From: Acidobacteriaceae bacterium | Lineage (GTDB): Bacteria > Acidobacteriota > Terriglobia > Terriglobales > Acidobacteriaceae | DNA: 64,000 nucleotides | Assembly: GCA_003132405.1 (NCBI GenBank) | Contig: PKXQ01000093.1 | Span: forward strand, 1-64,000 | Direction: 5' to 3' | In this document: positions 1-64,000 of the stretch, piece by piece | How positions within the stretch are numbered: position 1 is the stretch's first letter | Layout: each line of letters starts with the position of its first letter | The notes under the pieces: model-generated | Seen by the model: the letters and a program-made list of their open reading frames with translations, nothing else | What the model was told of the DNA's origin: nothing | Database searches by the model: none | Program-made: the position numbers and the translations under genes

Positions 1-2111
1 ACGTAGCAGAGGCGGCGCTCTTCTTCGATCTGATCTGGCTCGATGAGCGTGCGCGAATGCGGAAAGAGGCCTTCTTCCATTCCGGCCAGGACGACCAGCG
101 GAAACTCCAGGCCCTTGGCGGCGTGCAGGGTCATAAGGGTGATCTGCGCCTGCTCGTCGTATTGGTCGGCGTCGCTGACCAGGGCGGCGTGGTCGAGGAA
201 CTGGTCGAGGGTTTCGCCGCGATCGCGGGAGTCCATGGCGGCGTTGACCAGTTCGCGGAGATTTTCGATGCGGGAGAAAGCTTCGGGCGTGTCCTCTTCT
301 TCTAGTTGCTTGATGTAGCCGGTGCGATCGATCAGGAATTTTAGAAGCTCAGCGGTGTTGGCGGCGGCTCCGGGGGCGCGGAAACCGTCGGCTGCGGTTG
401 CGGCGTCGGCTTCCTGCGGGATGTCTTGGCGGGCATCCTGCACTTCCTCGTCTTCGTCACTCGCGGCGGCATCGCTGCTGCTTGACGGAGTATCTTCGTT
501 GGCTCCGAAATCGAAACTGAAGTTGGTGGGGTCGAAGTCGGTGTCGGAGACTTCTGGCTTGGGCGCCTGCGCAGACAGTTTTTCGATGGGCTGCGGGACA
601 TTGGCGTCAGTTGTTTTGGCGCTTTGTTCCAGTTGGTCTACGTAGGTGCCGGCTAACATGGCATGGGCGTCTTCGATTAGATCGCGGAAGCTTTTTAGGG
701 CGGCTAGCGCTCTTGCGGGTAGTAACTGTCGAGTGATGGCTTCGCGTAATGCTCCCCAGAGGGAGAGGCCGGTTTCTAGCGCTAGTTGCTCGATCGTTTC
801 GATTGTCGTTTTGCCGATGCCGCGGGCGGGAGTGTTGATTACGCGCAGGAGGGAGACGGAATCGTCGGGGTTGAGGACGACTTTGAGATACGAGATCAGG
901 TCTTTGATTTCGGCGCGCTCGTAGAAGGAGAATCCGCCTACGACGTGGTATTTCAGCTGGTAGCGGCGCATCGCTTCTTCGAACAATCGCGATTGCGAGT
1001 TGGTGCGGTAGAGGACGGCGGCGCGGGCGGTGTCTCCGTTTTCGGCGGCTTGGCGGACGTAGCGGTTGATGGTGTCGGCGGCGAAGAGGGCTTCGTTTTC
1101 TCCGTCGGGAGCTTCGTAGTAGCCGAGTTTGGCTCCGCCTTGGCGGGAGGTCCAGAGATTTTTGCCCTTGCGGCGGACGTTGTTGGCGACCACTGCGGAC
1201 GCCGCGCCCAGAATGTTTTGGGTGGAGCGGTAGTTTTCTTCTAGGCGAACGATTTTTGCTTCGGGGAAGTCGTGCTCGAACTCGAGGATGTTGCGAATGT
1301 CGGCTCCGCGCCAGGAGTAGATGGACTGATCTTCATCGCCTACCGCGCATATGTTGTGCGCGGTGCCGGCCAGGAGGCGCATCAGTTCGTATTGCGGGCG
1401 GTTCGTGTCCTGATACTCATCGACGAGAATGTATTGGAAGCGGCGATTGTAGTAGTCGCGCACTGCGGCGACCGATTTGAGCAGGCGCATGGCTTCGAGA
1501 AGAAGATCGTCGAAGTCCATGGCGTTCGCTTTGAGCAGTTCTTTGCGGTACTCCTCGAAGATGTGGGCGATTTTTTCAGTCTTTGGATCGGCGGATTGCA
1601 GATAGATTTCCTGGGGATCGAGCATGTGATTCTTGGCCCAGGAAATTCGGGAGAGGACGTTACGCGGCGTGAGTTGTTTGTCGTCGAGGCCGAGGCGGCG
1701 CATGATGCCTTTGACTACCTGCTGCTGGTCGGCTTCGTCGTAGATCACGAAATTTTTCGTCAGGCCGATGGGGAGCTGGCCGGGGACGGTCGAGGGGATT
1801 CGGAGGGCTTCGATATCGCGACGCAATATGCGCACGCAGAAGGAGTGGAAGGTGGAGATTACTGGTTTGGCGATGGTAAGCCCGCCGACTAGTTTTTCTA
1901 CGCGTTCGGCCATTTCGGCGGCGGCCTTGTTGGTGAAGGTCATGGCGAGGATGGATTCGGGCATGACGCCGATTTTTTCGATGAGGTAGGCGATGCGGAA
2001 GGTGATGACTCGAGTCTTGCCGCTGCCGGCTCCGGCGAGGATCAGGACGGGGCCTTCGGTGGTTTCGACGGCTTCGCGTTGTTGCGGATTGAGTTGATCG
2101 AGGAACGACAA
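1..2111 (-). CDS. uvrD: UvrD/PcrA-family ATP-dependent DNA helicase (3' end outside window)
   Basis: Superfamily 1A 3'-5' DNA helicase for nucleotide excision and mismatch repair or replication restart. In reading order it shows the Q-motif region (DQLNPQQREAV), Walker A (AGAGSGKT), TFHSFC, Walker B (LVDEYQDTN), motif III (GDEDQSIYSWRGAD), motif IV (RLEENYRST), and near the left edge motif V (TLHAAKGLEF) and motif VI beginnings (EEERRL). The C-terminus is off the window. The only start codon between the upstream in-frame stop and the Q motif is TTG at 2111-2109, with GGAG nine bases upstream, so a TTG start is likely. About 90 residues of acidic, Ser/Asp/Glu/Ala/Pro-rich sequence (roughly 355-620) are inserted just before the helix that leads into the 2B subdomain; the usual PcrA/UvrD lacks this. 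Family assignment is certain; UvrD versus PcrA naming is a matter of convention. Confidence 0.95.
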   Translation of the reverse strand, partial: MSFLDQLNPQQREAVETTEGPVLILAGAGSGKTRVITFRIAYLIEKIGVMPESILAMTFTNKAAAEMAERVEKLVGGLTIAKPVISTFHSFCVRILRRDIEALRIPSTVPGQLPIGLTKNFVIYDEADQQQVVKGIMRRLGLDDKQLTPRNVLSRISWAKNHMLDPQEIYLQSADPKTEKIAHIFEEYRKELLKANAMDFDDLLLEAMRLLKSVAAVRDYYNRRFQYILVDEYQDTNRPQYELMRLLAGTAHNICAVGDEDQSIYSWRGADIRNILEFEHDFPEAKIVRLEENYRSTQNILGAASAVVANNVRRKGKNLWTSRQGGAKLGYYEAPDGENEALFAADTINRYVRQAAENGDTARAAVLYRTNSQSRLFEEAMRRYQLKYHVVGGFSFYERAEIKDLISYLKVVLNPDDSVSLLRVINTPARGIGKTTIETIEQLALETGLSLWGALREAITRQLLPARALAALKSFRDLIEDAHAMLAGTYVDQLEQSAKTTDANVPQPIEKLSAQAPKPEVSDTDFDPTNFSFDFGANEDTPSSSSDAAASDEDEEVQDARQDIPQEADAATAADGFRAPGAAANTAELLKFLIDRTGYIKQLEEEDTPEAFSRIENLRELVNAAMDSRDRGETLDQFLDHAALVSDADQYDEQAQITLMTLHAAKGLEFPLVVLAGMEEGLFPHSRTLIEPDQIEEERRLCY

Positions 2112-2238
2112 AGGGGAATGGCTCCGGGTGCGCTAGAGGGATTTTACAGGATGGGGCGGTGAGCTTTTGCGGGCGATCGGTACGACGAATCCTAAGTGGA
2201 CGAATAATCCCATCAGCGAAGTGCTGTCGGCGAAACCA

Positions 2239-2274
2239 TTAACCACAGAGGTCACGAAGGCACACGAAGGAAAT
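2239..2274 (+). repeat. Dispersed ACCACAGAGG-type intergenic repeat, copy 1
   Basis: About 36 bp beginning TTAACCACAGAGGTCACGAA and ending in CACACGAAGGAAAT. Near-identical units occur at 48508-48545 and 55896-55931, and looser ones at 4438-4470, 5776-5808 and 43879-43940, always between genes. Function unknown. Confidence 0.75.
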
Positions 2275-2306
2275 ACAACAGCAAAACTCGCCTGCTTGTG
2301 CGCTGC

Positions 2307-2312
2307 TATAAT
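2307..2312 (+). promoter_or_regulatory. Possible -10 box of hslV (TATAAT)
   Basis: A consensus TATAAT lies only 14 bases before the hslV ATG, with no recognisable -35 at 16-18 bp. If it is used, the 5' leader would be only a few bases long, which fits the lack of a Shine-Dalgarno sequence before the start. Confidence 0.4.
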
Positions 2313-2326
2313 CAAAGATTGCGCTC

Positions 2327-2917
2327 ATGAAGAAGAACTCTCTAGTAGTTAAGACCACGGAAAATGACGGCGATACTCCCGCACCGCGCCGAATTCGATC
2401 TACTACCGTGCTTTGCGTGCGGCGCGACAACTCAGTGGTTATGGCTGGGGATGGGCAGGTTACGCTGGGCGAATCGGTGATCAAGCATGGGGCTAAGAAG
2501 ATCCGGCGGCTTTATCAGGACAAGATTTTGGCCGGCTTTGCCGGGTCTACGGCGGACGCGTTTACTTTGTTTAGCCGGTTCGAGGCTAAGCTGGAGCAGT
2601 ATCACGGCAATATTGGGCGGTCGGCGGTGGAGCTGGCTAAGGACTGGCGGACGGACAAGTATTTGCGGCATCTTGAGGCTTTGCTGCTGGTTTCGGACAA
2701 GGAAGCCACGTTTTTGCTGAGCGGGCAGGGGGATGTGATCGAGCCGGATACGGGGATTGCGGCGATTGGATCGGGCGGTCCGTTTGCGCAGGCGGCGGCA
2801 CAGGCGCTGGCGGATCACACGCAGCTCTCGTCGCGTCAGATTGCCGAAGAAGCGATGAAGATTGCCAGCCGGATGTGCATCTATACAAATGAGAGGATTA
2901 CGATTGAGGAGCTCTAG
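2327..2917 (+). CDS. hslV: HslV, proteolytic subunit of the HslVU (ClpQY) protease
   Basis: N-terminal-nucleophile threonine peptidase that forms the double hexameric core of the cytoplasmic ATP-dependent HslUV protease. The mature start is recognisable: TTVLCVRRD with the nucleophile at Thr26, followed by [11 protein letters not shown] and [13 protein letters not shown], the conserved [11 protein letters not shown] segment, and [15 protein letters not shown], ending in [11 protein letters not shown]. The encoded propeptide of 25 residues is longer than in E. coli HslV, where only Met is removed; no start codon lies close to Thr26, so processing is expected. hslU follows 85 bp downstream, so the two subunits are probably co-transcribed. 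There is no clear ribosome binding site before the ATG. Confidence 0.97.
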
Positions 2918-2929
2918 CTGCGCGTCGTT

Positions 2930-2988
2930 CGCTGTTCGTCGTTCGCAACACCATCCGCACCGGCGCGAATAGCGAAGGACGAATAGCG
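2930..2988. repeat. Imperfect inverted repeat between hslV and hslU
   Basis: Arms 2930-2946 (CGCTGTTCGTCGTTCGC) and 2972-2988 (GCGAAGGACGAATAGCG) pair at 15 of 17 positions around a 25-nt loop. There is no U-tract, so it is probably a mobile palindromic unit or an RNA-processing or stabilising hairpin within the hslVU transcript rather than a terminator. Confidence 0.6.
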
Positions 2989-3002
2989 ATCGAATTTTTT
3001 TT

Positions 3003-4430
3003 ATGGCTATTTATTTACCTGGAACCGCTGAAGAAGAGCAAGTCACGCTCGATGAGCTGACTCCGCGCGAGATTGTCACGGAGCTTGACAAGTATGTTGT
3101 CGGGCAAAAGGACGCTAAGCGCGCGGTGGCGATTGCGCTGCGCAATCGCATGCGGCGGCAGAAGCTTACTCCGGAGATGGCGGAAGAAGTTATTCCGAAA
3201 AATATCATCATGATTGGGCCGACGGGCGTGGGGAAGACGGAGATCGCTCGGCGGCTGGCGAAGCTGGCGAATTCTCCGTTTCTCAAAGTTGAGGCTTCGA
3301 AGTTTACGGAAGTCGGCTACGTGGGGCGCGATGTGGAGTCGATGATTCGCGATCTGGTTGAGATTGCGATCGAGATGGTGCGGGAAGAAAAGCTGGAGGA
3401 CGTTGCGGATAAGGCGGAGTTGAATGCGGAGGAGCGGCTGCTGGATATTTTGTTGCCGCCGATTTCGCCGCGGCCGTCGGATTCGGGCTCATCTGGATCG
3501 TCGTCTGGGGGCGTGGTGATTGACGCCAGCACCAGCCTGCCTGAATCATCGAATCGCACGCGGGAGAAATTGCGGCAGCAGTTGCGCGAAGGGAAGCTCG
3601 ACGATCGCACGGTGGAGATTGAAACGCGGGAGCGGAATTTTCCGTCGTTTGAAATTATCTCGAACCAAGGCGTCGAAGAGATGGACGTCAACATTAAGGA
3701 TATGTTGCCGAACATTTTTGGCCAGCGGACTAAGAAGCGGAAGATGAAGGTCAACGAGGCCTTCGAGTATTTGATCCAGGAAGAAGAGCAGCGGTTGATC
3801 GACATGGAGCAGGTGACGCGCGTTGCGATTGATCGCGTGGAAAATTCGGGGATTATTTTTCTGGATGAGATTGACAAGATCGCGGGGCGCGAAAGCGGGC
3901 ACGGGCCGGACGTTTCGCGCGAAGGCGTGCAGCGCGATATTTTGCCGATTGTCGAAGGCACGACGGTCAATACGCGTTATGGCATGGTGCGCACGGACCA
4001 CATACTGTTCGTTGCGGCGGGGGCGTTTCACGTTTCGAAGCCTAGCGATCTGATTCCGGAATTGCAGGGGCGATTTCCGATTCGCGTGGAATTGCAGTCG
4101 CTTACGATGGCGGATTTCGTGCGGATTTTGACGGAGCCGAAGTCGTCGCTAACGCGGCAGTATATTGCGCTGCTCGAGACTGAGGGAGTGAAGCTGGAAT
4201 TCACTCCTGATGCGCTGGAAGAAGTGGCGCGCTTTGCGTTTCGGGTGAATGAAGGAACGGAGAATATCGGCGCGCGGCGCCTGCACACGATTATGGAGCG
4301 GGTGCTGGATGAGATTAGCTTTGAGGCTCCGGAGAAAAAGGGGCAGACGTTCGCGGTGGATTCGGCTTATGTGCAGAAGATGTTGAGCGAGATTGTTAAG
4401 GATCAGGATTTGTCGAGATACATTCTGTAG
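3003..4430 (+). CDS. hslU: HslU, ATPase/unfoldase subunit of HslVU
   Basis: AAA+ unfoldase that caps HslV and feeds it unfolded substrate. Features in order: [17 protein letters not shown] at residues 19-35, Walker A GPTGVGKT at 72-79, the [18 protein letters not shown] pore-region segment, an I-domain with a Ser/Gly-rich linker near residues 155-175, Walker [13 protein letters not shown] near 284-295, sensor-1 region, and the [15 protein letters not shown] sensor-2 helix. The C-terminus ends in the HslV-docking tail DLSRYIL. At 475 residues it is slightly longer than the E. coli protein (443), and the extra length is mostly in the I-domain. It lies directly downstream of hslV. No strong Shine-Dalgarno is visible; the start ATG follows a T-run. 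Confidence 0.97.
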
Positions 4431-4437
4431 AAGAGCT

Positions 4438-4470
4438 TCACCACAGGGGTCACAGAGTTTCACAGGGAAG
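4438..4470 (+). repeat. Dispersed ACCACAGAGG-type intergenic repeat, diverged copy 2
   Basis: A CACCACAGGGGTCACAGAG-like stretch continuing to CACAGGGAAG between hslU and the lipoprotein gene; a diverged copy of the repeat at 2239-2274. Confidence 0.55.
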
Positions 4471-4564
4471 ATCGGGCAACGATCTCTATTTTTTTCGTCT
4501 GCTTCATTCTGGGATCTGCTGTACTCCTGCCTCTGATACTCTTTTCTTTTCCGTTTTTTTCCGA

Positions 4565-5746
4565 ATGAAAGCACAGCCTGGAAAGTTCTTCACGATGGCG
4601 GCACTCTGCGTGCTACTCGCCAGTTGCGCGCAGACTGGGCCTCCGCTGCCGCCGTCGCTTGAGCTTCCCAAGCCGCCTACGGATCTGCGGGCCAGCCGAA
4701 AGGGCGATCGCGTTACGCTCAACTGGAGCGAGCCTACTCTCACTACTGACCGGCAGAGTGTGCGCTATATAGGGCCGACGCTCGTCTGCCGCAGCGTTGA
4801 AAGTGAAATTACGCAATGCGGAAATCCCACGGCTTTGTTGCCGGCGCCGCCGGCCGTGCCGCATAAGGCGGTCGCGCAGCGTCGTAGTGAGCGGAAGTCT
4901 GCTCCCGATAAGCAGACGCCCGAAGCCTACACGGATACTCTGCCGGCAAATTTGTTGCGAGCGGATCCGGCGGCGGAGTTGACTTATGCGGTCGAGGTGC
5001 TGAACCGCAACGCGCGAGGGGCTGGATTGTCGAATCGCGTGCATGTGCCGGCGGTGGCGACGCTGCCTCCGCCGGGCGATGTGGCTGCTGCGCTCAATGG
5101 CGAGGGCGTGGAGCTTACTTGGACTGGCGTTACTGGGACGAACAGTACTTCGCCGGCTGCGGGCGAGACGCAGAAATGTTTTGATGAACCGAGCGGGAAA
5201 TCACCGGGGTTGCAGGTTCGGTATCGCGTTTATCGGCGTGACGAAAGCACGGGCAAGGACACGATTGCGGGCGAGGTTGCTTTCGAGCACGGTGTTGTGC
5301 ATTTCATGGATTCGAGTTTTGAATGGGAGAAGACTTATCTCTACCGCGTTACTGCGGTGACGATCGTCAAGCGGGCGGATGACGAGGTCCAAGTGGAGGG
5401 GGATGACAGCGCTCCGGTGAGGGTGGTGGCGCATGATGTGTTTCCCCCGTCGGTGCCTACGGGGTTGCAGGCGGCTTATTCGGGTGAGGGGCAGAAGCCG
5501 TTTATTGATTTGATATGGGCTCCGGTGACGAATGCAGATTTGGCGGGATACAACGTTTATCGATCGGAAACGGGCGGCGGCGCGGGCGAGAGGATGGTTA
5601 GGGTGAATTTGGAGCTGGTGAAATCGCCTGCTTATCGGGATATGGCGGTGGAATCGGGCAAGACTTACACGTATTCGGTTTCTGCGGTGGATGTGCGGGG
5701 AAATGAGAGTGGGCGGTCGGAGGAGACTAGCGAGGCGGTACCGTAG
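4565..5746 (+). CDS. Fibronectin type III domain lipoprotein
   Basis: Predicted exported lipoprotein of 393 residues. The N-terminus has a basic start (MKAQPGKFF), a short hydrophobic stretch and the lipobox LLASC with Cys21 as the lipidated residue, then a Pro-rich linker. Fibronectin type III-like modules follow: near residues 37-140 (PPTDLRASRKGDRVTLNWS at its start), near 165-280 (PPPGDVAAALNGEGVELTW), and near 295-390 (FPPSVPTGLQAAYSGEG, with DLAGYNVYRSETGG). The last module carries the typical YTYSVSAVDVRGNES end. Such repeats usually mediate binding at the cell surface or in the periplasm; no enzymatic domain is seen. It stands between hslU and an FAH-family gene with repeats in both spacers, so no functional link is evident. 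Confidence 0.8.
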   Translation: MKAQPGKFFTMAALCVLLASCAQTGPPLPPSLELPKPPTDLRASRKGDRVTLNWSEPTLTTDRQSVRYIGPTLVCRSVESEITQCGNPTALLPAPPAVPHKAVAQRRSERKSAPDKQTPEAYTDTLPANLLRADPAAELTYAVEVLNRNARGAGLSNRVHVPAVATLPPPGDVAAALNGEGVELTWTGVTGTNSTSPAAGETQKCFDEPSGKSPGLQVRYRVYRRDESTGKDTIAGEVAFEHGVVHFMDSSFEWEKTYLYRVTAVTIVKRADDEVQVEGDDSAPVRVVAHDVFPPSVPTGLQAAYSGEGQKPFIDLIWAPVTNADLAGYNVYRSETGGGAGERMVRVNLELVKSPAYRDMAVESGKTYTYSVSAVDVRGNESGRSEETSEAVP

Positions 5747-5775
5747 ACGACAGCTGCGCGGTCGCGGCGAGAGCT

Positions 5776-5808
5776 TTACCACGGAGGGCACAAGGACACA
5801 GGGGAAAG
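5776..5808 (+). repeat. Dispersed ACCACAGAGG-type intergenic repeat, diverged copy 3
   Basis: TTTACCACGGAGGGCACAAG followed by GACACAGGGGAAAG, downstream of the FN3 lipoprotein gene; the same family as 2239-2274. Confidence 0.55.
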
Positions 5809-5884
5809 TTGGGGCTAGCCACGAGTCAGATTTTTCGCTGAGTTGTGTTTTTATTTCGCTTAATTGTGTTTGAATGAAAGTGCG

Positions 5885-6685
5885 ATGAAATATTGCCGAT
5901 TTGCGCTTAACGGATCTGCCCATTACGGGCTAGTCGAAACTGTTGTGGGCAGCGGGGAAGAAGAGATTACGCGCCTGCTGCTCCAGCCGCCACACCATAG
6001 CGACGGCGATGTGGAGAGCCTGCCTAGCCGGCGGATGGACCGGATTCCGCTGGTCGAGGCTCATTTGCTGGCGCCGGTGCAGCCTTCGAAGATTGTTTGC
6101 GTGGGGCGTAATTATAAGGAGCATGCGGCCGAATTGGGCAATGAGGTTCCGACGGAGCCGCTGCTGTTTTTTAAGCCGCCTTCTTCTTTGCTGGCGACGG
6201 GCGGGACGATTGTGCGGCCGGCAATTTCTGAGCGCACGGATTATGAGGGTGAGCTGGGAGTTGTGATTGGGCGGCGCTGCCACCGGCTGGACGAAAACGA
6301 AGATGTGCGTCCTTATATTTTGGGCTACACCTGCGTGAATGATTTCACGGCGCGCGATCTGCAGAAAAAAGACAGTCAGTGGGTGCGGGGCAAGGGCTAC
6401 GATACTTTTTGCCCGGTGGGGCCGCTGGTCTCGGACGAGGTGAATCCGTGGAAGGGCGTGCAGGTGGAAACCCGCGTAAATGGCGAGGTACGGCAGTCGG
6501 GCAACACGCGCGATTTTATTTTTTCGCTGGGCACGGTGATTCGCTATATCTCGCAGATCATGACACTGGAGCCGGGGGATCTGATTGCTAGCGGGACGCC
6601 TGAGGGTGTTGGGCCGGTGGTGGCTGGGGATGTCGTTGAAGTATTGATTGAGGGGATTGGGAAGTTGAGTAATCCTGTGGCCTAG
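5885..6685 (+). CDS. Fumarylacetoacetate hydrolase (FAH) family protein
   Basis: Cytoplasmic metal-dependent C-C hydrolase, decarboxylase or isomerase of the FAH superfamily, 266 residues. The catalytic domain starts with [18 protein letters not shown], the FAHD1/HpcE-type signature, then FFKPPSSL, the metal-binding [11 protein letters not shown] with paired acidic residues, [14 protein letters not shown] with a further Asp ligand, [12 protein letters not shown], and the end motif [14 protein letters not shown]. Members act as acylpyruvases, oxaloacetate decarboxylases or 2-hydroxyhepta-2,4-diene-1,7-dioate isomerases; the substrate cannot be told from sequence alone. The ATG at 5885 was preferred because [10 protein letters not shown] begins the small N-terminal domain. 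No pathway neighbours are present. Confidence 0.88.
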
Positions 6686-6827
6686 CAGGCTGCTGAAAAA
6701 CTCACGGAACTAGTTAGAAGCTGACCGCAGGCGCTAAAGCGCGGACACATCTTCAGCGGCTTAGCGGCACGAGTGGAACTCGTGCCCTTACCCAAAGCCG
6801 CCGCGCGGGAAGTTTTTCCGCAGCCTG
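6686..6827. repeat. MITE-like element with 17-bp terminal inverted repeats
   Basis: Left end CAGGCTGCTGAAAAACT (6686-6702) and right end AGTTTTTCCGCAGCCTG (6811-6827) are inverted repeats matching at 16 of 17 positions. The 142-bp unit encloses two palindromes (around 6729-6736 and GGCACGAGTGGAACTCGTGCC around 6764-6784) and encodes nothing. It lies between two genes converging on it. Confidence 0.6.
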
Positions 6828-6900
6828 TGAGCTCGTGCCTTTCCCGAAGCCCGATCGATTAGAGTTCTTCAGCATCGGCTAAGAGAGCGAAGCGCGCGGC

Positions 6901-7356
6901 TTATTGCTTCCTGTCCGCGGCCTGCTTCACTACTTGTTCGATTAACTGTGCTGCGCGCAGGAGAGTATCTAGATCTCGATGCGTCGCCTCGCTGAGAATT
7001 TCCGCTAGTTGTTGTACTCTCCGCGTTCTTGCCTGCTGGAGCAGGCGTTCTCCTTTCGCGGTTGCGGTCACGCGAATCCTACGCGCATCGTGCGCGTCGG
7101 TCTCGATTTTCGCCAGGCCGGAGCCCTGCAAGCCGGCGACAATGCGGCTCATGGTGGGGGCTTTTACTTGCTCGGCGGCGGCCAATTGGCGTAACGCCAT
7201 GGGGCCTCCGAAGACGAGGACGGAGAGCGCGGAAAGGCGGGCGGGGCCGACTCCGGCGAGAGCGTCTTGCTTGCGGGCGTGGCGGAGAAGATGAATGGCG
7301 GCGGAGTGCAGGCGGTCGGCTACTTCGAAACGGCTGGGCTTCTTCAAATCTGACAT
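6901..7356 (-). CDS. MarR-family transcriptional regulator
   Basis: Winged-helix dimeric repressor or activator of 151 residues. The central HTH is visible (MALRQLAAAEQVKAPTMSRI, then VAGLQGSGLAKIETDAHDAR), followed by the beta-wing RRIRVTATAKGERLLQQAR and a C-terminal dimerisation helix rich in Leu and Ala. It is divergently transcribed from the ankyrin gene at 7465. The shared 108-bp spacer holds a strong sigma70-type promoter toward the ankyrin gene, a palindrome TTAGCAGTGCTAA at 7436-7448, a near copy at 7384-7396 and a half-site at 7369-7374. The inference is that it represses itself and the ankyrin gene. The ligand is unknown. Confidence 0.9.
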   Translation of the reverse strand: MSDLKKPSRFEVADRLHSAAIHLLRHARKQDALAGVGPARLSALSVLVFGGPMALRQLAAAEQVKAPTMSRIVAGLQGSGLAKIETDAHDARRIRVTATAKGERLLQQARTRRVQQLAEILSEATHRDLDTLLRAAQLIEQVVKQAADRKQ

Positions 7357-7368
7357 ACGACAAAAAGC

Positions 7369-7448
7369 TTAGCATTGGGATGCTTAGCGGTGCTAACAAT
7401 TATCTTGACAAGAGGAATGCGGATCCTATAATTCGTTAGCAGTGCTAA
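7369..7448. promoter_or_regulatory. Probable MarR operators: TTAGC(A/G)GTGCTAA palindromes
   Basis: A perfect 13-bp palindrome with central G, TTAGCAGTGCTAA (7436-7448), sits just after the -10 box of the ankyrin promoter. A near-identical site, TTAGCGGTGCTAA (7384-7396), lies upstream of the -35 box, and a half-site TTAGCA is at 7369-7374 close to the MarR start. The placement around one promoter and between divergent genes fits autoregulated MarR control. Confidence 0.7.
7405..7432 (+). promoter_or_regulatory. Promoter of the ankyrin gene (TTGACA-16-TATAAT)
   Basis: Perfect consensus -35 TTGACA (7405-7410) and -10 TATAAT (7427-7432) with a 16-bp spacer, about 30 bp before the start codon and flanked by the two MarR-type palindromes. 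Confidence 0.8.
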
Positions 7449-7464
7449 GTAATAGGAGCGCTTT

Positions 7465-8127
7465 ATGACGGACTTCCAGCGTTGTTTTGAGCTTTTGAAA
7501 GCGGGCGATGGGGATGGTTTGCGACGAATTCTGGAACAGGATCCCGGCGCTTCTGAAGCGCGCGATGCTATGGGGGTGAGCCTGCTGATGCAATGTCTTT
7601 ATCGCGGACAGCGTGACTTGGCGGAACTGATTGCGGGCAAGAAGAAGCTCGATATTTTCGAGGCGGCGGGGCTGGGGCGGTTGGATCGGCTCAAGAGTTG
7701 TATTGATGATTTGCCGATTGGGGGTTCGATCGACTCGGCTTCAAAGGATGGTTTTACGGCACTGCACTTCGCGTGTTTCTTTGGCCAGCCTGAGGCGGCA
7801 CGGCTGTTGCTGGAGCATGGAGCGGCAGTCGATGTGGTGGCGGCGAATCCGACTCGGGTGATGGCGCTGCATTCGGCGGCCTTGGCTCGCAATCTGGAAG
7901 CGGCGCGGCTGCTCGTCGAGCGGGGAGCGCCGGTGAATGCGCGGCAGCAGGGAGGGTGGGTTCCGATTCATGCGGCGGCGCAGAATGGGGATAGAGCGAT
8001 GGTGGAAATGTTGCTTGAGCACGGGGCGGATGCTTCGCTAGCGAATGATGCGGGGAAGACTGCGGCGGAGGTTGCGCGGGAAAAGGGGCATGGGGAGATT
8101 GTTGAGTTGCTGGAAGGGCGAACGTAA
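7465..8127 (+). CDS. Ankyrin-repeat protein
   Basis: Soluble protein of 220 residues built of ankyrin repeats. Clear repeats include DGFTALHFACFFGQPEAARLL near residues 92-112, TRVMALHSAALARNLEAARL near 130-150 and GGWVPIHAAAQNGDRAMVEM near 163-183, followed by a capping repeat with AGKTAAEVAREKGHGEIVEL. There is no signal peptide and no attached catalytic domain, so a protein-binding role in the cytoplasm is likely. The start follows a good ribosome binding site (TAGGAG, 7 bp spacing). It is divergent from a MarR gene whose putative operators surround its promoter, which suggests stress- or ligand-inducible expression. Confidence 0.9.
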   Translation: MTDFQRCFELLKAGDGDGLRRILEQDPGASEARDAMGVSLLMQCLYRGQRDLAELIAGKKKLDIFEAAGLGRLDRLKSCIDDLPIGGSIDSASKDGFTALHFACFFGQPEAARLLLEHGAAVDVVAANPTRVMALHSAALARNLEAARLLVERGAPVNARQQGGWVPIHAAAQNGDRAMVEMLLEHGADASLANDAGKTAAEVAREKGHGEIVELLEGRT

Positions 8128-8184
8128 TGGCGTTGGCGGTGGCGGCTGAAGAGGTTGCTGAACACTCGTTGGGCGCTCGGTAGT

Positions 8185-8255
8185 CTCCCCCAGCGGCTAA
8201 AGCCGGTACTGAAAAGGAGTTCTTATCGCAGCGCTGAAGCGCTGCGCCACCCAGA
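8185..8255 (+). repeat. Composite REP-like repeat, copy A
   Basis: Hairpin 1 CAGCGGCTAAAGCCG near 8191-8205 and hairpin 2 GCAGCGCTGAAGCGCTGCGCC (shown as 8228-8248) followed by ACCCA. The same two-hairpin unit, in the same orientation, occurs near 27970, 38805, 39970, 45225 and 46475. Confidence 0.75.
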
Positions 8256-8470
8256 TGCAAGGACAAAACCCGTCGGCTACGATACATCCAGCTAAACACA
8301 TCATTCTACTTGATTTACGCAGGGGCTTAGCATCTGGGGGGCTCAGATACGAGTAGCCGATTCTGGACTTAACTCTTGGTGCGGTGGGCGCATCCTAACA
8401 GTTATAATGTGATAGCGGTAACTTGGGGCTTTGTGTCGCAAAATCCGAATCAAGAAGTGAAGATTAAATT
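8256..8470 (+). other. Spacer upstream of the S41-family gene
   Basis: No coding potential recognised. A TATAAT at 8403-8408 is a candidate -10 box but has no convincing -35 at normal spacing. Otherwise nothing is identified. Confidence 0.4.
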
Positions 8471-9697
8471 ATGTCGACGAAGTTGAAGATCACGATTATT
8501 GCCAGCTCGCTGGCGATTCTGCTGTTCACGGTGGTGGGCGGTTTTGTCAACGTGCGGGCGTCTTCGAATGATGGGGCGTATCGGCAGTTGTCGGTGTACA
8601 GCGAAGTGCTGTCGCGGATTCGGCTGGAGTATGTAGAAGAGCCGAATATTGCGGGCGTGACGGATGGTGCGCTGCACGGGCTGCTGGAATCGCTGGATGC
8701 CAATTCGAGCTATTTGTCGGCCGAGGAATACAAGCACTACAAGACGACGAAGAGTGGCGGGAAGGCGGATATTGGCGCCACTGTCTCGAAGCGTTTTGGA
8801 TATGCGGCGGTGGTGGCGGTGATTCCGGGAGGGCCGGCGGAGAAGGCTGGGATCGACAACCAGGACATTATCGAATCGATCGAGGGTAAGAGCACACACG
8901 ACATCTCGCTGGCTGAGATTCACAGCCTATTGACGGGCGACGTAGGGTCGACGGTGACGGTGGCGGTGGTGCGGCCGCGGCGGGCGGAGCCGCAGAAGAT
9001 TGTGATCACGCGCGATATCGTTGCGATTCCTCCGGTGAACGAGAAGATGCTGGCGGATAACGTTGGCTACATACAGGTGGACGCGTTCCCGGAGGGGAAG
9101 ACGCAGGAGATTGCTGACAAGATTCGTGACCTGCAGCGGCAGGGAGCGAAGAAGCTGGTGCTTGATCTGCGGAACTCGGCTAGCGGTGTGGAGGCTGAGG
9201 GCGTGGCCACGGCGAACCTGTTTCTGGATCATGGGACGATTACTTATTTGCAGGGGCAGAAGTTTCCGCGCGAGGCGTTTAATGCCGATGCTTCGAAGGA
9301 CATCACGAAGCTGCCGGTAGTGGTGCTGGTGAATCGGGGGACGGCGGGGCCAGCGGAGATTGTGGCGGCGGCGATTCTGGAGAATGCTCGCGGGGACGTG
9401 GTGGGGGATAAGACTTTCGGCGATGGATCGGTGCAGAAGCTGATCGAGATGCCGGATAATTCGGCGCTGATTCTTTCGATTGCGAAATATTATTCGCCGA
9501 GCGGGAAGGCGATTCAAGATGTGGCGGTGACGCCGAATGTGCTGGTGGCGGATGCGGCCGAGGATGATGGCGGATTGCCGGATGATGATGAGGCGGCTCC
9601 GGATAAATCGGCGGCGCAGAAGGATGAGAAGCCGAAGAACCAGCCGGACGATCAGCTGAACAAGGCGTTGGAAGTTTTGAAGAACCGGAAGGGGTAA
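8471..9697 (+). CDS. S41-family (CtpA/Prc-like) PDZ protein lacking the catalytic Ser and Lys
   Basis: Exported protein of 408 residues with the architecture of C-terminal processing peptidases. It has an N-terminal signal or membrane anchor (residues 7-24), a helical N-domain, a PDZ domain (about 98-175, with VIPGGPAEKAGI), the S41 core (about 196-355) and an Asp/Lys/Pro-rich tail. Aligned by eye with B. subtilis CtpB (Ser309, Lys334, Gln338), the Ser position is Gly293 (RGTAGPAEI instead of SSASASEI) and the Lys position is Asp318 (TFGDGSVQ instead of TFGKGSVQ). Gln322 is kept. The 25-residue Ser-Lys spacing is preserved, so the alignment is unambiguous. It is therefore probably a pseudoprotease acting as a scaffold or regulator, or uses different chemistry. 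It has its own terminator and is followed by a class A PBP. Confidence 0.85.
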   Translation: MSTKLKITIIASSLAILLFTVVGGFVNVRASSNDGAYRQLSVYSEVLSRIRLEYVEEPNIAGVTDGALHGLLESLDANSSYLSAEEYKHYKTTKSGGKADIGATVSKRFGYAAVVAVIPGGPAEKAGIDNQDIIESIEGKSTHDISLAEIHSLLTGDVGSTVTVAVVRPRRAEPQKIVITRDIVAIPPVNEKMLADNVGYIQVDAFPEGKTQEIADKIRDLQRQGAKKLVLDLRNSASGVEAEGVATANLFLDHGTITYLQGQKFPREAFNADASKDITKLPVVVLVNRGTAGPAEIVAAAILENARGDVVGDKTFGDGSVQKLIEMPDNSALILSIAKYYSPSGKAIQDVAVTPNVLVADAAEDDGGLPDDDEAAPDKSAAQKDEKPKNQPDDQLNKALEVLKNRKG

Positions 9698-9713
9698 AAA
9701 TCAGGTTTTCAAG

Positions 9714-9857
9714 GTTTCAGAGTTTCAAGGTTTCAAAGTCTTATAATCGCTCGCTTTGGCGGGCGATTTTTTTTGCGCGCGGAATGTGAAGCCTGGTCGC
9801 TGGCGCTTGCGATAACATTGAAACACCTTACACCTTAAAACCTTGAAACTCTGAAAC
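9714..9857. repeat. Long inverted repeat with 8-bp tandem units
   Basis: Perfect 20-bp arms GTTTCAGAGTTTCAAGGTTT (9714-9733) and its complement (9838-9857), separated by 104 bp. Each arm is made of near-tandem TTTCAAGG/TTTCAGAG units. The element encloses the terminator at 9746-9774 and ends 26 bp before the PBP start codon. Confidence 0.7.
9746..9774 (+). terminator. Rho-independent terminator after the S41-family gene
   Basis: Stem ATCGCTCGC (9746-9754) with GCGGGCGAT (9759-9767), one G-T pair, TTTG loop, then seven T residues. Confidence 0.8.
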
Positions 9858-9883
9858 ATTGAAACTTGCGTTTCGGCGCGCTG

Positions 9884-12124
9884 ATGAAAATTATTTACCA
9901 ACATCTTCCTGCGATTGAAATTGCCGGGCGGAAGCTTGTGGGACGGGTGCTGTTTGGATTTCTCGTTCTGCTTTCGGCCGCGGTGGGCGCGACGGTTGGG
10001 CTGCTATTGGTTTATTCGACTGATCTGCCTCAGGTTGAAGAGCTGGAACGTTATCGTCCCAGCTCGGTCACGGAGCTTTATGACGGACAGGGGAGAGTAA
10101 TTGGGACGTTTGCTTTGCAGCGGCGGGTGATTGCAGCGTATGACGATTATCCGGAGGTGCTGCGCAATGCTTTGATCTCGATTGAGGACAAAGATTTTTA
10201 TCGGCATTCGGGGATCAACGTTTGGCGTATTATCGGCGCGGCTTATCGCGATATTGAATCGGGCGGGAAGGTGCAGGGAGCATCGACGCTGACGATGCAG
10301 CTGGCGCGCAATTTGTTTTTGTCTCCGGACCGGTCGTTTTATCGGAAGGTGCAGGAGGCGTTGCTGGCAATCCAGATTGAGCGGCGGTTTACGAAGCCGC
10401 AGATTTTTACGCTTTACGCCAACCAGATATTTTTGGGGCACGGCGCTTACGGGTATGAGGCGGCGTCGGAATATTATTTCAGCAAACCGGCTAAGAAACT
10501 GACATTGGAAGAAGCGGCGCTGCTGGCGGGATTGCCGAAAGCTCCGCAATACTATTCGCCCATCACGCATCCGGAGCGGGCGCTGAGGCGGCGCAATCTC
10601 GTGCTGAATGCAATGCTCGAGGACGGAAAGATCACGGCGGCACAGGCGGCGGAGGCAAAGAGCAAGCCGCTCGCGCTCAATTTACAGAAGGATCAGAATG
10701 CGCTGGCTCCGCATTATGTGGAGGAGATTCGGCGATATCTGGAAGCGAAGTATGGGAGCGATCAGGTGCTCGAAGGCGGGCTGCGAGTTTATACATCGCT
10801 TGATATGGATATGCAGAAGGCGGCGCGGCAGGCGCTGCTCGATGGGCTGGCGGCTTACGAGCGGCGGCATGGTTGGCGCGGGAAACTTTTGAATGTGATT
10901 GCGGAGGGGCAGAAGATCGATAAATATGAGGATCCGGATTGGGATCAAGGGCCGGAGGTGAATGGATATGTGCACGCGCAGGTGATGCAGGTTTCGCCAG
11001 GCGCGGCGGATGTGCGCTTTGGGGCGCATATGGCTACGCTGGTGCCGGCGGATATGAGCTGGATTCAACCGAAGGCCAAGCTGAAGATTCCGGAGATGCT
11101 TCACGTCGGCGACATTGTTTATGTCAAAGTGCTGGCGCTGGATGCGGGCGGAAAAGCGCGCGTCAGCCTGGAAGAGGATTCGGGAGCGGAAGGCGCGCTG
11201 GTCGCGATCGATAATGCTACGGGAGAGATCAAGGCGATGGTGGGCGGGCGCGACTTTAATCTCTCGAAGTTTAATCGCGCGACGCAGGCGCTGCGGCAGG
11301 TGGGATCGTCGTTCAAGCCTTACGTTTATACGGCGGTGATCGATGAGGGTGGGAGCCCGGACGATACGATTGTCGACGCGCCGGTAACTTTTCAGACGGC
11401 TTCCGGGCCTTATACTCCGCACAATTATGACGGCAAATTTGAGGGGACGATCACGCTGCGGCGGGCGCTGGCGCAGTCACGGAATATTCCGGCGCTGAAG
11501 CTGGCTGATCATGTGGGGATTAAGACGGTGATCGATTATGCGCACCGGTTTGGCGTGACGGCGAATATTCCGGCGTATTTGCCGGTAGCGCTGGGGTCGG
11601 CGGAGATTACTCCGCTGGAGCAGACTTCGGCGTTCAGCGTGTTTCCGAATGACGGAGTGCGCGTGGCTCCGCGATATATCACGAAGGTGACGGATTACGA
11701 GGGGCGCATTCTGGAGGAGGATTTTTCGGATATTAAAGATGCGGTGAGTTCGCGGACGGCTCGCGTGATGACCTCGATGCTGCGGGAGGTAGTGCTGCAC
11801 GGGACGGCAGTGGCAGCCTCGAAGATGCCGTATCCGCTGGCGGGGAAGACGGGAACGACTAACGATTTTACGGATGCGTGGTTTGTCGGGTTTTCTCCGA
11901 CGCTGACTTGCGGAGTGTGGATTGGGTACGACGAGAAGAAATCGCTCGGCGATAAAGAGACGGGAGCGCGGGCGGCGCTGCCGATATGGATGCAGTTTAT
12001 GAATGTGGCGCTGGCGGGGAAAGATCCGGGGGAATTTCGGCCGGCTCCGGCGATGGGGAATCCGGCGGTGGCGCGGAAGGTGGATACTCCGGATGTGGCG
12101 CCGGGGGATGGGGAGTTGCATTAG
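9884..12124 (+). CDS. Class A penicillin-binding protein (PBP1A type)
   Basis: Bifunctional peptidoglycan glycosyltransferase and transpeptidase anchored in the inner membrane, 746 residues. There is one TM segment near residues 20-45. The GT51 domain shows EDKDFYRHSG, the GASTLTMQLARNLFL motif, and RRFTKPQIFTLYANQIFLG. The transpeptidase domain carries SSFK (active-site Ser), SRN and KTGTTNDFTDAWF. An extra OB-like region lies between the two, as in PBP1A. The ATG at 9884 was chosen; an in-frame TTG at 9866 would add six residues. The gene stands alone, with the long inverted repeat and a terminator just upstream. Confidence 0.95.
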   Translation: MKIIYQHLPAIEIAGRKLVGRVLFGFLVLLSAAVGATVGLLLVYSTDLPQVEELERYRPSSVTELYDGQGRVIGTFALQRRVIAAYDDYPEVLRNALISIEDKDFYRHSGINVWRIIGAAYRDIESGGKVQGASTLTMQLARNLFLSPDRSFYRKVQEALLAIQIERRFTKPQIFTLYANQIFLGHGAYGYEAASEYYFSKPAKKLTLEEAALLAGLPKAPQYYSPITHPERALRRRNLVLNAMLEDGKITAAQAAEAKSKPLALNLQKDQNALAPHYVEEIRRYLEAKYGSDQVLEGGLRVYTSLDMDMQKAARQALLDGLAAYERRHGWRGKLLNVIAEGQKIDKYEDPDWDQGPEVNGYVHAQVMQVSPGAADVRFGAHMATLVPADMSWIQPKAKLKIPEMLHVGDIVYVKVLALDAGGKARVSLEEDSGAEGALVAIDNATGEIKAMVGGRDFNLSKFNRATQALRQVGSSFKPYVYTAVIDEGGSPDDTIVDAPVTFQTASGPYTPHNYDGKFEGTITLRRALAQSRNIPALKLADHVGIKTVIDYAHRFGVTANIPAYLPVALGSAEITPLEQTSAFSVFPNDGVRVAPRYITKVTDYEGRILEEDFSDIKDAVSSRTARVMTSMLREVVLHGTAVAASKMPYPLAGKTGTTNDFTDAWFVGFSPTLTCGVWIGYDEKKSLGDKETGARAALPIWMQFMNVALAGKDPGEFRPAPAMGNPAVARKVDTPDVAPGDGELH

Positions 12125-12448
12125 AGGCGGTGGCGACGGTTTATGTTTCGCCTCCTGTGTAGCAGGGTCCGACGGCGGTGTTGCCGGGGATGGTGGTTGG
12201 CATCAAGGGTGTGAAGTTGAATGTTGGTGGTGGGCCGGAGGGGAGTTCGGTGCTGTCGCTTGCCGGGCACCATGTTCGGCTGGAGGTGGGGGCGAAGTTT
12301 TTGCTGATGCCGAACTTGAATGCGACGGGCGCGGCTGCGTAGTGCCGTGTGATGAGGATCGTGAGAATAAAGATGGCAACATAACATTCTCCGCGAGTGA
12401 GCCTGGACCAGCGAATTGGTTGTCTCAAGCGCGAATTCAATGCGGGCT
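12125..12448. other. Spacer between the PBP gene and the arabinose operon end
   Basis: 324 bp between convergent genes. Open frames exist on the minus strand but show no recognisable motif, signal peptide or ribosome binding site, so no gene is called. No terminator hairpin with a T-run was found. Confidence 0.4.
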
Positions 12449-13591
12449 CTAGCGGGCAGAGAAGCTGAAGATCGTCACCGTGTGGTAGCGCTGGCCGGAC
12501 TTTAGCTCGGTGGATGGGAAATCTGGATGATTTGGAGAATCGGGGAAATGTTGCGTCTCGAGACAGAGGGCTGCGTGCTGTTCATAGGGCTTGCCGCCTC
12601 TGCCTTTGACTGAGCCGTCGAGAAAATTTCCGCTGTAAAACTGGACGCCTGGTTGATCGGTTAAAACTTTTAATACTCGGCCGCTGCTGGGGTCGAAGAG
12701 TTCAGCGGCTTCGGTTAATTTTCCGGTCTTATTGTCGAGCACCCAGTTGTGATCGTAACCGCGACCAAGATGAAGCTGGTCATCGTTGGCGCTGATGCGC
12801 GCGCCGACCGCGGTGGGCTTGCGAAAATCGAACGGAGTGGATTCTACGGGCTTCAGTTCGCCGGTGGGAATCAATCCGGCGTCGACGGGCGTGAAGTGGG
12901 AAGCGTGGAGTGTGAGTTCGTGCTTCAGGATGTCGCCTTGAGCGGCGAGATTGAAATAGGAGTGATTGGTTAGATTGACAACGGTGTCTTTGTCGGTCGT
13001 GGCTTCGTAGTCGATACGCAGATCGCCTTTGACAAGTGTGTACTTCACGGTGGCGGTGAGGTTGCCTGGGAAACCGGCCTCGCCGTCTTTGCTCAGGTAA
13101 GTCAGTTCCACTCCGTTGGCGATTGGCTTCGCTTTCCAGACCATATTGTTGAAACCGTGGAGGCCGCTGTGGAGAGTATTGTCGCCATTGTTTTTAGGGA
13201 GCGAGTATTTTTGGCCGTCGAGAGTAAAGCTGGCGTGAGCGATGCGATTGGCATAGCGGCCGATGATCGCTCCAAAGAAGGCGTTGGACGGGCCGTTGAA
13301 GTTGGAGACGTAGCCGTCGAGATCGTCGAAGCCGAGCACTACGTTGGCGGACTTGCCGTTGCGGTCGGGCGTTTTCATCGAAACTAAAATTCCGCCGTAG
13401 GTGGTGATGCGAGCTTCGTAGGCAACATCGCTGAGGGTGTAAATTTCCACGGCAGTTCCATCCGGCATTTTTCCAAACGGCTCAATGGTTACTTTTGTTT
13501 TTGCCTCCGCGATCTTGGTTGTGGCGATCAGACTGACCGCCGCTAACATGGTGCTGATCGCGATCGCCCGCCGAATTTGTTGAACGCTCAT
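12449..13591 (-). CDS. galM: Exported aldose 1-epimerase (mutarotase)
   Basis: Interconverts alpha and beta anomers of aldoses (galactose, glucose, arabinose). 380 residues with a clear signal peptide (residues 8-30, ending near AEA), so it probably acts in the periplasm. Family motifs are GGILVSMKTPDRNG, GRYANRIAHASFTLDG, LHSGLHGFNNMVW, the catalytic-His segment LTNHSYFNL, GYDHNWVL, PGVQFYSGNFLDG and the catalytic-Glu segment CLETQHFPDSPNHPDFPS. It is the last gene of the arabinose operon, 18 bp after araB, consistent with mutarotation of arabinose before or at uptake. Confidence 0.93.
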   Translation of the reverse strand: MSVQQIRRAIAISTMLAAVSLIATTKIAEAKTKVTIEPFGKMPDGTAVEIYTLSDVAYEARITTYGGILVSMKTPDRNGKSANVVLGFDDLDGYVSNFNGPSNAFFGAIIGRYANRIAHASFTLDGQKYSLPKNNGDNTLHSGLHGFNNMVWKAKPIANGVELTYLSKDGEAGFPGNLTATVKYTLVKGDLRIDYEATTDKDTVVNLTNHSYFNLAAQGDILKHELTLHASHFTPVDAGLIPTGELKPVESTPFDFRKPTAVGARISANDDQLHLGRGYDHNWVLDNKTGKLTEAAELFDPSSGRVLKVLTDQPGVQFYSGNFLDGSVKGRGGKPYEQHAALCLETQHFPDSPNHPDFPSTELKSGQRYHTVTIFSFSAR

Positions 13592-13608
13592 TATGGCTCC
13601 TTACAGTT

Positions 13609-15192
13609 CTAATGCGTGGCCTGACCGGCCACGGACGCTGCCACGGCAATTAATTTCGGAAGCACGACGCTTAGGGGATCGTCTCCGGGCCGCCCCAAAG
13701 CGAAATATAGCTTGCTATATAAAGAATACAACTCGGCGTAGATACGTTGCGCGGATTCCTGCGGCATAAAAGTGCGGTGCGGAGGGCAAATTTTGTCTTG
13801 CGCCGCTTCGATGGTTGGGAAAGTCTTGGCTGCGAGAAAAGCGAAAATCGCAGAGCCAAGGCTGACTACGCTTTTGCTGGGAACCAGCACTGGGTGGCCT
13901 AATACGTTGGCGTAAACCTGATTCAGTACGTCGTTTTTTTGCGGGATGCCGCCGGCGTTGATCACACGTTTGACTTGTACGCCGTGGTCGGCCATGCGAT
14001 CGAGGATTACGCGAGTGTGAAAGGCGGTGCCTTCGATGGCGGCGAAGAGTTCATCTTGCACGGTGCTTTGGAGATTCCATCCGAGCGTGATGCCTCGCAG
14101 GTTGGGATTGACGAGGACGGTGCGGTCGCCGTTATCCCAGGTCATGCGGAGAAGGCCGGTCTGGCCGGCGCGATAATTTTCCAAGCCGACGCTTAGAGCT
14201 TGGACAGTGGTGCCGGCGCGGGTTGCGATGGCGTTGAAGATGTCTCCAGCGGCAGAGAGACCGGCTTCGATTCCGGTGCGGTGCGGATGAACGCTGCCCT
14301 CGACCACGCCGCACACTCCCGGAACCAGACTCACTGAGGGAGTAATGCCGATGATGCAGGTCGAAGTGCCGATGACGTTGACCATATCATCGGTGCGGCA
14401 GCCCGCGCCGATGGCGTCCCAATGGGCGTCGAAGGCGCCGACGGGGATTGGAATGCCGGGCTTGAGGCCGAGCTTTTCTGCCCAAAATTCGGTGAGAGCG
14501 CCGGCGATTTGGTCGGAGGTTGTGTATTCGCCGTCGAGTTTTTCGCGGACGCCTTGCAACAGAGGATCGACCTTTACGAGAAAGCTTTCGGGGGGAAGGC
14601 CGCCCAGCGCGCGATTCCAGAGCCACTTGTGGCCCATGGCGCAGATGCTACGCTTAACTTTTTTCGGATCGGTAATTCCGCAGAGTGTGGCGGCGACCAT
14701 GTCGCAGTGTTCGAAGGCGGATACAAAATCTTTGCGTTGATCAGGATTGTGGCGGAGCCAGTGAAGGAGTTTTGAAAATCCCCACTCGGAGGAGTAGACG
14801 CCGCCGCACCATTGAATGGCCTCGAGACCTTCGCAATGGGCAGCTTCGGTGATCTCGGCCGCTTCGCCTTTGGCGCGATGATCGCACCACAGGTAATACG
14901 CACCGAGCGGCTGCATGTTTTTGCCGACGGGAATTACGGAGGAACCGGTGGTATCGAGGGCGATAGCCCCGACTTGATCGCCGCTAATGGCGGTCTTTTT
15001 CAGCGCTTCGCGCGTGGCGGCGGCGAGGGCGCGCATGTGATCGTCGTGGGATTGAGTGGCGTATTCAGGATCCTCGCGCTTGCGATGGAGCGGATATTCC
15101 TGGATGGCGGACTGGAGCATGCCGCGTTCGCTATCGACCAGAGAGACGCGCACGCTCAGAGTTCCGAAATCTACTCCCGCTACGATGGCCAT
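13609..15192 (-). CDS. araB: Ribulokinase AraB
   Basis: FGGY-family kinase that phosphorylates L-ribulose to L-ribulose 5-phosphate. 527 residues: N-terminal ATPase-fold motif VDFGTLSVRVSLVD, the ribulokinase-type AYYLWCDHRA and AMGHKWLWN segments, substrate and Mg-site GAFDAHWDAIGAG, and the C-terminal FGGY-type glycine-rich stretch VKRVINAGGIPQKN. The start codon overlaps the stop of the upstream isomerase gene (TGATG), indicating translational coupling. With the upstream isomerase and araD in the same operon it completes L-arabinose conversion to D-xylulose 5-phosphate. Confidence 0.95.
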   Translation of the reverse strand: MAIVAGVDFGTLSVRVSLVDSERGMLQSAIQEYPLHRKREDPEYATQSHDDHMRALAAATREALKKTAISGDQVGAIALDTTGSSVIPVGKNMQPLGAYYLWCDHRAKGEAAEITEAAHCEGLEAIQWCGGVYSSEWGFSKLLHWLRHNPDQRKDFVSAFEHCDMVAATLCGITDPKKVKRSICAMGHKWLWNRALGGLPPESFLVKVDPLLQGVREKLDGEYTTSDQIAGALTEFWAEKLGLKPGIPIPVGAFDAHWDAIGAGCRTDDMVNVIGTSTCIIGITPSVSLVPGVCGVVEGSVHPHRTGIEAGLSAAGDIFNAIATRAGTTVQALSVGLENYRAGQTGLLRMTWDNGDRTVLVNPNLRGITLGWNLQSTVQDELFAAIEGTAFHTRVILDRMADHGVQVKRVINAGGIPQKNDVLNQVYANVLGHPVLVPSKSVVSLGSAIFAFLAAKTFPTIEAAQDKICPPHRTFMPQESAQRIYAELYSLYSKLYFALGRPGDDPLSVVLPKLIAVAASVAGQATH

Positions 15193-16640
15193 CAGCAGGC
15201 TCCGTTATCGCGCCCGTGGAAGTAGATATCCCAGCCGAGATAGCGCGTGACGGCTTCGTGGACGGCGGAGGCGACGGTCGATGATTCCGCGGAAAGATTG
15301 GCGGCGACGTGGTGCTCGAAGCCGCGTTCGCAAATGTAGCGCAGCAGCTTTTGCATGCGCGCGATCTCGACAACGCCTGCGCCGCCGAAGGTGTTGAGCG
15401 GGTCGTCGGTAAATCGGCCTTGGCCAACGTAGCCGCGCATTCTTCCGGCAGTGTCGTCGGTGGAGAAGCGGGCGAAGCTCATTTTTTCGGGCTTGATGAG
15501 GCCGACGCAGGTGCCGAATGTGTTTTCTTTGCCGACAGTGCCGGCGATGATTTCCTGGAAATCCATTTTCACGGAGCGGAAGAAATGTTTGGGCAGATTG
15601 GAGCAGTGAAAGCAGACTGCCTTGTTTGGATCCGATCCGTAATTGTTGTTCCAGTCGAGGAGGGCAGATGGGGCGCCAGACGCGAGTTGCAGGGCGTGCA
15701 TTCCGAGGACGCCGCAAATATCGACCTCGCAGGCGCTGGAGAGGAGTTCATTGCTCATCATGCTCATGATGGTGCAGGGGACGACGCCGAGATTTTCTTC
15801 GATCGAAGTCCAGCACTGGACGGCGCTGATGGCGACTTCGGTTGCGGCCATCCACTGGTCGATGACTGCGCCTAGCTTTGCCATTTTTAGCAATGCGGGC
15901 GCGGGGACGCTGCTGGAGTCTACATACTTTTTGATGGCGGATAGCTTGGCTTGCGCATGGTCATCGTTGTCTTTCATGCGATCGATGCGGCCGAGGACTT
16001 CGGAGAGATCGAGGGTTTCGATGGAGATGCCCTGGGATTCGAGAATCTTTTCGCTGTAACGAACGGTGTTGAAGGCGGCTGGGCGCGCGCCGATGGCGCC
16101 GACTCGCAGGTTGCGAAATCCCTTTACTACGCGGCAGACTGCGGCGAACCATTCGAGGTCGTTGGCAAACTCGGGTGAACTGGGACTTTCTGTGTGGAGC
16201 GTGGTTATGGAATAGGGAATGCCATATTGGCGAAGGTTGTTACATGCCGACATTTTTCCGCAGAAACTGTCGCGACGGGAGGCAATCGTCATCTGGGTGG
16301 GATCGTCGGGCGTGGCCTGAATCAGGACTGGAACGCGGAGATCGGCGAGGCGCAAGGCGTCGGCGATGGCGCGCTCTTCGCCGAAATTCGGTAGAGTGAC
16401 TATAACTCCGTCGATGCGGTCGCGATTACGCTTGAATAAGTCGGCGCAGCGGCGGGATTCTTCGCGGGTCTCGACTGCGCCGTACTTACTCTCCTGTGGA
16501 GTAAGTGCGACGGCTTCGATTTCGGCCTTTTGCAGCACGCTGAGAATTTCTTCGCGGCCGCTTTTGGCTAAGTGATCGGGAAAAAAGCCACGGTTCCCGA
16601 CGATAACTCCCATTACCATCTTTCTTTGATTGGACGGCAT
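15192..16640 (-). CDS. L-fucose/L-arabinose isomerase-superfamily protein, probable L-arabinose isomerase of this operon
   Basis: 482-residue ketol isomerase resembling the L-fucose isomerase (FucI) group rather than classical AraA. Likely metal ligands lie in SACEVDICG (Glu), SALLDWNNN (Asp) and in C-terminal His residues. It is flanked by an SSS transporter, araB and araD, so the expected substrate is L-arabinose (to L-ribulose). The ATG at 16640 was chosen because GGAG lies six bases upstream; an in-frame GTG at 16652 overlaps that ribosome binding site. The gene ends in TGATG, overlapping araB by one base. The enzyme family is well supported; the arabinose specificity is inferred from context and could include other aldoses such as fucose. 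Confidence 0.8.
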   Translation of the reverse strand: MPSNQRKMVMGVIVGNRGFFPDHLAKSGREEILSVLQKAEIEAVALTPQESKYGAVETREESRRCADLFKRNRDRIDGVIVTLPNFGEERAIADALRLADLRVPVLIQATPDDPTQMTIASRRDSFCGKMSACNNLRQYGIPYSITTLHTESPSSPEFANDLEWFAAVCRVVKGFRNLRVGAIGARPAAFNTVRYSEKILESQGISIETLDLSEVLGRIDRMKDNDDHAQAKLSAIKKYVDSSSVPAPALLKMAKLGAVIDQWMAATEVAISAVQCWTSIEENLGVVPCTIMSMMSNELLSSACEVDICGVLGMHALQLASGAPSALLDWNNNYGSDPNKAVCFHCSNLPKHFFRSVKMDFQEIIAGTVGKENTFGTCVGLIKPEKMSFARFSTDDTAGRMRGYVGQGRFTDDPLNTFGGAGVVEIARMQKLLRYICERGFEHHVAANLSAESSTVASAVHEAVTRYLGWDIYFHGRDNGAC

Positions 16641-16659
16641 CTTACTCTCCACTTATCAG

Positions 16660-16866
16660 TCAGGAATTTCTTTTTGACGCAAACTTGAAGCAATAGGCTA
16701 AACCGAATATGAGTAATGCGGCTCCCCACCATACGTTGGCGTGCAAATGAAAAAGCACCACGCCGGGATTCGCCGGAGGGTTGATCAACTGATAGATGCC
16801 CGCGGCGAGGATCAGCGCGCCATTCACGGCTAGCGAAATTCCGATGAAGAACCAGATTGAAATCAT
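16660..16866 (-). CDS. Small two-TM membrane protein in the arabinose operon
   Basis: 68 residues with two hydrophobic helices (about 3-28 and 42-61), joined by a short PPANPGVVLFHLHANV loop and ending in a basic tail (KFASKRNS). It has a strong ribosome binding site (GGAGG) and sits 29 bp after the SSS symporter gene and just before the isomerase gene. No family is recognised. Position and topology suggest a small accessory or stabilising subunit of the symporter, which is an inference only. Confidence 0.7.
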   Translation of the reverse strand: MISIWFFIGISLAVNGALILAAGIYQLINPPANPGVVLFHLHANVWWGAALLIFGLAYCFKFASKRNS

Positions 16867-16895
16867 GCCGCTTGCCTCCAGATAATTGACAACCT

Positions 16896-18599
16896 TTACC
16901 AGAAAATAATATTGAGCACGAAAAACACCACGGTCACTATGGCTGCCCAGAAAAGCGGCTTCTGGTACAGCGGGATGTCGCCGACGGAGGGAACTTCCGT
17001 CAGGCCGTAGACTAAGCCAGTCAATGCCGTGTCAGGCAAGGGTTTCGTCGCCAAACTCACGACTAGGGTAACGATGACACAGACGATAAAGGACCAGAGG
17101 GCCTGGAACATATCCTGCGCCAGGCCTTTGGCGTGGGGAGAAAGCGCTACGTAACGAAGTGCCGCCGGATCGACCTTTACCCATGCCCACATGCTGATGG
17201 AGGAAAGCGTGCCGCAGAGCAGGCCCCAGAATCCGCCCGGGCCAGTGGCGCGCTTCCAGAGCATTCCTAAGACGACCGTGCCGAAGAGCGGGGCGATGAA
17301 GAAACTGAATAGGGCCTGGACGTAGTCCATGATGCTGGCAAATTGCATTACGAGATAGGCGGTCCCTACGCTGATTAGTACGCCGATTACTGTGGTCCAG
17401 CGGCCTACGTTGACGTAATGATGGTCGCTTCCGTTACTGTTGAAAAATGGACGATAGATGTCGTAGGTCCACACGGTAGTGAAGGCACTTACATTGCCTG
17501 CCATGCCGGACATGAAACCGGCGATCAGGGCAGTAACTCCCAGGCCTAACAAGCCTGGACCACAGTAACGTGCCAGCATAAGTGGAAGAACGTCGTTGTA
17601 ACTGTGGCCTCCAGTTACAGTAGCTACAGATTCCGGGACTAACTTCTCGGGTAAGACGGCCAGTCCAATGAGGCCGGGTAGAATTACTATGATCGGCACA
17701 AACATCTTGAAGGCGGCGCCAATGATGGGCGCCATTTCCGCGCTGCGAATATCTTTTGCGGCTAGGATGCGCTGGACGACCAGGAAGTCGGTGGTCCAGT
17801 AACCCATGGAGAGAATCGCGCCTAGTCCGAAAACAATGCCGACCCAATTGATACCCATGGGATTAGTCGAGAACGAGCCTAGACCGGACCAGAGATGAAC
17901 GTATTCCGACGATGCTCGTTGCGCGATTTGCAGTTTGAGGTTGGTCCAGCCACCGGCTTCATATAAGCCGAGAATGGGAATGAGCAGAGCGCCGGCCCAG
18001 ATGAGAAAAAATTGCAGCACTTCATTGAAGATGGCGGAGCGCAGGCCGCCGAGGGTTACGTAGATGGCGACGGTCAGCGACGAGACCCAGATGCTGAAAT
18101 TGATATCCCATCCGAGGACGATTTGCATGACCTTGGCCATGGCGAACATGTTGACGCCGCTCATCAGTACAGTCATGAAGGCGAAGGAAATCGCGGAGAG
18201 GGCTCGGCTGGGCTCACCGAAACGAAGTTTGAGGTAGCCGGGAACGGAGTGGGTTTTGGAGATGTAATAGAACGGCATCATGACGAGCGCGAGGAAAAGC
18301 ATCGCAGGGATGGCGCCGATCCAATACCAGTGTGTGGCCAGAATACCGTACTGGTAGGCCGATCCGGCCCAGCCCATCAATTCGAGGGCGCCCAGATTGG
18401 CGGAGAGAAAACTGAGACCGGCGACCCACGCCGTCATTTCACGGCCGGCCATGAAGAAATCTTCGCCGGTGTTGGCGCGGCCCTTTAAGTACCATCCGAT
18501 CGAAAGTACGAGGGCAAAATAAAAAACCACGATGACAACATCAATCGGAGCGAGACGGACGAGGTGGGCGGGAACATCGGTCGCGAGCAGCAAGATCAT
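16896..18599 (-). CDS. Sodium:solute symporter (SSS family), probable arabinose transporter
   Basis: Inner-membrane Na+-coupled sugar uptake protein of 567 residues with about 14 predicted TM segments. SSS/SGLT features include the N-terminal VVFYFALVLSIGWYLKGR helix, the GEDFFMAGREMTAWVAGLS segment, TLGGLRSAIFNEVLQFF, GYWTTDFLVVQRILAAKD (typical of SGLT-like sugar symporters) and the internal LIAGFMSGMAGNVSAFTTVW helix. It lies between araD (25 bp upstream) and the small membrane protein, which makes L-arabinose the most likely substrate. Confidence 0.92.
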   Translation of the reverse strand: MILLLATDVPAHLVRLAPIDVVIVVFYFALVLSIGWYLKGRANTGEDFFMAGREMTAWVAGLSFLSANLGALELMGWAGSAYQYGILATHWYWIGAIPAMLFLALVMMPFYYISKTHSVPGYLKLRFGEPSRALSAISFAFMTVLMSGVNMFAMAKVMQIVLGWDINFSIWVSSLTVAIYVTLGGLRSAIFNEVLQFFLIWAGALLIPILGLYEAGGWTNLKLQIAQRASSEYVHLWSGLGSFSTNPMGINWVGIVFGLGAILSMGYWTTDFLVVQRILAAKDIRSAEMAPIIGAAFKMFVPIIVILPGLIGLAVLPEKLVPESVATVTGGHSYNDVLPLMLARYCGPGLLGLGVTALIAGFMSGMAGNVSAFTTVWTYDIYRPFFNSNGSDHHYVNVGRWTTVIGVLISVGTAYLVMQFASIMDYVQALFSFFIAPLFGTVVLGMLWKRATGPGGFWGLLCGTLSSISMWAWVKVDPAALRYVALSPHAKGLAQDMFQALWSFIVCVIVTLVVSLATKPLPDTALTGLVYGLTEVPSVGDIPLYQKPLFWAAIVTVVFFVLNIIFW

Positions 18600-18624
18600 G
18601 GTTCGTTCTTGTCAGGATTCCTGC

Positions 18625-19365
18625 TCAGGATTCCTGTTTTTGTTTCTGGTCTCGATCATTAGTCGTGGGTTGCCCATTGGACTGTCCATAATATGCATCT
18701 TTGCCATGTTTTCGGAGGTAATGCTTGTTGTGCAGGGCGGTTCCCAAGGGCTGTGCGGTCGCATTAATGCCAAGCGTGAGATATGCCATGCGCGCGATTG
18801 ACTCGAGAATAACCGCGTTATGAGCGGCTTCGCGCGAGTCTTTACCCCAGGCGAAGGGCCCATGATTGGCGACCAAGATACCGGGTAAGGTCAGCGGATT
18901 AGCTGATTGCAAAGTGCGAACGATGACGTGGCCGGTATTCTTTTCGTAGTCTTCGGCAATTTCGGAGTCGGACATTTCGGGAGTCACAGGCACGGCGCCG
19001 TGGAAGTAATCGGCGTGAGTGGTGCCGAAGCATGGAATTGGTTTGCGGGCCTGCGCCCAGGCGGTGGCATATTCGGAGTGAGTATGGGCGATCCCGCCGA
19101 TTTCAGGAAATTGGTTGTAGAGCACGAGATGAGTGGGAAGATCGGAGGAGGGCCGCAGATGGCCATCGACGATGTTGCCGGCCAGATCGGTGACGACTAG
19201 ATGATCGGGGCGCAGGTCTTTATAGGGAACTCCGCTGGGTTTGATCACGACTAAACCTTCGGCGCGGGAGATGCCACTGGCGTTGCCGAAGGTGTAGAGG
19301 ACAAGCCCCTGCCGTACGAGTTCGAGGTTGGCTTCGAGGACTTGTTCCCTTAAACGTTGAAGCAT
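18625..19365 (-). CDS. araD: L-ribulose-5-phosphate 4-epimerase AraD
   Basis: Class II aldolase-fold Zn enzyme converting L-ribulose 5-phosphate to D-xylulose 5-phosphate. 246 residues matching E. coli AraD throughout: LREQVLEANLELVRQGLV at the start, FGNASGI, VIKPSGVPY, the Zn-binding HTHSEYATAWAQA, GTTHADYFHGAVP, NHGPFAWGKD with the third Zn His, and HKHYLRKHGKDAYYGQ. The usual protein ends here; this one continues for 18 Gln/Asn/Lys-rich residues. The stop codon lies in a direct repeat of CAGGAATCCTGA (about 18613-18636), suggesting a short duplication at the gene end. First gene of the operon, about 240 bp downstream of a strong promoter with palindromic operator. Confidence 0.95.
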   Translation of the reverse strand: MLQRLREQVLEANLELVRQGLVLYTFGNASGISRAEGLVVIKPSGVPYKDLRPDHLVVTDLAGNIVDGHLRPSSDLPTHLVLYNQFPEIGGIAHTHSEYATAWAQARKPIPCFGTTHADYFHGAVPVTPEMSDSEIAEDYEKNTGHVIVRTLQSANPLTLPGILVANHGPFAWGKDSREAAHNAVILESIARMAYLTLGINATAQPLGTALHNKHYLRKHGKDAYYGQSNGQPTTNDRDQKQKQES

Positions 19366-19605
19366 GGTAGCGTCGGTTTCTCCATATTAGACAATTTCAG
19401 TAATCGTTTACCCAGAATGAGCGCAATCCAGACCGCTGTTTTGGGAAAGCGGTCGCCACCAAGGCCATAACCAGCGCAACCGAGGTAGGCGAAGAAGGCG
19501 CCGAAATACAGGTAGCAATTCTCGCTGCGTCTTCCCGTCTCAACATACCCCGGAGGGACATCGTTTGTTTGAAGCGCGAGTCTGGGGCGGCATATTGGAA
19601 CTGGC

Positions 19606-19642
19606 GATTGACAATATAAGCCGTATTTGACATATTGTCAAA
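19606..19642 (-). promoter_or_regulatory. Promoter and palindromic operator of the arabinose operon
   Basis: On the minus strand, -35 TTGACA (19641-19636), 17-bp spacer, -10 TATATT (19618-19613). The -35 is part of a perfect palindrome TTTGACA-TAT-TGTCAAA (19626-19642), and a further TTGTCAA half-site overlaps the -10 (19608-19614). The -35 arm and this half-site also form a 10-bp inverted pair (TTGACAATAT/ATATTGTCAA). This arrangement is typical of repression at the araD promoter; the regulator is not in the window or not identified. Confidence 0.7.
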
Positions 19643-19660
19643 GCGGTTAGCGGGGTGGGG

Positions 19661-19702
19661 ATAAAAATGGCCGTCGCGGCATAAAAGTGGCTCGGTCATA
19701 AC
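19661..19702. repeat. Two 20-bp direct repeats resembling IS21-type ends
   Basis: ATAAAAATGGCCGTCGCGGC (19661-19680) and ATAAAAGTGGCTCGGTCATA (19681-19700) are tandem related units. Their complement has the GCCACTTTTAT/GGCCATTTTTAT look of IS21-family multiple terminal repeats. No transposase is adjacent, so this is at most an insertion-sequence remnant. Confidence 0.35.
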
Positions 19703-19790
19703 GGTTTTTTGCGGAACTAGTGAAGAGCATAGAGCGTTTAGGGCGGATCGATCAGTGAAGGATGAGTAGGGTCGTTCGACTCCGGAGAAC

Positions 19791-19807
19791 GATTCGCTTC
19801 GCGAATC
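19791..19807. repeat. Perfect hairpin upstream of iolB
   Basis: GATTCGC-TTC-GCGAATC, a 7-bp stem in a GTTCGACTCCGGAG...CCGCTCAGAATAG context related to the repeats at 23749 and 32889. It lies about 45 bp before the iolB start. Confidence 0.5.
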
Positions 19808-19852
19808 ATTCTGTTCCGCTCAGAATAGCAAGGTAGTAGCCGTGGAGAAGAT

Positions 19853-20695
19853 ATGAGCGAAAGCGATTCCCTGGTGCACTCGGAGAATCTGCCTATCGGG
19901 CGGGCGGGCGAGCTCCTTCATTTGCCGCGCGAGAAAGCAAAGTGGGAGTGGATGAGTTTCTTCGTACGGAGACTGGCTCCAGACGATGTTTATCGAGCGG
20001 AGACGAAGGGCGAGGAAGCAGCGTTTGTGTTGCTCGGCGGGACGTGCTTGGCGGATTGGGGGCAGGGCGCGCAGCGAATTGGGAAACGGAACAATGTGTT
20101 CGATGGATATCCTTATGCGGTGTATTTGCCCACAGGCAATGCGGTTAGTTTTACAGCCGAAACGGTTTGCGAAATTGCGGAATGCCGCGTGCCTTCGACG
20201 GCGCAATTAAAGCCGCGGCTGATTACTCCCGAGGATGTGGTGAGCAGTCTGCGGGGCGGCGGGAATGCTTCGCGGCAGATTGTGGATGTGATGACGCCGG
20301 CATTTCCAGCAGACAAACTGATTGTGGTTGAGGTTTACACTCCGGGGGGGAACTGGTCGAGTTATCCGCCGCATAAACACGATGTGCATAACCCTCCTGC
20401 GGAAGTCGATCTGGACGAAATTTATTACTATCGGATGAACAAAGAGAACGCGTTTGCGTTTCAACATTTGTATTCGGGGCAGGATGCGGCGGAGCTAACG
20501 GTGAAGACGCGAGATGGGGATGCGGTGCTGGTGCGGAGCGGATATCATCCGGTGGTGGCGGGGCCGGGATATGACATTTATTACCTGAATTTTCTGGCGG
20601 GATCTTCGCGGGTGATGGCGGTGACGGAAGATCCTCAGCACGTGTGGTTGAAGGCGACGTGGAAGGAAACGGATTCGCGGCTGCCGATGGTGTAG
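19853..20695 (+). CDS. iolB: 5-deoxy-glucuronate isomerase IolB
   Basis: Cupin-fold isomerase of inositol catabolism that converts 5-deoxy-D-glucuronate to 2-deoxy-5-keto-D-gluconate. 280 residues. Diagnostic C-terminal half: GGNWSSYPPHKHD with metal-binding His residues, EVDLDEIYYYRMN with the Glu ligand, GFQ-like FAFQHLYSG, GDAVLVRSGYHPVVAGPGYD and IYYLNFLAG, then DPQHVWLKATW. The gene has a good ribosome binding site (GGAGAAG, two bases before the ATG). It is separated from the next gene by 196 bp of palindromic repeats. IolD is encoded 3 kb downstream on the same strand. Confidence 0.93.
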   Translation: MSESDSLVHSENLPIGRAGELLHLPREKAKWEWMSFFVRRLAPDDVYRAETKGEEAAFVLLGGTCLADWGQGAQRIGKRNNVFDGYPYAVYLPTGNAVSFTAETVCEIAECRVPSTAQLKPRLITPEDVVSSLRGGGNASRQIVDVMTPAFPADKLIVVEVYTPGGNWSSYPPHKHDVHNPPAEVDLDEIYYYRMNKENAFAFQHLYSGQDAAELTVKTRDGDAVLVRSGYHPVVAGPGYDIYYLNFLAGSSRVMAVTEDPQHVWLKATWKETDSRLPMV

Positions 20696-20759
20696 GGCGG
20701 GTGATTCTTTGTGAATCTTGGAGTGTGTTTCATGAATCAGCTTTCGCATATTTTCCAAG

Positions 20760-20835
20760 CGCCTCCCTCAGCGGCTGAAGCCGCGAGGAATGAGATTTGG
20801 ACCGGCACGGCTGAAGCCATGCCCATTCAAAGCGG
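20760..20835 (+). repeat. REP-like palindromes upstream of the APC permease gene
   Basis: Contains CAGCGGCTGAAGCCGCG (about 20769-20785) and GGCACGGCTGAAGCCATGCC (about 20803-20822), followed by CATTCAAAGC. The second type recurs at about 40102 and 46619. Confidence 0.65.
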
Positions 20836-20891
20836 GTTTATGGACCTGACTCGGTGAGCAAGGATCGAGTCAGCGCCCTTTTTCATCTGCG

Positions 20892-22283
20892 ATGATGGGC
20901 CAGGGGACCAAGGTGGAATCGAGAACGGCTGCTGCGACCGTCGCGACTCCGAAGTTGAAGCGGGTGCTTGGGCTTTGGGACCTGGTTTATTACGGCGTGA
21001 TTTTGACTTCGCCGATCGCCGTGGTTCCGATGTTTGGCGAGGCGCAGGTGCTCTCGCATGGGCACGCGGTGATCACGCTGCTGGCCGCGATGGTGGCGAT
21101 GACTGCGACGGCGGTCAGCTTTGGACGGATGGCTACGGTGTATCCGTCGGCCGGGTCGGTTTATACCTATGCCAGCCGGGCGTTCAATCCGATGTTTGGA
21201 TTCGTCGTGGGCTGGGCGATGTTTCTGGAGTATCTGTTTCAGCCGCTGCAAAATAGTCTTTACGCCGCGCTTACGATTCAGCGGCTCCTTCCGCATGTTC
21301 CTTTCGCGTTGTTGTCAGCGGGCGCTGTGGGATTCATGACGCTGTTGTGCTGGTTTGGGATTCGGACTACGGCGCGCGCCAATGAAATTCTGCTTTTTAT
21401 GATGTCGATCGTGATGGTGGTTTTTATCGGCGAGGCGATCTGGTACATCATTGTGCACCATCATGTGATCGGGCTGATTTCGAGCCAGCCGATTTATGAT
21501 GCGCGAACTTTTAGCGTGAGGGCGATTGCGGCGGGGACGGCGCTGGCGGCTACGGTTTACATAGGGTTTGATGGGGTCAGCATTTTGGCGGAAGAGGTGG
21601 AGAATCCGCAGCGCAATGTGTTGCTGGCTTCGGTGCTGGTATGCGTGTTTACGGGGCTGTTCGCGGCATTTCAGGTTTATCTGGCGGTGCGAGTTTGGCC
21701 GGATTACCGGACGCTGGTGAATCCCGAAACGGCGTTTATGGATGTGGCTAGCGTCGTGGGCGGGTACAAACTTTTTGTTGGATTTGGGGCGGTGCTGCTG
21801 ATTTCGAGTTTGGCTTGCGGGTTGGCGGGTCTGTTGGGAGCGGTGCGTCTGCTTTATAGCATGGGACGCGACAATGTATTGCCGCGAAAAATTTTTGGAC
21901 ATCTGAATGCTGCGCGGGGCAATCCGTCTTATAACGTGCTGATCGCCGGTGTGCTCGCTTATGTGGGGACGCTGACGATGGGGTGGGAGCGGTCGGTTGA
22001 GATTTTGAATTTTGGCGCACTGATGGCTTTTATGGCGGTGAATCTGGCGGCGGTCAAGCATTTTGGATTTTCTCCGGGAATGGCGGGCAATCAGCATTTG
22101 GTGCTGGATGTGATTGTGCCTAGCCTGGGATTTCTTTTTTGCCTGGTAATTTTTCTCGGCTTGCAGAATTCGACGCTAGTGGCGGGCGCGATCTGGACGA
22201 TTGTGGGCACGGTGTATGTGGTTTTGAAGACGAAAGCGTTGGGGCAACCGGTGGTGATCGACTTCAGTGAATCGGGCAGTTGA
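20892..22283 (+). CDS. APC-superfamily amino acid/amine permease
   Basis: Inner-membrane transporter of 463 residues with about 12 TM helices. APC features include the N-terminal LGLWDLVYYGVILTSPIAVV helix, the SFGRMATVYPSAGSVYTYAS segment (the conserved Pro-Ser-Ala-Gly-Ser motif), FGFVVGWAMFLEYLF, and IGFDGVSILAEEVENPQRNV, typical of cationic amino acid and amine porters. The location between iolB and the MocD/MocE-like pair suggests an amino-containing substrate, for example an amino-inositol, but this is inference. A second in-frame ATG follows immediately (20895). No strong ribosome binding site is seen. Confidence 0.87.
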   Translation: MMGQGTKVESRTAAATVATPKLKRVLGLWDLVYYGVILTSPIAVVPMFGEAQVLSHGHAVITLLAAMVAMTATAVSFGRMATVYPSAGSVYTYASRAFNPMFGFVVGWAMFLEYLFQPLQNSLYAALTIQRLLPHVPFALLSAGAVGFMTLLCWFGIRTTARANEILLFMMSIVMVVFIGEAIWYIIVHHHVIGLISSQPIYDARTFSVRAIAAGTALAATVYIGFDGVSILAEEVENPQRNVLLASVLVCVFTGLFAAFQVYLAVRVWPDYRTLVNPETAFMDVASVVGGYKLFVGFGAVLLISSLACGLAGLLGAVRLLYSMGRDNVLPRKIFGHLNAARGNPSYNVLIAGVLAYVGTLTMGWERSVEILNFGALMAFMAVNLAAVKHFGFSPGMAGNQHLVLDVIVPSLGFLFCLVIFLGLQNSTLVAGAIWTIVGTVYVVLKTKALGQPVVIDFSESGS

Positions 22284-22302
22284 TTTGAGAATGGCGTGAG
22301 TT

Positions 22303-23325
22303 ATGGCACAGGCGCTCGACGATTGGTACCGTCCGGAAATTCCGCGCAAGGAATTGAAGCAGTTGATGGCGCGAGGGGATGGGAAGGGATTGGCCAACTT
22401 CGGGCTGTGGCTGGGCTGTTTGGCGGGCAGCGGATATCTCGCTTACGCGGCAGTCGGAAGTTATTGGGTGCTCCCGGCGTTTCTGTTGTATGGAACGATT
22501 TACAGTTCGTGCGATGCGCGGTGGCATGAGTGCGCGCATGGGACGCCGTTCCGGACGCGATGGCTCAATGAGGCGTTCTATTTGCTTTCCTCGATCATGA
22601 ACATGAAGGAAGGCACGTATATGCGATGGAGCCACACGCGGCATCACACGGAAACGATCATGGTGGGATTGGATCCGGAGATACAGGTGATGCGGCCGGC
22701 GAATCTGAGCAGGGTGCTGCTGGATTTTTTGTGGATTCCGGATGCGGTGCAGATGTTTCGGGTGATGATTTTTCATGCGGCCGGGGTGGCGACAAAAGAG
22801 GCGCGGGAGTTTGTGCCGCAGAGCGAGTGGCGGAAGATGTTCTGGTGGTCGCGTGCTTATCTTTTGATTTATGCGGGGATGATTGCGTGGTCGGTTGCTG
22901 CAAGGAGTTGGCTGCCGCTGCTGTTTTGTCCGCTGGCGCGACTGTACGGGGGATGGCTGCACCAGATGTTTTCGCTTACGCAACATGCAGGGCTGGCGGA
23001 GAATGTGCGCGATCACCGGCTGAATACCCGCACGGTGGAGATGAATCCGGTGTTTCAGTTTCTCTACTTCAACATGAATTACCACATCGAGCACCATATG
23101 TTTCCGATGGTGCCGTTTCATGCGCTGCCTCGGTTGCATGCGCGGGTTGAGGACGTTTTGCCGCGCACGTATTCGGGGTTGATCGAGGCGTTTCGGGAGA
23201 TTGTTCCGGCATTGGTTAAGCAATCGCGAGATGCGAATTATTTTGTTTTGCGGGAAGTTCCGGTGCGGCCGGTAGGTGAGCCTACGCCGACGATTGCCGT
23301 GGGTGGGGAAACAAACTATGCCTGA
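22303..23325 (+). CDS. Membrane di-iron oxygenase of the fatty acid desaturase superfamily, MocD-like
   Basis: 340-residue integral membrane protein with the three His boxes of the superfamily: HECAH (residues about 79-83), HTRHH (about 110-114) and HIEHH (about 264-268), plus an additional His in the LTQHAG segment. Hydrophobic pairs lie near 35-65 and 180-215. It overlaps by 8 bp the gene for a MocE-type Rieske ferredoxin, the same order as mocD-mocE in rhizobial rhizopine (3-O-methyl-scyllo-inosamine) catabolism. With inositol genes on both sides, O-demethylation or hydroxylation of a substituted inositol is a reasonable hypothesis. A lipid desaturase role is the alternative. Confidence 0.82.
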   Translation: MAQALDDWYRPEIPRKELKQLMARGDGKGLANFGLWLGCLAGSGYLAYAAVGSYWVLPAFLLYGTIYSSCDARWHECAHGTPFRTRWLNEAFYLLSSIMNMKEGTYMRWSHTRHHTETIMVGLDPEIQVMRPANLSRVLLDFLWIPDAVQMFRVMIFHAAGVATKEAREFVPQSEWRKMFWWSRAYLLIYAGMIAWSVAARSWLPLLFCPLARLYGGWLHQMFSLTQHAGLAENVRDHRLNTRTVEMNPVFQFLYFNMNYHIEHHMFPMVPFHALPRLHARVEDVLPRTYSGLIEAFREIVPALVKQSRDANYFVLREVPVRPVGEPTPTIAVGGETNYA

Positions 23326-23662
23326 CGCTATTCCTGAAACGACCATGACGTGGCACGCGGTTTGCGGGGTTGACGAGATCGGCGCGGAAGACGTGGTGCA
23401 GATCGAGCACGGCGACAAGATCTATGCGGTTTATCACACGCCGAGCGGATTCTATGCGACGGATGGACTGTGCACCCATGAAGATGAGTTGCTGGCTGGC
23501 GGGCTGGTGATGGGGGAGATCATCGAGTGTCCGCGGCATCAGGGACAATTCGAGATTCCGACGGGAGAGGCGCAGGGGACGCCGGTGTGCGTCAATCTGC
23601 AGACCTATCCGACGAAGGTTGAGGCGGGGAAGGTTTACATAGGGATTTCGGACTCTGCATAA
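23318..23662 (+). CDS. Rieske [2Fe-2S] ferredoxin, MocE-like
   Basis: Soluble electron carrier of 114 residues. The Rieske cluster ligands are visible: C-T-H in LCTHEDELLAGG and C-P-R-H in IECPRHQGQFE, then the typical GEAQGTPVCVNLQTYPTKVE and a final strand KVYIGI. The length and single-domain build match the MocE/naphthalene-dioxygenase ferredoxin type. The ATG at 23318 lies inside the end of the oxygenase gene (8-bp overlap), so the two are co-translated and this protein is very likely the electron donor of the oxygenase. No ferredoxin reductase (MocF) gene is present in the window. Confidence 0.92.
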   Translation: MPDAIPETTMTWHAVCGVDEIGAEDVVQIEHGDKIYAVYHTPSGFYATDGLCTHEDELLAGGLVMGEIIECPRHQGQFEIPTGEAQGTPVCVNLQTYPTKVEAGKVYIGISDSA

Positions 23663-23748
23663 GCGCATTTGGGCCAAGTGCTAAGCCCTTAGTTTGGTGT
23701 CGCCTCGATCGATATTTGGCGGGGCGAAGTTTCGCAGCTGCTAGGGGA

Positions 23749-23816
23749 ACACAAGGTCCTGCGACTTCGCCGAGCCAATCGCTTCGCTCTTGGCGCGGCT
23801 TCGCTCAGGATGACAA
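23749..23816 (+). repeat. Dispersed ACACAAGGTCC...CTCAGGATGACA repeat, copy 1
   Basis: About 68 bp, closely similar to 32889-32960: both begin ACACAAGGTCCT, contain GCCAAGCC/GCCGAGCC-AATCGCTT and end CGCTCAGGATGACAA. It lies between the ferredoxin gene and iolD. A fragment of the family is nested in the repeat at 43879-43940. Confidence 0.7.
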
Positions 23817-23870
23817 TTTTATGGTGATGAGCAAAGTGAGCCAACGCCCAAAATTTGTTGAGGTTGAAAG

Positions 23871-25730
23871 ATGACGCAAAGGCTGACTACTGCGCAGGCT
23901 ATCATACGATTTCTGACGGCGCAGTTTGTGGAGCGCGATGGCAGCCGGAATGCTTTTTTTGCGGGATGCTTTGGAATTTTTGGACATGGGAACGTCGCGG
24001 GAATTGGGCAGGCGCTACAGCAGAATCCCGATTTTCCTTATTACTTATGCCGCAACGAGCAGGCGATGGTGCATACGGCGGCGGCGTTTGCCAAGATGAG
24101 CAACCGGCTGCGGACGCTGGTTTGCACGACGTCGATTGGGCCGGGCGCTACGAATATGGTGACCGGGGCGGCGGGCGCGACGATCAATCGTATTCCGGTG
24201 CTGCTGTTGCTGGGAGACATTTTTGCGCGGCGGAATGTGGCTCCGGTGCTGCAGCAACTGGAGTCGACTTCGACGCAGGATGTGTCGGTCAACGATTGTT
24301 TTAAGCCGGTGTCGCGATATTGGGATCGAATTCAGCGGCCGGAGCAGATTCTTACGGCGTTGCCGGAAGTGATGCGTGTGCTTACTTCTCCGGCGGAGAC
24401 AGGAGCGGTGACGCTGGCGCTGCCGCAGGATGTGCAGGCGGAGGCGTATGACTTTCCGGAAGAATTGTTTCAGGCGCGGACTTGGGTAGTGCCGCGGGCG
24501 CGGGCGGATGCGGCGGCGTTGCAGCGGGCGGCGGAGTGGATTCGATCGGCGCGGAGACCGCTGATTATTGCGGGCGGCGGAGTGATTTATTCGGGCGCTA
24601 CGGAAGCGCTCGCTAGCTTTGCGGCGCGCACGGGGATTCCGGTGGGAGAGACGCAGGCGGGGAAGGGGGCGCTGAATTTCGATCATTCGCAGTCGGTGGG
24701 CGCGATTGGAGTGACGGGGACATTGGCGGCGAATCGGCTGGCGGCGGGCGCGGATTTGATTGTGGCGATTGGGACGCGGCACAGCGATTTCACTACGGCG
24801 TCGAAGACGGCGTTTCAGAATCCTGGCGTGCGGATGATCAATATTAATGTTGCGGAGTTTGATGCTGCGAAGCAGGCGGCGCTGCCGGTGGTGGGGGATG
24901 CGCGCGAGACGCTGGAGGAGTTATCCGCTGCGCTTTCGTCGTACCGCGTGGAGGAGAGTTATGCGGTGGAGATTGGGCGGCTGCGATCGGAATGGAGCGG
25001 TGAAGTTGATCGGATTTATGGGCGGCGGCATGGGCCTCCGCTTAGCCAGGGTGAGGTGATTGGGCTGCTGAACTCGAAGCTTGGTCCGCGCGACGTGATT
25101 GTGTGCGCGGCGGGAAGTTTGCCGGGGGATTTGCATAAGTTGTGGAGGACGCGCGATCCGAAGAACTATCACATGGAGTATGGGTATTCGTGCATGGGAT
25201 ATGAGATCGCGGGCGGGCTGGGTGTGAAGATGGCGGAGCCTAGCCGAGAAGTTTATGTGCTGGTGGGGGATGGATCCTATCTCATGATGGCGCAGGAGAT
25301 TGTTACTACGCTGCAGGAGAATGTGAAGCTCAACATTGTGATTTTTGATAATCACGGGTTTGGCAGTATTGGTGGGCTCAGTCGCGCTTGTGGGAGTGGA
25401 GGATTTGGGACTAAGTATCAGTATCGCGACTCTGGAAACGCGGGCGCGAATATTCCGGTGGATTTTGTTGCTAATGCTGCGAGCCTGGGAGCGCATGCGG
25501 TGCGGGTGCGGAGTTATGAGGAGTTATCGTCGGCGCTATCCGACTTAGTCTCGCAGACGCGGACGTCGGTGGTGGTGGTCGAGACGGATTATTACGACGG
25601 GGTGGGCGGATATGAGTCGTGGTGGGACGTTCCGATAGCCGAGGTGTCGGAGATGGAGGCGGTCGAGCAGGCGCGGCAGAAGTATGTCGAGGGTAAGAAG
25701 AAGGAAAGATATTTCTGGCCTTCCGAGTAG
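23871..25730 (+). CDS. iolD: 3D-(3,5/4)-trihydroxycyclohexane-1,2-dione hydrolase IolD
   Basis: Thiamine-diphosphate-dependent ring-opening hydrolase of inositol catabolism that makes 5-deoxy-D-glucuronate. 619 residues in the acetolactate-synthase fold: N-terminal Pyr domain with the ThDP-activating Glu in YYLCRNEQAMVHTAAAFAK, the IolD-specific FFAGCFGIFGHGNVAGIGQA, central Rossmann-like domain (about 190-330), and C-terminal PP domain with the ThDP/Mg motif GDGSYLMMAQEIVTTLQEN and FDNHGFGSIGGLSR. The ribosome binding site GAGG precedes the ATG. It heads a tight gene string with an IolG-like dehydrogenase, a transaldolase-family enzyme and a second dehydrogenase. Confidence 0.96.
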   Translation: MTQRLTTAQAIIRFLTAQFVERDGSRNAFFAGCFGIFGHGNVAGIGQALQQNPDFPYYLCRNEQAMVHTAAAFAKMSNRLRTLVCTTSIGPGATNMVTGAAGATINRIPVLLLLGDIFARRNVAPVLQQLESTSTQDVSVNDCFKPVSRYWDRIQRPEQILTALPEVMRVLTSPAETGAVTLALPQDVQAEAYDFPEELFQARTWVVPRARADAAALQRAAEWIRSARRPLIIAGGGVIYSGATEALASFAARTGIPVGETQAGKGALNFDHSQSVGAIGVTGTLAANRLAAGADLIVAIGTRHSDFTTASKTAFQNPGVRMININVAEFDAAKQAALPVVGDARETLEELSAALSSYRVEESYAVEIGRLRSEWSGEVDRIYGRRHGPPLSQGEVIGLLNSKLGPRDVIVCAAGSLPGDLHKLWRTRDPKNYHMEYGYSCMGYEIAGGLGVKMAEPSREVYVLVGDGSYLMMAQEIVTTLQENVKLNIVIFDNHGFGSIGGLSRACGSGGFGTKYQYRDSGNAGANIPVDFVANAASLGAHAVRVRSYEELSSALSDLVSQTRTSVVVVETDYYDGVGGYESWWDVPIAEVSEMEAVEQARQKYVEGKKKERYFWPSE

Positions 25731-25781
25731 TAAGTCGGATTGGTAAGTCGGGGTGGTGAGAAGTTTTTGGAGAAGGATGGG

Positions 25782-26843
25782 ATGGGTAAGTTAGGGATTG
25801 GCGTGCTTGGCGTGGGGGCGATGGGCAGGCGGCATGCGGAGAATATCCGGAGGCTGGTGCCGGAGGCGCGGCTGATTGCAGTGGCCGACGTTGCTCTCGA
25901 GCAGGCACGGCGGGTTGCAGCGGAGTTGGAGATTGAGCACGGATTTTCCGGGCTCGACGAGATGCTGGAGCGCAAAGATATTGAGTGCGTGGTGATTGCG
26001 ACTCCGGATAAATTTCATGCGGAAGCGATTCGGGCGGCGGCTGCGGCGGGGAAACATATTCTTTCGGAAAAGCCGCTGGCTTTGAATCTTGACGACGCGC
26101 TCTCGGCGCTCGATGCGGTCGCAAAGGCGGGTGTGTATTTGCAGATGGGATTCATGCGGCGTTATGACCCGGGCTATGCGTCGGCGATGAAGCGGATTGA
26201 GGCGGGGGAGATTGGCGAGCCGGTGGTTTTCAAGTCGATTGGGCGGGATAAGGATGCTCCGCCGATTTCTTCTTATGCCTCGAAGCTGAATGGCATGCTT
26301 TTTTATAACAATACGATTCACGATTTCGATTTGGCGCGCTGGCTGATGAAGGATGAGGTTAGCGAGGTGCAGGCTTACGCGACGGTTGCGATTCGGCCGG
26401 AGATCGCGAAGTTTGGCGACATTGTGGCGGGAGTGGTGAATCTGAAATATGGACGCGGAGCGATTGGCAATATCGAATCGTATGTACAGGCGGTGTATGG
26501 CTATGATGTGCGGACGGAGATTATGGGATCGAAAGCATCGATCCTGATCGGGAGTCTGCAACAGACGCCGGTGACTTTTTTGACGGACGAGGGCGGAACG
26601 CAAAGGCTGGCGGATCATTTCTTGTCGCGGTTTGACGATGCTTATGTGGCAGAGATGCAGGACTTTGCGCAGAGCATACTGAAGGATCGGGCTCCGCGAG
26701 TTACGGGCGAGGATGGATTGCGAGCGCTGGAGATGGCGGTGGCGGCGGAGAAATCTTATCTTCAATCGGCGCCTTGCAGGGTTGGCGCTGAAGGTCAGCA
26801 TGCAACTGGCGGACGCCCCGGGAATCGTGCGAGGGAGTCATGA
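25782..26843 (+). CDS. iolG: Gfo/Idh/MocA oxidoreductase, inositol 2-dehydrogenase (IolG) type
   Basis: NAD(P)-dependent dehydrogenase expected to oxidise an inositol to an inosose, 353 residues. Rossmann motif GVLGVGAMG near residues 7-15; catalytic Lys97 in SEKPL; the IolG-type GFMRRYDPGYA near 123-132; and IHDFDLARWL with catalytic His180. The residue four before this His, Asp172 in B. subtilis IDH, is Asn176 here, whereas the close paralogue at 38926-39948 keeps Asp176 in the same position. The ATG at 25782 has GGAGAAGG just upstream and matches the paralogue's start. The C-terminal 20 residues extend beyond the paralogue. It overlaps the next gene by 4 bp (ATGA). Confidence 0.88.
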   Translation: MGKLGIGVLGVGAMGRRHAENIRRLVPEARLIAVADVALEQARRVAAELEIEHGFSGLDEMLERKDIECVVIATPDKFHAEAIRAAAAAGKHILSEKPLALNLDDALSALDAVAKAGVYLQMGFMRRYDPGYASAMKRIEAGEIGEPVVFKSIGRDKDAPPISSYASKLNGMLFYNNTIHDFDLARWLMKDEVSEVQAYATVAIRPEIAKFGDIVAGVVNLKYGRGAIGNIESYVQAVYGYDVRTEIMGSKASILIGSLQQTPVTFLTDEGGTQRLADHFLSRFDDAYVAEMQDFAQSILKDRAPRVTGEDGLRALEMAVAAEKSYLQSAPCRVGAEGQHATGGRPGNRARES

Positions 26844-27934
26844 CACGAGTAACTACTACTTATAAGAGTCCATTGCATGAGATGACGCAATCGACGCCGA
26901 CTTGCTTGTGGAATGACTCGGCCTCGATCAAGGAACTTAGTTACTCGATGGAACATGGTGGGGTGGGAGCGACTTGCAATCCGGTAATTGTGCTGGGAGT
27001 GCTGAAGCAGGAGATGGGGACGTGGAAGAAGCGGATTCGCGTGCTGATTGACGAGCTGCCGACGGCTACGGAGGAAGAGATTGGATGGCGGCTGGTGCGA
27101 GAAATTTCGGTGAATGCGGCGCGATTGTTGAAGCCGATTTTTGATGCGCAGCGGGGGCGGAATGGAAGGTTGTCGATCCAGACTGATCCGCGGTTTTATC
27201 GCGACACAGAGGCGATCGTGCGGCAGGCGGAGGAGTTCGACGGGCTCGCGCCGAATATGATTGTGAAAATTCCTGTGACGCGGGCGGGGATTCCGGCGAT
27301 TGAGGAGGCGACTTATCGCGGGATCAGCATTAACGCTACGGTTAGTTTCACGTTGCCGCAGTGCATTGCGGTAGCGGAGGCGGTGGAACGCGGGCTGTCG
27401 CGCCGCGAGAAGGAAGGCCAAGACATTGCGAGCATGGGGCCGGTGTGCACGATCATGGTGGGACGACTGGATGACTGGCTAAAGGCGGTCGCAGAAAAAG
27501 AAGGGATCACGATTGATCCGGGATATATGGAGTGGGCTGGGGTGGCGGTGTTTAAGAAGGCGTACAGGATTTTTCGCGAGCGCGGGTATCGGATACGGCT
27601 GCTGGCGGCGGCGTTTCGCAATCACATGCACTGGAGCGAATTTATTGGAGGGAATGTGGTGATTTCTCCGCCTTACTCTTGGCAGGTGCGGTTGAATGCC
27701 AGCGATGTTGAGGTGCGATCGCGGATTGACGAGCCGGTGGAGCCGAGGATTGTGGAGGAATTGTCGCGAAAATTTGCAGATTTTCGCGGCGCTTATACGG
27801 AGGGCGGATTGCCGGTGGAGGGATTTGATTCGTTTGCGCCTACGCGGCGGACGCTGCGGCAGTTTATTACGGCTTGTCATGATCTGGATGGGCTGGTGCG
27901 TGATTTCATGCTGCCGAATCCGGATGGGGTGTAG
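26840..27934 (+). CDS. Transaldolase-family Schiff-base aldolase with altered catalytic residues
   Basis: Class I aldolase-fold protein of 364 residues. Transaldolase signatures: TCLWNDSAS with Asp26, GATCNPVI (Asn47-Pro48), the Schiff-base lysine Lys143 in MIVKIPVT, and GISINATVSFT. Compared by eye with E. coli TalB, the acid-base Glu96 is replaced by Gln114 (SIQTDPR versus STEVDAR), as in fructose-6-phosphate aldolase, and the Phe178/FSA Tyr131 site is Met207 (TIMVGRLDDW). It is therefore probably an aldolase rather than a transaldolase. The gene is translationally coupled (ATGA) to the IolG-like gene and lies in an inositol operon that lacks iolC and iolJ, so cleavage of a C6 keto-deoxy acid or related intermediate is a possible role. 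This is inference. Confidence 0.82.
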   Translation: MTRVTTTYKSPLHEMTQSTPTCLWNDSASIKELSYSMEHGGVGATCNPVIVLGVLKQEMGTWKKRIRVLIDELPTATEEEIGWRLVREISVNAARLLKPIFDAQRGRNGRLSIQTDPRFYRDTEAIVRQAEEFDGLAPNMIVKIPVTRAGIPAIEEATYRGISINATVSFTLPQCIAVAEAVERGLSRREKEGQDIASMGPVCTIMVGRLDDWLKAVAEKEGITIDPGYMEWAGVAVFKKAYRIFRERGYRIRLLAAAFRNHMHWSEFIGGNVVISPPYSWQVRLNASDVEVRSRIDEPVEPRIVEELSRKFADFRGAYTEGGLPVEGFDSFAPTRRTLRQFITACHDLDGLVRDFMLPNPDGV

Positions 27935-27959
27935 GGTGTGCTAGAAAACTTGTGGGTGG

Positions 27960-28040
27960 CCGCAGCTAACCTCAACGGCTGAAGCCGTCATTCAAAATAG
28001 GGTTTGATCGCAACGCTGAAGCGCTGCGCCACCCAAAAGC
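27960..28040 (+). repeat. Composite REP-like repeat, copy B
   Basis: Hairpin 1 CAACGGCTGAAGCCGT (about 27973-27988) and hairpin 2 GCAACGCTGAAGCGCTGCGCC (28010-28030), followed by ACCCAAAAGCAAAGG. Flanked by GTGCTAGAAAACTT and AGGTTTTTCACCAGACTG, decayed versions of the terminal repeats seen at 6686-6827. Confidence 0.75.
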
Positions 28041-28102
28041 AAAGGCAGGTTTTTCACCAGACTGTTAAAGGGCGGATTTTAGATTGAGTGAAAGGATGGC
28101 AC

Positions 28103-29131
28103 GTGGCTCGTTCTAAGCGGGTGGGATATGCGGTGGTGGGGATGGGGTTCATTGCGGAGACTTCGGTTTTGCCGGCTTTCAGGGAGAGCGCGAAGGGCAA
28201 GCTGGTTGCGCTGGTTAGTCACGATTTGAAGCGGGCGAGGCAGATGGGCGCGAAGTTTGGGGTGAAAGATTGCTATTCGTATGAAGATTACGATCAATGC
28301 CTGAATCATCCTGAGGTTGACGCGGTTTTTATTGCTTCGATTAACGGAGAACATGCAGAGCAGACGATGCGCGCGGCGGCGGCGGGAAAGCATGTGCTTT
28401 GCGAGAAGCCGCTGGCGAACACGGTGGAAGAATGCCGGCGCATGGTGGAGGCTTGCAGGGAAAATCGCGTGCTTCTAATGACCGCTTATCGCAAATATTT
28501 TGAGCCGGGGAGCGTGGCGCTGAAGAAGCTTGTTATTACGGGAAAGCTCGGGCGGTTGCGACACATGTTTTCGACTTATACGGAGGCGGTCGATCCAGCG
28601 AAAGTGAAATGGCAACTGAAGCGGCGGCGGGCTGGCGGCGGATCGCTGATGGATATTGGTATCTATTGTGTCAACACCATGCGCTGGCTGGCGGGAACGG
28701 CGCCGATCGCTGCAACGGCGCATGCGTGGACGGATGATGCAAAGCGTTTTGCGGAGGTTGAAGACAGCATCGCATTTCGGCTGACGCATCCAGAGGGGTT
28801 GGTTTGCCAGGGAACTTCGAGCTATAGCGCGAAGGCGGCTTCGTTTGTGCAAGTGCATGGGGACGAGGGGTGGGCGGCATTGAATCCGGCATTTGCGTTT
28901 GAAGAGGAGCGGCGGTTGTTTGGCAAGATTCAGGGACGATGGTTTGAAGAAAAATTCAAAGTGATCGATGAATTTGTGTTGGAGATTGATCATTTCGCGG
29001 ACTGTATACGGCGGGGGCGTGGGCCGAAGGCTGACGGTGTGGAAGGGTTGCTGGACCTGGCGACGATTGAGGCGATTTATCGGTCGGCGAGTGAGAACCG
29101 GACGGTGGCGGTTGAGAAGATAGCCGGATGA
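28103..29131 (+). CDS. Gfo/Idh/MocA oxidoreductase, glucose-fructose oxidoreductase-like (type B copy 1)
   Basis: NAD(P)-dependent oxidoreductase of 342 residues. Rossmann motif VVGMGFIAE near residues 11-19, catalytic-Lys motif CEKPLA near 100-105, TAYRKYFEP, and the GFOR-type catalytic segment GGGSLMDIGIYCVNTMRWL. The GTG at 28103 was chosen: AAAGGA lies six bases upstream and the product then starts like its paralogue at 40147-41172 (MA..KRVGYAVVG). The two share most motifs, including AFAFEEERR and IDEFVLEIDHFADCIR. A repeat-filled 168-bp gap separates it from the aldolase gene. Its likely job is oxidation or epimerising redox of an inositol or sugar derivative. Confidence 0.88.
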   Translation: MARSKRVGYAVVGMGFIAETSVLPAFRESAKGKLVALVSHDLKRARQMGAKFGVKDCYSYEDYDQCLNHPEVDAVFIASINGEHAEQTMRAAAAGKHVLCEKPLANTVEECRRMVEACRENRVLLMTAYRKYFEPGSVALKKLVITGKLGRLRHMFSTYTEAVDPAKVKWQLKRRRAGGGSLMDIGIYCVNTMRWLAGTAPIAATAHAWTDDAKRFAEVEDSIAFRLTHPEGLVCQGTSSYSAKAASFVQVHGDEGWAALNPAFAFEEERRLFGKIQGRWFEEKFKVIDEFVLEIDHFADCIRRGRGPKADGVEGLLDLATIEAIYRSASENRTVAVEKIAG

Positions 29132-29312
29132 GGCGAGGAAAAGCCAGGAGCTTAGGAAAAGCCAAAACCAGGAAAAGCTAGACCGCACAGATCACCTTGA
29201 GCGCGAAAAGCTTTTACGCGTGAAAGGCCCCATTTGAGTTTCTGCGCGGCCTGGGAACGCCATATCGGGACTAACGGCTAAGCGTCATCGAATTTTCCAA
29301 TTGCTTGTATTG

Positions 29313-29339
29313 AAGCGTTTTGTCTGGCAAAAAACGCTT
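29313..29339. promoter_or_regulatory. Inverted repeat AAGCGTTTT/AAAACGCTT upstream of the receptor promoter
   Basis: Perfect 9-bp arms (29313-29321 and 29331-29339) overlapping the -35 box of the receptor promoter. The arms share the AAGCG half-site with the ATAAGCGCTTAT operator 30 bp downstream, so this may be a secondary operator. Confidence 0.5.
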
Positions 29340-29367
29340 GACATTGCGCCTGTAACGGGGCTATATG
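29338..29367 (+). promoter_or_regulatory. Promoter of the TonB-dependent receptor gene
   Basis: -35 TTGACA (29338-29343), 18-bp spacer, -10 TATATG (29362-29367). The operator palindrome starts immediately after the -10. Confidence 0.7.
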
Positions 29368-29379
29368 ATAAGCGCTTAT
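29368..29379. promoter_or_regulatory. LacI-type operator ATAAGCGCTTAT
   Basis: Perfect 12-bp palindrome with the central CG typical of LacI/GalR-family operators, placed just after the -10 box. The 10-bp core TAAGCGCTTA recurs at 43801-43810 at the start of the facing operon. A LacI-family gene lies at 33994. Confidence 0.75.
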
Positions 29380-29436
29380 TCAGGCTAATCGTTTTTGACT
29401 AGGAACAGCACACCGTGTTTCCGGAGGGGGAAACCT

Positions 29437-32400
29437 ATGGCGAAGCGCACCTGTTTCGTAGCGAGTCTGGTGGTCTGTGCGGTGTTGACGTTTTTCGCAG
29501 CGCAGGCTGGTATGGCGCAGCTGACGACGGGCGGCATTGTCGGGACGGTTACGGATGCGACGGGTTCGAGGGTACCGGGCGTGACGGTGACTGCGACGGA
29601 AGTCACGACCGCAACCGCGACTGCTGTGACTAGCGATGCCGGGGGAGAGTACAGCATTACGCCGCTGAAGATTGGTCAGTACACGGTGACGTTTGAGAAG
29701 GCGGGATTTCAGCGAGTCGTGCAGACGAATGTGACGCTGGATATAGGACAAGTGCTTCGGGTGGATTCAGCTCTGAAGGTGGGCGCGGTAACGCAGACGG
29801 TAGAGGTGGACGCTGCGCCTCCGCTGCTGGAGACGGAGACCTCTTCGCTGGGGACGATTGAAACGGAGCAGCGGATTGTGGAGCTGCCGTTGAACGGACG
29901 AAATTTCTTCAAGCTGGCATATCTTGGGCCGGGCGCGAATGCGGGCGCTTCGGGAACGAGCGCGGGGGCCGGATCGACGGACAATAACCGGCCGGGCAAC
30001 TCTCTATCGGTAAATGGCCTTCGCATCTTCGACAATAACTATCTGCTGGATGGCTTCGACAACAACGAATTCGGCAACGGAACGGTCGTCATTCAGCCTC
30101 CGCCTGATTCGATTCAGGAGTTCCGCGTGGAGCAGAGCTCGATGAGCGCGGAGTTTGGGCGCGGCGGCGCGATGGTGAACATTCAGCTGCGCACGGGAAC
30201 GAATCAGATTCATGGCGAGGGGTGGGAGTTCATTCGCAACAATCATCTGGATGCGCTGAATTATTTTGCGCCGGGGCCTACGCCGTTTCAGAGAAATCAA
30301 TATGGCGGGCAGCTGGGCGGTCCGATCGTGAAAGATAAGATGTTTATCTTTGGATCGATTCAGCGGTCGGATATTCGCGAGGCGCAACCGTTCGTCAGTA
30401 CGGTTCCGACCGTGGCGGAGCGAGGAGGAGATTTTACGGCGCTGGGCGTGCCTCTAGTCGACCCTTACACGGGTGGGCCTTTCCCGGGCGCGACGAGTCC
30501 ATATGTAATTCCGGGCGATGATATCAACACCACGGGACAGAACATTGTGAATCTGTTTCCTATGCCAACGCCGGGAAATACCAGTCTCACGAATAATTTC
30601 GTCTATGACGGAAAGTACAAGTTTGATGAGACGGCGGTGGAGACACGTTTCGACTACAACATATCGAACAAGGACCGTTTCTTCGTTCACTATGCGATCG
30701 CTACGCCGGTTGCGACCAATCCGTCATACTTACCGGGCGTTGATGCGGGAGCCGAATCTGGAGGATCGAGCAATCTGAAGGACCGGGTGCAGAGCTTCGG
30801 CGCCGACTTGACGCGCATCGTCCGGCCCAATCTGGTCAACGATTTTCGCGCAGGGTTTGTGCGCTATCGCGACGGCACGTTGCCTCTTGACGAGGGAACG
30901 AATCCGACGGAAGCTCTGGGCATTCCGAATTCCAATCGCGGCGGCAACAGTTCGGGATTGGCCAAGCTGTCGGTTTCGGGATATCAGCAACTGGGCGACT
31001 CGTTGTGGGTTCCGGAGACGATAGTCGAAAATATTTTCCAATTGGCTGACACGGTCAGCTGGACTCATGGCAAGCACACGATTAAGTTCGGCGGCGACTT
31101 CCGGCGGCAGCAGAGAAATTTCTTTCAGCAGACAGCGCCTTCGGGGTGGTTCCAGTTCAGCGGAAACTACACGGGGGTCTCGTTGGCCGATACCTTGCTG
31201 GGAATTCCGCAATACGCATTTCAGGATCACCTGAATGGAAGCGATCCGACGCGCTACTTCGACATCGCGGAATTTATACAGGACGATGTTCGTGTGCGTC
31301 CGAACCTGACGTTAAATCTAGGTTTGAGGTATGAAGTCAGTTCGCCGGCGAATGGGCCGAAGGTCGGGAACTTTAATCAGACGACGGCGATTGTTGTGTC
31401 GTCGATCGAGCCGAACGGTGTGCCGCGGGCGGGAGTGGGTTTTGATTTTCGCGATTGGGCGCCGCGACTGGGATTTGCCTGGTCGGCGCTCCCGAAGACG
31501 GTGGTGCGCGGGGCTTTCGGCATCTTCTATGCGGCGGAGGGAAATATATTCGACGACCTGGGATTGAATCCGCCGAATCTGGTGATTGCGCTCAACCGAA
31601 CGTACCCCACTTCTGGGGAGTCGCCGAGCCAGTTGGCGACTCAGTTGGTTTCTAATGGCTTCCCAGCAACCATTCCGACGGTGGATCCGGATAACCCTTC
31701 GGGCACGGTGCGAACTACGGGGCCGGTGCGGAAGATCCCAAGAATTTACGAATGGAATCTTTCGGTGCAAAGGGAGCTAGGTTCGAACTGGCTGGTGCAG
31801 GCTGGGTACGTGGCTTCGAAGAGCAGCAACCTTTTCGATCATGAATCCTCGAATCTGAATCAACCCTTGCAGCCGCTGGATACGAACTTCAGCAGTAACC
31901 CCGCGTTGGATCCCTTGAACACGGGGAACTACGGGCGACCTTACTTCGACGTGCGGCCTTTTCTGACGACTGTGCTGCCGCTTGACGTGGCGCGACTGAG
32001 CATGTTCTATAACTCGTTCCAGGCTTCGGCAGAGCATCGATTTTCGAAGGGATTCAATGTTCTTGCGTCTTATACGTATGCAAAATCGCTGGGCACAGCC
32101 GACGGCAACGTGCAGCAGTGCGATGTGCAGAACGCGCATAATATCGCGGCGGAAAGAGGACCGACGACCCCGGACTTCCGTCACCAGTTGACGATCAGTT
32201 ATGTGTACGATTTGCCTTATGGCAAGGGGAGGCAATTCGGGGGATCGTCGAGCAAAGTGGCGCAGGCGGCGCTCGCCGATTGGCAGGTCAGCGGCGTTAC
32301 TTCGATACACAGCGGCGAAGCGTTTAACGCGCAGATGGGCAGCGATATTACGAATACGGGCTCGGCGAACCCGCGGCCGAATCAGATTCACAATCCATAT

Positions 32401-32850
32401 GACTTCTCGTTTGATGTAGCCGAGCAGGCAGCGCTTGGGTGCAGCCGTCCCGGCCATCAGACGCTGGATTGCTGGTTTAATCAGGCTGCTTTTGAAGCGC
32501 CTCCTTTGGCGCCGGGTCAAAGCTTCTCGCATGAGTTTGGAACGGTGGAGCGGGCGGTGTTGCGCGGACCCGATTATATAGATTTCGATTTCTCGATCTA
32601 TAAGACGTTCGCGCTGAGCGAGAGATTTCACCTCACTTTCCGTTCTGAGTTCTTCAATCTCTTCAACCATCCTAACTTCTGGCTGCCGAATATGGGGTCG
32701 GGCGGAGGAAGCAGCGGAGTTGGATACTTGAACGTCAGCTGCTCGGTGGGTTCATCGACTTGTCCGGCTCAGCCCGGCGGCGCGGCGATCACGCAAACTC
32801 TGCCGGATGCTCAACGGGAGATTCAGTTCGGGCTTAAGCTGGCGTTCTAA
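29437..32850 (+). CDS. TonB-dependent receptor, Oar-like, with carboxypeptidase-regulatory N-domain
   Basis: Outer-membrane transporter of 1137 residues. Signal peptide (residues 4-28, ending GMAQ), an N-terminal CarboxypepD_reg-like domain (TTGGIVGTVTDATGSRVPGV, about 30-115), a plug-like domain (ELPLNGRNFFKLAYL, NNYLLDGFDNNEFGNG, VEQSSMSAEFGRGGAMVNI), and a long beta-barrel ending in the outer-membrane C-terminal signature FGLKLAF with terminal Phe. This is the acidobacterial type of sugar or polymer receptor. The ATG at 29437 follows an excellent GGAGGGGG ribosome binding site. Promoter and LacI-type operator lie upstream. iolE is next downstream, pointing to uptake of an inositol derivative or a glycoside containing it. 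Confidence 0.92.
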   Translation: MAKRTCFVASLVVCAVLTFFAAQAGMAQLTTGGIVGTVTDATGSRVPGVTVTATEVTTATATAVTSDAGGEYSITPLKIGQYTVTFEKAGFQRVVQTNVTLDIGQVLRVDSALKVGAVTQTVEVDAAPPLLETETSSLGTIETEQRIVELPLNGRNFFKLAYLGPGANAGASGTSAGAGSTDNNRPGNSLSVNGLRIFDNNYLLDGFDNNEFGNGTVVIQPPPDSIQEFRVEQSSMSAEFGRGGAMVNIQLRTGTNQIHGEGWEFIRNNHLDALNYFAPGPTPFQRNQYGGQLGGPIVKDKMFIFGSIQRSDIREAQPFVSTVPTVAERGGDFTALGVPLVDPYTGGPFPGATSPYVIPGDDINTTGQNIVNLFPMPTPGNTSLTNNFVYDGKYKFDETAVETRFDYNISNKDRFFVHYAIATPVATNPSYLPGVDAGAESGGSSNLKDRVQSFGADLTRIVRPNLVNDFRAGFVRYRDGTLPLDEGTNPTEALGIPNSNRGGNSSGLAKLSVSGYQQLGDSLWVPETIVENIFQLADTVSWTHGKHTIKFGGDFRRQQRNFFQQTAPSGWFQFSGNYTGVSLADTLLGIPQYAFQDHLNGSDPTRYFDIAEFIQDDVRVRPNLTLNLGLRYEVSSPANGPKVGNFNQTTAIVVSSIEPNGVPRAGVGFDFRDWAPRLGFAWSALPKTVVRGAFGIFYAAEGNIFDDLGLNPPNLVIALNRTYPTSGESPSQLATQLVSNGFPATIPTVDPDNPSGTVRTTGPVRKIPRIYEWNLSVQRELGSNWLVQAGYVASKSSNLFDHESSNLNQPLQPLDTNFSSNPALDPLNTGNYGRPYFDVRPFLTTVLPLDVARLSMFYNSFQASAEHRFSKGFNVLASYTYAKSLGTADGNVQQCDVQNAHNIAAERGPTTPDFRHQLTISYVYDLPYGKGRQFGGSSSKVAQAALADWQVSGVTSIHSGEAFNAQMGSDITNTGSANPRPNQIHNPYDFSFDVAEQAALGCSRPGHQTLDCWFNQAAFEAPPLAPGQSFSHEFGTVERAVLRGPDYIDFDFSIYKTFALSERFHLTFRSEFFNLFNHPNFWLPNMGSGGGSSGVGYLNVSCSVGSSTCPAQPGGAAITQTLPDAQREIQFGLKLAF

Positions 32851-32888
32851 ATGGTTCGTATTTATCGGCTTGAGGGGCGGTGTCGGCG

Positions 32889-32960
32889 AAACACAAGGTC
32901 CTTCGACTCCGCCAAGCCAATCGCTTTGCTCCTGGCACGGCTGCGCTCAGGATGACAAAG
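32889..32960 (+). repeat. Dispersed ACACAAGGTCC...CTCAGGATGACA repeat, copy 2
   Basis: Closely similar to 23749-23816 and in the same orientation, between the receptor gene and iolE. Confidence 0.7.
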
Positions 32961-32988
32961 ATGATGAGAGGGTGAAGGGATTGAGGGA

Positions 32989-33891
32989 ATGGCGATTCGC
33001 GTAGCTAATGCACCGATCAGTTGGGGGATCATGGAGCATGTCGAGCTTCCGGCTGGTTATCCTTATGAGAGGGTGCTGGATGAGATCAAGGCTGCAGGAT
33101 ACTCGGGGACGGAGCTGGGTCCGTACGGATTTCTTCCCGCCGAGTCGCCTATCCTCCGGAGCGAACTGGCTAAACGATCGCTTACGCTGTGTTCGGCGTT
33201 TGTGGATATCGAACTGGGCAATCCAGGGAGTCTCGCAGATGGACTCGCTTTTGTGGCGCGCTCGGCTCGGCTGATCAGCGATGCGGGAGCGCGGCTGCTG
33301 ATTCTTTCCGACAAAGTGATGCCTGACAGGAATGCGACGGCGGGACGGCGGCGCGAGGCAAACCAGTTGTCATGGAACGATGCGCAGTGGGAGGCTGCGC
33401 AGGCCACCATCAACTCGGTGATTGCGCTGTGCAAGGCGGTCGGGCTTAGAGTAGCGTTTCACCATCACGCGGGGAGTCATGTGGAAACGCCGGAGGAGAT
33501 CGATCGGCTTTTTGCTTTGTTTCCGTCCGATCAACTGGGTCTGTGTCTGGACACGGGGCATTATGTGTATTGCGGCGGAGACACAGTGGCGTTTCTGGAG
33601 AAGCAGGTGTCGCGAGTGTGGTGCGTGCACTTGAAGGATGTGTATGAAGCGAAGGCGGAGCAGGCGCGTACTGCGCGCATGAATTTTCACGCGGCGGTGC
33701 GGCACGGAATTTTTGCGCCACTGGGGAGGGGCGACATCGATTTCCGCACCGTGGTTTCGCTTTTGCAAAAAGGACAATTTGAGGGCTGGGTGGTGGTGGA
33801 GGCGGACGTGCTGCCGGGCGGGGTGGGTGCGGATGCTCCTCTGGCCAATGCTATCGCGGGACGGGAGTATCTTCGGCTGCTTGGGGTGTAA
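32989..33891 (+). CDS. iolE: IolE/MocC-like inosose dehydratase (sugar phosphate isomerase/epimerase fold)
   Basis: TIM-barrel enzyme of 300 residues, expected to dehydrate an inosose to the trihydroxycyclohexanedione that IolD cleaves. IolE-type motifs: APISWG at the N-terminus, GYSGTELGPYGFLP, a metal-ligand region VAFHHHAGSHVETPEEIDRL, LCLDTGHYVYCGGD, and VWCVHLKDV, followed by GRGDIDFRTVV and a final Glu in WVVVEADV. The related MocC of rhizopine catabolism belongs to the same family, so an amino- or methyl-inosose substrate is possible. It sits between the TonB receptor and the LacI regulator genes. Confidence 0.87.
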   Translation: MAIRVANAPISWGIMEHVELPAGYPYERVLDEIKAAGYSGTELGPYGFLPAESPILRSELAKRSLTLCSAFVDIELGNPGSLADGLAFVARSARLISDAGARLLILSDKVMPDRNATAGRRREANQLSWNDAQWEAAQATINSVIALCKAVGLRVAFHHHAGSHVETPEEIDRLFALFPSDQLGLCLDTGHYVYCGGDTVAFLEKQVSRVWCVHLKDVYEAKAEQARTARMNFHAAVRHGIFAPLGRGDIDFRTVVSLLQKGQFEGWVVVEADVLPGGVGADAPLANAIAGREYLRLLGV

Positions 33892-33993
33892 CTCACGGAG
33901 CGGGTTCCACGCAGTTACTTACACTGATCTTCTGCTATCCTCAGGTGAGTTACTTCGCCAAGGCCTTTTTTTGGGTCTTGATTGACCGAAGAT

Positions 33994-35082
33994 ATGGCTC
34001 CAGAAAAAAAGACACGTAAACGAAAAGCAAATAAGGCGCCGAGTATTTACGACGTCGCCAAGGAAGCCCGCGTCTCCGTTTTCACTGTCTCGGCGGTGGT
34101 GAACGGGAAGAGTCACGTTGGCAAGGCGCTGAAGCAGCGCGTGGATGCGGCGATTCAGAAGCTGAACTACAGGCCAAACCTGCTGGCGCGGAGTTTGGCG
34201 GCGCGGCGGACGCACACCATCGGCATCGTGGTGCCGGATATCTCCAATCCATTTTTTCCGTTGGTGGTGCGCGGGGCGGAAGATGCGGCGCAGAAGCATG
34301 GATACAACATTCTGCTGTGCGATAGTGATGACCGGCCGGAGCGCGAGGAAGAATGCCTGGAGGTGTTGATGGCCAAGCGCGTCGACGGCATTCTGCTCAC
34401 GAAGGCGCCGGGGACGTTTCGTCCGGCGCTGCGGCAGTTGATCGACGACGCGAAAATTCCGTTTGTGCTGCTGATGCGGACTTATCCCGACTTAACTAAG
34501 GATGCGGTGCTGACGGATGATTACAAGGGCGCGTATGAGGCAGTGTGCCAGTTGGCGCGAGCGGGGCATCGGCGAATTGGACTGATGGGCGGCCCGATGA
34601 CGATCAGCAATGGGCGGGAGCGGTGGAAGGGATTTCGCGACGCTCTCGAAGCTAATGGATTGACGCACGAACCTGAGCTGGTGATTCAGGGCGACTATCG
34701 CATCGAGTCGGGCTATCGCGGCGGGCACGCGCTGCTTTCGCGAAGTCCGGATGGAATTTATGTTGCGAACTATCTGATGACGGTTGGGTTGTTGAAGGCG
34801 GCGGAGGAGATGGGGATGCGCTGCCCGGAGGATTTCGGATTGGTGAGTTTTGACGATTATCCGTGGCTCGCGGTGTTTCGTCCGAGACTGACTACGGTGG
34901 AATTACCGAAATATCAGATTGGATTTGAGGCCACGGAAATGCTGCTGGCACGGATCAAGAACGAACCCACTCGCGGCGGGACTATAAAACTTGCGCCGGA
35001 GCTGCATGTGCGGGAGTCTTGCGGGTTTCAGCTGCGGCCTGGCAAGAATCTGGCTGACGTGCGCAATGAAGCCAGAGGTTAG
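33994..35082 (+). CDS. LacI-family transcriptional regulator
   Basis: DNA-binding repressor of 362 residues. After a basic N-terminal tail the LacI HTH reads PSIYDVAKEARVSVFTVSAV, then the hinge helix region NYRPNLLARSLAARRT and the periplasmic-binding-protein-like domain (TIGIVVPDISNPFFPLVVRG; VDGILLTKAPG; RRIGLMGGP; GLVSFDDYPW). The likely operator is TAAGCGCTTA, present at 29368-29379 and 43801-43810 at two divergent ends of this locus. The ATG at 33994 is preferred; an in-frame TTG at 33982 would add four residues. The effector is probably an inositol derivative or catabolic intermediate. Confidence 0.93.
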   Translation: MAPEKKTRKRKANKAPSIYDVAKEARVSVFTVSAVVNGKSHVGKALKQRVDAAIQKLNYRPNLLARSLAARRTHTIGIVVPDISNPFFPLVVRGAEDAAQKHGYNILLCDSDDRPEREEECLEVLMAKRVDGILLTKAPGTFRPALRQLIDDAKIPFVLLMRTYPDLTKDAVLTDDYKGAYEAVCQLARAGHRRIGLMGGPMTISNGRERWKGFRDALEANGLTHEPELVIQGDYRIESGYRGGHALLSRSPDGIYVANYLMTVGLLKAAEEMGMRCPEDFGLVSFDDYPWLAVFRPRLTTVELPKYQIGFEATEMLLARIKNEPTRGGTIKLAPELHVRESCGFQLRPGKNLADVRNEARG

Positions 35083-35139
35083 ATTGTGGCGGGTTGGTTT
35101 TCCTTTCCTTGTCTCCAACCCAGATTTAGAATCAATCCG

Positions 35140-36867
35140 ATGAATCGGAGACTGTGGCTTAAGAATCTGGCGGCGGCCGTAGCGGGCTCTCTGGTGCCGA
35201 CATTTCTGCGCCGCAGTTTTGCCGCGACAGCTCCCCCTGCTTATTTCCCACGCTATATCGACGTAGCTAAAGAGGCCGGTCTTTTATCGAAGACGGTGCT
35301 GGTGGGGCATGAGAGTAAGGATTTTCTGCTATCGACGACGGGCGGCGGCATTGCTTTGTTTGATTATGACAATGATGGATGGCTCGACATATTCGTAGTT
35401 AATGGCTGGGGACTTATTGATTTTCCCAAGGGCAAGGAGCCGACTAACCACCTGTATCGCAATAATCGGGACGGAACATTTACTGATGTGACCGAAAAGG
35501 CAGGACTGGTGCGGCACGGCTGGGGTCAGGGTGTTTGCGTTGGCGACTACGATAATGACGGCAACCTTGACTTATTCGTGACTTACTTCGGAAGCAATAT
35601 TCTGTACCACAATAATGGCAATGGGACGTTCACGGATGTAACTCGCGAGTGCGGGTTAATACAAACGGAGGAGCGCTGGAATACTGGCGCAGCATTTGTC
35701 GATTACAACCGGGACGGGCATCTGGATTTGTTTGTCAGTAATTATGTGGATCATCTATATGGCTTGCTGCTTTATGACAGCAATCCGGCTTTGATGGGGC
35801 AGCAATCGCCGGTGCTTTATGGAGTGGCGGGGCTGAAGGGGACGAAGAACTTTCTTTATCGAAATAATGGCAAGGGGATTTTTGAAGATGTGTCGGAGGA
35901 GGCGGGAATTCATAAGGCGGAGCCGACGTTCGGTTTCACGCCTTGTGTCGCCGACTACGACAATGATGGCTGGCCGGATATTTATGTGGCTGACGATTCG
36001 ACCCCCAGTTTGCTTTTCATGAATAGTCGCGATGGAACATTTCGCGAGAGCGGGATGTTGGCTGGTGTTGCTTATGACGCCAACGGCAGGACGCAAGGTG
36101 GGATGGGCGCGGATTCGGTGGATTACGATGGCGATGGGTTGCTCGATATTATCAAGACAAATTTCTCGGACGAGATGCCGAGTCTTTATCACAACGAGGG
36201 GAAGGGATTTTTCACGGATGTGACGGTGCCGGCAGGGCTGGCGGGGGAGACCACTTCGGTGAAGTGGGGCACGGGCTTTATCGACTTTGATGATGACGGG
36301 CGTCCGGATATTGTGATCGCCAGCGGGTCGATTTATTCGCCGGGGGCGGGGACGCATCATCAGTTGCCGAAGACGGACAGCAAATTAATTTTGATGCGGA
36401 ATGTTGAGGGCAATCGGTTCGTTGATATTTCGGAGCAGGCGGGGCCGGCGTTTGCGGCGTCGCGATGCAGCCGGGGCGCGGCATTTGGCGATATCTTCAA
36501 TACCGGGCGAATCGATATTGTGCTTAATAATTTGAATGATTATCCGTCGCTGTTGCGGAATCAATCGCCGCCGGCGAATAGGTGGTTGCTGGTGAAGCTG
36601 ATTGGAACGAAGACGAACCGGTCGGCGATTGGATCGCGAGTGTCGATTGAGGCGGGCGAGCGAAGGCAGGTGCAGGAGGTCCGAAGCGGAGGAAGTTTTT
36701 GTTCGCAGAGCGATTTGCGGCTTCATTTCGGGCTGGGAGCGGCTAAGGATGCGCGGGTGCGAGTGCGCTGGCTGGGCGGGGCGGAAGAAACTTTTGAGCG
36801 CGTGGCTGTCAATCGGCTGGTGGTGATTCAGGAAGGTAAAGGGATCGTTTCACAGGAAGCGTTTTGA
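35140..36867 (+). CDS. CRTAC1-family protein: FG-GAP/VCBS repeats with ASPIC/UnbV domain
   Basis: Exported beta-propeller protein of 575 residues. The N-terminus has a twin-arginine-like motif (NRRLWLKN) and a hydrophobic stretch, suggesting Tat export. Repeated Ca-binding VCBS/FG-GAP motifs are frequent: FDYDNDGWLDIFVVNGWG, GDYDNDGNLDLFVTYFG, VDYNRDGHLDLFVSNY, ADYDNDGWPDIYVADDS, VDYDGDGLLDIIKTNF and IDFDDDGRPDIVIASGS. The C-terminal ASPIC/UnbV domain covers about residues 485-565. The start at 35140 gives the signal sequence; the upstream in-frame region has none. It overlaps the following TPR gene by 4 bp. Role in the locus is unknown; such pairs are common in acidobacteria and may bind glycans or other polymers. 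Confidence 0.85.
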   Translation: MNRRLWLKNLAAAVAGSLVPTFLRRSFAATAPPAYFPRYIDVAKEAGLLSKTVLVGHESKDFLLSTTGGGIALFDYDNDGWLDIFVVNGWGLIDFPKGKEPTNHLYRNNRDGTFTDVTEKAGLVRHGWGQGVCVGDYDNDGNLDLFVTYFGSNILYHNNGNGTFTDVTRECGLIQTEERWNTGAAFVDYNRDGHLDLFVSNYVDHLYGLLLYDSNPALMGQQSPVLYGVAGLKGTKNFLYRNNGKGIFEDVSEEAGIHKAEPTFGFTPCVADYDNDGWPDIYVADDSTPSLLFMNSRDGTFRESGMLAGVAYDANGRTQGGMGADSVDYDGDGLLDIIKTNFSDEMPSLYHNEGKGFFTDVTVPAGLAGETTSVKWGTGFIDFDDDGRPDIVIASGSIYSPGAGTHHQLPKTDSKLILMRNVEGNRFVDISEQAGPAFAASRCSRGAAFGDIFNTGRIDIVLNNLNDYPSLLRNQSPPANRWLLVKLIGTKTNRSAIGSRVSIEAGERRQVQEVRSGGSFCSQSDLRLHFGLGAAKDARVRVRWLGGAEETFERVAVNRLVVIQEGKGIVSQEAF

Positions 36868-38795
36868 GTTTGCATTATCGTGGCATCGCCATGCGGGTTT
36901 GTGTCGCCGTGCTTTTTGCGGTGACGGTGCGCTCGTCTACGATGGCGATCGCGGCATGGACACAAACTTCAGGCGCACGAACTTCCAACACGGCGAATTC
37001 CAACGCAGCTTCTTCCAACACAGAAGCAAATTCCAAAGCAGCAAATCAGGCGTCGACACAGGCGGCTTATGAACAGGCGTTGGAACTGCTGCAGCAGGGG
37101 AAAAGCGCTGACGCTCTGGCGGCGATCGATGCGGCGATTCAGGCGGGTGTGCGCGATCCGTCGCTCTATAACCTCAAGGGGCTGGCGGCGAGCGAGCTGG
37201 GGCGCGATGCGGAAGCTGAGGAAAGTTTTCGCGCAGTGATACGGCTATCGCCGAAATCGGCGATGGGGTACAACAACCTGGGCGTGCTGCTGTCGAAGCT
37301 GGGGCGGTATGAGGAGGCCGCGAAGAACTTCCGCGAAGGCCATGCGCGCGATCCGGGGAACTTTACAGCTTTGCTGGGATTGGGAACCTCGCTGGACGCG
37401 CTTCAGAAATATGACGAGGCGGCGTCGTATCTGGAAAAGGCGGCGGCGGTTCGGCCCGGCGATTTTCAGGCGGGTTATGAATGGTCGCACGCTTTGTATG
37501 AGGCGAAGAAACCGGCGGCGGCGAAGAAGGTTCTGGATCGGATCGCAGCGCCGCAGGATTCCGATTCGGCAGTGAAGTATTACTCGCTGGCCGGGGCGAT
37601 TGCTGAATCGTTGCACGATGATGCCGGTGCGGCGCGAGCTTATCGACAGGCTTATGCGATTAACCCTTCTTACGATATCTATCTGGCGCTGGCGCAGGCT
37701 AGTCTTAGTGCCGCGAGTTCGGGTGGTGGGCCTGCGGCGTCTCTGGAGAAACTGCCAGTCCCTCCTGAAAACTTGAGCGCAAATCAGAATCTGGGGATTG
37801 GACTTTTGTTTCTGGAACACGATGCGGCGGCGGAGGCGATCCCGCTGCTGGAGCGGGCGCTTCGGCAGGATGAGTTCAACGAGACGGCGACTTTGAATCT
37901 GGCGCTTGCTTATAAGAATGTTGGGAGGTCTGCGGATGCGATTGAGTTGACGCGGCGGGCGCTCTGGAAAGGGCCGTCGGGCGCGCTTTACAACATGCTT
38001 GCCGAGTTGGACGAGGGCGCGGGGAAGTATGTAGAGGCGGTGGAGAATTATCAGCGGGCGGTCGAGGCTGAGCCTTCGAATGAAGATTATTATTTCGACC
38101 TCGGGATGGAATATCTTTCGCATTTCACGTTTGGGCCGGCGCTTGAGGTCTATCGCGTGGGGACGCAGAAATTTCCGCAGGTGGCGCGCGAATATTTAGG
38201 GTTAGCGTTCAGTCACTATGCGGTGCGGGAGTATCCGCAGGCGGCGGATGCATTTACTACGGCACTGGAGATTGATTCGGAATCGCCAGCGGTTTTGAGG
38301 GCTTGGAATACGGTGCTCAGTTCGTTGTCCCCCGCGGATTGGGCGACGATTTTGCCGCGATTGAGTCGGCTGGTGGCCGGGCATCCGCAGAATGCGGATA
38401 TTGCGTTTTATTATGGCGCGGCTTTATTTCGCGCGGAATTTGCCAAGGGGCCGGAGGGTCATTTGGATCAGGCGCGGACGTTTTTGGAGAAGGCGGTGAA
38501 GTTGCGGGCGAATTTTGCGGCGGCGCGAATTGAGTTGGCGGGATTGTACGCGGCGCAGAAAGAGGAGCAGAAGGCGGTTGACGAGTATATCGAGGCGATA
38601 CGGGAGGATCCTAAGGCGGATATTCCGCATTACCGATTGGGGCAGATTTATCGGCAGATGAATAAGTTGGATTTGGCAACGGCGGAGTTGGCGCGGTATC
38701 AGGAGTTATCGCGGTTGCATGAGGAAGAGATAAAGCGGAGCCGGAGCGCGATTCAGCAGTTTGTGCTGGCGGCGCCGGCGAAGAGGAATAATTAG
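36864..38795 (+). CDS. Exported TPR-repeat protein paired with the CRTAC1 protein
   Basis: 643 residues: signal peptide, an Asn/Ser/Thr/Ala-rich low-complexity stretch (residues about 35-70), then many tetratricopeptide repeats along the whole protein (for example ALELLQQGKSADALAAIDAA, SAMGYNNLGVLLSKLGRYEE and TATLNLALAYKNVGRSADAI). The start is probably the TTG at 36864, which overlaps the upstream stop (TTGA) and has AGGAAG upstream; the ATG at 36891 would still keep the signal peptide. TPR proteins are scaffolds; the coupling with the CRTAC1 gene suggests the two act together on the outside of the cytoplasmic membrane. Confidence 0.85.
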   Translation: MSLHYRGIAMRVCVAVLFAVTVRSSTMAIAAWTQTSGARTSNTANSNAASSNTEANSKAANQASTQAAYEQALELLQQGKSADALAAIDAAIQAGVRDPSLYNLKGLAASELGRDAEAEESFRAVIRLSPKSAMGYNNLGVLLSKLGRYEEAAKNFREGHARDPGNFTALLGLGTSLDALQKYDEAASYLEKAAAVRPGDFQAGYEWSHALYEAKKPAAAKKVLDRIAAPQDSDSAVKYYSLAGAIAESLHDDAGAARAYRQAYAINPSYDIYLALAQASLSAASSGGGPAASLEKLPVPPENLSANQNLGIGLLFLEHDAAAEAIPLLERALRQDEFNETATLNLALAYKNVGRSADAIELTRRALWKGPSGALYNMLAELDEGAGKYVEAVENYQRAVEAEPSNEDYYFDLGMEYLSHFTFGPALEVYRVGTQKFPQVAREYLGLAFSHYAVREYPQAADAFTTALEIDSESPAVLRAWNTVLSSLSPADWATILPRLSRLVAGHPQNADIAFYYGAALFRAEFAKGPEGHLDQARTFLEKAVKLRANFAAARIELAGLYAAQKEEQKAVDEYIEAIREDPKADIPHYRLGQIYRQMNKLDLATAELARYQELSRLHEEEIKRSRSAIQQFVLAAPAKRNN

Positions 38796-38799
38796 CGGT

Positions 38800-38870
38800 C
38801 TCCCTCAGCGGCTAAAGCCGATGCGCGAAGCGGTTCTTTATCGCAGCGCTGAAGCGCTGCGCCACCCAAA
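38800..38870 (+). repeat. Composite REP-like repeat, copy C
   Basis: Hairpin 1 CAGCGGCTAAAGCCG (about 38808-38822) and hairpin 2 GCAGCGCTGAAGCGCTGCGCC (38843-38863) followed by ACCCAAAA, between two convergent genes. Confidence 0.75.
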
Positions 38871-38940
38871 ATCATCAAGTACTGCCCCACTCAAAAATCG
38901 TTAAGTACAGCGCCGACCAAAATCGTTAAGTGCGCTTGCG
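38868..38940. repeat. Three tandem ~25-bp units (AAAATCGTTAAGTAC...)
   Basis: Units at 38868-38892, 38893-38918 and 38919-38940 with the core AAAATC(G/A)T(T/C)AAGT. The third unit contains the stop codon (38926-38928) of the dehydrogenase gene on the minus strand. Confidence 0.6.
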
Positions 38941-39948
38941 ATTTTGGACGGGTACGGCGCGGGCTTCGCGGTAGGATTTTTCGGCGGCGGCGGCCACGGC
39001 TACGGCTTGGCGGCCGTCGAAGGCGTCGACTTTGACGGGATGATCAGCGAGGATGGTTTGGACAAAATCGCGCATCTGGTGGAGATATCCGTCGGCGAAG
39101 CGAACGAGGAAATGATCGACGACGTCGGTCTTTGCGCCGTTTGCTGTGAGAACTACCTCGGCAGTCTGCTGCAAATATCCGGTGATGATGGTGCCTTTCG
39201 AGCCTACGATTTCGGTGCGAACGTCGTATCCGTAGCCGGATTGCATGTAGTTTTCGACGGCTCCTAGCGCGCCTCGGGAAAATTTCATATTGAGCAGGGC
39301 GGTGTCGATGTCGTTGAATTGCGCGATCTCGGGAAAGACGAGGACGGCGCCGTAGGCGTGGATCTCGGAGATTTCGTCGTTCATGATCCAACGGCCGAGA
39401 TCGAATTCGTGGACGGTTGAATCCTGAAAGAACATTCCGTTGACGCCGCTGGCCATGTAGCTGACGGGCGGAGGCGCGGGATCGCGGGCGATCGATTTGA
39501 AGATGACGGGATCGCCGATTTCGCCGGCTTCGATGCGCCGCTTGGCACGGACGTTAGGAGGATCGTAGCGGCGGACGTGGCCGACCTGGACCTGGACTCC
39601 GGCCTGATGGGTGAGGTCGAGGATTTCATCGGCCTCTTCGACGGTGAGCGTGAAGGGCTTTTCGCAGAAAATATCTTTGCCGGCGTGGGCGCAGACTTTC
39701 ATCGCGGCGCCGTGGAATTTTGCGGGAGTTACGACGATGATCGCTTGGATGTCTTTGCGCTCGGCCAGGGCTTCTACGCTGTTGTAGTGGTGTTCGATCT
39801 CGAGTTCGTCGGCGACTTGTTTGGCGCGATTTAGGTCGATGTCGGCGACGGCGATTAATTTCGCCTCGGGGATGCGGTGCCGGAGGTTGTATGCGTGTTG
39901 CTTGCCCATGGTGCCTACGCCCAGGACGCCTACGCCTAGCTTTGCCAT
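38926..39948 (-). CDS. Gfo/Idh/MocA oxidoreductase, inositol 2-dehydrogenase type (type A copy 2)
   Basis: 340-residue paralogue of the product of 25782-26843. GVLGVGTMG Rossmann motif, Lys97 in CEKPF, GHVRRYDPPNV, and VHEFDLGRWI with Asp176 and His180, so the full Lys/Asp/His catalytic triad of B. subtilis IDH is present. The two proteins align without gaps for the first 180 residues, including LIAVAD, ADELEIEH and RRIEAGEIG(E/D)PV. The start has GAGGAAA at proper spacing. It is the last gene of the minus-strand operon, separated from the preceding gene by 198 bp of repeats. It probably oxidises an inositol isomer different from that of its paralogue. Confidence 0.9.
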   Translation of the reverse strand: MAKLGVGVLGVGTMGKQHAYNLRHRIPEAKLIAVADIDLNRAKQVADELEIEHHYNSVEALAERKDIQAIIVVTPAKFHGAAMKVCAHAGKDIFCEKPFTLTVEEADEILDLTHQAGVQVQVGHVRRYDPPNVRAKRRIEAGEIGDPVIFKSIARDPAPPPVSYMASGVNGMFFQDSTVHEFDLGRWIMNDEISEIHAYGAVLVFPEIAQFNDIDTALLNMKFSRGALGAVENYMQSGYGYDVRTEIVGSKGTIITGYLQQTAEVVLTANGAKTDVVDHFLVRFADGYLHQMRDFVQTILADHPVKVDAFDGRQAVAVAAAAEKSYREARAVPVQNRKRT

Positions 39949-39969
39949 GATGTTTCCTCGCAGACTCTT

Positions 39970-40135
39970 GCCTCAGCGGCTAAAGCCGCTGTTGTTAACA
40001 GGCTTTATCGCAGCGCTGAAGCGCTGCGCCGCCCAGGGCAAAAACTGAATCAAAACTTATTAGCGAACTGCAAGAGCCGCGTTCTTAGTGGGTCTTGCCG
40101 GCACGGCTGAAGCCGTGCCCTTTCAAAACGATTTG
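39970..40135 (+). repeat. Composite REP-like repeat, copy D, plus a GGCACGGCTGAAGCCGTGCC hairpin
   Basis: Hairpin 1 CAGCGGCTAAAGCCGCTG (about 39974-39991), hairpin 2 GCAGCGCTGAAGCGCTGCGCC (40010-40030) and, about 70 bp on, a third perfect palindrome GGCACGGCTGAAGCCGTGCC (about 40101-40120) followed by CTTTCAAA. The third type also occurs near 20803 and 46619. Confidence 0.75.
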
Positions 40136-40146
40136 TGAGATAACTT

Positions 40147-41172
40147 CTAATATTTAATTGCTATGGAGCGGCGCTGCTTTACGGCGCGATAAATCGCGTC
40201 GATGATAATGATGTCGCGGAGGCCTTGCTCGCCGGAGGGTTCGGGTTCGCGGCTATTTCGGATGCAGTCGGCGAAATAGTCGATTTCCAGGACGAATTCG
40301 TCGATGGGCTTGAAAGTTTTGGCGAACCAATTGCCGGCGATCTTGCCGCTGATGCGACGCTCTTCTTCGAAGGCGAAGGCGGGAGCGAGTTCGGCCCAAC
40401 CTTTTTCTCCGTGAATGTGAACGAAGGACGAGAAGGCGGCGCTGTAGGCGGCGGTGCCTTGCAGCACGATGCCGCTTTTGAAATCGAGGCGGAAGGCGAC
40501 GCCTTCTTCTACCTGTTTGTAGCGGCGGCGCTCGCGGACCCAGCTAATGCCGGTGGCGGCAGTGGGATCTTCGTCGACCAGCCAGCGTGTTGTGTTGACG
40601 CAATAGACGCCCAGGTCGGTGAGTGGACCTCCTCCGCACAATTTTTTCGAGAAGAGCCAGGCGGGGGAGTTGTCGCCGAAGGGACGAAGCTCGGCGAAGA
40701 GGGTGTGGATGATATCGATGCGCCCGAGGTCGCCGCTGGTGATCAGCTTTTTGAGCATGACGCTGCTGGGCTCGAAATATTTTCGATAGGCGGTCATGAA
40801 TAATACTTCGTTGCGGCGGCAGGTGTTGACCATGTTGCGAGCCTGCGCAACGGTTGCTGCCAGCGGCTTTTCGCTGATGACGTGCTTGCCGGCCTGGGCT
40901 GCGGCTACGGCGTATTTTTCGTGCTCACCGGGGGGAGTCGCGATGTAAACGGCTTCGACTTGCGGATTGTCGAGGCATTGGGAAAATTCGTCGTAGGTGC
41001 AGAATTGGGCGGCGTGGAAATCCTGCGCGTACTTTGCGGCTTTGTTTTTGTCGCCACTCACGACCGCGATCAGCTTGGCTTTTTTGCTGTGCGCGAAGGC
41101 GGGTAGCACTGCTACTTGCGAAATGCTACCCAGGCCGACTACGGCGTATCCGACTCGTTTCCCCGATGCCAT
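40147..41172 (-). CDS. Gfo/Idh/MocA oxidoreductase, glucose-fructose oxidoreductase-like (type B copy 2)
   Basis: 341-residue paralogue of the product of 28103-29131 with the same start (KRVGYAVVG), Rossmann motif VVGLGSISQ, SEKPLA, FMTAYRKYFEP, GGGPLTDLGVYCVNTTRWL, AFAFEEERR and IDEFVLEIDYFADCIR. A ribosome binding site (GAGGG) is present. It follows the aminotransferase gene by 63 bp. Together with 38926-39948 this repeats, on the opposite strand, the A/B pair of dehydrogenases seen in the iolD operon. Substrate unknown; likely an inositol, inosose or related sugar. Confidence 0.9.
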   Translation of the reverse strand: MASGKRVGYAVVGLGSISQVAVLPAFAHSKKAKLIAVVSGDKNKAAKYAQDFHAAQFCTYDEFSQCLDNPQVEAVYIATPPGEHEKYAVAAAQAGKHVISEKPLAATVAQARNMVNTCRRNEVLFMTAYRKYFEPSSVMLKKLITSGDLGRIDIIHTLFAELRPFGDNSPAWLFSKKLCGGGPLTDLGVYCVNTTRWLVDEDPTAATGISWVRERRRYKQVEEGVAFRLDFKSGIVLQGTAAYSAAFSSFVHIHGEKGWAELAPAFAFEEERRISGKIAGNWFAKTFKPIDEFVLEIDYFADCIRNSREPEPSGEQGLRDIIIIDAIYRAVKQRRSIAIKY

Positions 41173-41235
41173 CTAGTTCCCTCTTCTTTTTTCGTCTTCT
41201 TGTTTCGTGGGGCGTTCTGCACTTTCCTTTCGGGA

Positions 41236-42534
41236 TCAGCTTTCGCGGTCGGCTCGGCTTAGGCCCTGGTCCTTGATGGCGCGGTGTTCGAGGCCGCGAA
41301 GCTCTTCGATGTTGTCGAGAACTTTGCGGATAGCGTCGACGATGCTGTCGACATTTTCTTTTCCGCCGAGGAAAAGATGATGCGAGAACCAGACGGCTTC
41401 GTGATAGGCAGCGCGCTCGGCTGCGGGACACTTATACATGTTGCGCAGGTCGAGAGGTTTGGGGTGTCCCCAACTGAGAGCCGGATAGTCTGTCGGATCG
41501 AGCGGGAAGAGTGAGCTGCGATAGACGGGCTCGTAGAAGAGTCCGTCGCAGGGGATGCCTTCGAGTTGAAGCGCGGCTACGAAGGCGGCGCGGGGAATAT
41601 CTTTCACCTGCTCGGCGAAATATTTCAGCACGTAGCCGTAGGGAGCGAGGCGGGTGATGCGGGGTTCGGGCTTGAGGAGGCCGATGCCTACGGTGCTTTT
41701 CATGCTCGACTCGAAATATTCCATGTTCTCGGTGCGGACTTTGGCTTGCTCGGGAAGCCGCTCCAGTTGCGGGTTGAGGACGGCAGCCTGGAATTCACCG
41801 AGGCGGTAATTGAAGCCGATCATGCGGTGATGGAATTCGTCGGTGACGCTGCGGCGCCCGGTATTGATGTAGGATTGGACGCGCTCGAAATATTCGAGGT
41901 TATTAGTGATGACGGCGCCGCCTTCGCCGGAGGTGATCAGTTTGCTGGATTGAAAACTGAAAGCGCCGAGATCTCCGATGGAGCCCGCGCCTTTGCCGCG
42001 CCACATGCCGCCGTGAGCGTGGGCGCAATCTTCGACGATCTTGATGCCGTGCTTGGCGGCGAGGGGGACGAGGATGTCGAGATCGGCGAAGCGCATGCCG
42101 AGATGAACGGGAAGGAACGCTTTGGTCTTCGGCGTGATTGCGGCTTCGACTAATTTGGCATCGAGGCAATAGGTGTCGGGATCGACGTCGACGAAAACGG
42201 GGACGGCATTGATAAGGAGGACGGGGCCGACGGTGCCTTCCCAGGTGTAGGCGGGAACGATCACTTCGTCGCCAGGACGGATGTCGATGGCTTTGAGAGC
42301 GGCTTGAATCGCGACGGTGCCGGTGTTGACGGTCTGGCCGTATTTGGCGGTGTGGAATTTGGCAAAGGCTTTGCCGAAAGCGTCGCCGTGTTTGCCGGGG
42401 AAAGGCTGGCCTCCCCAATTGTGATTGGTCAGGACATCTTCTAGCGCCTGACGCTCCTTGTCGGTATAAATCGGCCAGGGATCAAAGCGCTTTTTTCGAA
42501 TTGGTTCGCCGCCGCTGATTGCCAGTTTTCCCAT
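41236..42534 (-). CDS. DegT/DnrJ/EryC1/StrS-family aminotransferase, scyllo-inosose aminotransferase-like
   Basis: PLP-dependent aminotransferase of 432 residues. N-terminal LAISGGEPIRKKRFDPWP and NWGGQPFPG segments, aromatic-stacking region VPAYTWEGTVGPV, Asp169 in KIVEDCAHAHGG, and the PLP lysine Lys198 in FSFQSSKLITSGEGG. This SFQSSK form is seen in the branch that contains AHBA synthases and L-glutamine:scyllo-inosose aminotransferases such as StsC. In this inositol locus it could interconvert an amino-inositol and an inosose. Good ribosome binding site (AAGGAG). Between the alcohol dehydrogenase and the type B dehydrogenase genes. The exact substrate is inferred from family and context. 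Confidence 0.86.
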   Translation of the reverse strand: MGKLAISGGEPIRKKRFDPWPIYTDKERQALEDVLTNHNWGGQPFPGKHGDAFGKAFAKFHTAKYGQTVNTGTVAIQAALKAIDIRPGDEVIVPAYTWEGTVGPVLLINAVPVFVDVDPDTYCLDAKLVEAAITPKTKAFLPVHLGMRFADLDILVPLAAKHGIKIVEDCAHAHGGMWRGKGAGSIGDLGAFSFQSSKLITSGEGGAVITNNLEYFERVQSYINTGRRSVTDEFHHRMIGFNYRLGEFQAAVLNPQLERLPEQAKVRTENMEYFESSMKSTVGIGLLKPEPRITRLAPYGYVLKYFAEQVKDIPRAAFVAALQLEGIPCDGLFYEPVYRSSLFPLDPTDYPALSWGHPKPLDLRNMYKCPAAERAAYHEAVWFSHHLFLGGKENVDSIVDAIRKVLDNIEELRGLEHRAIKDQGLSRADRES

Positions 42535-42588
42535 CGGAGATTCTCCTTAACAGCCAGGTTGATTCGGTATCGTAATCTGAATTCGACT

Positions 42589-43749
42589 TCAAGCCCACGG
42601 CATGATTGCCACTTTCATGGAATCGGGGGCGACTGATTTGTTCACCGCCGCCTCGACATCCCGGAGTGGAAAGCGGTGCGAGACAAATTCGCGGAGCGGA
42701 TAATTGGCCATGTAGCGCGCCATCTGGCGCATGCTGGGGCCGTAGGCAGCGGGCTCTTCACCACCTACGCCTAGAATTCGCGCGGACTTCGCGCAGATGT
42801 GGCGATGGGGGCTGATGGGAATTTCGCCGAGGTCGGAGAAGTTGCCGGCCTCGACTAGCAGGCCGCCGAGGCGCATCAGGTCGAGGGCTTCGCGGAAGGC
42901 TTGGGGAACGCCGGCGGTTCCGATGACCATATCGGCGCCGCGACCGTTGGTCAGGCTGCGGACAAAATCTAAACGGTCGGCTAGCGTTGTGTTCGACCCG
43001 TTGATCGTGTAGTCGGCGCCGAGGCGCTTGGCGAAATTTAAACGATAGTCGGAGAGGTCGACGGCGATGATGTTTCCGGCGCCTAACATGCGGGCTTTCA
43101 TCAGGAAGCACATGCCGAGTGGGCCGACGCCGAGGACTACTACGGTGTCGTCGAAGAGGAACGCTTCGCTGGGGAAAACGGACATTTGTTTGGCGCGATC
43201 GAGGCCAACGGTGACGGCCATGATCTCGGTGAGAACGGCGACTTCAGAAGGCAGATCGTCGGGGACGCGCACGAGAAAGCTGCCGGGGATGATGTACATG
43301 TATTGCGACCATCCGCCGAAAAGATGCGGCGGGTCGGCGGCGCAGAGATTGTTGCCATAGTCGGTCATGTTCTGGCAGAAGTAATAAGGGAAATCGTGAC
43401 GGCAGTAATAGCAATCGCCGCAGGAGACGTTGGCGCCGACTACGACGCGATCTCCGACCTGGAGCGGGATGCCTTCGAAGTCGCTGTAGTGGCCGTCTCC
43501 GCCGATGGCGGCTATGGTTCCAACGTTTTCGTGGCCTTGGATAATGGGGAAACGGATGTGCTTGCCTTCGCCTGCACCGGCGTATTGCGTGGTGTATCCC
43601 TGGTAGGTGTGCTTGTCGGTGCCGCAGATGCCGGACATTTCCATCTTGACTAACACGCAGCCGGGAGCGGGGTCGGGGAGGGGATACTCGCGAACCTCGT
43701 ACTTGCCGGGTTGGATTAGAGTGGCTGCTAGAACGGGCTGAGCGGACAT
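42589..43749 (-). CDS. Zinc-dependent alcohol dehydrogenase (MDR superfamily)
   Basis: NAD(P)-dependent polyol or sugar dehydrogenase of 386 residues. Catalytic zinc ligands lie in SGICGTDKH and GHENVG; the structural zinc lobe has four Cys in VSCGDCYYCRHDFPYYFCQN; the Rossmann motif is VVVLGVGPLGMC; and the C-terminus keeps the AVNKS helix of sorbitol dehydrogenase-like enzymes. It is the first gene of the minus-strand operon, 57 bp or so from the predicted transcription start and LacI-type operator. Likely oxidises an inositol, inosose or sugar intermediate; scyllo-inosose dehydrogenases of other bacteria belong to the same superfamily, but no close match was seen. Confidence 0.9.
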   Translation of the reverse strand: MSAQPVLAATLIQPGKYEVREYPLPDPAPGCVLVKMEMSGICGTDKHTYQGYTTQYAGAGEGKHIRFPIIQGHENVGTIAAIGGDGHYSDFEGIPLQVGDRVVVGANVSCGDCYYCRHDFPYYFCQNMTDYGNNLCAADPPHLFGGWSQYMYIIPGSFLVRVPDDLPSEVAVLTEIMAVTVGLDRAKQMSVFPSEAFLFDDTVVVLGVGPLGMCFLMKARMLGAGNIIAVDLSDYRLNFAKRLGADYTINGSNTTLADRLDFVRSLTNGRGADMVIGTAGVPQAFREALDLMRLGGLLVEAGNFSDLGEIPISPHRHICAKSARILGVGGEEPAAYGPSMRQMARYMANYPLREFVSHRFPLRDVEAAVNKSVAPDSMKVAIMPWA

Positions 43750-43800
43750 CGGTTTAAATCCTCGGGTGGAAAGTCAGGCGATGAAATTATCTGATAATAA

Positions 43801-43810
43801 TAAGCGCTTA
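43801..43810. promoter_or_regulatory. LacI-type operator TAAGCGCTTA
   Basis: Perfect 10-bp palindrome just downstream of the -10 box of the minus operon and identical to the core of the operator at 29368-29379. Confidence 0.75.
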
Positions 43811-43813
43811 GAA

Positions 43814-43842
43814 AGATAAATAGCGAGGGTTGGGTTTGTCAA
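43814..43842 (-). promoter_or_regulatory. Promoter of the minus-strand inositol operon
   Basis: -35 TTGACA (43842-43837), 17-bp spacer, -10 TTATCT (43819-43814), with the operator overlapping the expected start site. Confidence 0.7.
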
Positions 43843-43878
43843 GTTGGATTCGCACGGTGTTGGTGCGATTTGCGAGAG

Positions 43879-43940
43879 CATTAACTACAGAGGACACCCT
43901 TCGACTGCGCTCAGGGCAAGCTCCGGTTCACAGAGAAAAT
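43879..43940 (+). repeat. ACCACAGAGG-type repeat interrupted by a CTTCGACTGCGCTCAGG segment
   Basis: ATTAACTACAGAGGACAC is followed by about 30 bp, CCTTCGACTGCGCTCAGGGC to CTCCGG, and then TTCACAGAGAAAAT. The first and last pieces together make one copy of the 2239-type repeat, and the middle resembles part of the 32889-type repeat. Confidence 0.6.
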
Positions 43941-43948
43941 ATCTATTA

Positions 43949-45136
43949 CTAATTCGTGGAGTCGAGGCGGAGCATTTTTTGTTCGCGGTCGGCGGTTTTG
44001 CGCTTTAAGTCTTCGAAGATTTGCAGTTCTTTTTTCGCTTCGGCCATATGGCCCTGCTCTTTATAAAGGCCGAAGAGGAGGTAATGGGCGTCTTCGCGAG
44101 TGGGGTCGGAGGCGAGTACGGATTGGAGGAGTTTCACGGCCTCGTCTGTTTTTTCCTGGTTGTGATAGGTCTTGGCCATGTCGATCTGCGCGTCGGCTAG
44201 ACCGGGCTGGAGTTGAAGGGCCTGGGTTAGGTATTGTTGCGCGTCTTCTAGCTTGCTTTGCTGCATATAGATGTCGCCGATGAGGTAGTCGGTCATGGCG
44301 TCGTTGGGGGTGATCCTTAGTTCAGCATTGAACTCGGCTAGAGCTTCGTCTAGGCGGCCGGCGTCACGATAGACCGTACCTAAGGCATAGTGCAGGCCGG
44401 CGGCGTCGGGCTTTTGGGCGATAGCTTTTTTGTATTCGTTGATAGCGGCGGCGGTGAGATTTTGTTGGCGAAGCATTTCGGCGCGCAATTGGAACATGCG
44501 GTAGGAATCAGGCGCGGCCTTGGAGAGTTGATCGAAGGCATCGGAGGCGACGTAGACGGAGGCCTTGCCTTTGAAGTAGAGGGCGTCGGCACTGGTTGGT
44601 TCGAGTTCGGCCCAGTGGGTGAGCATGGTGAGGGCTTTGTCGTCTAAATTTTGGCGGAGGTAGGCGAGGCCGAGGTGGGCGACTACGACGGGGTCGTCTT
44701 TCCGCGTCTGGTAAGCCTTTTCGAGCAAAGGGACGGCGCGGTTGAAATCTCCGCTATCGAAATAGGTGAGGGCCAGGAGGATTTGCGCACGATCGAGGCG
44801 CGGATCCAACGCGAGAGCCTTTTGAAATTGCGCGATCGCGGGCTGATAGTTGCCGCTCATATAGAGAGCGAAGCCTAGATTGGAGTGGGCCTCGGCGGAG
44901 CGCGGATCGAGCTTTACGATTTGCTCGTAGAGTTTAGCGGCTTGATCGAATTGCTGGTTGGCTAGCGCGGACTTTCCTTGCGTGGAGAGGTCGGCGAGAG
45001 TTTGGGATTGCGCTGGGGCGGGCGTGGCTAGCACGGCGACATATATAAGGATGAAAACGACGGGCGGCGGCGCGAACGATGGGATGGTTCCCTTCCCTTC
45101 GGGCATTTTGGATAAAAGATGATGGTCTTGGCCCAT
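43949..45136 (-). CDS. Exported TPR-repeat protein
   Basis: 395 residues: N-terminal hydrophobic signal segment (about residues 20-43, ending APAQSQ), then tandem tetratricopeptide repeats nearly to the end, for example AEAHSNLGFALYMSGNYQPA, DAAGLHYALGTVYRDAGRLD and QLQPGLADAQIDMAKTYHNQ. The ATG at 45136 was chosen because GAGGA lies six bases upstream. It shows no catalytic domain and probably serves as a periplasmic scaffold. It stands alone between repeats and the molybdoenzyme gene. Confidence 0.85.
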   Translation of the reverse strand: MGQDHHLLSKMPEGKGTIPSFAPPPVVFILIYVAVLATPAPAQSQTLADLSTQGKSALANQQFDQAAKLYEQIVKLDPRSAEAHSNLGFALYMSGNYQPAIAQFQKALALDPRLDRAQILLALTYFDSGDFNRAVPLLEKAYQTRKDDPVVVAHLGLAYLRQNLDDKALTMLTHWAELEPTSADALYFKGKASVYVASDAFDQLSKAAPDSYRMFQLRAEMLRQQNLTAAAINEYKKAIAQKPDAAGLHYALGTVYRDAGRLDEALAEFNAELRITPNDAMTDYLIGDIYMQQSKLEDAQQYLTQALQLQPGLADAQIDMAKTYHNQEKTDEAVKLLQSVLASDPTREDAHYLLFGLYKEQGHMAEAKKELQIFEDLKRKTADREQKMLRLDSTN

Positions 45137-45224
45137 GAAGAATCCTCTGAAGAATTGCAATGGGAAGAGCATACAGGATGATTTGTTTTAATAGAGTGCT
45201 GAAAGATGCTGCTAGAGAGTGACC

Positions 45225-45295
45225 TCAGCGCCTGAAGGCGCGATCAAACCGGAGCTGTGATCGCAGCGCTGAAGCGCTGCGCCACCCAAAAGCGA
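45225..45295 (+). repeat. Composite REP-like repeat, copy E
   Basis: Hairpin 1 CAGCGCCTGAAGGCGCG (about 45228-45244) and hairpin 2 GCAGCGCTGAAGCGCTGCGCC (45263-45283), then ACCCAAAAGCGAAGAGC. Hairpin 1 differs from the other copies in loop-proximal bases, but both sides change together and stay paired. Confidence 0.75.
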
Positions 45296-45375
45296 AGAGC
45301 AAAGTTGAGCTGCTCAACTTTATGGACTTCTGGCACGAGTAAAACTCACCTTCCCAAAGCCTTGTTGGATCGGAG

Positions 45376-46458
45376 CTAAGGCCGAGAGGTTACGGCAATG
45401 CGGTGGGGAGTGTTTAGTTCGTAGTCGTCTTTGCGATCGGGATCGCGCGACAGAGGTTGACTGTTGCCTTGATCGTCGGTGGCGCGGACTTCGATTTTGT
45501 ATGGGCGCGGCTGAGGGATTTTCCAGGCGAAGCTCCATGGGGTCCAAACCATGGGGATTGGAGATTGCGCTAGCTCGGCGGGCTGCCAGGGGCTACTTTC
45601 GTCGAAGCGCAATTCTACTTTCGCGATTTTGGCCTCGCCGGCCCAGGCTACTCCTTCGATCTGATACGTCTGGGAGCGAATTTCTTCGGCTTCGATGGGG
45701 CGGAGGAATTTGGAATTGACGCGCATGCGAGTGATGATCTGGCGATCGCCGTTCGCCTTTAGCGCTACGTAATATTGTTGCTGGAAGTAGCCTTGAAAAG
45801 GCTCCTGCGAAACCTCGATGCGGGTCAGCCATTTCACGGAATCCATTCCATACCAGCCTGAGACCAGGGCGCGCAGAGGGAAGCCGTGTTCGGGCGGGAG
45901 CGGGGCTCCGTTCATTTCGTAGGCAAGGAGGGTTGAGTCGTCCATTGCTTTGTCGAGCGGGATGGCGCGGGCGTAGTGGGTTCCGGGGGGCATGCCTTCG
46001 GCGTCGCCAGCGTCGGCGCCGTGAAAAATGATTGTCGTCGCCTTGGCTTGAATGCCGGCTTGCTTGAGCAAGTCAGCGAGGGGTAAGCCGGACCAGATGG
46101 CGGTGCTCACGCCGGCGCCGCCGGAGAGATTTCCGGCGCACTCGGTGGTTAGCGGACGGCGGACGGATGTCGCTAGCAAGAGATCGGAGTAGGAGAGCTT
46201 GATTGGGTTGGTGACCGCGCCGTCGATTTCGAGCGTCCATTTTTCTTCGTTGATGGTGGGAGTTTTGAAGTGGTTGCGGATGAAGAAGTCGGCGTTTGGA
46301 GTGAGGAGACTTTTTGGGAGCGGGGGTGATTTGGCGGCTGGATTGGTGGTCGGAATGGAGCGCGGAGGGCTGCTCTGACCTCGCAAATATTTTGAAGACA
46401 GGGCGGCGGCAGCGGCGGCTTGGAGGAATTCTCGGCGCCCTATTGCAGAGGATTTCAT
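45376..46458 (-). CDS. Tat-exported sulfite oxidase-like molybdopterin oxidoreductase
   Basis: Periplasmic molybdenum enzyme of 360 residues. Twin-arginine signal with GRREFLQAAAAAAL at residues 7-20. The oxidoreductase molybdopterin-binding domain includes DFFIRNHFKTP, WTLEIDGAV, the molybdenum-ligating Cys in LTTECAGNLSG, PLPPEHGFPLRALVSGWYG and SVKWLTRIEV. A C-terminal Mo-co dimerisation-like domain follows (GVAWAGEAKIAKVELRFD). The ATG at 46458 places the Tat motif correctly; the open frame upstream is only translated repeat sequence. The haem or cytochrome partner is not adjacent. Sulfite oxidation is the family's best known activity, but the substrate here is uncertain. Confidence 0.9.
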   Translation of the reverse strand: MKSSAIGRREFLQAAAAAALSSKYLRGQSSPPRSIPTTNPAAKSPPLPKSLLTPNADFFIRNHFKTPTINEEKWTLEIDGAVTNPIKLSYSDLLLATSVRRPLTTECAGNLSGGAGVSTAIWSGLPLADLLKQAGIQAKATTIIFHGADAGDAEGMPPGTHYARAIPLDKAMDDSTLLAYEMNGAPLPPEHGFPLRALVSGWYGMDSVKWLTRIEVSQEPFQGYFQQQYYVALKANGDRQIITRMRVNSKFLRPIEAEEIRSQTYQIEGVAWAGEAKIAKVELRFDESSPWQPAELAQSPIPMVWTPWSFAWKIPQPRPYKIEVRATDDQGNSQPLSRDPDRKDDYELNTPHRIAVTSRP

Positions 46459-46469
46459 AGTCGCCGGAG

Positions 46470-46650
46470 AGGGAACCTCAGCGCCTAAAGGCGCAATCAA
46501 AACAAGGCTGTTATCGCAGCGCTGAAGCGCTGCGCCACCCAAAAGCAAAGACGAGAAGCAAAGACAACAGGCGCGCTTTTCAGCAAACTGGTCATGCCGC
46601 TATTGATTTTGCGGCGGTCACGGCACGGATGAAGCCGTGCCCTTTCAAAG
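46470..46650 (+). repeat. Composite REP-like repeat, copy F, plus a GGCACGG...CCGTGCC hairpin
   Basis: Hairpin 1 CAGCGCCTAAAGGCGC (about 46477-46492), hairpin 2 GCAGCGCTGAAGCGCTGCGCC (46516-46536) with ACCCAAAAGCAAAG, and GGCACGGATGAAGCCGTGCC (about 46620-46639) with CTTTCAAAGC. Confidence 0.75.
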
Positions 46651-46684
46651 CAAATTCAAACTGACACATTGCGCGCTCGCAGCG

Positions 46685-48430
46685 TTACTTTGCTTTTTGT
46701 TCTGCGATCCATTTGTTGGTGCGCGCTTCTAGGAGGTCGAGCGGGAGGGTTCCGCCGTCCAGCATCTCGTCGTGGAAGGTGCGGATGTCGAACTTCGGGC
46801 CCAATTCTTTTTTGGCGCGCTCGCGGAGTTCGCGGATTTTGAGCTGGCCTAGCTTGTAGCTCAGGGCTTGCGCGGGCCAGGAGATATAGCGATCGGTTTC
46901 GGATTGGATGGTGGGCTCGTCGACTGCTCCGGATTTGCGGAAGAAGTCGACCACTTGATCGCGGGACCATCCTTTGGAGTGGATGCCGGTGTCGACGACT
47001 AGACGGACGGCGCGGAAAAGTTCGGAGGAGAGACGACCGTAATCGGAAACGGGATCCTGATAGAAGCCGACTTCTTTGCCGAGCTCTTCGGCGTAGAGCG
47101 CCCAGCCTTCGATGTAGGCGTTGAAGCCGAGACCGTGGAGGCGGAATTTGGGGAGTCCGGTGAGCTGCTGCTGAACGGAAAGCTGCATGTGATGGCCGGG
47201 AATGCCTTCGTGATAAGCGATGGCCTCGTCGTCAATGAGCGAGCGATGCGCGAAGTCGGAAGTCGCGACCACTACGCGGCCGGGGCGTTTCCCGTCAGGC
47301 GTGCCGGTGACGTAGTGGGTTGCGGCGGCGGATTGGAAGGCGGGAATGCCTTCGACGGTGACGGGAGACTTCGGGAGGAGGGTGAAGAGCTCGGGAAGTT
47401 TCGGCGCCATCTGAGCGATGTAGTGGCGGAAATCGTCGAGGATCTGGTCGGCGGACGTCGGAATGTATTTGGGATTTGTTTTTAGCGAGGCGCGGAAAGA
47501 GGCTAGGTCGGGGAAACCTTCTTTTTTGGCGATCACCAGCATCTCGGCTTGAATGCGATCGATCTCGCGGAGACCGAGTTGATGGATTTCATCCGCTGTC
47601 ATGTGGGTGGTGGTACGGGCGTAGATGTCGTTTTCGTAGCGGCGCTGGCCGTCGGGCAAAGAGGTGATAGAGAGAGTGGTGCGGCCTTCGGGAGCGTAGA
47701 CGGTGCGGAGAAAAGCGGCAAAAGTCTTGTAGGCGGGAATGACGTCGGAGTTAATGGCGTCGGTGATCTGCTGGGTGAGGCGCTGCTGATCTTCGGCGGA
47801 GATGCCGGCGGGATATTTTTTTGTGGGCTGAAGGAAAGGGTCGGCGTCGATGATGCCCTGGCATTGTACGGGAAGTTTTTCGGCTAGAAAACGGACGGGC
47901 ATGAGTTTGTTTTTCATGCCGGCGCGGAGGACTTCGGTGACCTGGCTGAGGACGCGCGGGATCTGATGGAGGCGCGCGATGTAATCTTCGTAGTGCTTGA
48001 CGGAGTCGAGCGGAACGGAGAGCGGCAGATCGGCTAGGCTGGTATGAACGCCACCCTGCTGGTTGATGGGCATTTCATATTCCTTGAGATCGTAGTCGGT
48101 GATGCGCTGCTGGAGGACGCGAACGAGCAGGTCGTGCGAGAGCTGGTCCTGATCGGAGAAGCCGGTGGTGGAGATGGCATTTAGGCGCGCCAGGAACGAT
48201 TCGTCGGTTTTGTGGCGCTGGGCAATGGCTTCTAGCGAGTAATCGGCTAGCTTGTCGTTGTAGCGGTAGTCGCCGAAGGCGGTGGCGCGCTCGGGAAAAT
48301 TGCGGAGATCGGTTTCGTATTGCTCTTCGAAGAGGGCGTTCTGGGCGGCTACGCGGTCGGCTATGGGCTGGGTGGTTTGGGCGAAGAGCGAACTGACTGC
48401 GACGAGGAGAAAGATGATGTGGTAGCGCAT
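46685..48430 (-). CDS. DUF885-family exported metallopeptidase-like protein
   Basis: 581 residues with a signal peptide (MRYHIIFLLVAVSSLFAQ). DUF885 proteins resemble M3/M32-like metallopeptidases in having HExxH-like chemistry; here the zinc-type motif is EAIAYHEGIPGHHMQLSV, with a downstream Glu in AYIEGWALYAEELG. Other conserved parts are LPLSVPLDSVKHYEDYIARL near residue 160 and the C-terminal RYISWPAQALSYKLGQLKI. The start at 48430 gives the signal peptide. Probably a periplasmic peptidase; substrates unknown. It stands alone, with the ACCACAGAGG repeat upstream. Confidence 0.88.
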   Translation of the reverse strand: MRYHIIFLLVAVSSLFAQTTQPIADRVAAQNALFEEQYETDLRNFPERATAFGDYRYNDKLADYSLEAIAQRHKTDESFLARLNAISTTGFSDQDQLSHDLLVRVLQQRITDYDLKEYEMPINQQGGVHTSLADLPLSVPLDSVKHYEDYIARLHQIPRVLSQVTEVLRAGMKNKLMPVRFLAEKLPVQCQGIIDADPFLQPTKKYPAGISAEDQQRLTQQITDAINSDVIPAYKTFAAFLRTVYAPEGRTTLSITSLPDGQRRYENDIYARTTTHMTADEIHQLGLREIDRIQAEMLVIAKKEGFPDLASFRASLKTNPKYIPTSADQILDDFRHYIAQMAPKLPELFTLLPKSPVTVEGIPAFQSAAATHYVTGTPDGKRPGRVVVATSDFAHRSLIDDEAIAYHEGIPGHHMQLSVQQQLTGLPKFRLHGLGFNAYIEGWALYAEELGKEVGFYQDPVSDYGRLSSELFRAVRLVVDTGIHSKGWSRDQVVDFFRKSGAVDEPTIQSETDRYISWPAQALSYKLGQLKIRELRERAKKELGPKFDIRTFHDEMLDGGTLPLDLLEARTNKWIAEQKAK

Positions 48431-48507
48431 AGATGTGTGCAGGGTACCAGAAATTGCGGCGCGGGGAAATCGGCTGAGTTTAGGTTCGTCGCGCACTTTG
48501 CGGGAGC

Positions 48508-48545
48508 TTTAACCACAGAGGTCACGAAGGTTCACAGAGGAAATT
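48508..48545 (+). repeat. Dispersed ACCACAGAGG-type intergenic repeat, copy 5
   Basis: TTTAACCACAGAGGTCACGA, then AGGTTCACAGAGGAAATTC, in the spacer between the divergent DUF885 and beta-propeller genes. Nearly identical to 2239-2274. Confidence 0.75.
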
Positions 48546-48636
48546 CGAGAAAAGTGTTTTCTTCCAGTAGACTGGCTATCCGGAATTAACTTCGAAGATT
48601 GACTTTTAAAGAACGAAGATTCAGCGAGGGGTTGCT

Positions 48637-51600
48637 TTGCACAGACTCGGATTGTGTTTTCGTTGTCAGGTCGTTGTGTTCTTTTTTATTTTTCTTGTGG
48701 CCGGGTCGGCGATGGGGCAGGTTCCGGCGGAGCTTTTCAATGGGCTGAAATGGCGGCTGATTGGGCCGTTTCGCGGGGGGCGCGCGGCTGCTGTGGTGGG
48801 CGTGCCGGGCGACTCTACTACTTTTTATTTTGGTGGGGTTAACGGAGGCGTTTGGAAGACTACGGATGCGGGGACGGTTTGGACTCCGATTTTTGATGGT
48901 CAGCCGGTGGGGTCGATTGGGGCGATTGCGGTTGCGTCTTCTGACCCGCGGACGATTTATGTAGGAACTGGCGAGTCTGACATTCGTTCTAATCTCGCTT
49001 CGGGCATGGGGGTTTATAAATCGACGGACGGTGGGTCGACCTGGACGCATATTGGATTAGAGGACACGCGGCAGATCAGCCGGATTGTGGTGGATCCGCG
49101 GGATTCTAATGTTGTTTATGTCGGGGCGCTGGGGCACGCTTATGGGCCGAATGAGGAGCGTGGAGTTTATAAGTCGGTGGATGGCGGAGCGCATTGGGAT
49201 AAGGTGCTCGATGCGGGGAGCGAGATTGGGATTTCGGATTTGGCGATTTGCGCGGGGAATCCGCAGCTGTTGTTTGCGGGAACTTGGCATACGCATCGTC
49301 CGCCGTGGAGCACTTACGCTCCGATAGATGGTCCGGGGGGCGGGCTGTTTCGGTCGGTGGATGCGGGGAAGAGTTGGTCGCAGCTTAAGGGGAATGGTTT
49401 GCCTGATGGCGATTGGGGACGAATTGGAGTTGATGTCGCTCCGGATGGGAAGCGCGTGTATGCGCTGATTGAGGCGAAGAAGGCGGGGCTGTATCGGTCG
49501 GATGATGGCGGCGACACTTGGACTTTGAAGAATGCGGACGCGCGGCTGACTAGTCGAGCATGGTATTTCAACGGGATCACGATTGATCCGAATAATGCGG
49601 ATGTGTTTTATGTGCCGAATGTTGCGCTGTATCGGTCGGAGGATGGCGGGAAGACGATTTCGATTGTGCGCGGGGCGCCGGGTGGGGATGACTACCATCA
49701 GATTTGGGTTGATCCGAAGAATTCTGCCAGCATGGTGCTGGGGACGGATCAGGGAACTAGCGTCAGCATGGATCGCGGGCGGACCTGGAGCACCTGGTAC
49801 AACCAGCCTACGGCGCAGCTCTATCACGTGATCACGGATAATCAGTTTCCTTATGTTGTTTATGGGGCGCAGCAGGATAGCGGGAGCGCTGCGGTTTTGA
49901 GCCGAACCGATCATGGGCAGATCACGCCTCGGGATTGGTTTCCGGCGGGTGGGAGCGAGAGCGGGTATATGGTGCCTGATCCGCGGGACCCGAACATTAT
50001 TTATTTGAGTGAGACTTACGGGGGCGTTTCGCGGTTTAACCGAAAGACGGGGTTTAGCCAGAATGTCAGCCCCTGGCCGATGCCCACGTTTGGCACAGAA
50101 ATTAATCTGCACAAATATAGGGATCCGTGGACGCCGGTGCTGGTGCTGTCGCCAGCGGATAAGACGACGCTTTATCTCGGAACGCAGTATGTGATGAAGA
50201 CGGTGGATGGCGGGCTGCATTGGCAGACGATCAGCCCGGATCTTACGGGGGCGGGGGCGGGGGCTCAGGGGAAAACTGAGGGACCGGTTACGGTGGAGAA
50301 CGCTAAGGAGCGTGGGTATGGCGTGGTGTTTACGATTGCGCCTTCGAAGCTGAATCGAAATTTGATTTGGGCGGGGAGCGACACGGGACTGATTCACGTT
50401 ACGCGCGATGGCGGGAAAACGTGGAAAGACGTTACGCCTCGAGGACTCACCGCATGGAGCAAGCTTTCGATGATTGAGGCTTCGCGTTTTGATCCGGCGG
50501 TCGCTTATGCGGCGGTCGATCGCAGCCGGTTGGATGATCAGACTCCTTATCTTTATCGCACGCGGGATTATGGAGCGACTTGGCAGGCGATTACGGAGGG
50601 GGTTGCGGGGCACGCGTTTTTGCGGGCGATTCGCGAGGATACGGAGAAGAAGGGACTGCTTTTTGCGGGGACGGAGACGGGAGTTTATGTGTCGTTTGAC
50701 GATGGCGATCACTGGCAACCGTTGCAGCTGAATCTGCCGATGAGTTCGATGCGCGATCTTACGATTCACGGCGACGATTTGGTTGTCGCCACGCATGGGC
50801 GGTCGTTCTGGATTCTGGATAATATTGCGCCGCTGCGGCAGGCGGCCGAGGCTCGGAAGGCGGATGGGTTCTGGCTTTATCATCCGGCGACGGCGGTTCG
50901 TGTGGATAACGATTTCTTTGCGGGGACGCCGCTGCCTCCGGAGGAGCCTACGGCGGAGAATCCTCCGAGTGGAGCGATGATCGATTATTTTCTTAAGTCG
51001 GGGACGGGTAATGTGACGCTGGAGATTTTTGATGGGCAGGGGAAGCTGGTGAGCAAGTATTCGTTGGATGTGAAATCGGATGTGAAATCAGATGTGAAGC
51101 ATTCGGAAAAACAACCGTCGCTGCCGATTGCGGAGCGGTGGCTGCCCAAGCCGGAAGGGCTGGAGAAAACGCCTGGGATGCATCGTTTTGTTTGGAATCT
51201 GGCGTGGGGGAATGTAGAAGCGAATGCTGACGAAGATTACGAGAACCGGAATCCTAGCGGGCCGAAGGTGGTGCCCGGAAACTATCAGGTGCGGTTGACG
51301 GTGGATGGACGGGTGCAGAATCGGATGCTGAAGGTGGTTATGGACCCGCGGTGTACGGCGACTCCGGCGATATTGCAGCGGCAATTGGAGCTGGGGCTGA
51401 CGATGTTTGCGGAGGCGCGGGAGGCGCGGCGGGCGCTGGGCGAGATTGGTTCGGTGCGGAAAGAGCTGACGGGCGTTCAGCAGAAGATAGGCGGAGAGAA
51501 CGCGGCGCTCTCATCGGCTGTGGCGGAGGCTCTCGCGGAAGTTTCAAAGATTGTTAGTAACAAGGGAAGTGTTCCTTGGGAGCCGGGCGGGTTGCAGGAT

Positions 51601-51831
51601 GCGTTCACCGGGCTGGCTTCGGCGCTGCGCGCGGTTGAGAGTGGGGATCGCGAGGTGCCGGCGCAGGCGATCGACGTTTATAGGGAATCGAGCGAACGCG
51701 CGAAGGCGGGGATCGCGGCTTGGGAGAAATTTAAGCAGACGAAACTACGCGAGCTTAATCAGAAATTGCAGGAAGGCAATGTGGATCCGGTGACGGTGTC
51801 GGCGGTTGAGGCGGATCTGGAGGTGGAGTAA
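48637..51831 (+). CDS. Large exported BNR/VPS10-sortilin-type beta-propeller protein
   Basis: 1064 residues. Starts at TTG 48637, with GAGGGG upstream, giving a signal peptide that ends near AMGQ (about residue 28). The body is a double beta-propeller with many Asp-box/BNR motifs of the S-x-D-x-G-x-T-W type: KTTDAGTVWTPI, KSTDGGSTWTHI, KSVDGGAHWDKV, RSVDAGKSWSQL, RSDDGGDTWTLK, KTVDGGLHWQTI and RDGGKTWKDV. The last third (about 780-1064) is an Ig-like and helical region (VTLEIFDGQGKLV; VPGNYQVRLTVDG). A short DVKS tandem lies near 810. Such proteins are abundant in acidobacteria and are often annotated as glycosyl hydrolases, but no catalytic residues were recognised; a carbohydrate- or protein-binding role is equally possible. 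Confidence 0.85.
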   Translation: MHRLGLCFRCQVVVFFFIFLVAGSAMGQVPAELFNGLKWRLIGPFRGGRAAAVVGVPGDSTTFYFGGVNGGVWKTTDAGTVWTPIFDGQPVGSIGAIAVASSDPRTIYVGTGESDIRSNLASGMGVYKSTDGGSTWTHIGLEDTRQISRIVVDPRDSNVVYVGALGHAYGPNEERGVYKSVDGGAHWDKVLDAGSEIGISDLAICAGNPQLLFAGTWHTHRPPWSTYAPIDGPGGGLFRSVDAGKSWSQLKGNGLPDGDWGRIGVDVAPDGKRVYALIEAKKAGLYRSDDGGDTWTLKNADARLTSRAWYFNGITIDPNNADVFYVPNVALYRSEDGGKTISIVRGAPGGDDYHQIWVDPKNSASMVLGTDQGTSVSMDRGRTWSTWYNQPTAQLYHVITDNQFPYVVYGAQQDSGSAAVLSRTDHGQITPRDWFPAGGSESGYMVPDPRDPNIIYLSETYGGVSRFNRKTGFSQNVSPWPMPTFGTEINLHKYRDPWTPVLVLSPADKTTLYLGTQYVMKTVDGGLHWQTISPDLTGAGAGAQGKTEGPVTVENAKERGYGVVFTIAPSKLNRNLIWAGSDTGLIHVTRDGGKTWKDVTPRGLTAWSKLSMIEASRFDPAVAYAAVDRSRLDDQTPYLYRTRDYGATWQAITEGVAGHAFLRAIREDTEKKGLLFAGTETGVYVSFDDGDHWQPLQLNLPMSSMRDLTIHGDDLVVATHGRSFWILDNIAPLRQAAEARKADGFWLYHPATAVRVDNDFFAGTPLPPEEPTAENPPSGAMIDYFLKSGTGNVTLEIFDGQGKLVSKYSLDVKSDVKSDVKHSEKQPSLPIAERWLPKPEGLEKTPGMHRFVWNLAWGNVEANADEDYENRNPSGPKVVPGNYQVRLTVDGRVQNRMLKVVMDPRCTATPAILQRQLELGLTMFAEAREARRALGEIGSVRKELTGVQQKIGGENAALSSAVAEALAEVSKIVSNKGSVPWEPGGLQDAFTGLASALRAVESGDREVPAQAIDVYRESSERAKAGIAAWEKFKQTKLRELNQKLQEGNVDPVTVSAVEADLEVE

Positions 51832-51873
51832 TTGGTGGGTTGGCTATGTGCTCTTGGTAAGTGGCCGGCAGTT

Positions 51874-51907
51874 CCCACCCTTCCGCAAAGTGCGCGGAAA
51901 GGGTGGG
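51874..51907. repeat. Strong hairpin CCCACCCTTCCGC/GCGGAAAGGGTGGG
   Basis: Arms 51874-51886 and 51894-51907 pair with one bulged base. Located 43 bp after the beta-propeller gene. No T-run follows, so it is a palindromic repeat or a 3'-end-stabilising structure rather than a classical terminator. Confidence 0.6.
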
Positions 51908-52019
51908 GCACCCGCTTTTAGGTTATGGCTGTTAGAGGGGGAGTTCTCGCGTGGTTGGGAAGTGGTGTTGTTCGCGTCCTACTTTGCCGTCGTATTTTGT
52001 TCTGCCTCCGAGGCTCTTC

Positions 52020-53294
52020 ATGCCTAGCGCGGCGATGCCGCGACGCGCGGATATTTTGCGCACGCGATTTTCGATTGTTCTGCCTTTAGTCTTTTTGGCG
52101 ATCGCGGGTGCGGCGCTGGCTCAAACGCCTACGGCCGTGCCTAAGGTCAGGACGGTGACCGCGTTCATACAGTTGGATCGCACCCGCTACCAGGAGCAGA
52201 TTGCCGAAAGGCTGGTGAAGTTGCGGCAAGCAAAAGCTGCGTTTGAGCAGGCTGGCTATGACGTGCAGACGATTCGTATCACGACGCAGCCCTTTCCGGA
52301 ATACGTGCGCGGGCTTTCGAAAGAGCAGGCGCTGGCTTTCTTTCGCGATTATGACGCGTTGGCTCGCAAGAAAAATTTTGCGGCGTCGATTGGGCCGGCA
52401 ATGCAGGCGGCTGGCGTTGACAGTGCTTCGTCTGAATTGCTGGGCGAAATCTTGAGCACTACGACCGCGCTGAACGGCAGCATTATCGTGGCGGGTGAAG
52501 ATGGAATTCGCTGGGAGGCGGTGCGGGCCGCCGCCCGGGTGATGAAATATCTTGAGGAGCAACCGGAGCACAGCCGAGGGAATTTTAACTTTGCGGCAAC
52601 AGCGATGCTGCCGGCACACGCGCCGTTTTTCCCGGGCTCGTATCACAATGATGGAGGCGGAGAATTTGCGGTGGGGCTGCAATCGACGAATGTGGTTGCG
52701 GCGGCGTTTGCTGGGGCTTCGGATCCTGCAGCGGCCGGGAAGGCGCTGGAAAGTGCACTGGGAGTTCATGCGCGCAGAGTCGAGGAAATTGCGCGGCAGA
52801 TAGCAAGCAAGACAGGATGGAAGTATATGGGGCTGGATCTTTCTCCGGCTCCGATGAAAGACGTTTCGATTGGAGCGGCGATTGAAAATCTGACTCATGC
52901 GCAATTTGGCTCGAGTGGAACGATGAATGCGGTTGCGACGATCACGGGTGTTCTGCGCGGGCTGCCGGTGCAGCACGCGGGTTATTCCGGGGTGATGCTG
53001 CCGATTCTGGAGGACAGTGTTTTGGCGCAGCGCTGGAGCGAGGGCCGGCTGAATGTGGATGACATGCTGGCGTATTCGGCAATTTGCGGCACGGGACTCG
53101 ACACGATTCCCTTGCCGGGCGATGTTTCGCAAGAGCAACTTGAAAAGATAATTGGGGATATGGCCACACTGGCGGTGAGGCTGCACAAGCCGCTCTCAGC
53201 GCGACTGCTGCCCGTGAGTGGAAAGAAAACCGGCGAGCGCACGGAATTCGATAATCCTTTCTTAGGGAACGCGGTGTTGCAGCCTTTGCCATAG
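52020..53294 (+). CDS. Exported DUF711 (UPF0210-like) protein
   Basis: 424 residues. Signal peptide near residues 12-35 (ending ALAQ). The rest resembles DUF711/UPF0210: a mid region with FAASIGPAMQAAG, GLDLSPAPMKDVSIGAAIE, and the family end GTGLDTIPLPGDVS, IIGDMATLAVRLHKPLSARL and LPVSGKKTGERTEFDNP. The family is usually cytoplasmic; this copy carries a secretion signal. Start at 52020 chosen from GAGG six bases upstream; 52035 is an alternative. The function of the family is not established (related to GrdA-like/pyruvate-formate-lyase fold proteins by fold predictions). No operon partners. Confidence 0.82.
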   Translation: MPSAAMPRRADILRTRFSIVLPLVFLAIAGAALAQTPTAVPKVRTVTAFIQLDRTRYQEQIAERLVKLRQAKAAFEQAGYDVQTIRITTQPFPEYVRGLSKEQALAFFRDYDALARKKNFAASIGPAMQAAGVDSASSELLGEILSTTTALNGSIIVAGEDGIRWEAVRAAARVMKYLEEQPEHSRGNFNFAATAMLPAHAPFFPGSYHNDGGGEFAVGLQSTNVVAAAFAGASDPAAAGKALESALGVHARRVEEIARQIASKTGWKYMGLDLSPAPMKDVSIGAAIENLTHAQFGSSGTMNAVATITGVLRGLPVQHAGYSGVMLPILEDSVLAQRWSEGRLNVDDMLAYSAICGTGLDTIPLPGDVSQEQLEKIIGDMATLAVRLHKPLSARLLPVSGKKTGERTEFDNPFLGNAVLQPLP

Positions 53295-53359
53295 CTTGAT
53301 GCTGGCTTTGCGAGCGCAAACGGCAACCGCATCCTGCTAAAACACATCGAAATTGGCTC

Positions 53360-54207
53360 ATGCCAAAACGCCGCCGCCATCTGCCGGAAAGTGGAACTGT
53401 CACTTCGTCTACGCCGCAAACTTTTGCCAGGAAGCAGGAGGCGATGTATCGCAAGGCGCTTCGGCTGCCGGAGAAAAACGAAATTCGGTTTGCGGTTTCA
53501 GGAGCGTTTGCATTTCAGCAACACACAGGAATCTGCCGCGACACGAAAGATCTCGACATTTTTCTCACTTCCGAAGAAGCATCGGCTGCACTGGCGTGCC
53601 TGGCGCGACATGGATATGAATGTGAGGTTCGCGATCCGGTATGGCTGGCGAAGGCGTATCGGGGCAATTATTTTATCGACCTGATCAGGGTATGAGCAAT
53701 GCGGCGATTACGGTCGACGATTCGTGGATCGAGCATTCTCTGCCTGCGACGGTGTTGGGAGTGGCGACGCGGTTATTGGCTCCGGAGGAACAACTGGCGT
53801 CGAAACTTTTTGTGGTGCGGCGGGACCGGTTTGATGGGGCGGACATTGCACACATTATTTATGCGACTCGCGGAAAGCTGGACTGGGAGCGGATTTTGCG
53901 GCATGCGGGCGAACACTGGGAAGTTTTGTTGTGGGCGCTTTTATTGTTTCGCTACGTTTATCCGAGCCACAGCGATTATGTGCCGGCGAGTTTGTGGCGG
54001 GATCTGATTGGGCGGCTGACGGCGGCGCTTGCGCATCCGAATGCGAAACAGGAATTTCGCGGGAGTTTGATTGACGACTGCATTTTCGCGATTGATGTAA
54101 GGGAGTGGGGGCTGGAAGACGTGCAGGCGCGATATCGCGCGGCGCTAAAGACGACCATTGTTATGCCGGCGTGCGAGGCGTGTCCTGAGGCGCGAGAGTC
54201 CGCGTGA
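53360..54207 (+). pseudogene. Nucleotidyltransferase-family gene broken by a frameshift (or split in two coupled frames)
   Basis: Two consecutive frames together make one nucleotidyltransferase of about 280 residues. Frame 1 (53360-53695, 111 residues) holds the polymerase-beta-like core AVSGAFAFQQHTG and the metal-binding TKDLDIFL, and stops in YFIDLIRV. Frame 2 (from ATG 53692 to 54207, 171 residues) continues MSNAAITVDDSWIEHSLPAT and the helical domain with PPEE-like APEEQLASKLFV and RDRFDGADIAHIIYA. One extra G in the AGGG at 53688-53691 would join the frames as DLIRGMSN, the usual family sequence. The stop and restart overlap as ATGA, so coupled translation of two halves is also possible. 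A metallophosphoesterase gene follows by 20 bp, a common neighbour. Confidence 0.75.
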
Positions 54208-54227
54208 ACGCATCAGAGTAAATCCCG

Positions 54228-54935
54228 ATGAGAATCGCTGCTACTGCCGATCTGCACTTTACGCCGCAGCGCTTTGCGGCTTTGCACGAACAACTGAATC
54301 GAGTGCGTGATGAAGCTGACATTTTTGTCGTCGCTGGCGATCTCACAAATTTTGGCCAGCCTGACGAGATGGAGCCTCTGTTGAATGCTTTCGTTCGCTT
54401 GAGAGTACCGGTGATTGCGGTGTTGGGGAATCACGATTACGAAAGCGATAAACAGGACGAGTTGATGCGCATGATGGTGGCGGGAGGAGTGAAGGTGCTT
54501 GACGGGAGCACTTATCAGCGCGATGGAGTGGGGTTTGCGGGGACCAAAGGATTCGTGGGCGGATTCGGGCGGGGGCTGCTGACGGCTTTCGGCGAGGCGG
54601 AGGTCAAGACTTTTGTTCGGGCGGGGATTGATGAGGCGGTGAAGTTGGAGCGCGCCATGTCACAGCTGCGGACTACGAAGAGAGTGGTGGTGCTGCATTA
54701 TTCTCCGATCGCGGCGACAGTGGATGGCGAGGCGAGGGAGATTTATCCGTTTCTGGGGAGTTCGCGGTTGGCGGAGGTGGTTGATCGGCATGGGGCGGAT
54801 CTGGTCCTCCACGGGCATGCTCATAATGGCAAGCTGGATGGCGGGACGGCGGGGGGAATCCCGGTGCACAATGTTGCGATCACTTTGCTGCAAGCGCAGA
54901 ATCCGTCGATGGTGTATCGAGTATTTGATGTTTAG
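54228..54935 (+). CDS. Calcineurin-like metallophosphoesterase
   Basis: Cytoplasmic phosphoesterase of 235 residues with the complete metallophosphoesterase motif set: D-x-H in ATADLHF, GDLTNFG, GNHDYE, and the C-terminal HGHAHNGKLDGG, with VVLHYSPI before it. It follows the nucleotidyltransferase gene by 20 bp on the same strand, so the two are probably co-transcribed. The substrate (nucleotide, phosphoprotein or nucleic acid) is not evident from sequence. Confidence 0.93.
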   Translation: MRIAATADLHFTPQRFAALHEQLNRVRDEADIFVVAGDLTNFGQPDEMEPLLNAFVRLRVPVIAVLGNHDYESDKQDELMRMMVAGGVKVLDGSTYQRDGVGFAGTKGFVGGFGRGLLTAFGEAEVKTFVRAGIDEAVKLERAMSQLRTTKRVVVLHYSPIAATVDGEAREIYPFLGSSRLAEVVDRHGADLVLHGHAHNGKLDGGTAGGIPVHNVAITLLQAQNPSMVYRVFDV

Positions 54936-55002
54936 GTGGGCAGCTTGCGCTCTTGCACTGTGGACATTTTGAGGCGGATTCATTGGCGCGCATCGGCTTG
55001 CT

Positions 55003-55428
55003 TCAGAACAAATCCGTGTCCAGGGAGGCGATGAATTGGATTCCGGGGACGATTTTTCCGACTAGTCTTTTGTCGTTGGTCAGGAAAAGGTCGGTGCCGG
55101 CCTGTGCGGCGGAGGCGAGATGAATGGCGTCGGCGGGCGTGATGCCAGGGGTTCCGCGGATGCGTGCGTAGCGGTCGGCGATTTCGAGGGTGAATGGAAT
55201 TGCTTCGGTCACGACGTTGCGCAACAAACGACGGGATTCGTCGGCCAATTGCGGGGCGCCTTTGCGGTAGGCTCCGGCTAGGACTTCTCCGAAGGTGAAG
55301 GCTCCGGTGATGAGTTGGTCGCGGCGCTGTTGCATTCGGGAGCGAATCGCGTCTACCCTGGGCGCGTATTGCGGATTGTCTTCCAGCCAGTAGATGAAGA
55401 GCATCGTGTCCCAATAGACGCGGCTCAC
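55003..55428 (-). CDS. PIN-domain (VapC-like) toxin
   Basis: 141-residue PIN-domain ribonuclease. Acidic active-site residues: Asp7 in YWDTMLFIYWLE, Glu in TFGEVLAGAY, and the C-terminal Asp pairs in ITPADAIHLASAA and FLTNDKRL. VapC family enzymes cleave tRNA or rRNA. The start overlaps the end of the upstream gene (ATGA, 4 bp), the usual layout of a toxin-antitoxin pair, but the upstream protein is not a known VapB-type antitoxin. Confidence 0.9.
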   Translation of the reverse strand: MSRVYWDTMLFIYWLEDNPQYAPRVDAIRSRMQQRRDQLITGAFTFGEVLAGAYRKGAPQLADESRRLLRNVVTEAIPFTLEIADRYARIRGTPGITPADAIHLASAAQAGTDLFLTNDKRLVGKIVPGIQFIASLDTDLF

Positions 55429-55832
55429 TCGTCCTCCTTTATGTTCAGCGGGTGGAAGTTGCTGCGTTCAGCGCGAAGGTAGGACTCGCCGCCGCCTAAT
55501 TCGGAGAAGACGTCTTTCAAGGCGCCACGGAGGCAAGTCCAGGAATCTTCGGCGGCAGGGGTTGAGCCGGTGGGGTTTTTGAATTCGTAGGTGTAGACGA
55601 CGGTGGTGCTTTGGCCGGACTTTGGGCCTGTGGTTTCGACTAGCCTCAAGTCATTCTTTTCCAGGAACTCATTGGTCTTCAGGGCGCTGCAGACGGCAGG
55701 GGCGCGACCGGTAAGTTTCAGGTCGCGAACAATGTCGCCCACTCGGATCGAGAAGCGGTTGAGTTTGTTCTGGCGCGCGTGCAAAACATACTTTTCCTCG
55801 CCGTAGAGACGGATTTTGTCGGCATTGGTCAT
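55425..55832 (-). CDS. Uncharacterised 135-residue protein upstream of the PIN toxin, candidate antitoxin
   Basis: 135 residues, basic N-terminal half and acidic end. A conserved-looking core reads FSIRVGDIVRDLKLTGRAPA, VCSALKTNEFLEKNDL and SGQSTTVVYTYEF, which could be a small helix-turn-helix or nucleic-acid-binding module. The C-terminal part (SWTCLRGALKDVFSELGGGE to the end) may wrap the toxin. It is coupled by a 4-bp ATGA overlap to the PIN gene. No AbrB, RHH or Phd motif is seen, so if it is an antitoxin it is of an unusual type and longer than typical VapB (about 70-90 residues). Confidence 0.7.
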   Translation of the reverse strand: MTNADKIRLYGEEKYVLHARQNKLNRFSIRVGDIVRDLKLTGRAPAVCSALKTNEFLEKNDLRLVETTGPKSGQSTTVVYTYEFKNPTGSTPAAEDSWTCLRGALKDVFSELGGGESYLRAERSNFHPLNIKEDE

Positions 55833-55895
55833 TGTCCTCGCGATCCTTCGCTAATTATGGCTGCTGCGTGCAGTGTCGCGCAGTCGGCGGAAACC

Positions 55896-55931
55896 ATTTA
55901 CCACAGAGGGCACGAAGGTCCACGAAGGAAA
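55896..55931 (+). repeat. Dispersed ACCACAGAGG-type intergenic repeat, copy 6
   Basis: ATTTACCACAGAGGGCACGA followed by AGGTCCACGAAGGAAA, in the divergent spacer between the toxin pair and the efflux operon. Confidence 0.75.
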
Positions 55932-55951
55932 TCTGTGTCACTTACATTATG

Positions 55952-55986
55952 ATAGCATGAATAGCATACTATGGATAGAATAGCAT
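55952..55986. promoter_or_regulatory. Three ATAGCAT direct repeats in an AT-rich spacer
   Basis: ATAGCAT at 55952-55958, 55961-55967 and 55980-55986, the first two at a 9-bp period, in an AT-rich stretch (55935-56000) of an otherwise GC-rich window. It lies between two divergent operons, so it may be a regulator-binding site or promoter region. No clear -35/-10 pair was found. Confidence 0.35.
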
Positions 55987-56166
55987 AGAACTTAGTGATT
56001 ATGGGCGCTTGATCCCACGCACTGCTTGTCCAGTTACGGACACCATCGTCCGCTTCAGGATAAAACGAAGCCTTCCCTTGGTTCACTCCGTCAACACAAC
56101 CATCTGTTTTTCTTGCATTTACCGTCGTCCGCGACATGGCCTCCCGTTTGCCCATTCAAAATTGAA

Positions 56167-57426
56167 ATGGATATCGCTCGGCCTGAATTTAAGACTCAGA
56201 AACGACGCCGGCAGGCGGTTATTGTCGCGGTCATTGTTATTGCGGTGGCTGCGGTTTCGGTGGGGGTTTCGCGGCTGAAGCCGGCGGCTCCTACGGTGGA
56301 ACGCGGCACGGTTTGGACGGACGCGGTGAAGCGCGGTTCGATGCTACGGCAGGTGCGCGGACTGGGGTCGCTGGTGCCGAGCCAGGAGTCGGTGCGGCAG
56401 ATACCGGCGGAAACGGAAGCTACGGTGGTGCGGATTCATATGCTGCCGGGGTCACAGGTGAAGGCGGACACGATTTTGCTGGATATGAGTAATCCGCAGA
56501 CGGAGCAGGCGGCGGTCGATGCGCAGTTGCAATTGAAGGCGGCGGAAGCGGAATACCAGAATCTGCGGGTGAAGTTGGAAAGCGATTTGATGAACCAGAA
56601 GGCGGGAGCGGCGACGGTTCATGCGGATGACGCTGGGGCGCAGCGGCAGGCACAGACTGACAAGGCGCTTTACGAGCTGGGAGTGATTTCTGGGTTGGCT
56701 TACAAGTCTTCGAAGGATAAGGCGGACGAGTTGACTACGCGGAATGATCTGGAGAATCAGCGGCTGGCGGCGAATCAGCGGGCGATCGAGTCGCAGATGG
56801 CGGAGCAGCAGGCGAAGGTCGATCAGATGCGGACGCTGTATCAGCTTAAACAAAAACAATTGGATGCGTTGAGAGTGCGGGCGGGGATTGATGGAGTGCT
56901 GGTCGACCTGCCCTTGCAGGTGGGGCAACACGTTTTGCCGGGAACGATGCTGGCCAAGGTGGTGGAACCGGATCATCTGATGGCGACGTTGAAGGTGGCG
57001 GAGACTCAGGCGCGGGATGTGCAGATTGGCGAGCCGGCTTCGGTGGACACGCACAACGGAGTGATTGCGGGGACGGTGATGCGGGTTGATCCGGCGGTGC
57101 AAAACGGAACGGTGACGGTGGACGTCAAACTTACGGGTGAGTTGCCGAAGGGCGCGCGGCCGGATTTGAGCGTGGATGGGACGATTGATCTGGAGCGGCT
57201 GGACAATGTGCTTTATGTGGGACGGCCTGCGTTTGGGCAGGAGAACAGCACGATCAGTTTGTTCAAGCTTAGTCCGGATGGGCAGGGAGCTTTGCGCGTG
57301 CCGGTGAAGGTGGGGCGAGCTTCGGTGAATTCGATTCAGGTGATGGAAGGGCTGAACGAGGGAGACACGGTGATTTTGTCGGACATGTCGCGGTGGGATA
57401 ACACGGATCGGATTCGGCTGGAATAG
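56167..57426 (+). CDS. HlyD/MacA-type periplasmic adaptor (membrane fusion protein)
   Basis: 419 residues. One N-terminal TM helix (about residues 18-36), then a barrel-sandwich half (SMLRQVRGLGSLVPSQESVR, ATVVRIHMLPGSQVKADTIL), a long coiled coil (about 110-235, rich in Ala/Gln/Glu/Lys), the second lipoyl half (ALRVRAGIDGVLVDLPLQVG) and a beta-barrel domain (GEPASVDTHNGVIAGTV). It links inner-membrane ABC permeases to an outer-membrane channel. The ATG at 56167 was chosen from the MDIARPEF start before the TM helix. First gene of the ABC export operon that follows. Confidence 0.9.
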   Translation: MDIARPEFKTQKRRRQAVIVAVIVIAVAAVSVGVSRLKPAAPTVERGTVWTDAVKRGSMLRQVRGLGSLVPSQESVRQIPAETEATVVRIHMLPGSQVKADTILLDMSNPQTEQAAVDAQLQLKAAEAEYQNLRVKLESDLMNQKAGAATVHADDAGAQRQAQTDKALYELGVISGLAYKSSKDKADELTTRNDLENQRLAANQRAIESQMAEQQAKVDQMRTLYQLKQKQLDALRVRAGIDGVLVDLPLQVGQHVLPGTMLAKVVEPDHLMATLKVAETQARDVQIGEPASVDTHNGVIAGTVMRVDPAVQNGTVTVDVKLTGELPKGARPDLSVDGTIDLERLDNVLYVGRPAFGQENSTISLFKLSPDGQGALRVPVKVGRASVNSIQVMEGLNEGDTVILSDMSRWDNTDRIRLE

Positions 57427-57486
57427 GCGGGGGCGATTCGTCCGGCTTGACCGAAAGACAAAAACTTAAAGAGCGAGGGAGCAGCA

Positions 57487-58242
57487 ATGATTGAATCAGC
57501 ACGCAGCGAAGCCACAAAGATCGAAGCGGGGCAGCCACTGATACAGATTTCGGATCTGACCAAAGTTTTCTACACAGATGAAATCGAGACGCATGCGCTC
57601 TCGGGGATTCATCTGTCGATTGCAAAGGGCGAATATGTCGCGATGTCGGGGCCGTCGGGCTGCGGCAAATCGACGCTGCTGTCGATCATTGGGCTGCTGG
57701 ATACGCCGACCGCGGGACGGTATTCGCTGAATGGGAAGACGGTGGAGAATCTGGATTTCGCGGAGCGGTCGCGGATACGGAACCAGGAGATTGGGTTCAT
57801 TTTTCAGAGTTTTAATTTGATTGGCGATCTCACGGTTTATGAAAACGTCGAGTTGCCGCTGACTTATCGACAGAGAATGCCGGCGGCGGATCGCAAGGCG
57901 CGGGTGATGGAGGCGCTGGAGCGGGTGGGGATGGCGCATCGCGTCCGGCATTACCCATCGCAATTGTCGGGTGGCCAGCAGCAGCGTGTGGCAGTGGCGC
58001 GCGCGCTCGGTGGGAAGCCTTCGATTCTGCTGGCGGATGAACCTACGGGAAACCTTGATTCGCGCAATGGCGAGGCGGTGATGGAGCTCTTGCAGGAGCT
58101 TCATCGCGAAGGCGCGACGATCTGCATGGTGACGCATGATCCGCGGTTTGCGAAGCACGCGCAGCGGGAAGTGCATTTGTTTGACGGGAAGGTTGTGGCG
58201 GAAGAGGAATTGAAGAAGCTGCTGGCGGAGACGAGCGCATGA
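57487..58242 (+). CDS. ABC transporter ATP-binding protein (MacB/LolD type), first copy
   Basis: 251 residues. Walker A GPSGCGKST near residues 56-64, Q-loop in FIFQSFNLI, ABC signature LSGGQQQRVAVARAL, Walker B ILLADEPTGNLDS and H-loop TICMVTHD. This sequence group drives MacB-like or lipoprotein-sorting permeases. Ribosome binding site GGGAG. The stop overlaps the start of the first permease gene (ATGA). It energises the two ADOP permeases together with, or alternatively to, the second ATPase at 63194. Confidence 0.95.
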   Translation: MIESARSEATKIEAGQPLIQISDLTKVFYTDEIETHALSGIHLSIAKGEYVAMSGPSGCGKSTLLSIIGLLDTPTAGRYSLNGKTVENLDFAERSRIRNQEIGFIFQSFNLIGDLTVYENVELPLTYRQRMPAADRKARVMEALERVGMAHRVRHYPSQLSGGQQQRVAVARALGGKPSILLADEPTGNLDSRNGEAVMELLQELHREGATICMVTHDPRFAKHAQREVHLFDGKVVAEEELKKLLAETSA

Positions 58243-60647
58243 GTGGGCTGGTGCAGGATTTTCGCTATGCTCTGCGGCAGATGCGCAAGAGCCCGGGGTT
58301 TACTTTCGTCACGGTGATTACGCTGGCGCTGGGGATTGGGGCTACCACGGCAGTATTCAGCGTGGTCGATCAAGTGTTGCTGCATCCGCTGCCTTATCCG
58401 GATTCGGATCGCATTGTGAAGGTAGCTGAGACTTTCCAGGGTGTATCGGGTACCGATGCGTCGCCTGCGAACTATCTGGATTGGGCGGCGCAGAACTCGG
58501 TGTTTGCGGAGATGGCGGCGTCGCGGGGATGGCCGGCGAATTTATCGGAGGGGGATCGTCCGGAGCGGGTGAAAGGGACGATGGTTACGCCGAGTTTTTT
58601 TTCGCTGTTCGGAATCAATCCGATTCTGGGGCGCGGGTTGGCAGAGAGCGACGCACACGCGGGCAATGATCACGTGGTGGTGCTCGGATATGGGCTGTGG
58701 CAGCGCTACTTCGGCGGGGATCGCGGGACGGTTGGACGGAACGTGCGGCTGAATGGAGAACAGTACAGCGTGGTGGGCGTGATGCCGCCGAATTATTCTC
58801 CGGACGATTATGGCGAGCTGTGGGTGCCTTCGCCGTGGGGAGTGCCGAGTCATCCGCTGGCACCGGATAAGGATCCGCGGCAGTTTAGAGATCGAAGTTA
58901 TCTCGACGTGTGGGCGCGGTTGAAGCCGGCAGTGACGCCGCAGCAGGCGGGCGCGGAGCTGGACACGATCGGGCGGCGGCTGGAGAAGCAGTATCCGAAT
59001 GAGGACGACAAGATCGGCGTGAGTTTTTTGCCGTTGCATGAATATGTGGTGGGCGATATTCGTCCGGTGCTTCTGGTGCTGCTGGCGGCGGTGGTGGTGG
59101 TGCTGCTGATTGGGTGCGCGAATGTGGCGAATCTCTTGCTGGCGCGGGCGGCGGTGCGAGGGCGGGAGATTTCGATACGAACTACGCTGGGAGCGAGCCG
59201 GCAGCGATTGTTGCGGCAGTTGCTTACGGAGAGCGTGGTGCTCGCACTGCTCGGAGGAGGGTTTGGGCTGTTGCTGGCGGTGGTGGCGGTTCCGTCGCTA
59301 TTGGCGTTGAGCCCGCCGGAGATTCGCCAGTTCAAAGAGATCGGAATTAATCGGGAGGTGCTGGCGTTTAGCTTTCTGGCTTCGATTGTTTGCGGAATTG
59401 TTTTTGGGTTGATGCCGGCGTTGCAGGCTTCGCGATCGAATCCCAGCGAATTTTTGAAAGAGGGCGAGCGCGGGAGCACGGCGAACCGCGGGCGAACCCG
59501 CTCGGTGCTGGTGGTCGCGGAAGTGGGATTGTCGCTGGTGCTTCTGGTTGGGGCGGGGCTGCTGGTGAAGAGTTTCGCGCGGCTGATGGATGTTAATCCG
59601 GGCTTTGATGCAGATCGTCTGCTGACCTTTAATGTTGGGCTTCCATCGTCGACCAATGCGGCGCAGCAGTTTGCGTTTTATAGGGATGTGATGCAGCGGC
59701 TTCAGGCATTGCCGGGAGTGCGGTCAGTTGGTGCAGTGAGCCGGTTGCCGCTGGCGGGTGGCAATAGTGGGCGCAGCTTCAAAGTTCCGGGAATTGACAA
59801 AGATTACAGCGCGGACATTCGCGTCAGCACGACCGATTATTTTCGGACGATGGGGATTCCGTTAATGAAGGGGCGGAATTTCAGTGAGAGCGATTTGGGT
59901 AGTTCGCTGAATGTGGCGATCGTGAATGACGCGCTGGCGCGGGAAGTTTTTCCGGGGCAGGATCCAATTGGGAGGCAACTTACAAATTTTGGACCGGACA
60001 ATTTGACGCTACAAATTGTTGGCGTCATCGGCAATGTGCGGCACGTGGGGCTGGATACGGCTCCGCACTCTGAGATTTACCAACTGCTTGGGCAGGCGCA
60101 GTGGCCGTCGGTTTTTGTGGCGATGCGGAGCGCGACGTCGGACGCGACGAGCTTGACTTCTATGGCGCAGAGCGCGGTTTGGAGCGTGAACAAAGATGTG
60201 CCGCTGGCCAATATACGCACGATGCAGGAATTGATTGCGAACTCGGTGCAGCGGCGGAGATTCAGCATGTTGCTGCTGGCGATTTTTGCGGGCGTGGCGA
60301 TGGTGCTTGCGGCGATAGGGCTTTATGGGGTGATGTCGTACTCGGTGGCGCAACGGACGAAAGAGATTGGCATTCGCATGGCGCTCGGAGCGCGACGGCC
60401 GGATGTGGTCGCGCTGGTGGTGAAGCAGGGGATGATGCTGGTGCTGATGGGGATTTTGGCGGGGACGGTGCTTTCGCTGGCGATGACGCGGCTGATTGCG
60501 GGGATGCTGTTTGGGATTTCGGCGACCGATCCGCTGACGTTCGCGGGCGTTGCGGTGCTGTTGGGAGCGGTCGCGTTTTTCGCAAACTATCTGCCGGCGC
60601 GGCGCGGGGCGTCGGTCGATCCGATGGTGGCGTTGCGCTATGAGTGA
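58239..60647 (+). CDS. ADOP-family ABC permease (MacB_PCD + FtsX), first copy
   Basis: 802-residue membrane protein of the acidobacterial duplicated orphan permease type. The N-terminal signature LVQDFRYALRQMRKSPGFTF is followed by TM1 (ITLALGIGATTAVFSVVDQV), a large periplasmic MacB_PCD domain, a first FtsX unit near 270-400 (GCANVANLLLARAAVRGREI, IRTTLGASRQRLLRQLLTES), a second periplasmic domain, and a second FtsX unit at the C-terminus (IGLYGVMSYSVAQRTKEIGI, ending MVALRYE). Overlaps the ATPase gene by 4 bp. The likely role is export, or mechanotransmission-type extrusion, with the adaptor encoded upstream. Confidence 0.93.
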   Translation: MSGLVQDFRYALRQMRKSPGFTFVTVITLALGIGATTAVFSVVDQVLLHPLPYPDSDRIVKVAETFQGVSGTDASPANYLDWAAQNSVFAEMAASRGWPANLSEGDRPERVKGTMVTPSFFSLFGINPILGRGLAESDAHAGNDHVVVLGYGLWQRYFGGDRGTVGRNVRLNGEQYSVVGVMPPNYSPDDYGELWVPSPWGVPSHPLAPDKDPRQFRDRSYLDVWARLKPAVTPQQAGAELDTIGRRLEKQYPNEDDKIGVSFLPLHEYVVGDIRPVLLVLLAAVVVVLLIGCANVANLLLARAAVRGREISIRTTLGASRQRLLRQLLTESVVLALLGGGFGLLLAVVAVPSLLALSPPEIRQFKEIGINREVLAFSFLASIVCGIVFGLMPALQASRSNPSEFLKEGERGSTANRGRTRSVLVVAEVGLSLVLLVGAGLLVKSFARLMDVNPGFDADRLLTFNVGLPSSTNAAQQFAFYRDVMQRLQALPGVRSVGAVSRLPLAGGNSGRSFKVPGIDKDYSADIRVSTTDYFRTMGIPLMKGRNFSESDLGSSLNVAIVNDALAREVFPGQDPIGRQLTNFGPDNLTLQIVGVIGNVRHVGLDTAPHSEIYQLLGQAQWPSVFVAMRSATSDATSLTSMAQSAVWSVNKDVPLANIRTMQELIANSVQRRRFSMLLLAIFAGVAMVLAAIGLYGVMSYSVAQRTKEIGIRMALGARRPDVVALVVKQGMMLVLMGILAGTVLSLAMTRLIAGMLFGISATDPLTFAGVAVLLGAVAFFANYLPARRGASVDPMVALRYE

Positions 60648-60656
60648 GGAACGGGC

Positions 60657-63167
60657 ATGAACGGATTGCTTCAGGATTTTCGGTACGCGGTTCGGCAGTT
60701 GCGAAAGTCGCCGGGGTTCGCGGCGGTTGCGATTATTACGCTGGCGCTGGGGATCGGCGCGAACACGGCGATTTTCAGTTTGCTCGATCAGGCGCTGCTG
60801 CGCAGCCTTCCGGTGAAGGATGTGGATCGCCTGGTGATTTTGAATTATTCCGGGAGCAACACGGGGCGGCTGCAATCGCGGGCGGATGGGCATTTTTATT
60901 TTTCGTATCCGATGTATCGCGACCTGCACGACCGCAATTCTGTTTTCAGTGGGATGATTGCTACGGATTTTACGCAGGTGGGAGTGCAGTGGCATAACCA
61001 GCCGGACCTGGTGGGAGCGGAGTTGGTCTCGGGAAATTATTTCGATGTGCTTGGGCTGCAGCCGGCCGCGGGGCGTTTGTTTGTTACTGCGGACGATGTG
61101 GTGGCGGATGCGAATCCGGTCGTGGTGTTGAGCTTCAGTTACTGGCAGCGGCGCTTTGGCAGCGATCCGGGAATTCTGAACCAGAGCGTTCTGGTGAATG
61201 GGCATCCGTTCACGGTGGTGGGAGTGGCGCCGCCGGGCTTTCACAGCGTGGTGATGGGCGATACGCCGGATGTGTTTGTGCCGATGATGATGAAGGCGGA
61301 GGTGATTCCGGGGAGCATGGATCTGGAGGATCGTCGGTCGAGTTGGTTGAACATTGTGGGGAAGTTGAAGCCGGGATTGAGCCGCGAGCAGGCGGAGGCG
61401 GGAGTTGGTCCGCTGTGGTCGGCGATTCGCAGCGATGAACTGAAGGAGATCAAGGGCGGATCGGAGAATTTTCGCGATCGGTTTGTTAATAAATCACAGT
61501 TGTTTGTGCTTGATGGCGCGCGGGGATTTTCACCGCTGCGCAGCGATGTGCAGATGCCGCTGCTGATTGTGATGGGGATGGTGGGATTGGTGGCGCTGAT
61601 GGCTTGCGCCAACGTGGGCAGCCTGCTGCTGGTTCGCGGGGCGGGGCGGATTCGTGAGATGTCGGTGCGTTACGCTCTCGGCGCAAAGCAGAAGCGGGTG
61701 ATTCAGCAATTACTTGTCGAGGGATTGCTGCTCGGACTTGCCGGAGGATTGTTTGGCATGCTGCTGGCGCCGCGAGTTTCCTCGGTGCTAATCACGATGA
61801 TCTGGGGCGGTGGGACGGGCGATTTGCCTTTTTCGGCGAAACCTGACCTGCGGATCATGCTCTTTAATTGTGGATTGGCATTGCTCGCAAGTTTGCTTTT
61901 CAGTCTGGCTCCGGCGTTGCAGTTCTGGCGGCCCGATCTGGCGCCGGCTCTGAAGCAGCAGGGCATGACGGCGCGGAGCGGTCCGCTGCGGTTCCGGCGG
62001 ATTTCGGTGGCGGTGCAGATTGGGCTGAGTCTCGTGCTACTGGTGGGCGCGGGGCTGTTTGTACGTACGCTACACAATCTCCGATCGGTCAACGCGGGAT
62101 TTGCGACGGATCATCTGCTGACTTTTGGAGTTGACCCGAGGATGGCCGGATACGAGCCTGATCGCACGTTTGCGCTCTACCAAAGAATGTTTGAAACGTT
62201 GAGGGGCTTGCCGGGAGTGCGCGCGGTGGCTGCGACGAACGATCCCGAGCTAGCGAACGACAACGAGACTGGCAACGTGACCATTTCAGGGTATGCAGAC
62301 AAGCCAGATGAGAACATGCAGGTCGAGCAGCCAAATGTAAGCGTGGATTACTTCTCGACGATGCAGATGCCGCTGCTGGCGGGGCGCGTGTTTACGGATC
62401 AGGATTCGGCGGGATCGCAGAAAGTGGCGATCGTGAATGAGAGTTTTGCGCGGCATTATTTTGGGGATCCGCAGCAGGCGCTTGGACATTTCGTTGCGAA
62501 CGGCGGCGGCAAAGGAGTAAAGCCGGACATTGTCATCGTCGGCGTTGTGAAGGATGCGAAGCATGTCAGCCTGCGGGAGCCGGTGACGCGCACGGTGTTC
62601 TTCCCATATCTGCAATCGCCGGAGCTGCATGCGATGACGTTTTATGTGCGGACCTGGCAGCAGCCGGAGAGCGCGGAGAGCACGATTCGCCGCGCGATGC
62701 AGACGCTGGATGCGAATCTCGTGCTCGATACTTTTCGGACAATGGATGAGCAGATCGATAACAACCTGACGGCGGAGCGCGTGATTGCGTTGCTGGCTTC
62801 GGGCTTTGGAGTGCTGGCGGCGCTGATGGCGGCGGTGGGCTTATACGGAGTGCTGGCGTATTCGACGACGCAGAGGACGAGCGAGATAGGGATTCGCATG
62901 GCGCTCGGAGCGACGCGCGGGTCGGTGGTGAGGATGGTGATGTTTGAGGTGTTGTGGCTGGCAGGGATCAGTATCGCGATTGCGCTGCCCGTGTCGTTGC
63001 TGCTGATGAGCGCGGTACGCAGCCAGCTGTATGGGATTTCTAGTAGCGATCCGCTGACGCTCGGATTGACGATTGTGGTGGTGACGCTGGTGGCGATTGC
63101 GTCGGCGATGTTGCCTGCTCGGCGAGCGTCGCGAGTGGAGCCGATGAAAGCGTTGCGCTACGAGTGA
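60657..63167 (+). CDS. ADOP-family ABC permease (MacB_PCD + FtsX), second copy
   Basis: 836 residues, the same plan as the first copy: LLQDFRYAVRQLRKSPGFAA, TM1 ITLALGIGANTAIFSLLDQA, periplasmic domain, FtsX unit with MACANVGSLLLVRGAGRIRE and MSVRYALGAKQKRVIQQLLV, a second periplasmic domain and the C-terminal FtsX unit (VGLYGVLAYSTTQRTSEIGI, ending MKALRYE). Starts 9 bp after the first permease gene. The two copies are diverged in their periplasmic parts, so they probably form a heterodimer or handle different cargo. Confidence 0.93.
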   Translation: MNGLLQDFRYAVRQLRKSPGFAAVAIITLALGIGANTAIFSLLDQALLRSLPVKDVDRLVILNYSGSNTGRLQSRADGHFYFSYPMYRDLHDRNSVFSGMIATDFTQVGVQWHNQPDLVGAELVSGNYFDVLGLQPAAGRLFVTADDVVADANPVVVLSFSYWQRRFGSDPGILNQSVLVNGHPFTVVGVAPPGFHSVVMGDTPDVFVPMMMKAEVIPGSMDLEDRRSSWLNIVGKLKPGLSREQAEAGVGPLWSAIRSDELKEIKGGSENFRDRFVNKSQLFVLDGARGFSPLRSDVQMPLLIVMGMVGLVALMACANVGSLLLVRGAGRIREMSVRYALGAKQKRVIQQLLVEGLLLGLAGGLFGMLLAPRVSSVLITMIWGGGTGDLPFSAKPDLRIMLFNCGLALLASLLFSLAPALQFWRPDLAPALKQQGMTARSGPLRFRRISVAVQIGLSLVLLVGAGLFVRTLHNLRSVNAGFATDHLLTFGVDPRMAGYEPDRTFALYQRMFETLRGLPGVRAVAATNDPELANDNETGNVTISGYADKPDENMQVEQPNVSVDYFSTMQMPLLAGRVFTDQDSAGSQKVAIVNESFARHYFGDPQQALGHFVANGGGKGVKPDIVIVGVVKDAKHVSLREPVTRTVFFPYLQSPELHAMTFYVRTWQQPESAESTIRRAMQTLDANLVLDTFRTMDEQIDNNLTAERVIALLASGFGVLAALMAAVGLYGVLAYSTTQRTSEIGIRMALGATRGSVVRMVMFEVLWLAGISIAIALPVSLLLMSAVRSQLYGISSSDPLTLGLTIVVVTLVAIASAMLPARRASRVEPMKALRYE

Positions 63168-63193
63168 AATGAGTTGTGACAATTGGGAGTGAA

Positions 63194-63928
63194 ATGATCC
63201 AACTGAAAAATATCGAGCGCACTTATAAGAGTGGGGCGGGACAGACATGGGTGCTGCGGCGCGTCAACCTGGAAATTCAGCCGGGGGAGTTTATTACGGT
63301 GATGGGGCCGTCGGGTGCGGGGAAGTCTTCGCTGCTCAATGTGCTGGCGTTTCTCGATGACCAGTGGACGGGCGAGTATTGGTTTCGCGAGCAGGCGGCA
63401 TACACGATGAAGAGGAAGGAGCGCGCGGAGCTGGCGAAGAAGAATATCGGGATGGTATTTCAAAGTTATCACCTGCTCGACGATCTTACGGTGATGGAGA
63501 ACATCGATTTGCCGCTGTCTTATAAAGATATTCCGCGCAGCGAGCGGCAGAGCCTGGTGGCCGACACGCTCGATCGCTTTCGGATCGTCGCGAAGAAAGA
63601 TCTTTATCCCAGCCAGCTTTCGGGAGGGCAACAGCAGTTAGTTGGAGTGGCGCGCGGGGTGATTCATAAGCCGGCGCTGTTGCTGGCGGATGAGCCGACG
63701 GGCAATCTGCATTCTGAACAAGCCAAGGAGATCATGGAACTCTTTCGTGAATTGAATCAGCAGGGGACGACGATCGTGCAGGTTACTCACTCGGAAGCGA
63801 ATGCTGCTTATGGGACGCGCACGATTCAGATGCGGGATGGATGGGTGGTGGGGGATACGGCGAATCCGAATCTAAGTCCGGCGAATTTGACTGCGACGGA
63901 GCCTCGCGATGCGGCGGTGAATCGATGA
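63194..63928 (+). CDS. ABC transporter ATP-binding protein (MacB/LolD type), second copy
   Basis: 244 residues. Walker A GPSGAGKSS, Q-loop VFQSYHLL, signature LSGGQQQLVGVARGV (with Leu-Val in place of the more usual Arg-Val), Walker B LLADEPTGNLHS and H-loop IVQVTHSEA. Compared with the first ATPase, the D-loop SALD-type Asp is His (NLHS), a feature worth noting for asymmetry of the ATPase pair. The ATG at 63194 has GGGAG four bases upstream; a GTG at 63176 is the alternative. The stop overlaps the next start (ATGA). Confidence 0.93.
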   Translation: MIQLKNIERTYKSGAGQTWVLRRVNLEIQPGEFITVMGPSGAGKSSLLNVLAFLDDQWTGEYWFREQAAYTMKRKERAELAKKNIGMVFQSYHLLDDLTVMENIDLPLSYKDIPRSERQSLVADTLDRFRIVAKKDLYPSQLSGGQQQLVGVARGVIHKPALLLADEPTGNLHSEQAKEIMELFRELNQQGTTIVQVTHSEANAAYGTRTIQMRDGWVVGDTANPNLSPANLTATEPRDAAVNR

Positions 63929-64000
63929 TCGGTTGTTTTCGGGGGCGGGGCTTTGGCACTACATTAATGGCGACGATATTTGTACTTACGGCCGGGGTGG
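63925..64000 (+). CDS. Start of the next operon gene, exported protein (cut by the window edge)
   Basis: ATG at 63925 overlaps the preceding stop as ATGA. The 25 visible residues begin MIGCFRGRGFGTTL and continue into a hydrophobic MATIFVLTAGV stretch, a typical signal peptide. In this position an outer-membrane TolC-like channel would be expected, but the visible part cannot confirm it. Confidence 0.6.
   Translation, partial: MIGCFRGRGFGTTLMATIFVLTAGV

Follow-up and report, generated by a model that had tools for sequence, protein, structure and literature searches.

The gene at 26840 to 27934 on the forward strand, here called TAL, belongs to the transaldolase/fructose-6-phosphate aldolase (FSA) family and is proposed to encode the carbon-carbon cleaving enzyme of inositol catabolism in a form that needs no kinase. 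It would act on unphosphorylated 2-deoxy-5-keto-D-gluconate (DKG), the product of IolB, and would stand in for the kinase IolC as well as for the DKG-6-phosphate aldolase, whether of the IolJ, DUF2090 or Cgl0159-like type. That TAL cleaves unphosphorylated DKG, by a lyase or a transfer route, can be held with good confidence in the absence of biochemical data. A replacement cleaving step had been put forward in the original prediction and is supported by the missing kinase and aldolases, by conserved linkage to iol genes and by an invariant glutamine at the acid-base site, the enzyme activity itself being inferred.

The TAL gene and its inositol cluster

TAL lies in a window (the whole stretch of DNA analysed, 64,000 nucleotides of an Acidobacteriaceae genome) with the following features around it.

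19853 to 20695, forward: IolB, 5-deoxy-glucuronate isomerase (TIGR04378, 288 bits, above cut-off), whose product is the proposed TAL substrate
20892 to 22283, forward: transporter of the amino-acid-permease family, recurring in related iol/TAL clusters
23871 to 25730, forward: IolD, trihydroxycyclohexane-1,2-dione hydrolase (TIGR04377, 921 bits, above cut-off)
25740 to 26843, forward: IolG-like inositol 2-dehydrogenase (TIGR04380, 334.5 bits, cut-off 355)
26840 to 27934, forward: TAL, 364 amino acids, transaldolase/FSA fold, proposed DKG aldolase (or transaldolase)
28088 to 29131, forward: second Gfo/Idh/MocA dehydrogenase, kept beside TAL in close relatives
29395 to 32850, forward: TonB-type outer-membrane barrel with a carboxypeptidase-like N-domain, probable uptake receptor
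32989 to 33891, forward: IolE-like inosose dehydratase (TIGR04379, 195 bits, under the cut-off of 290)
33982 to 35082, forward: LacI-family regulator, kept next to TAL in relatives

The earlier description of this region as an inositol operon holds for iolB, iolD, iolG and the iolE-like gene, all on the forward strand, with the nuance that other genes are interspersed, namely the AA_permease, a desaturase, the second Gfo/Idh and the TonB-type receptor. The claimed coupling of TAL to the IolG-like gene is visible as an ATGA shared by the TGA stop of the upstream gene and the ATG start of TAL. Elsewhere in the window, an arabinose-type cluster (12449 to 19365, reverse strand), divergent from the iol genes, contains an AraD-like epimerase, a ribulokinase, a Fucose_iso_C-domain isomerase, an SSF transporter and an aldose epimerase. 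Positions 38926 to 42534, also on the reverse strand, contain another IolG-like gene (327 bits) and another Gfo6-like dehydrogenase, together with a DegT aminotransferase of a family which recurs beside TAL in relatives (L069, L094, L097 and others) and suggests that aminated inositol derivatives may be used.

In a Pfam scan the TAL protein matches a single family, TAL_FSA (1.7e-37), and falls outside PF01116, PF09863 and PF22649, so it is not a member of the IolJ, DUF2090 or Cgl0159-like aldolases. Its best NCBIfam match is a transaldolase model, yet all transaldolase and FSA cut-offs are missed by a wide margin: 119.9 bits against 367 for PRK03343, 75.9 against 233.75 for TIGR00876, 53 against 396.2 for TIGR00874 and 40.5 against 245.95 for TIGR00875 (FSA). 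The closest solved relative is the transaldolase of Corynebacterium glutamicum (3r5e, 5.6e-21). The comparison with TalB and FSA that the original prediction proposed as a check was carried out on an AlphaFold model (pLDDT 93.9) and returned a TalB-type fold, with Z scores of 39.4 for the gonococcal transaldolase 3clm and 37.9 for 3r5e; TalB scores about 32, sulfofructose transaldolase about 22 and FSA 21.

The source genome (5.7 Mb) is 88.8% complete, and gene absences therefore lean on relatives too. Both iolC and iolJ are missing from the window, as first noted, and neither was found in a search of this incomplete assembly, where the best PfkB protein reaches 131.9 bits with the IolC model (cut-off 300). 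A hidden iolC is ruled out within the completeness of the genome, this match being far under the cut-off, as are the generic PfkB matches of about 100–160 bits seen in most genomes. Likewise, no member of the IolJ family (PF01116), of DUF2090 or of the Cgl0159-like aldolases (PF22649) was detected at this completeness. The downstream enzyme MMSDH/IolA, in contrast to these, is observed in the source genome (C137:49724), and MMSDH occurs in 21 of 22 genomes.

Active site and proposed reaction

The residues of note in TAL are Lys143 (Schiff base), Asp26, Asn47, Gln114, Thr167, Met206, Arg209 and Arg260. Across 81 aligned members, positions D26, N47, Q114, K143, N165, T167, T204, M206, R209, A257, A258 and R260 are observed to be invariant, so the retention of Lys143 and Asp26 noted at the outset is correct and extends to the whole subfamily. 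The equivalence of Gln114 with Glu96 of TalB, also part of the original prediction, was confirmed by running a 66-residue TAL query first with Gln and then with Glu at this site. The Gln version finds the TalB E96Q crystal chains 9qpk, 4rz5 and 4rz6, with wild-type TalB not recovered within an E-value of 0.1, while the Glu version finds wild-type TalB (1onr) and not the E96Q mutants. The methionine placed at the Phe178/Tyr131 site had been misnumbered as Met207 and is Met206.

Relative to TalB, therefore, the Asp, Asn, Lys and Thr residues are kept together with both phosphate-binding arginines (R209 and R260), the role of TalB R181, an arginine of this site, being described in PMC3962226, while Glu96 is changed to Gln, Phe178 to Met and Ser226 to Ala. 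TAL meets the FSA criterion of Gln at the acid-base site but does not possess Tyr131 of the FSA catalytic-water triad, which is Met206 in all 81 members. Swapping the residues by which the catalytic water is positioned converts aldolase into transaldolase and the reverse (Stellmacher 2015, cited in PMC13259622).

TAL would be a class I (Schiff-base) aldolase of transaldolase fold, its substrate, the bond cleaved and the fate of the C3 unit all being inferred. Viewed as a ketose, DKG is a 5-deoxy-hexulosonate with D-threo (3S,4R) configuration at C3/C4, as deduced from the structure of D-gluconate, and these would be the centres that FSA and transaldolase handle; FSA and TalB F178Y are (3S,4R) enzymes (PMC3962226). 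Lys143 is predicted to form an imine with the C5 keto group, with Arg209 and Arg260 holding the C1 carboxylate where TalB holds phosphate. Retro-aldol cleavage between C3 and C4 would then give malonate semialdehyde, on which IolA/MMSDH acts, together with a C3 ketone unit, which may leave as free dihydroxyacetone or pass to glyceraldehyde-3-phosphate.

Between these two fates the evidence mildly favours the lyase, with release of free dihydroxyacetone, because the invariant Gln114 is the FSA state at the acid-base site. The transfer route, a sub-case of the main claim that is tentative but still a real contender, would make TAL a true DKG transaldolase, moving the dihydroxyacetone unit to glyceraldehyde-3-phosphate and so giving fructose-6-phosphate and malonate semialdehyde. 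Free dihydroxyacetone must be phosphorylated, and a Dak1 kinase was missing in 18 of the 22 genomes with TAL (the search covered Dak1 only and not glycerol kinase), which counts against the lyase, as does the replacement of FSA Tyr131 by Met, whereas transfer needs no kinase. The retention of both TalB arginines agrees with transfer, and sulfofructose transaldolase performs such a transfer with a phosphate-free, C6-anionic ketose (PMC12890257). That enzyme, however, appears to keep Glu, inferred only from a score that rises by 0.9 bit when Glu replaces the query Gln, the behaviour of known Glu enzymes, and both the Gln of TAL and the Ala at the Ser226 position also speak against transfer.

Members of the subfamily are known from Acidobacteriota, Chloroflexi/Dormibacterota metagenome-assembled genomes, Verrucomicrobiota, Acidimicrobiaceae, Spirochaetaceae and Anaeromyxobacter. 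In addition, two full-length diverged paralogs have Gln at the acid-base site, one 37% identical (L261, contig G468:C39, 9228 to 10256) and one 29% identical (L262, contig G322:C476). The former is a neighbour of an SDR gene and of PDH-type E1/E2 genes, a hint that other pathways may contain more aldolases of this type.

Linkage to inositol genes and exchange with IolC

Conserved linkage of TAL to iol genes in relatives, the lack of which the original prediction had named, together with intact iolC and iolJ elsewhere in the genome, as grounds for its refutation, is strong. Among 150 genomes of the GTDB family, 22 carry TAL and 22 carry iolD, with 17 holding both. In 89 TAL loci, iolD is found in 48, iolB in 50, iolE in 45 and MMSDH in 25; at least one of iolB, iolD, iolE and MMSDH (iolA) is present in 64 of the 89, and in 33 of the 40 loci that span at least 18 kb. 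MMSDH mostly occurs in one or two copies per genome, so the 25 linked cases are not due to chance. IolC, DUF2090 and class II FBA (the IolJ family) were found in none of the 89 loci. Unbiased clustering of neighbours recovers iolG, iolD, iolB, LacI, iolE, the TonB-type receptor, MMSDH, transporters and dehydrogenases as conserved around TAL. The gene order iolA-TAL-iolD, almost without gaps, is observed in Chloroflexi assemblies (L135, L148, L158, L162), with iolB next where the contig continues, while iolE-TAL-iolB occurs in Acidimicrobiaceae (L125, L129) and TAL-iolB-iolD-iolA in genome G322.

TAL and IolC are furthermore observed to exclude one another. Among 30 iolD-bearing Acidobacteriota genomes of at least 90% completeness, 19 have TAL without a true IolC, 8 have IolC without TAL, 3 have neither and none has both (Fisher p 2.8e-5, uncorrected for relatedness). 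The three genomes with neither (G175, G195, G350) belong to one genus and hold IolD-like genes that pass the family threshold. Inspection of two of them (G195 and G350, loci L244 and L245) showed the IolD-like gene to stand alone, without further iol genes within 10 kb; it probably has another function despite the iolD name and no bearing on the exclusion. IolC, the IolJ family, DUF2090 and Cgl0159-like aldolases were not found in nearly all TAL-bearing relatives, although genome G059 holds a stand-alone DUF2090 protein.

The exchange is also seen in place. Genome G011 has the order iolG-iolE-Cgl0159-iolC-lacI-iolD-iolB and G112 the order iolG-TAL-lacI-iolD-iolB, such that IolC and the Cgl0159-like aldolase occupy the slot of TAL in an otherwise collinear operon. 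In G011 the Cgl0159-like (PF22649) gene lies between iolE and iolC (L079, 7845 to 8927). Of the 8 IolC genomes, 4 have a PF22649 protein, and the TAL-bearing genomes searched have none, a co-occurrence that suggests the Cgl0159-like protein to be the DKG-6-phosphate aldolase partner of IolC, for which no paper was found; the remaining IolC genomes presumably rely on some other aldolase.

This exchange bears on an unlikely alternative, in which some unrelated kinase such as a generic PfkB would phosphorylate DKG and TAL, acting on the phosphorylated form, would replace only the IolJ-type aldolase. The retained arginine pair of the phosphate site, the PfkB-family proteins of most genomes (including the 131.9-bit match of the source genome) and a PfkB-like gene in 4 of the 89 TAL loci are compatible with it, but the other 85 loci, and likewise the compact iolA-TAL-iolD operons, have no PfkB kinase, and the swap puts TAL in the position of IolC and aldolase together.

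Some genomes depart from the general pattern. Anaeromyxobacter oryzae, the sole exception to mutual exclusion seen, carries TAL, adjoining IolG and a rhizopine-type binding protein, about 14 kb from a canonical IolC-DUF2090 cluster. In the near-complete genome of Paracidobacterium acidisoli (G035) MMSDH touches TAL and iolD is nowhere in the genome, TAL is present and iolD absent in the near-complete G130, and in strain KBS 146 MMSDH is one gene from TAL with no iolD within 10 kb. TAL may also serve another route in G035 and G130, or the cleavage may be the same but fed from a different upstream route. The loci L075/L166 and L169 of cultured Acidobacteriaceae have MMSDH adjacent to TAL or one gene away and no iolD nearby, together with an IolM-like alcohol dehydrogenase, Gfo/Idh and SDR genes, a set that may belong to another polyol route with malonate semialdehyde as its end point.

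The genomes without iolD, and the coexistence in A. oryzae, lend some support to another unlikely reading, that TAL serves another inositol-linked branch, for an isomer or related polyol, and that unrecognised proteins supply the functions of IolC and the aldolase. Against this, TAL is the only conserved candidate beyond the known cluster genes in iolD-bearing genomes, and it touches iolA and iolD. That TAL is an ordinary central-metabolism transaldolase which happens to lie in sugar clusters has the fold and top NCBIfam match in its favour but is very improbable and was rejected, since two Glu-type transaldolases (in a 388-residue and a 972-residue frame) are encoded elsewhere in the source genome, besides the score far under every transaldolase cut-off, the specific iol linkage and the exclusion with IolC.

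Relation to known enzymes and significance

Of the known enzymes, FSA (FsaA/FsaB, EC 4.1.2.-) shares with TAL the TAL_FSA fold, the Schiff-base Lys, Gln at the acid-base site and, if the proposal is right, D-threo chemistry on a phosphate-free donor. It differs in its length of about 220 residues and its Tyr131, against the 364-residue, TalB-like chain and Met206 of TAL, which unlike FSA sits in iol operons with DKG as proposed natural substrate. TalB (EC 2.2.1.2) and the long PRK03343/tal_mycobact type are nearest in fold and length. The working analogy is sulfofructose transaldolase (SqvA/SftT, BmSF-TAL), an enzyme of the same fold recruited to split an unphosphorylated hexulose with an anionic C6, although it is a short, FSA-size decamer, apparently with Glu at the acid-base site, whose substrate bears a sulfonate rather than a carboxylate and whose aldehyde product is sulfolactaldehyde. 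IolC with IolJ, DUF2090 or a Cgl0159-like aldolase acts at the step proposed for TAL, after IolB and before IolA, but these systems are of unrelated sequence families, need ATP and, with one exception, do not occur together with TAL.

The literature search found no publication that connects a transaldolase with inositol catabolism, subscription papers not being covered. A large survey of inositol utilisation counts iolC among four genes regarded as core and essential (PMC9430895), and the authors of GapMind proposed DUF2090 as an alternative aldolase, leaving 8 of 15 inositol users without IolJ or DUF2090 (PMC9007349). Because iolC is treated as core, and IolJ, DUF2090 or Cgl0159-like proteins as the cleavage step, genome surveys would score bacteria with TAL as inositol non-users or as incomplete.

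If the proposal is true, TAL could account for part of the GapMind aldolase gap, and one enzyme in place of kinase and aldolase would alter the energy balance of the pathway. It would also be the second natural case, after sulfoglycolysis, of a transaldolase-fold enzyme cleaving a phosphate-free anionic ketose. With reasonable confidence, TAL would define a kinase-free inositol branch in which unphosphorylated DKG is split, the C3 unit possibly passing to glyceraldehyde-3-phosphate to give fructose-6-phosphate, as a counterpart of the sulfo-transaldolase route, and which would be common among Acidobacteriota, Dormibacterota/Chloroflexi and further soil bacteria. In many soil bacteria, TAL probably shortens the textbook inositol pathway by one step.
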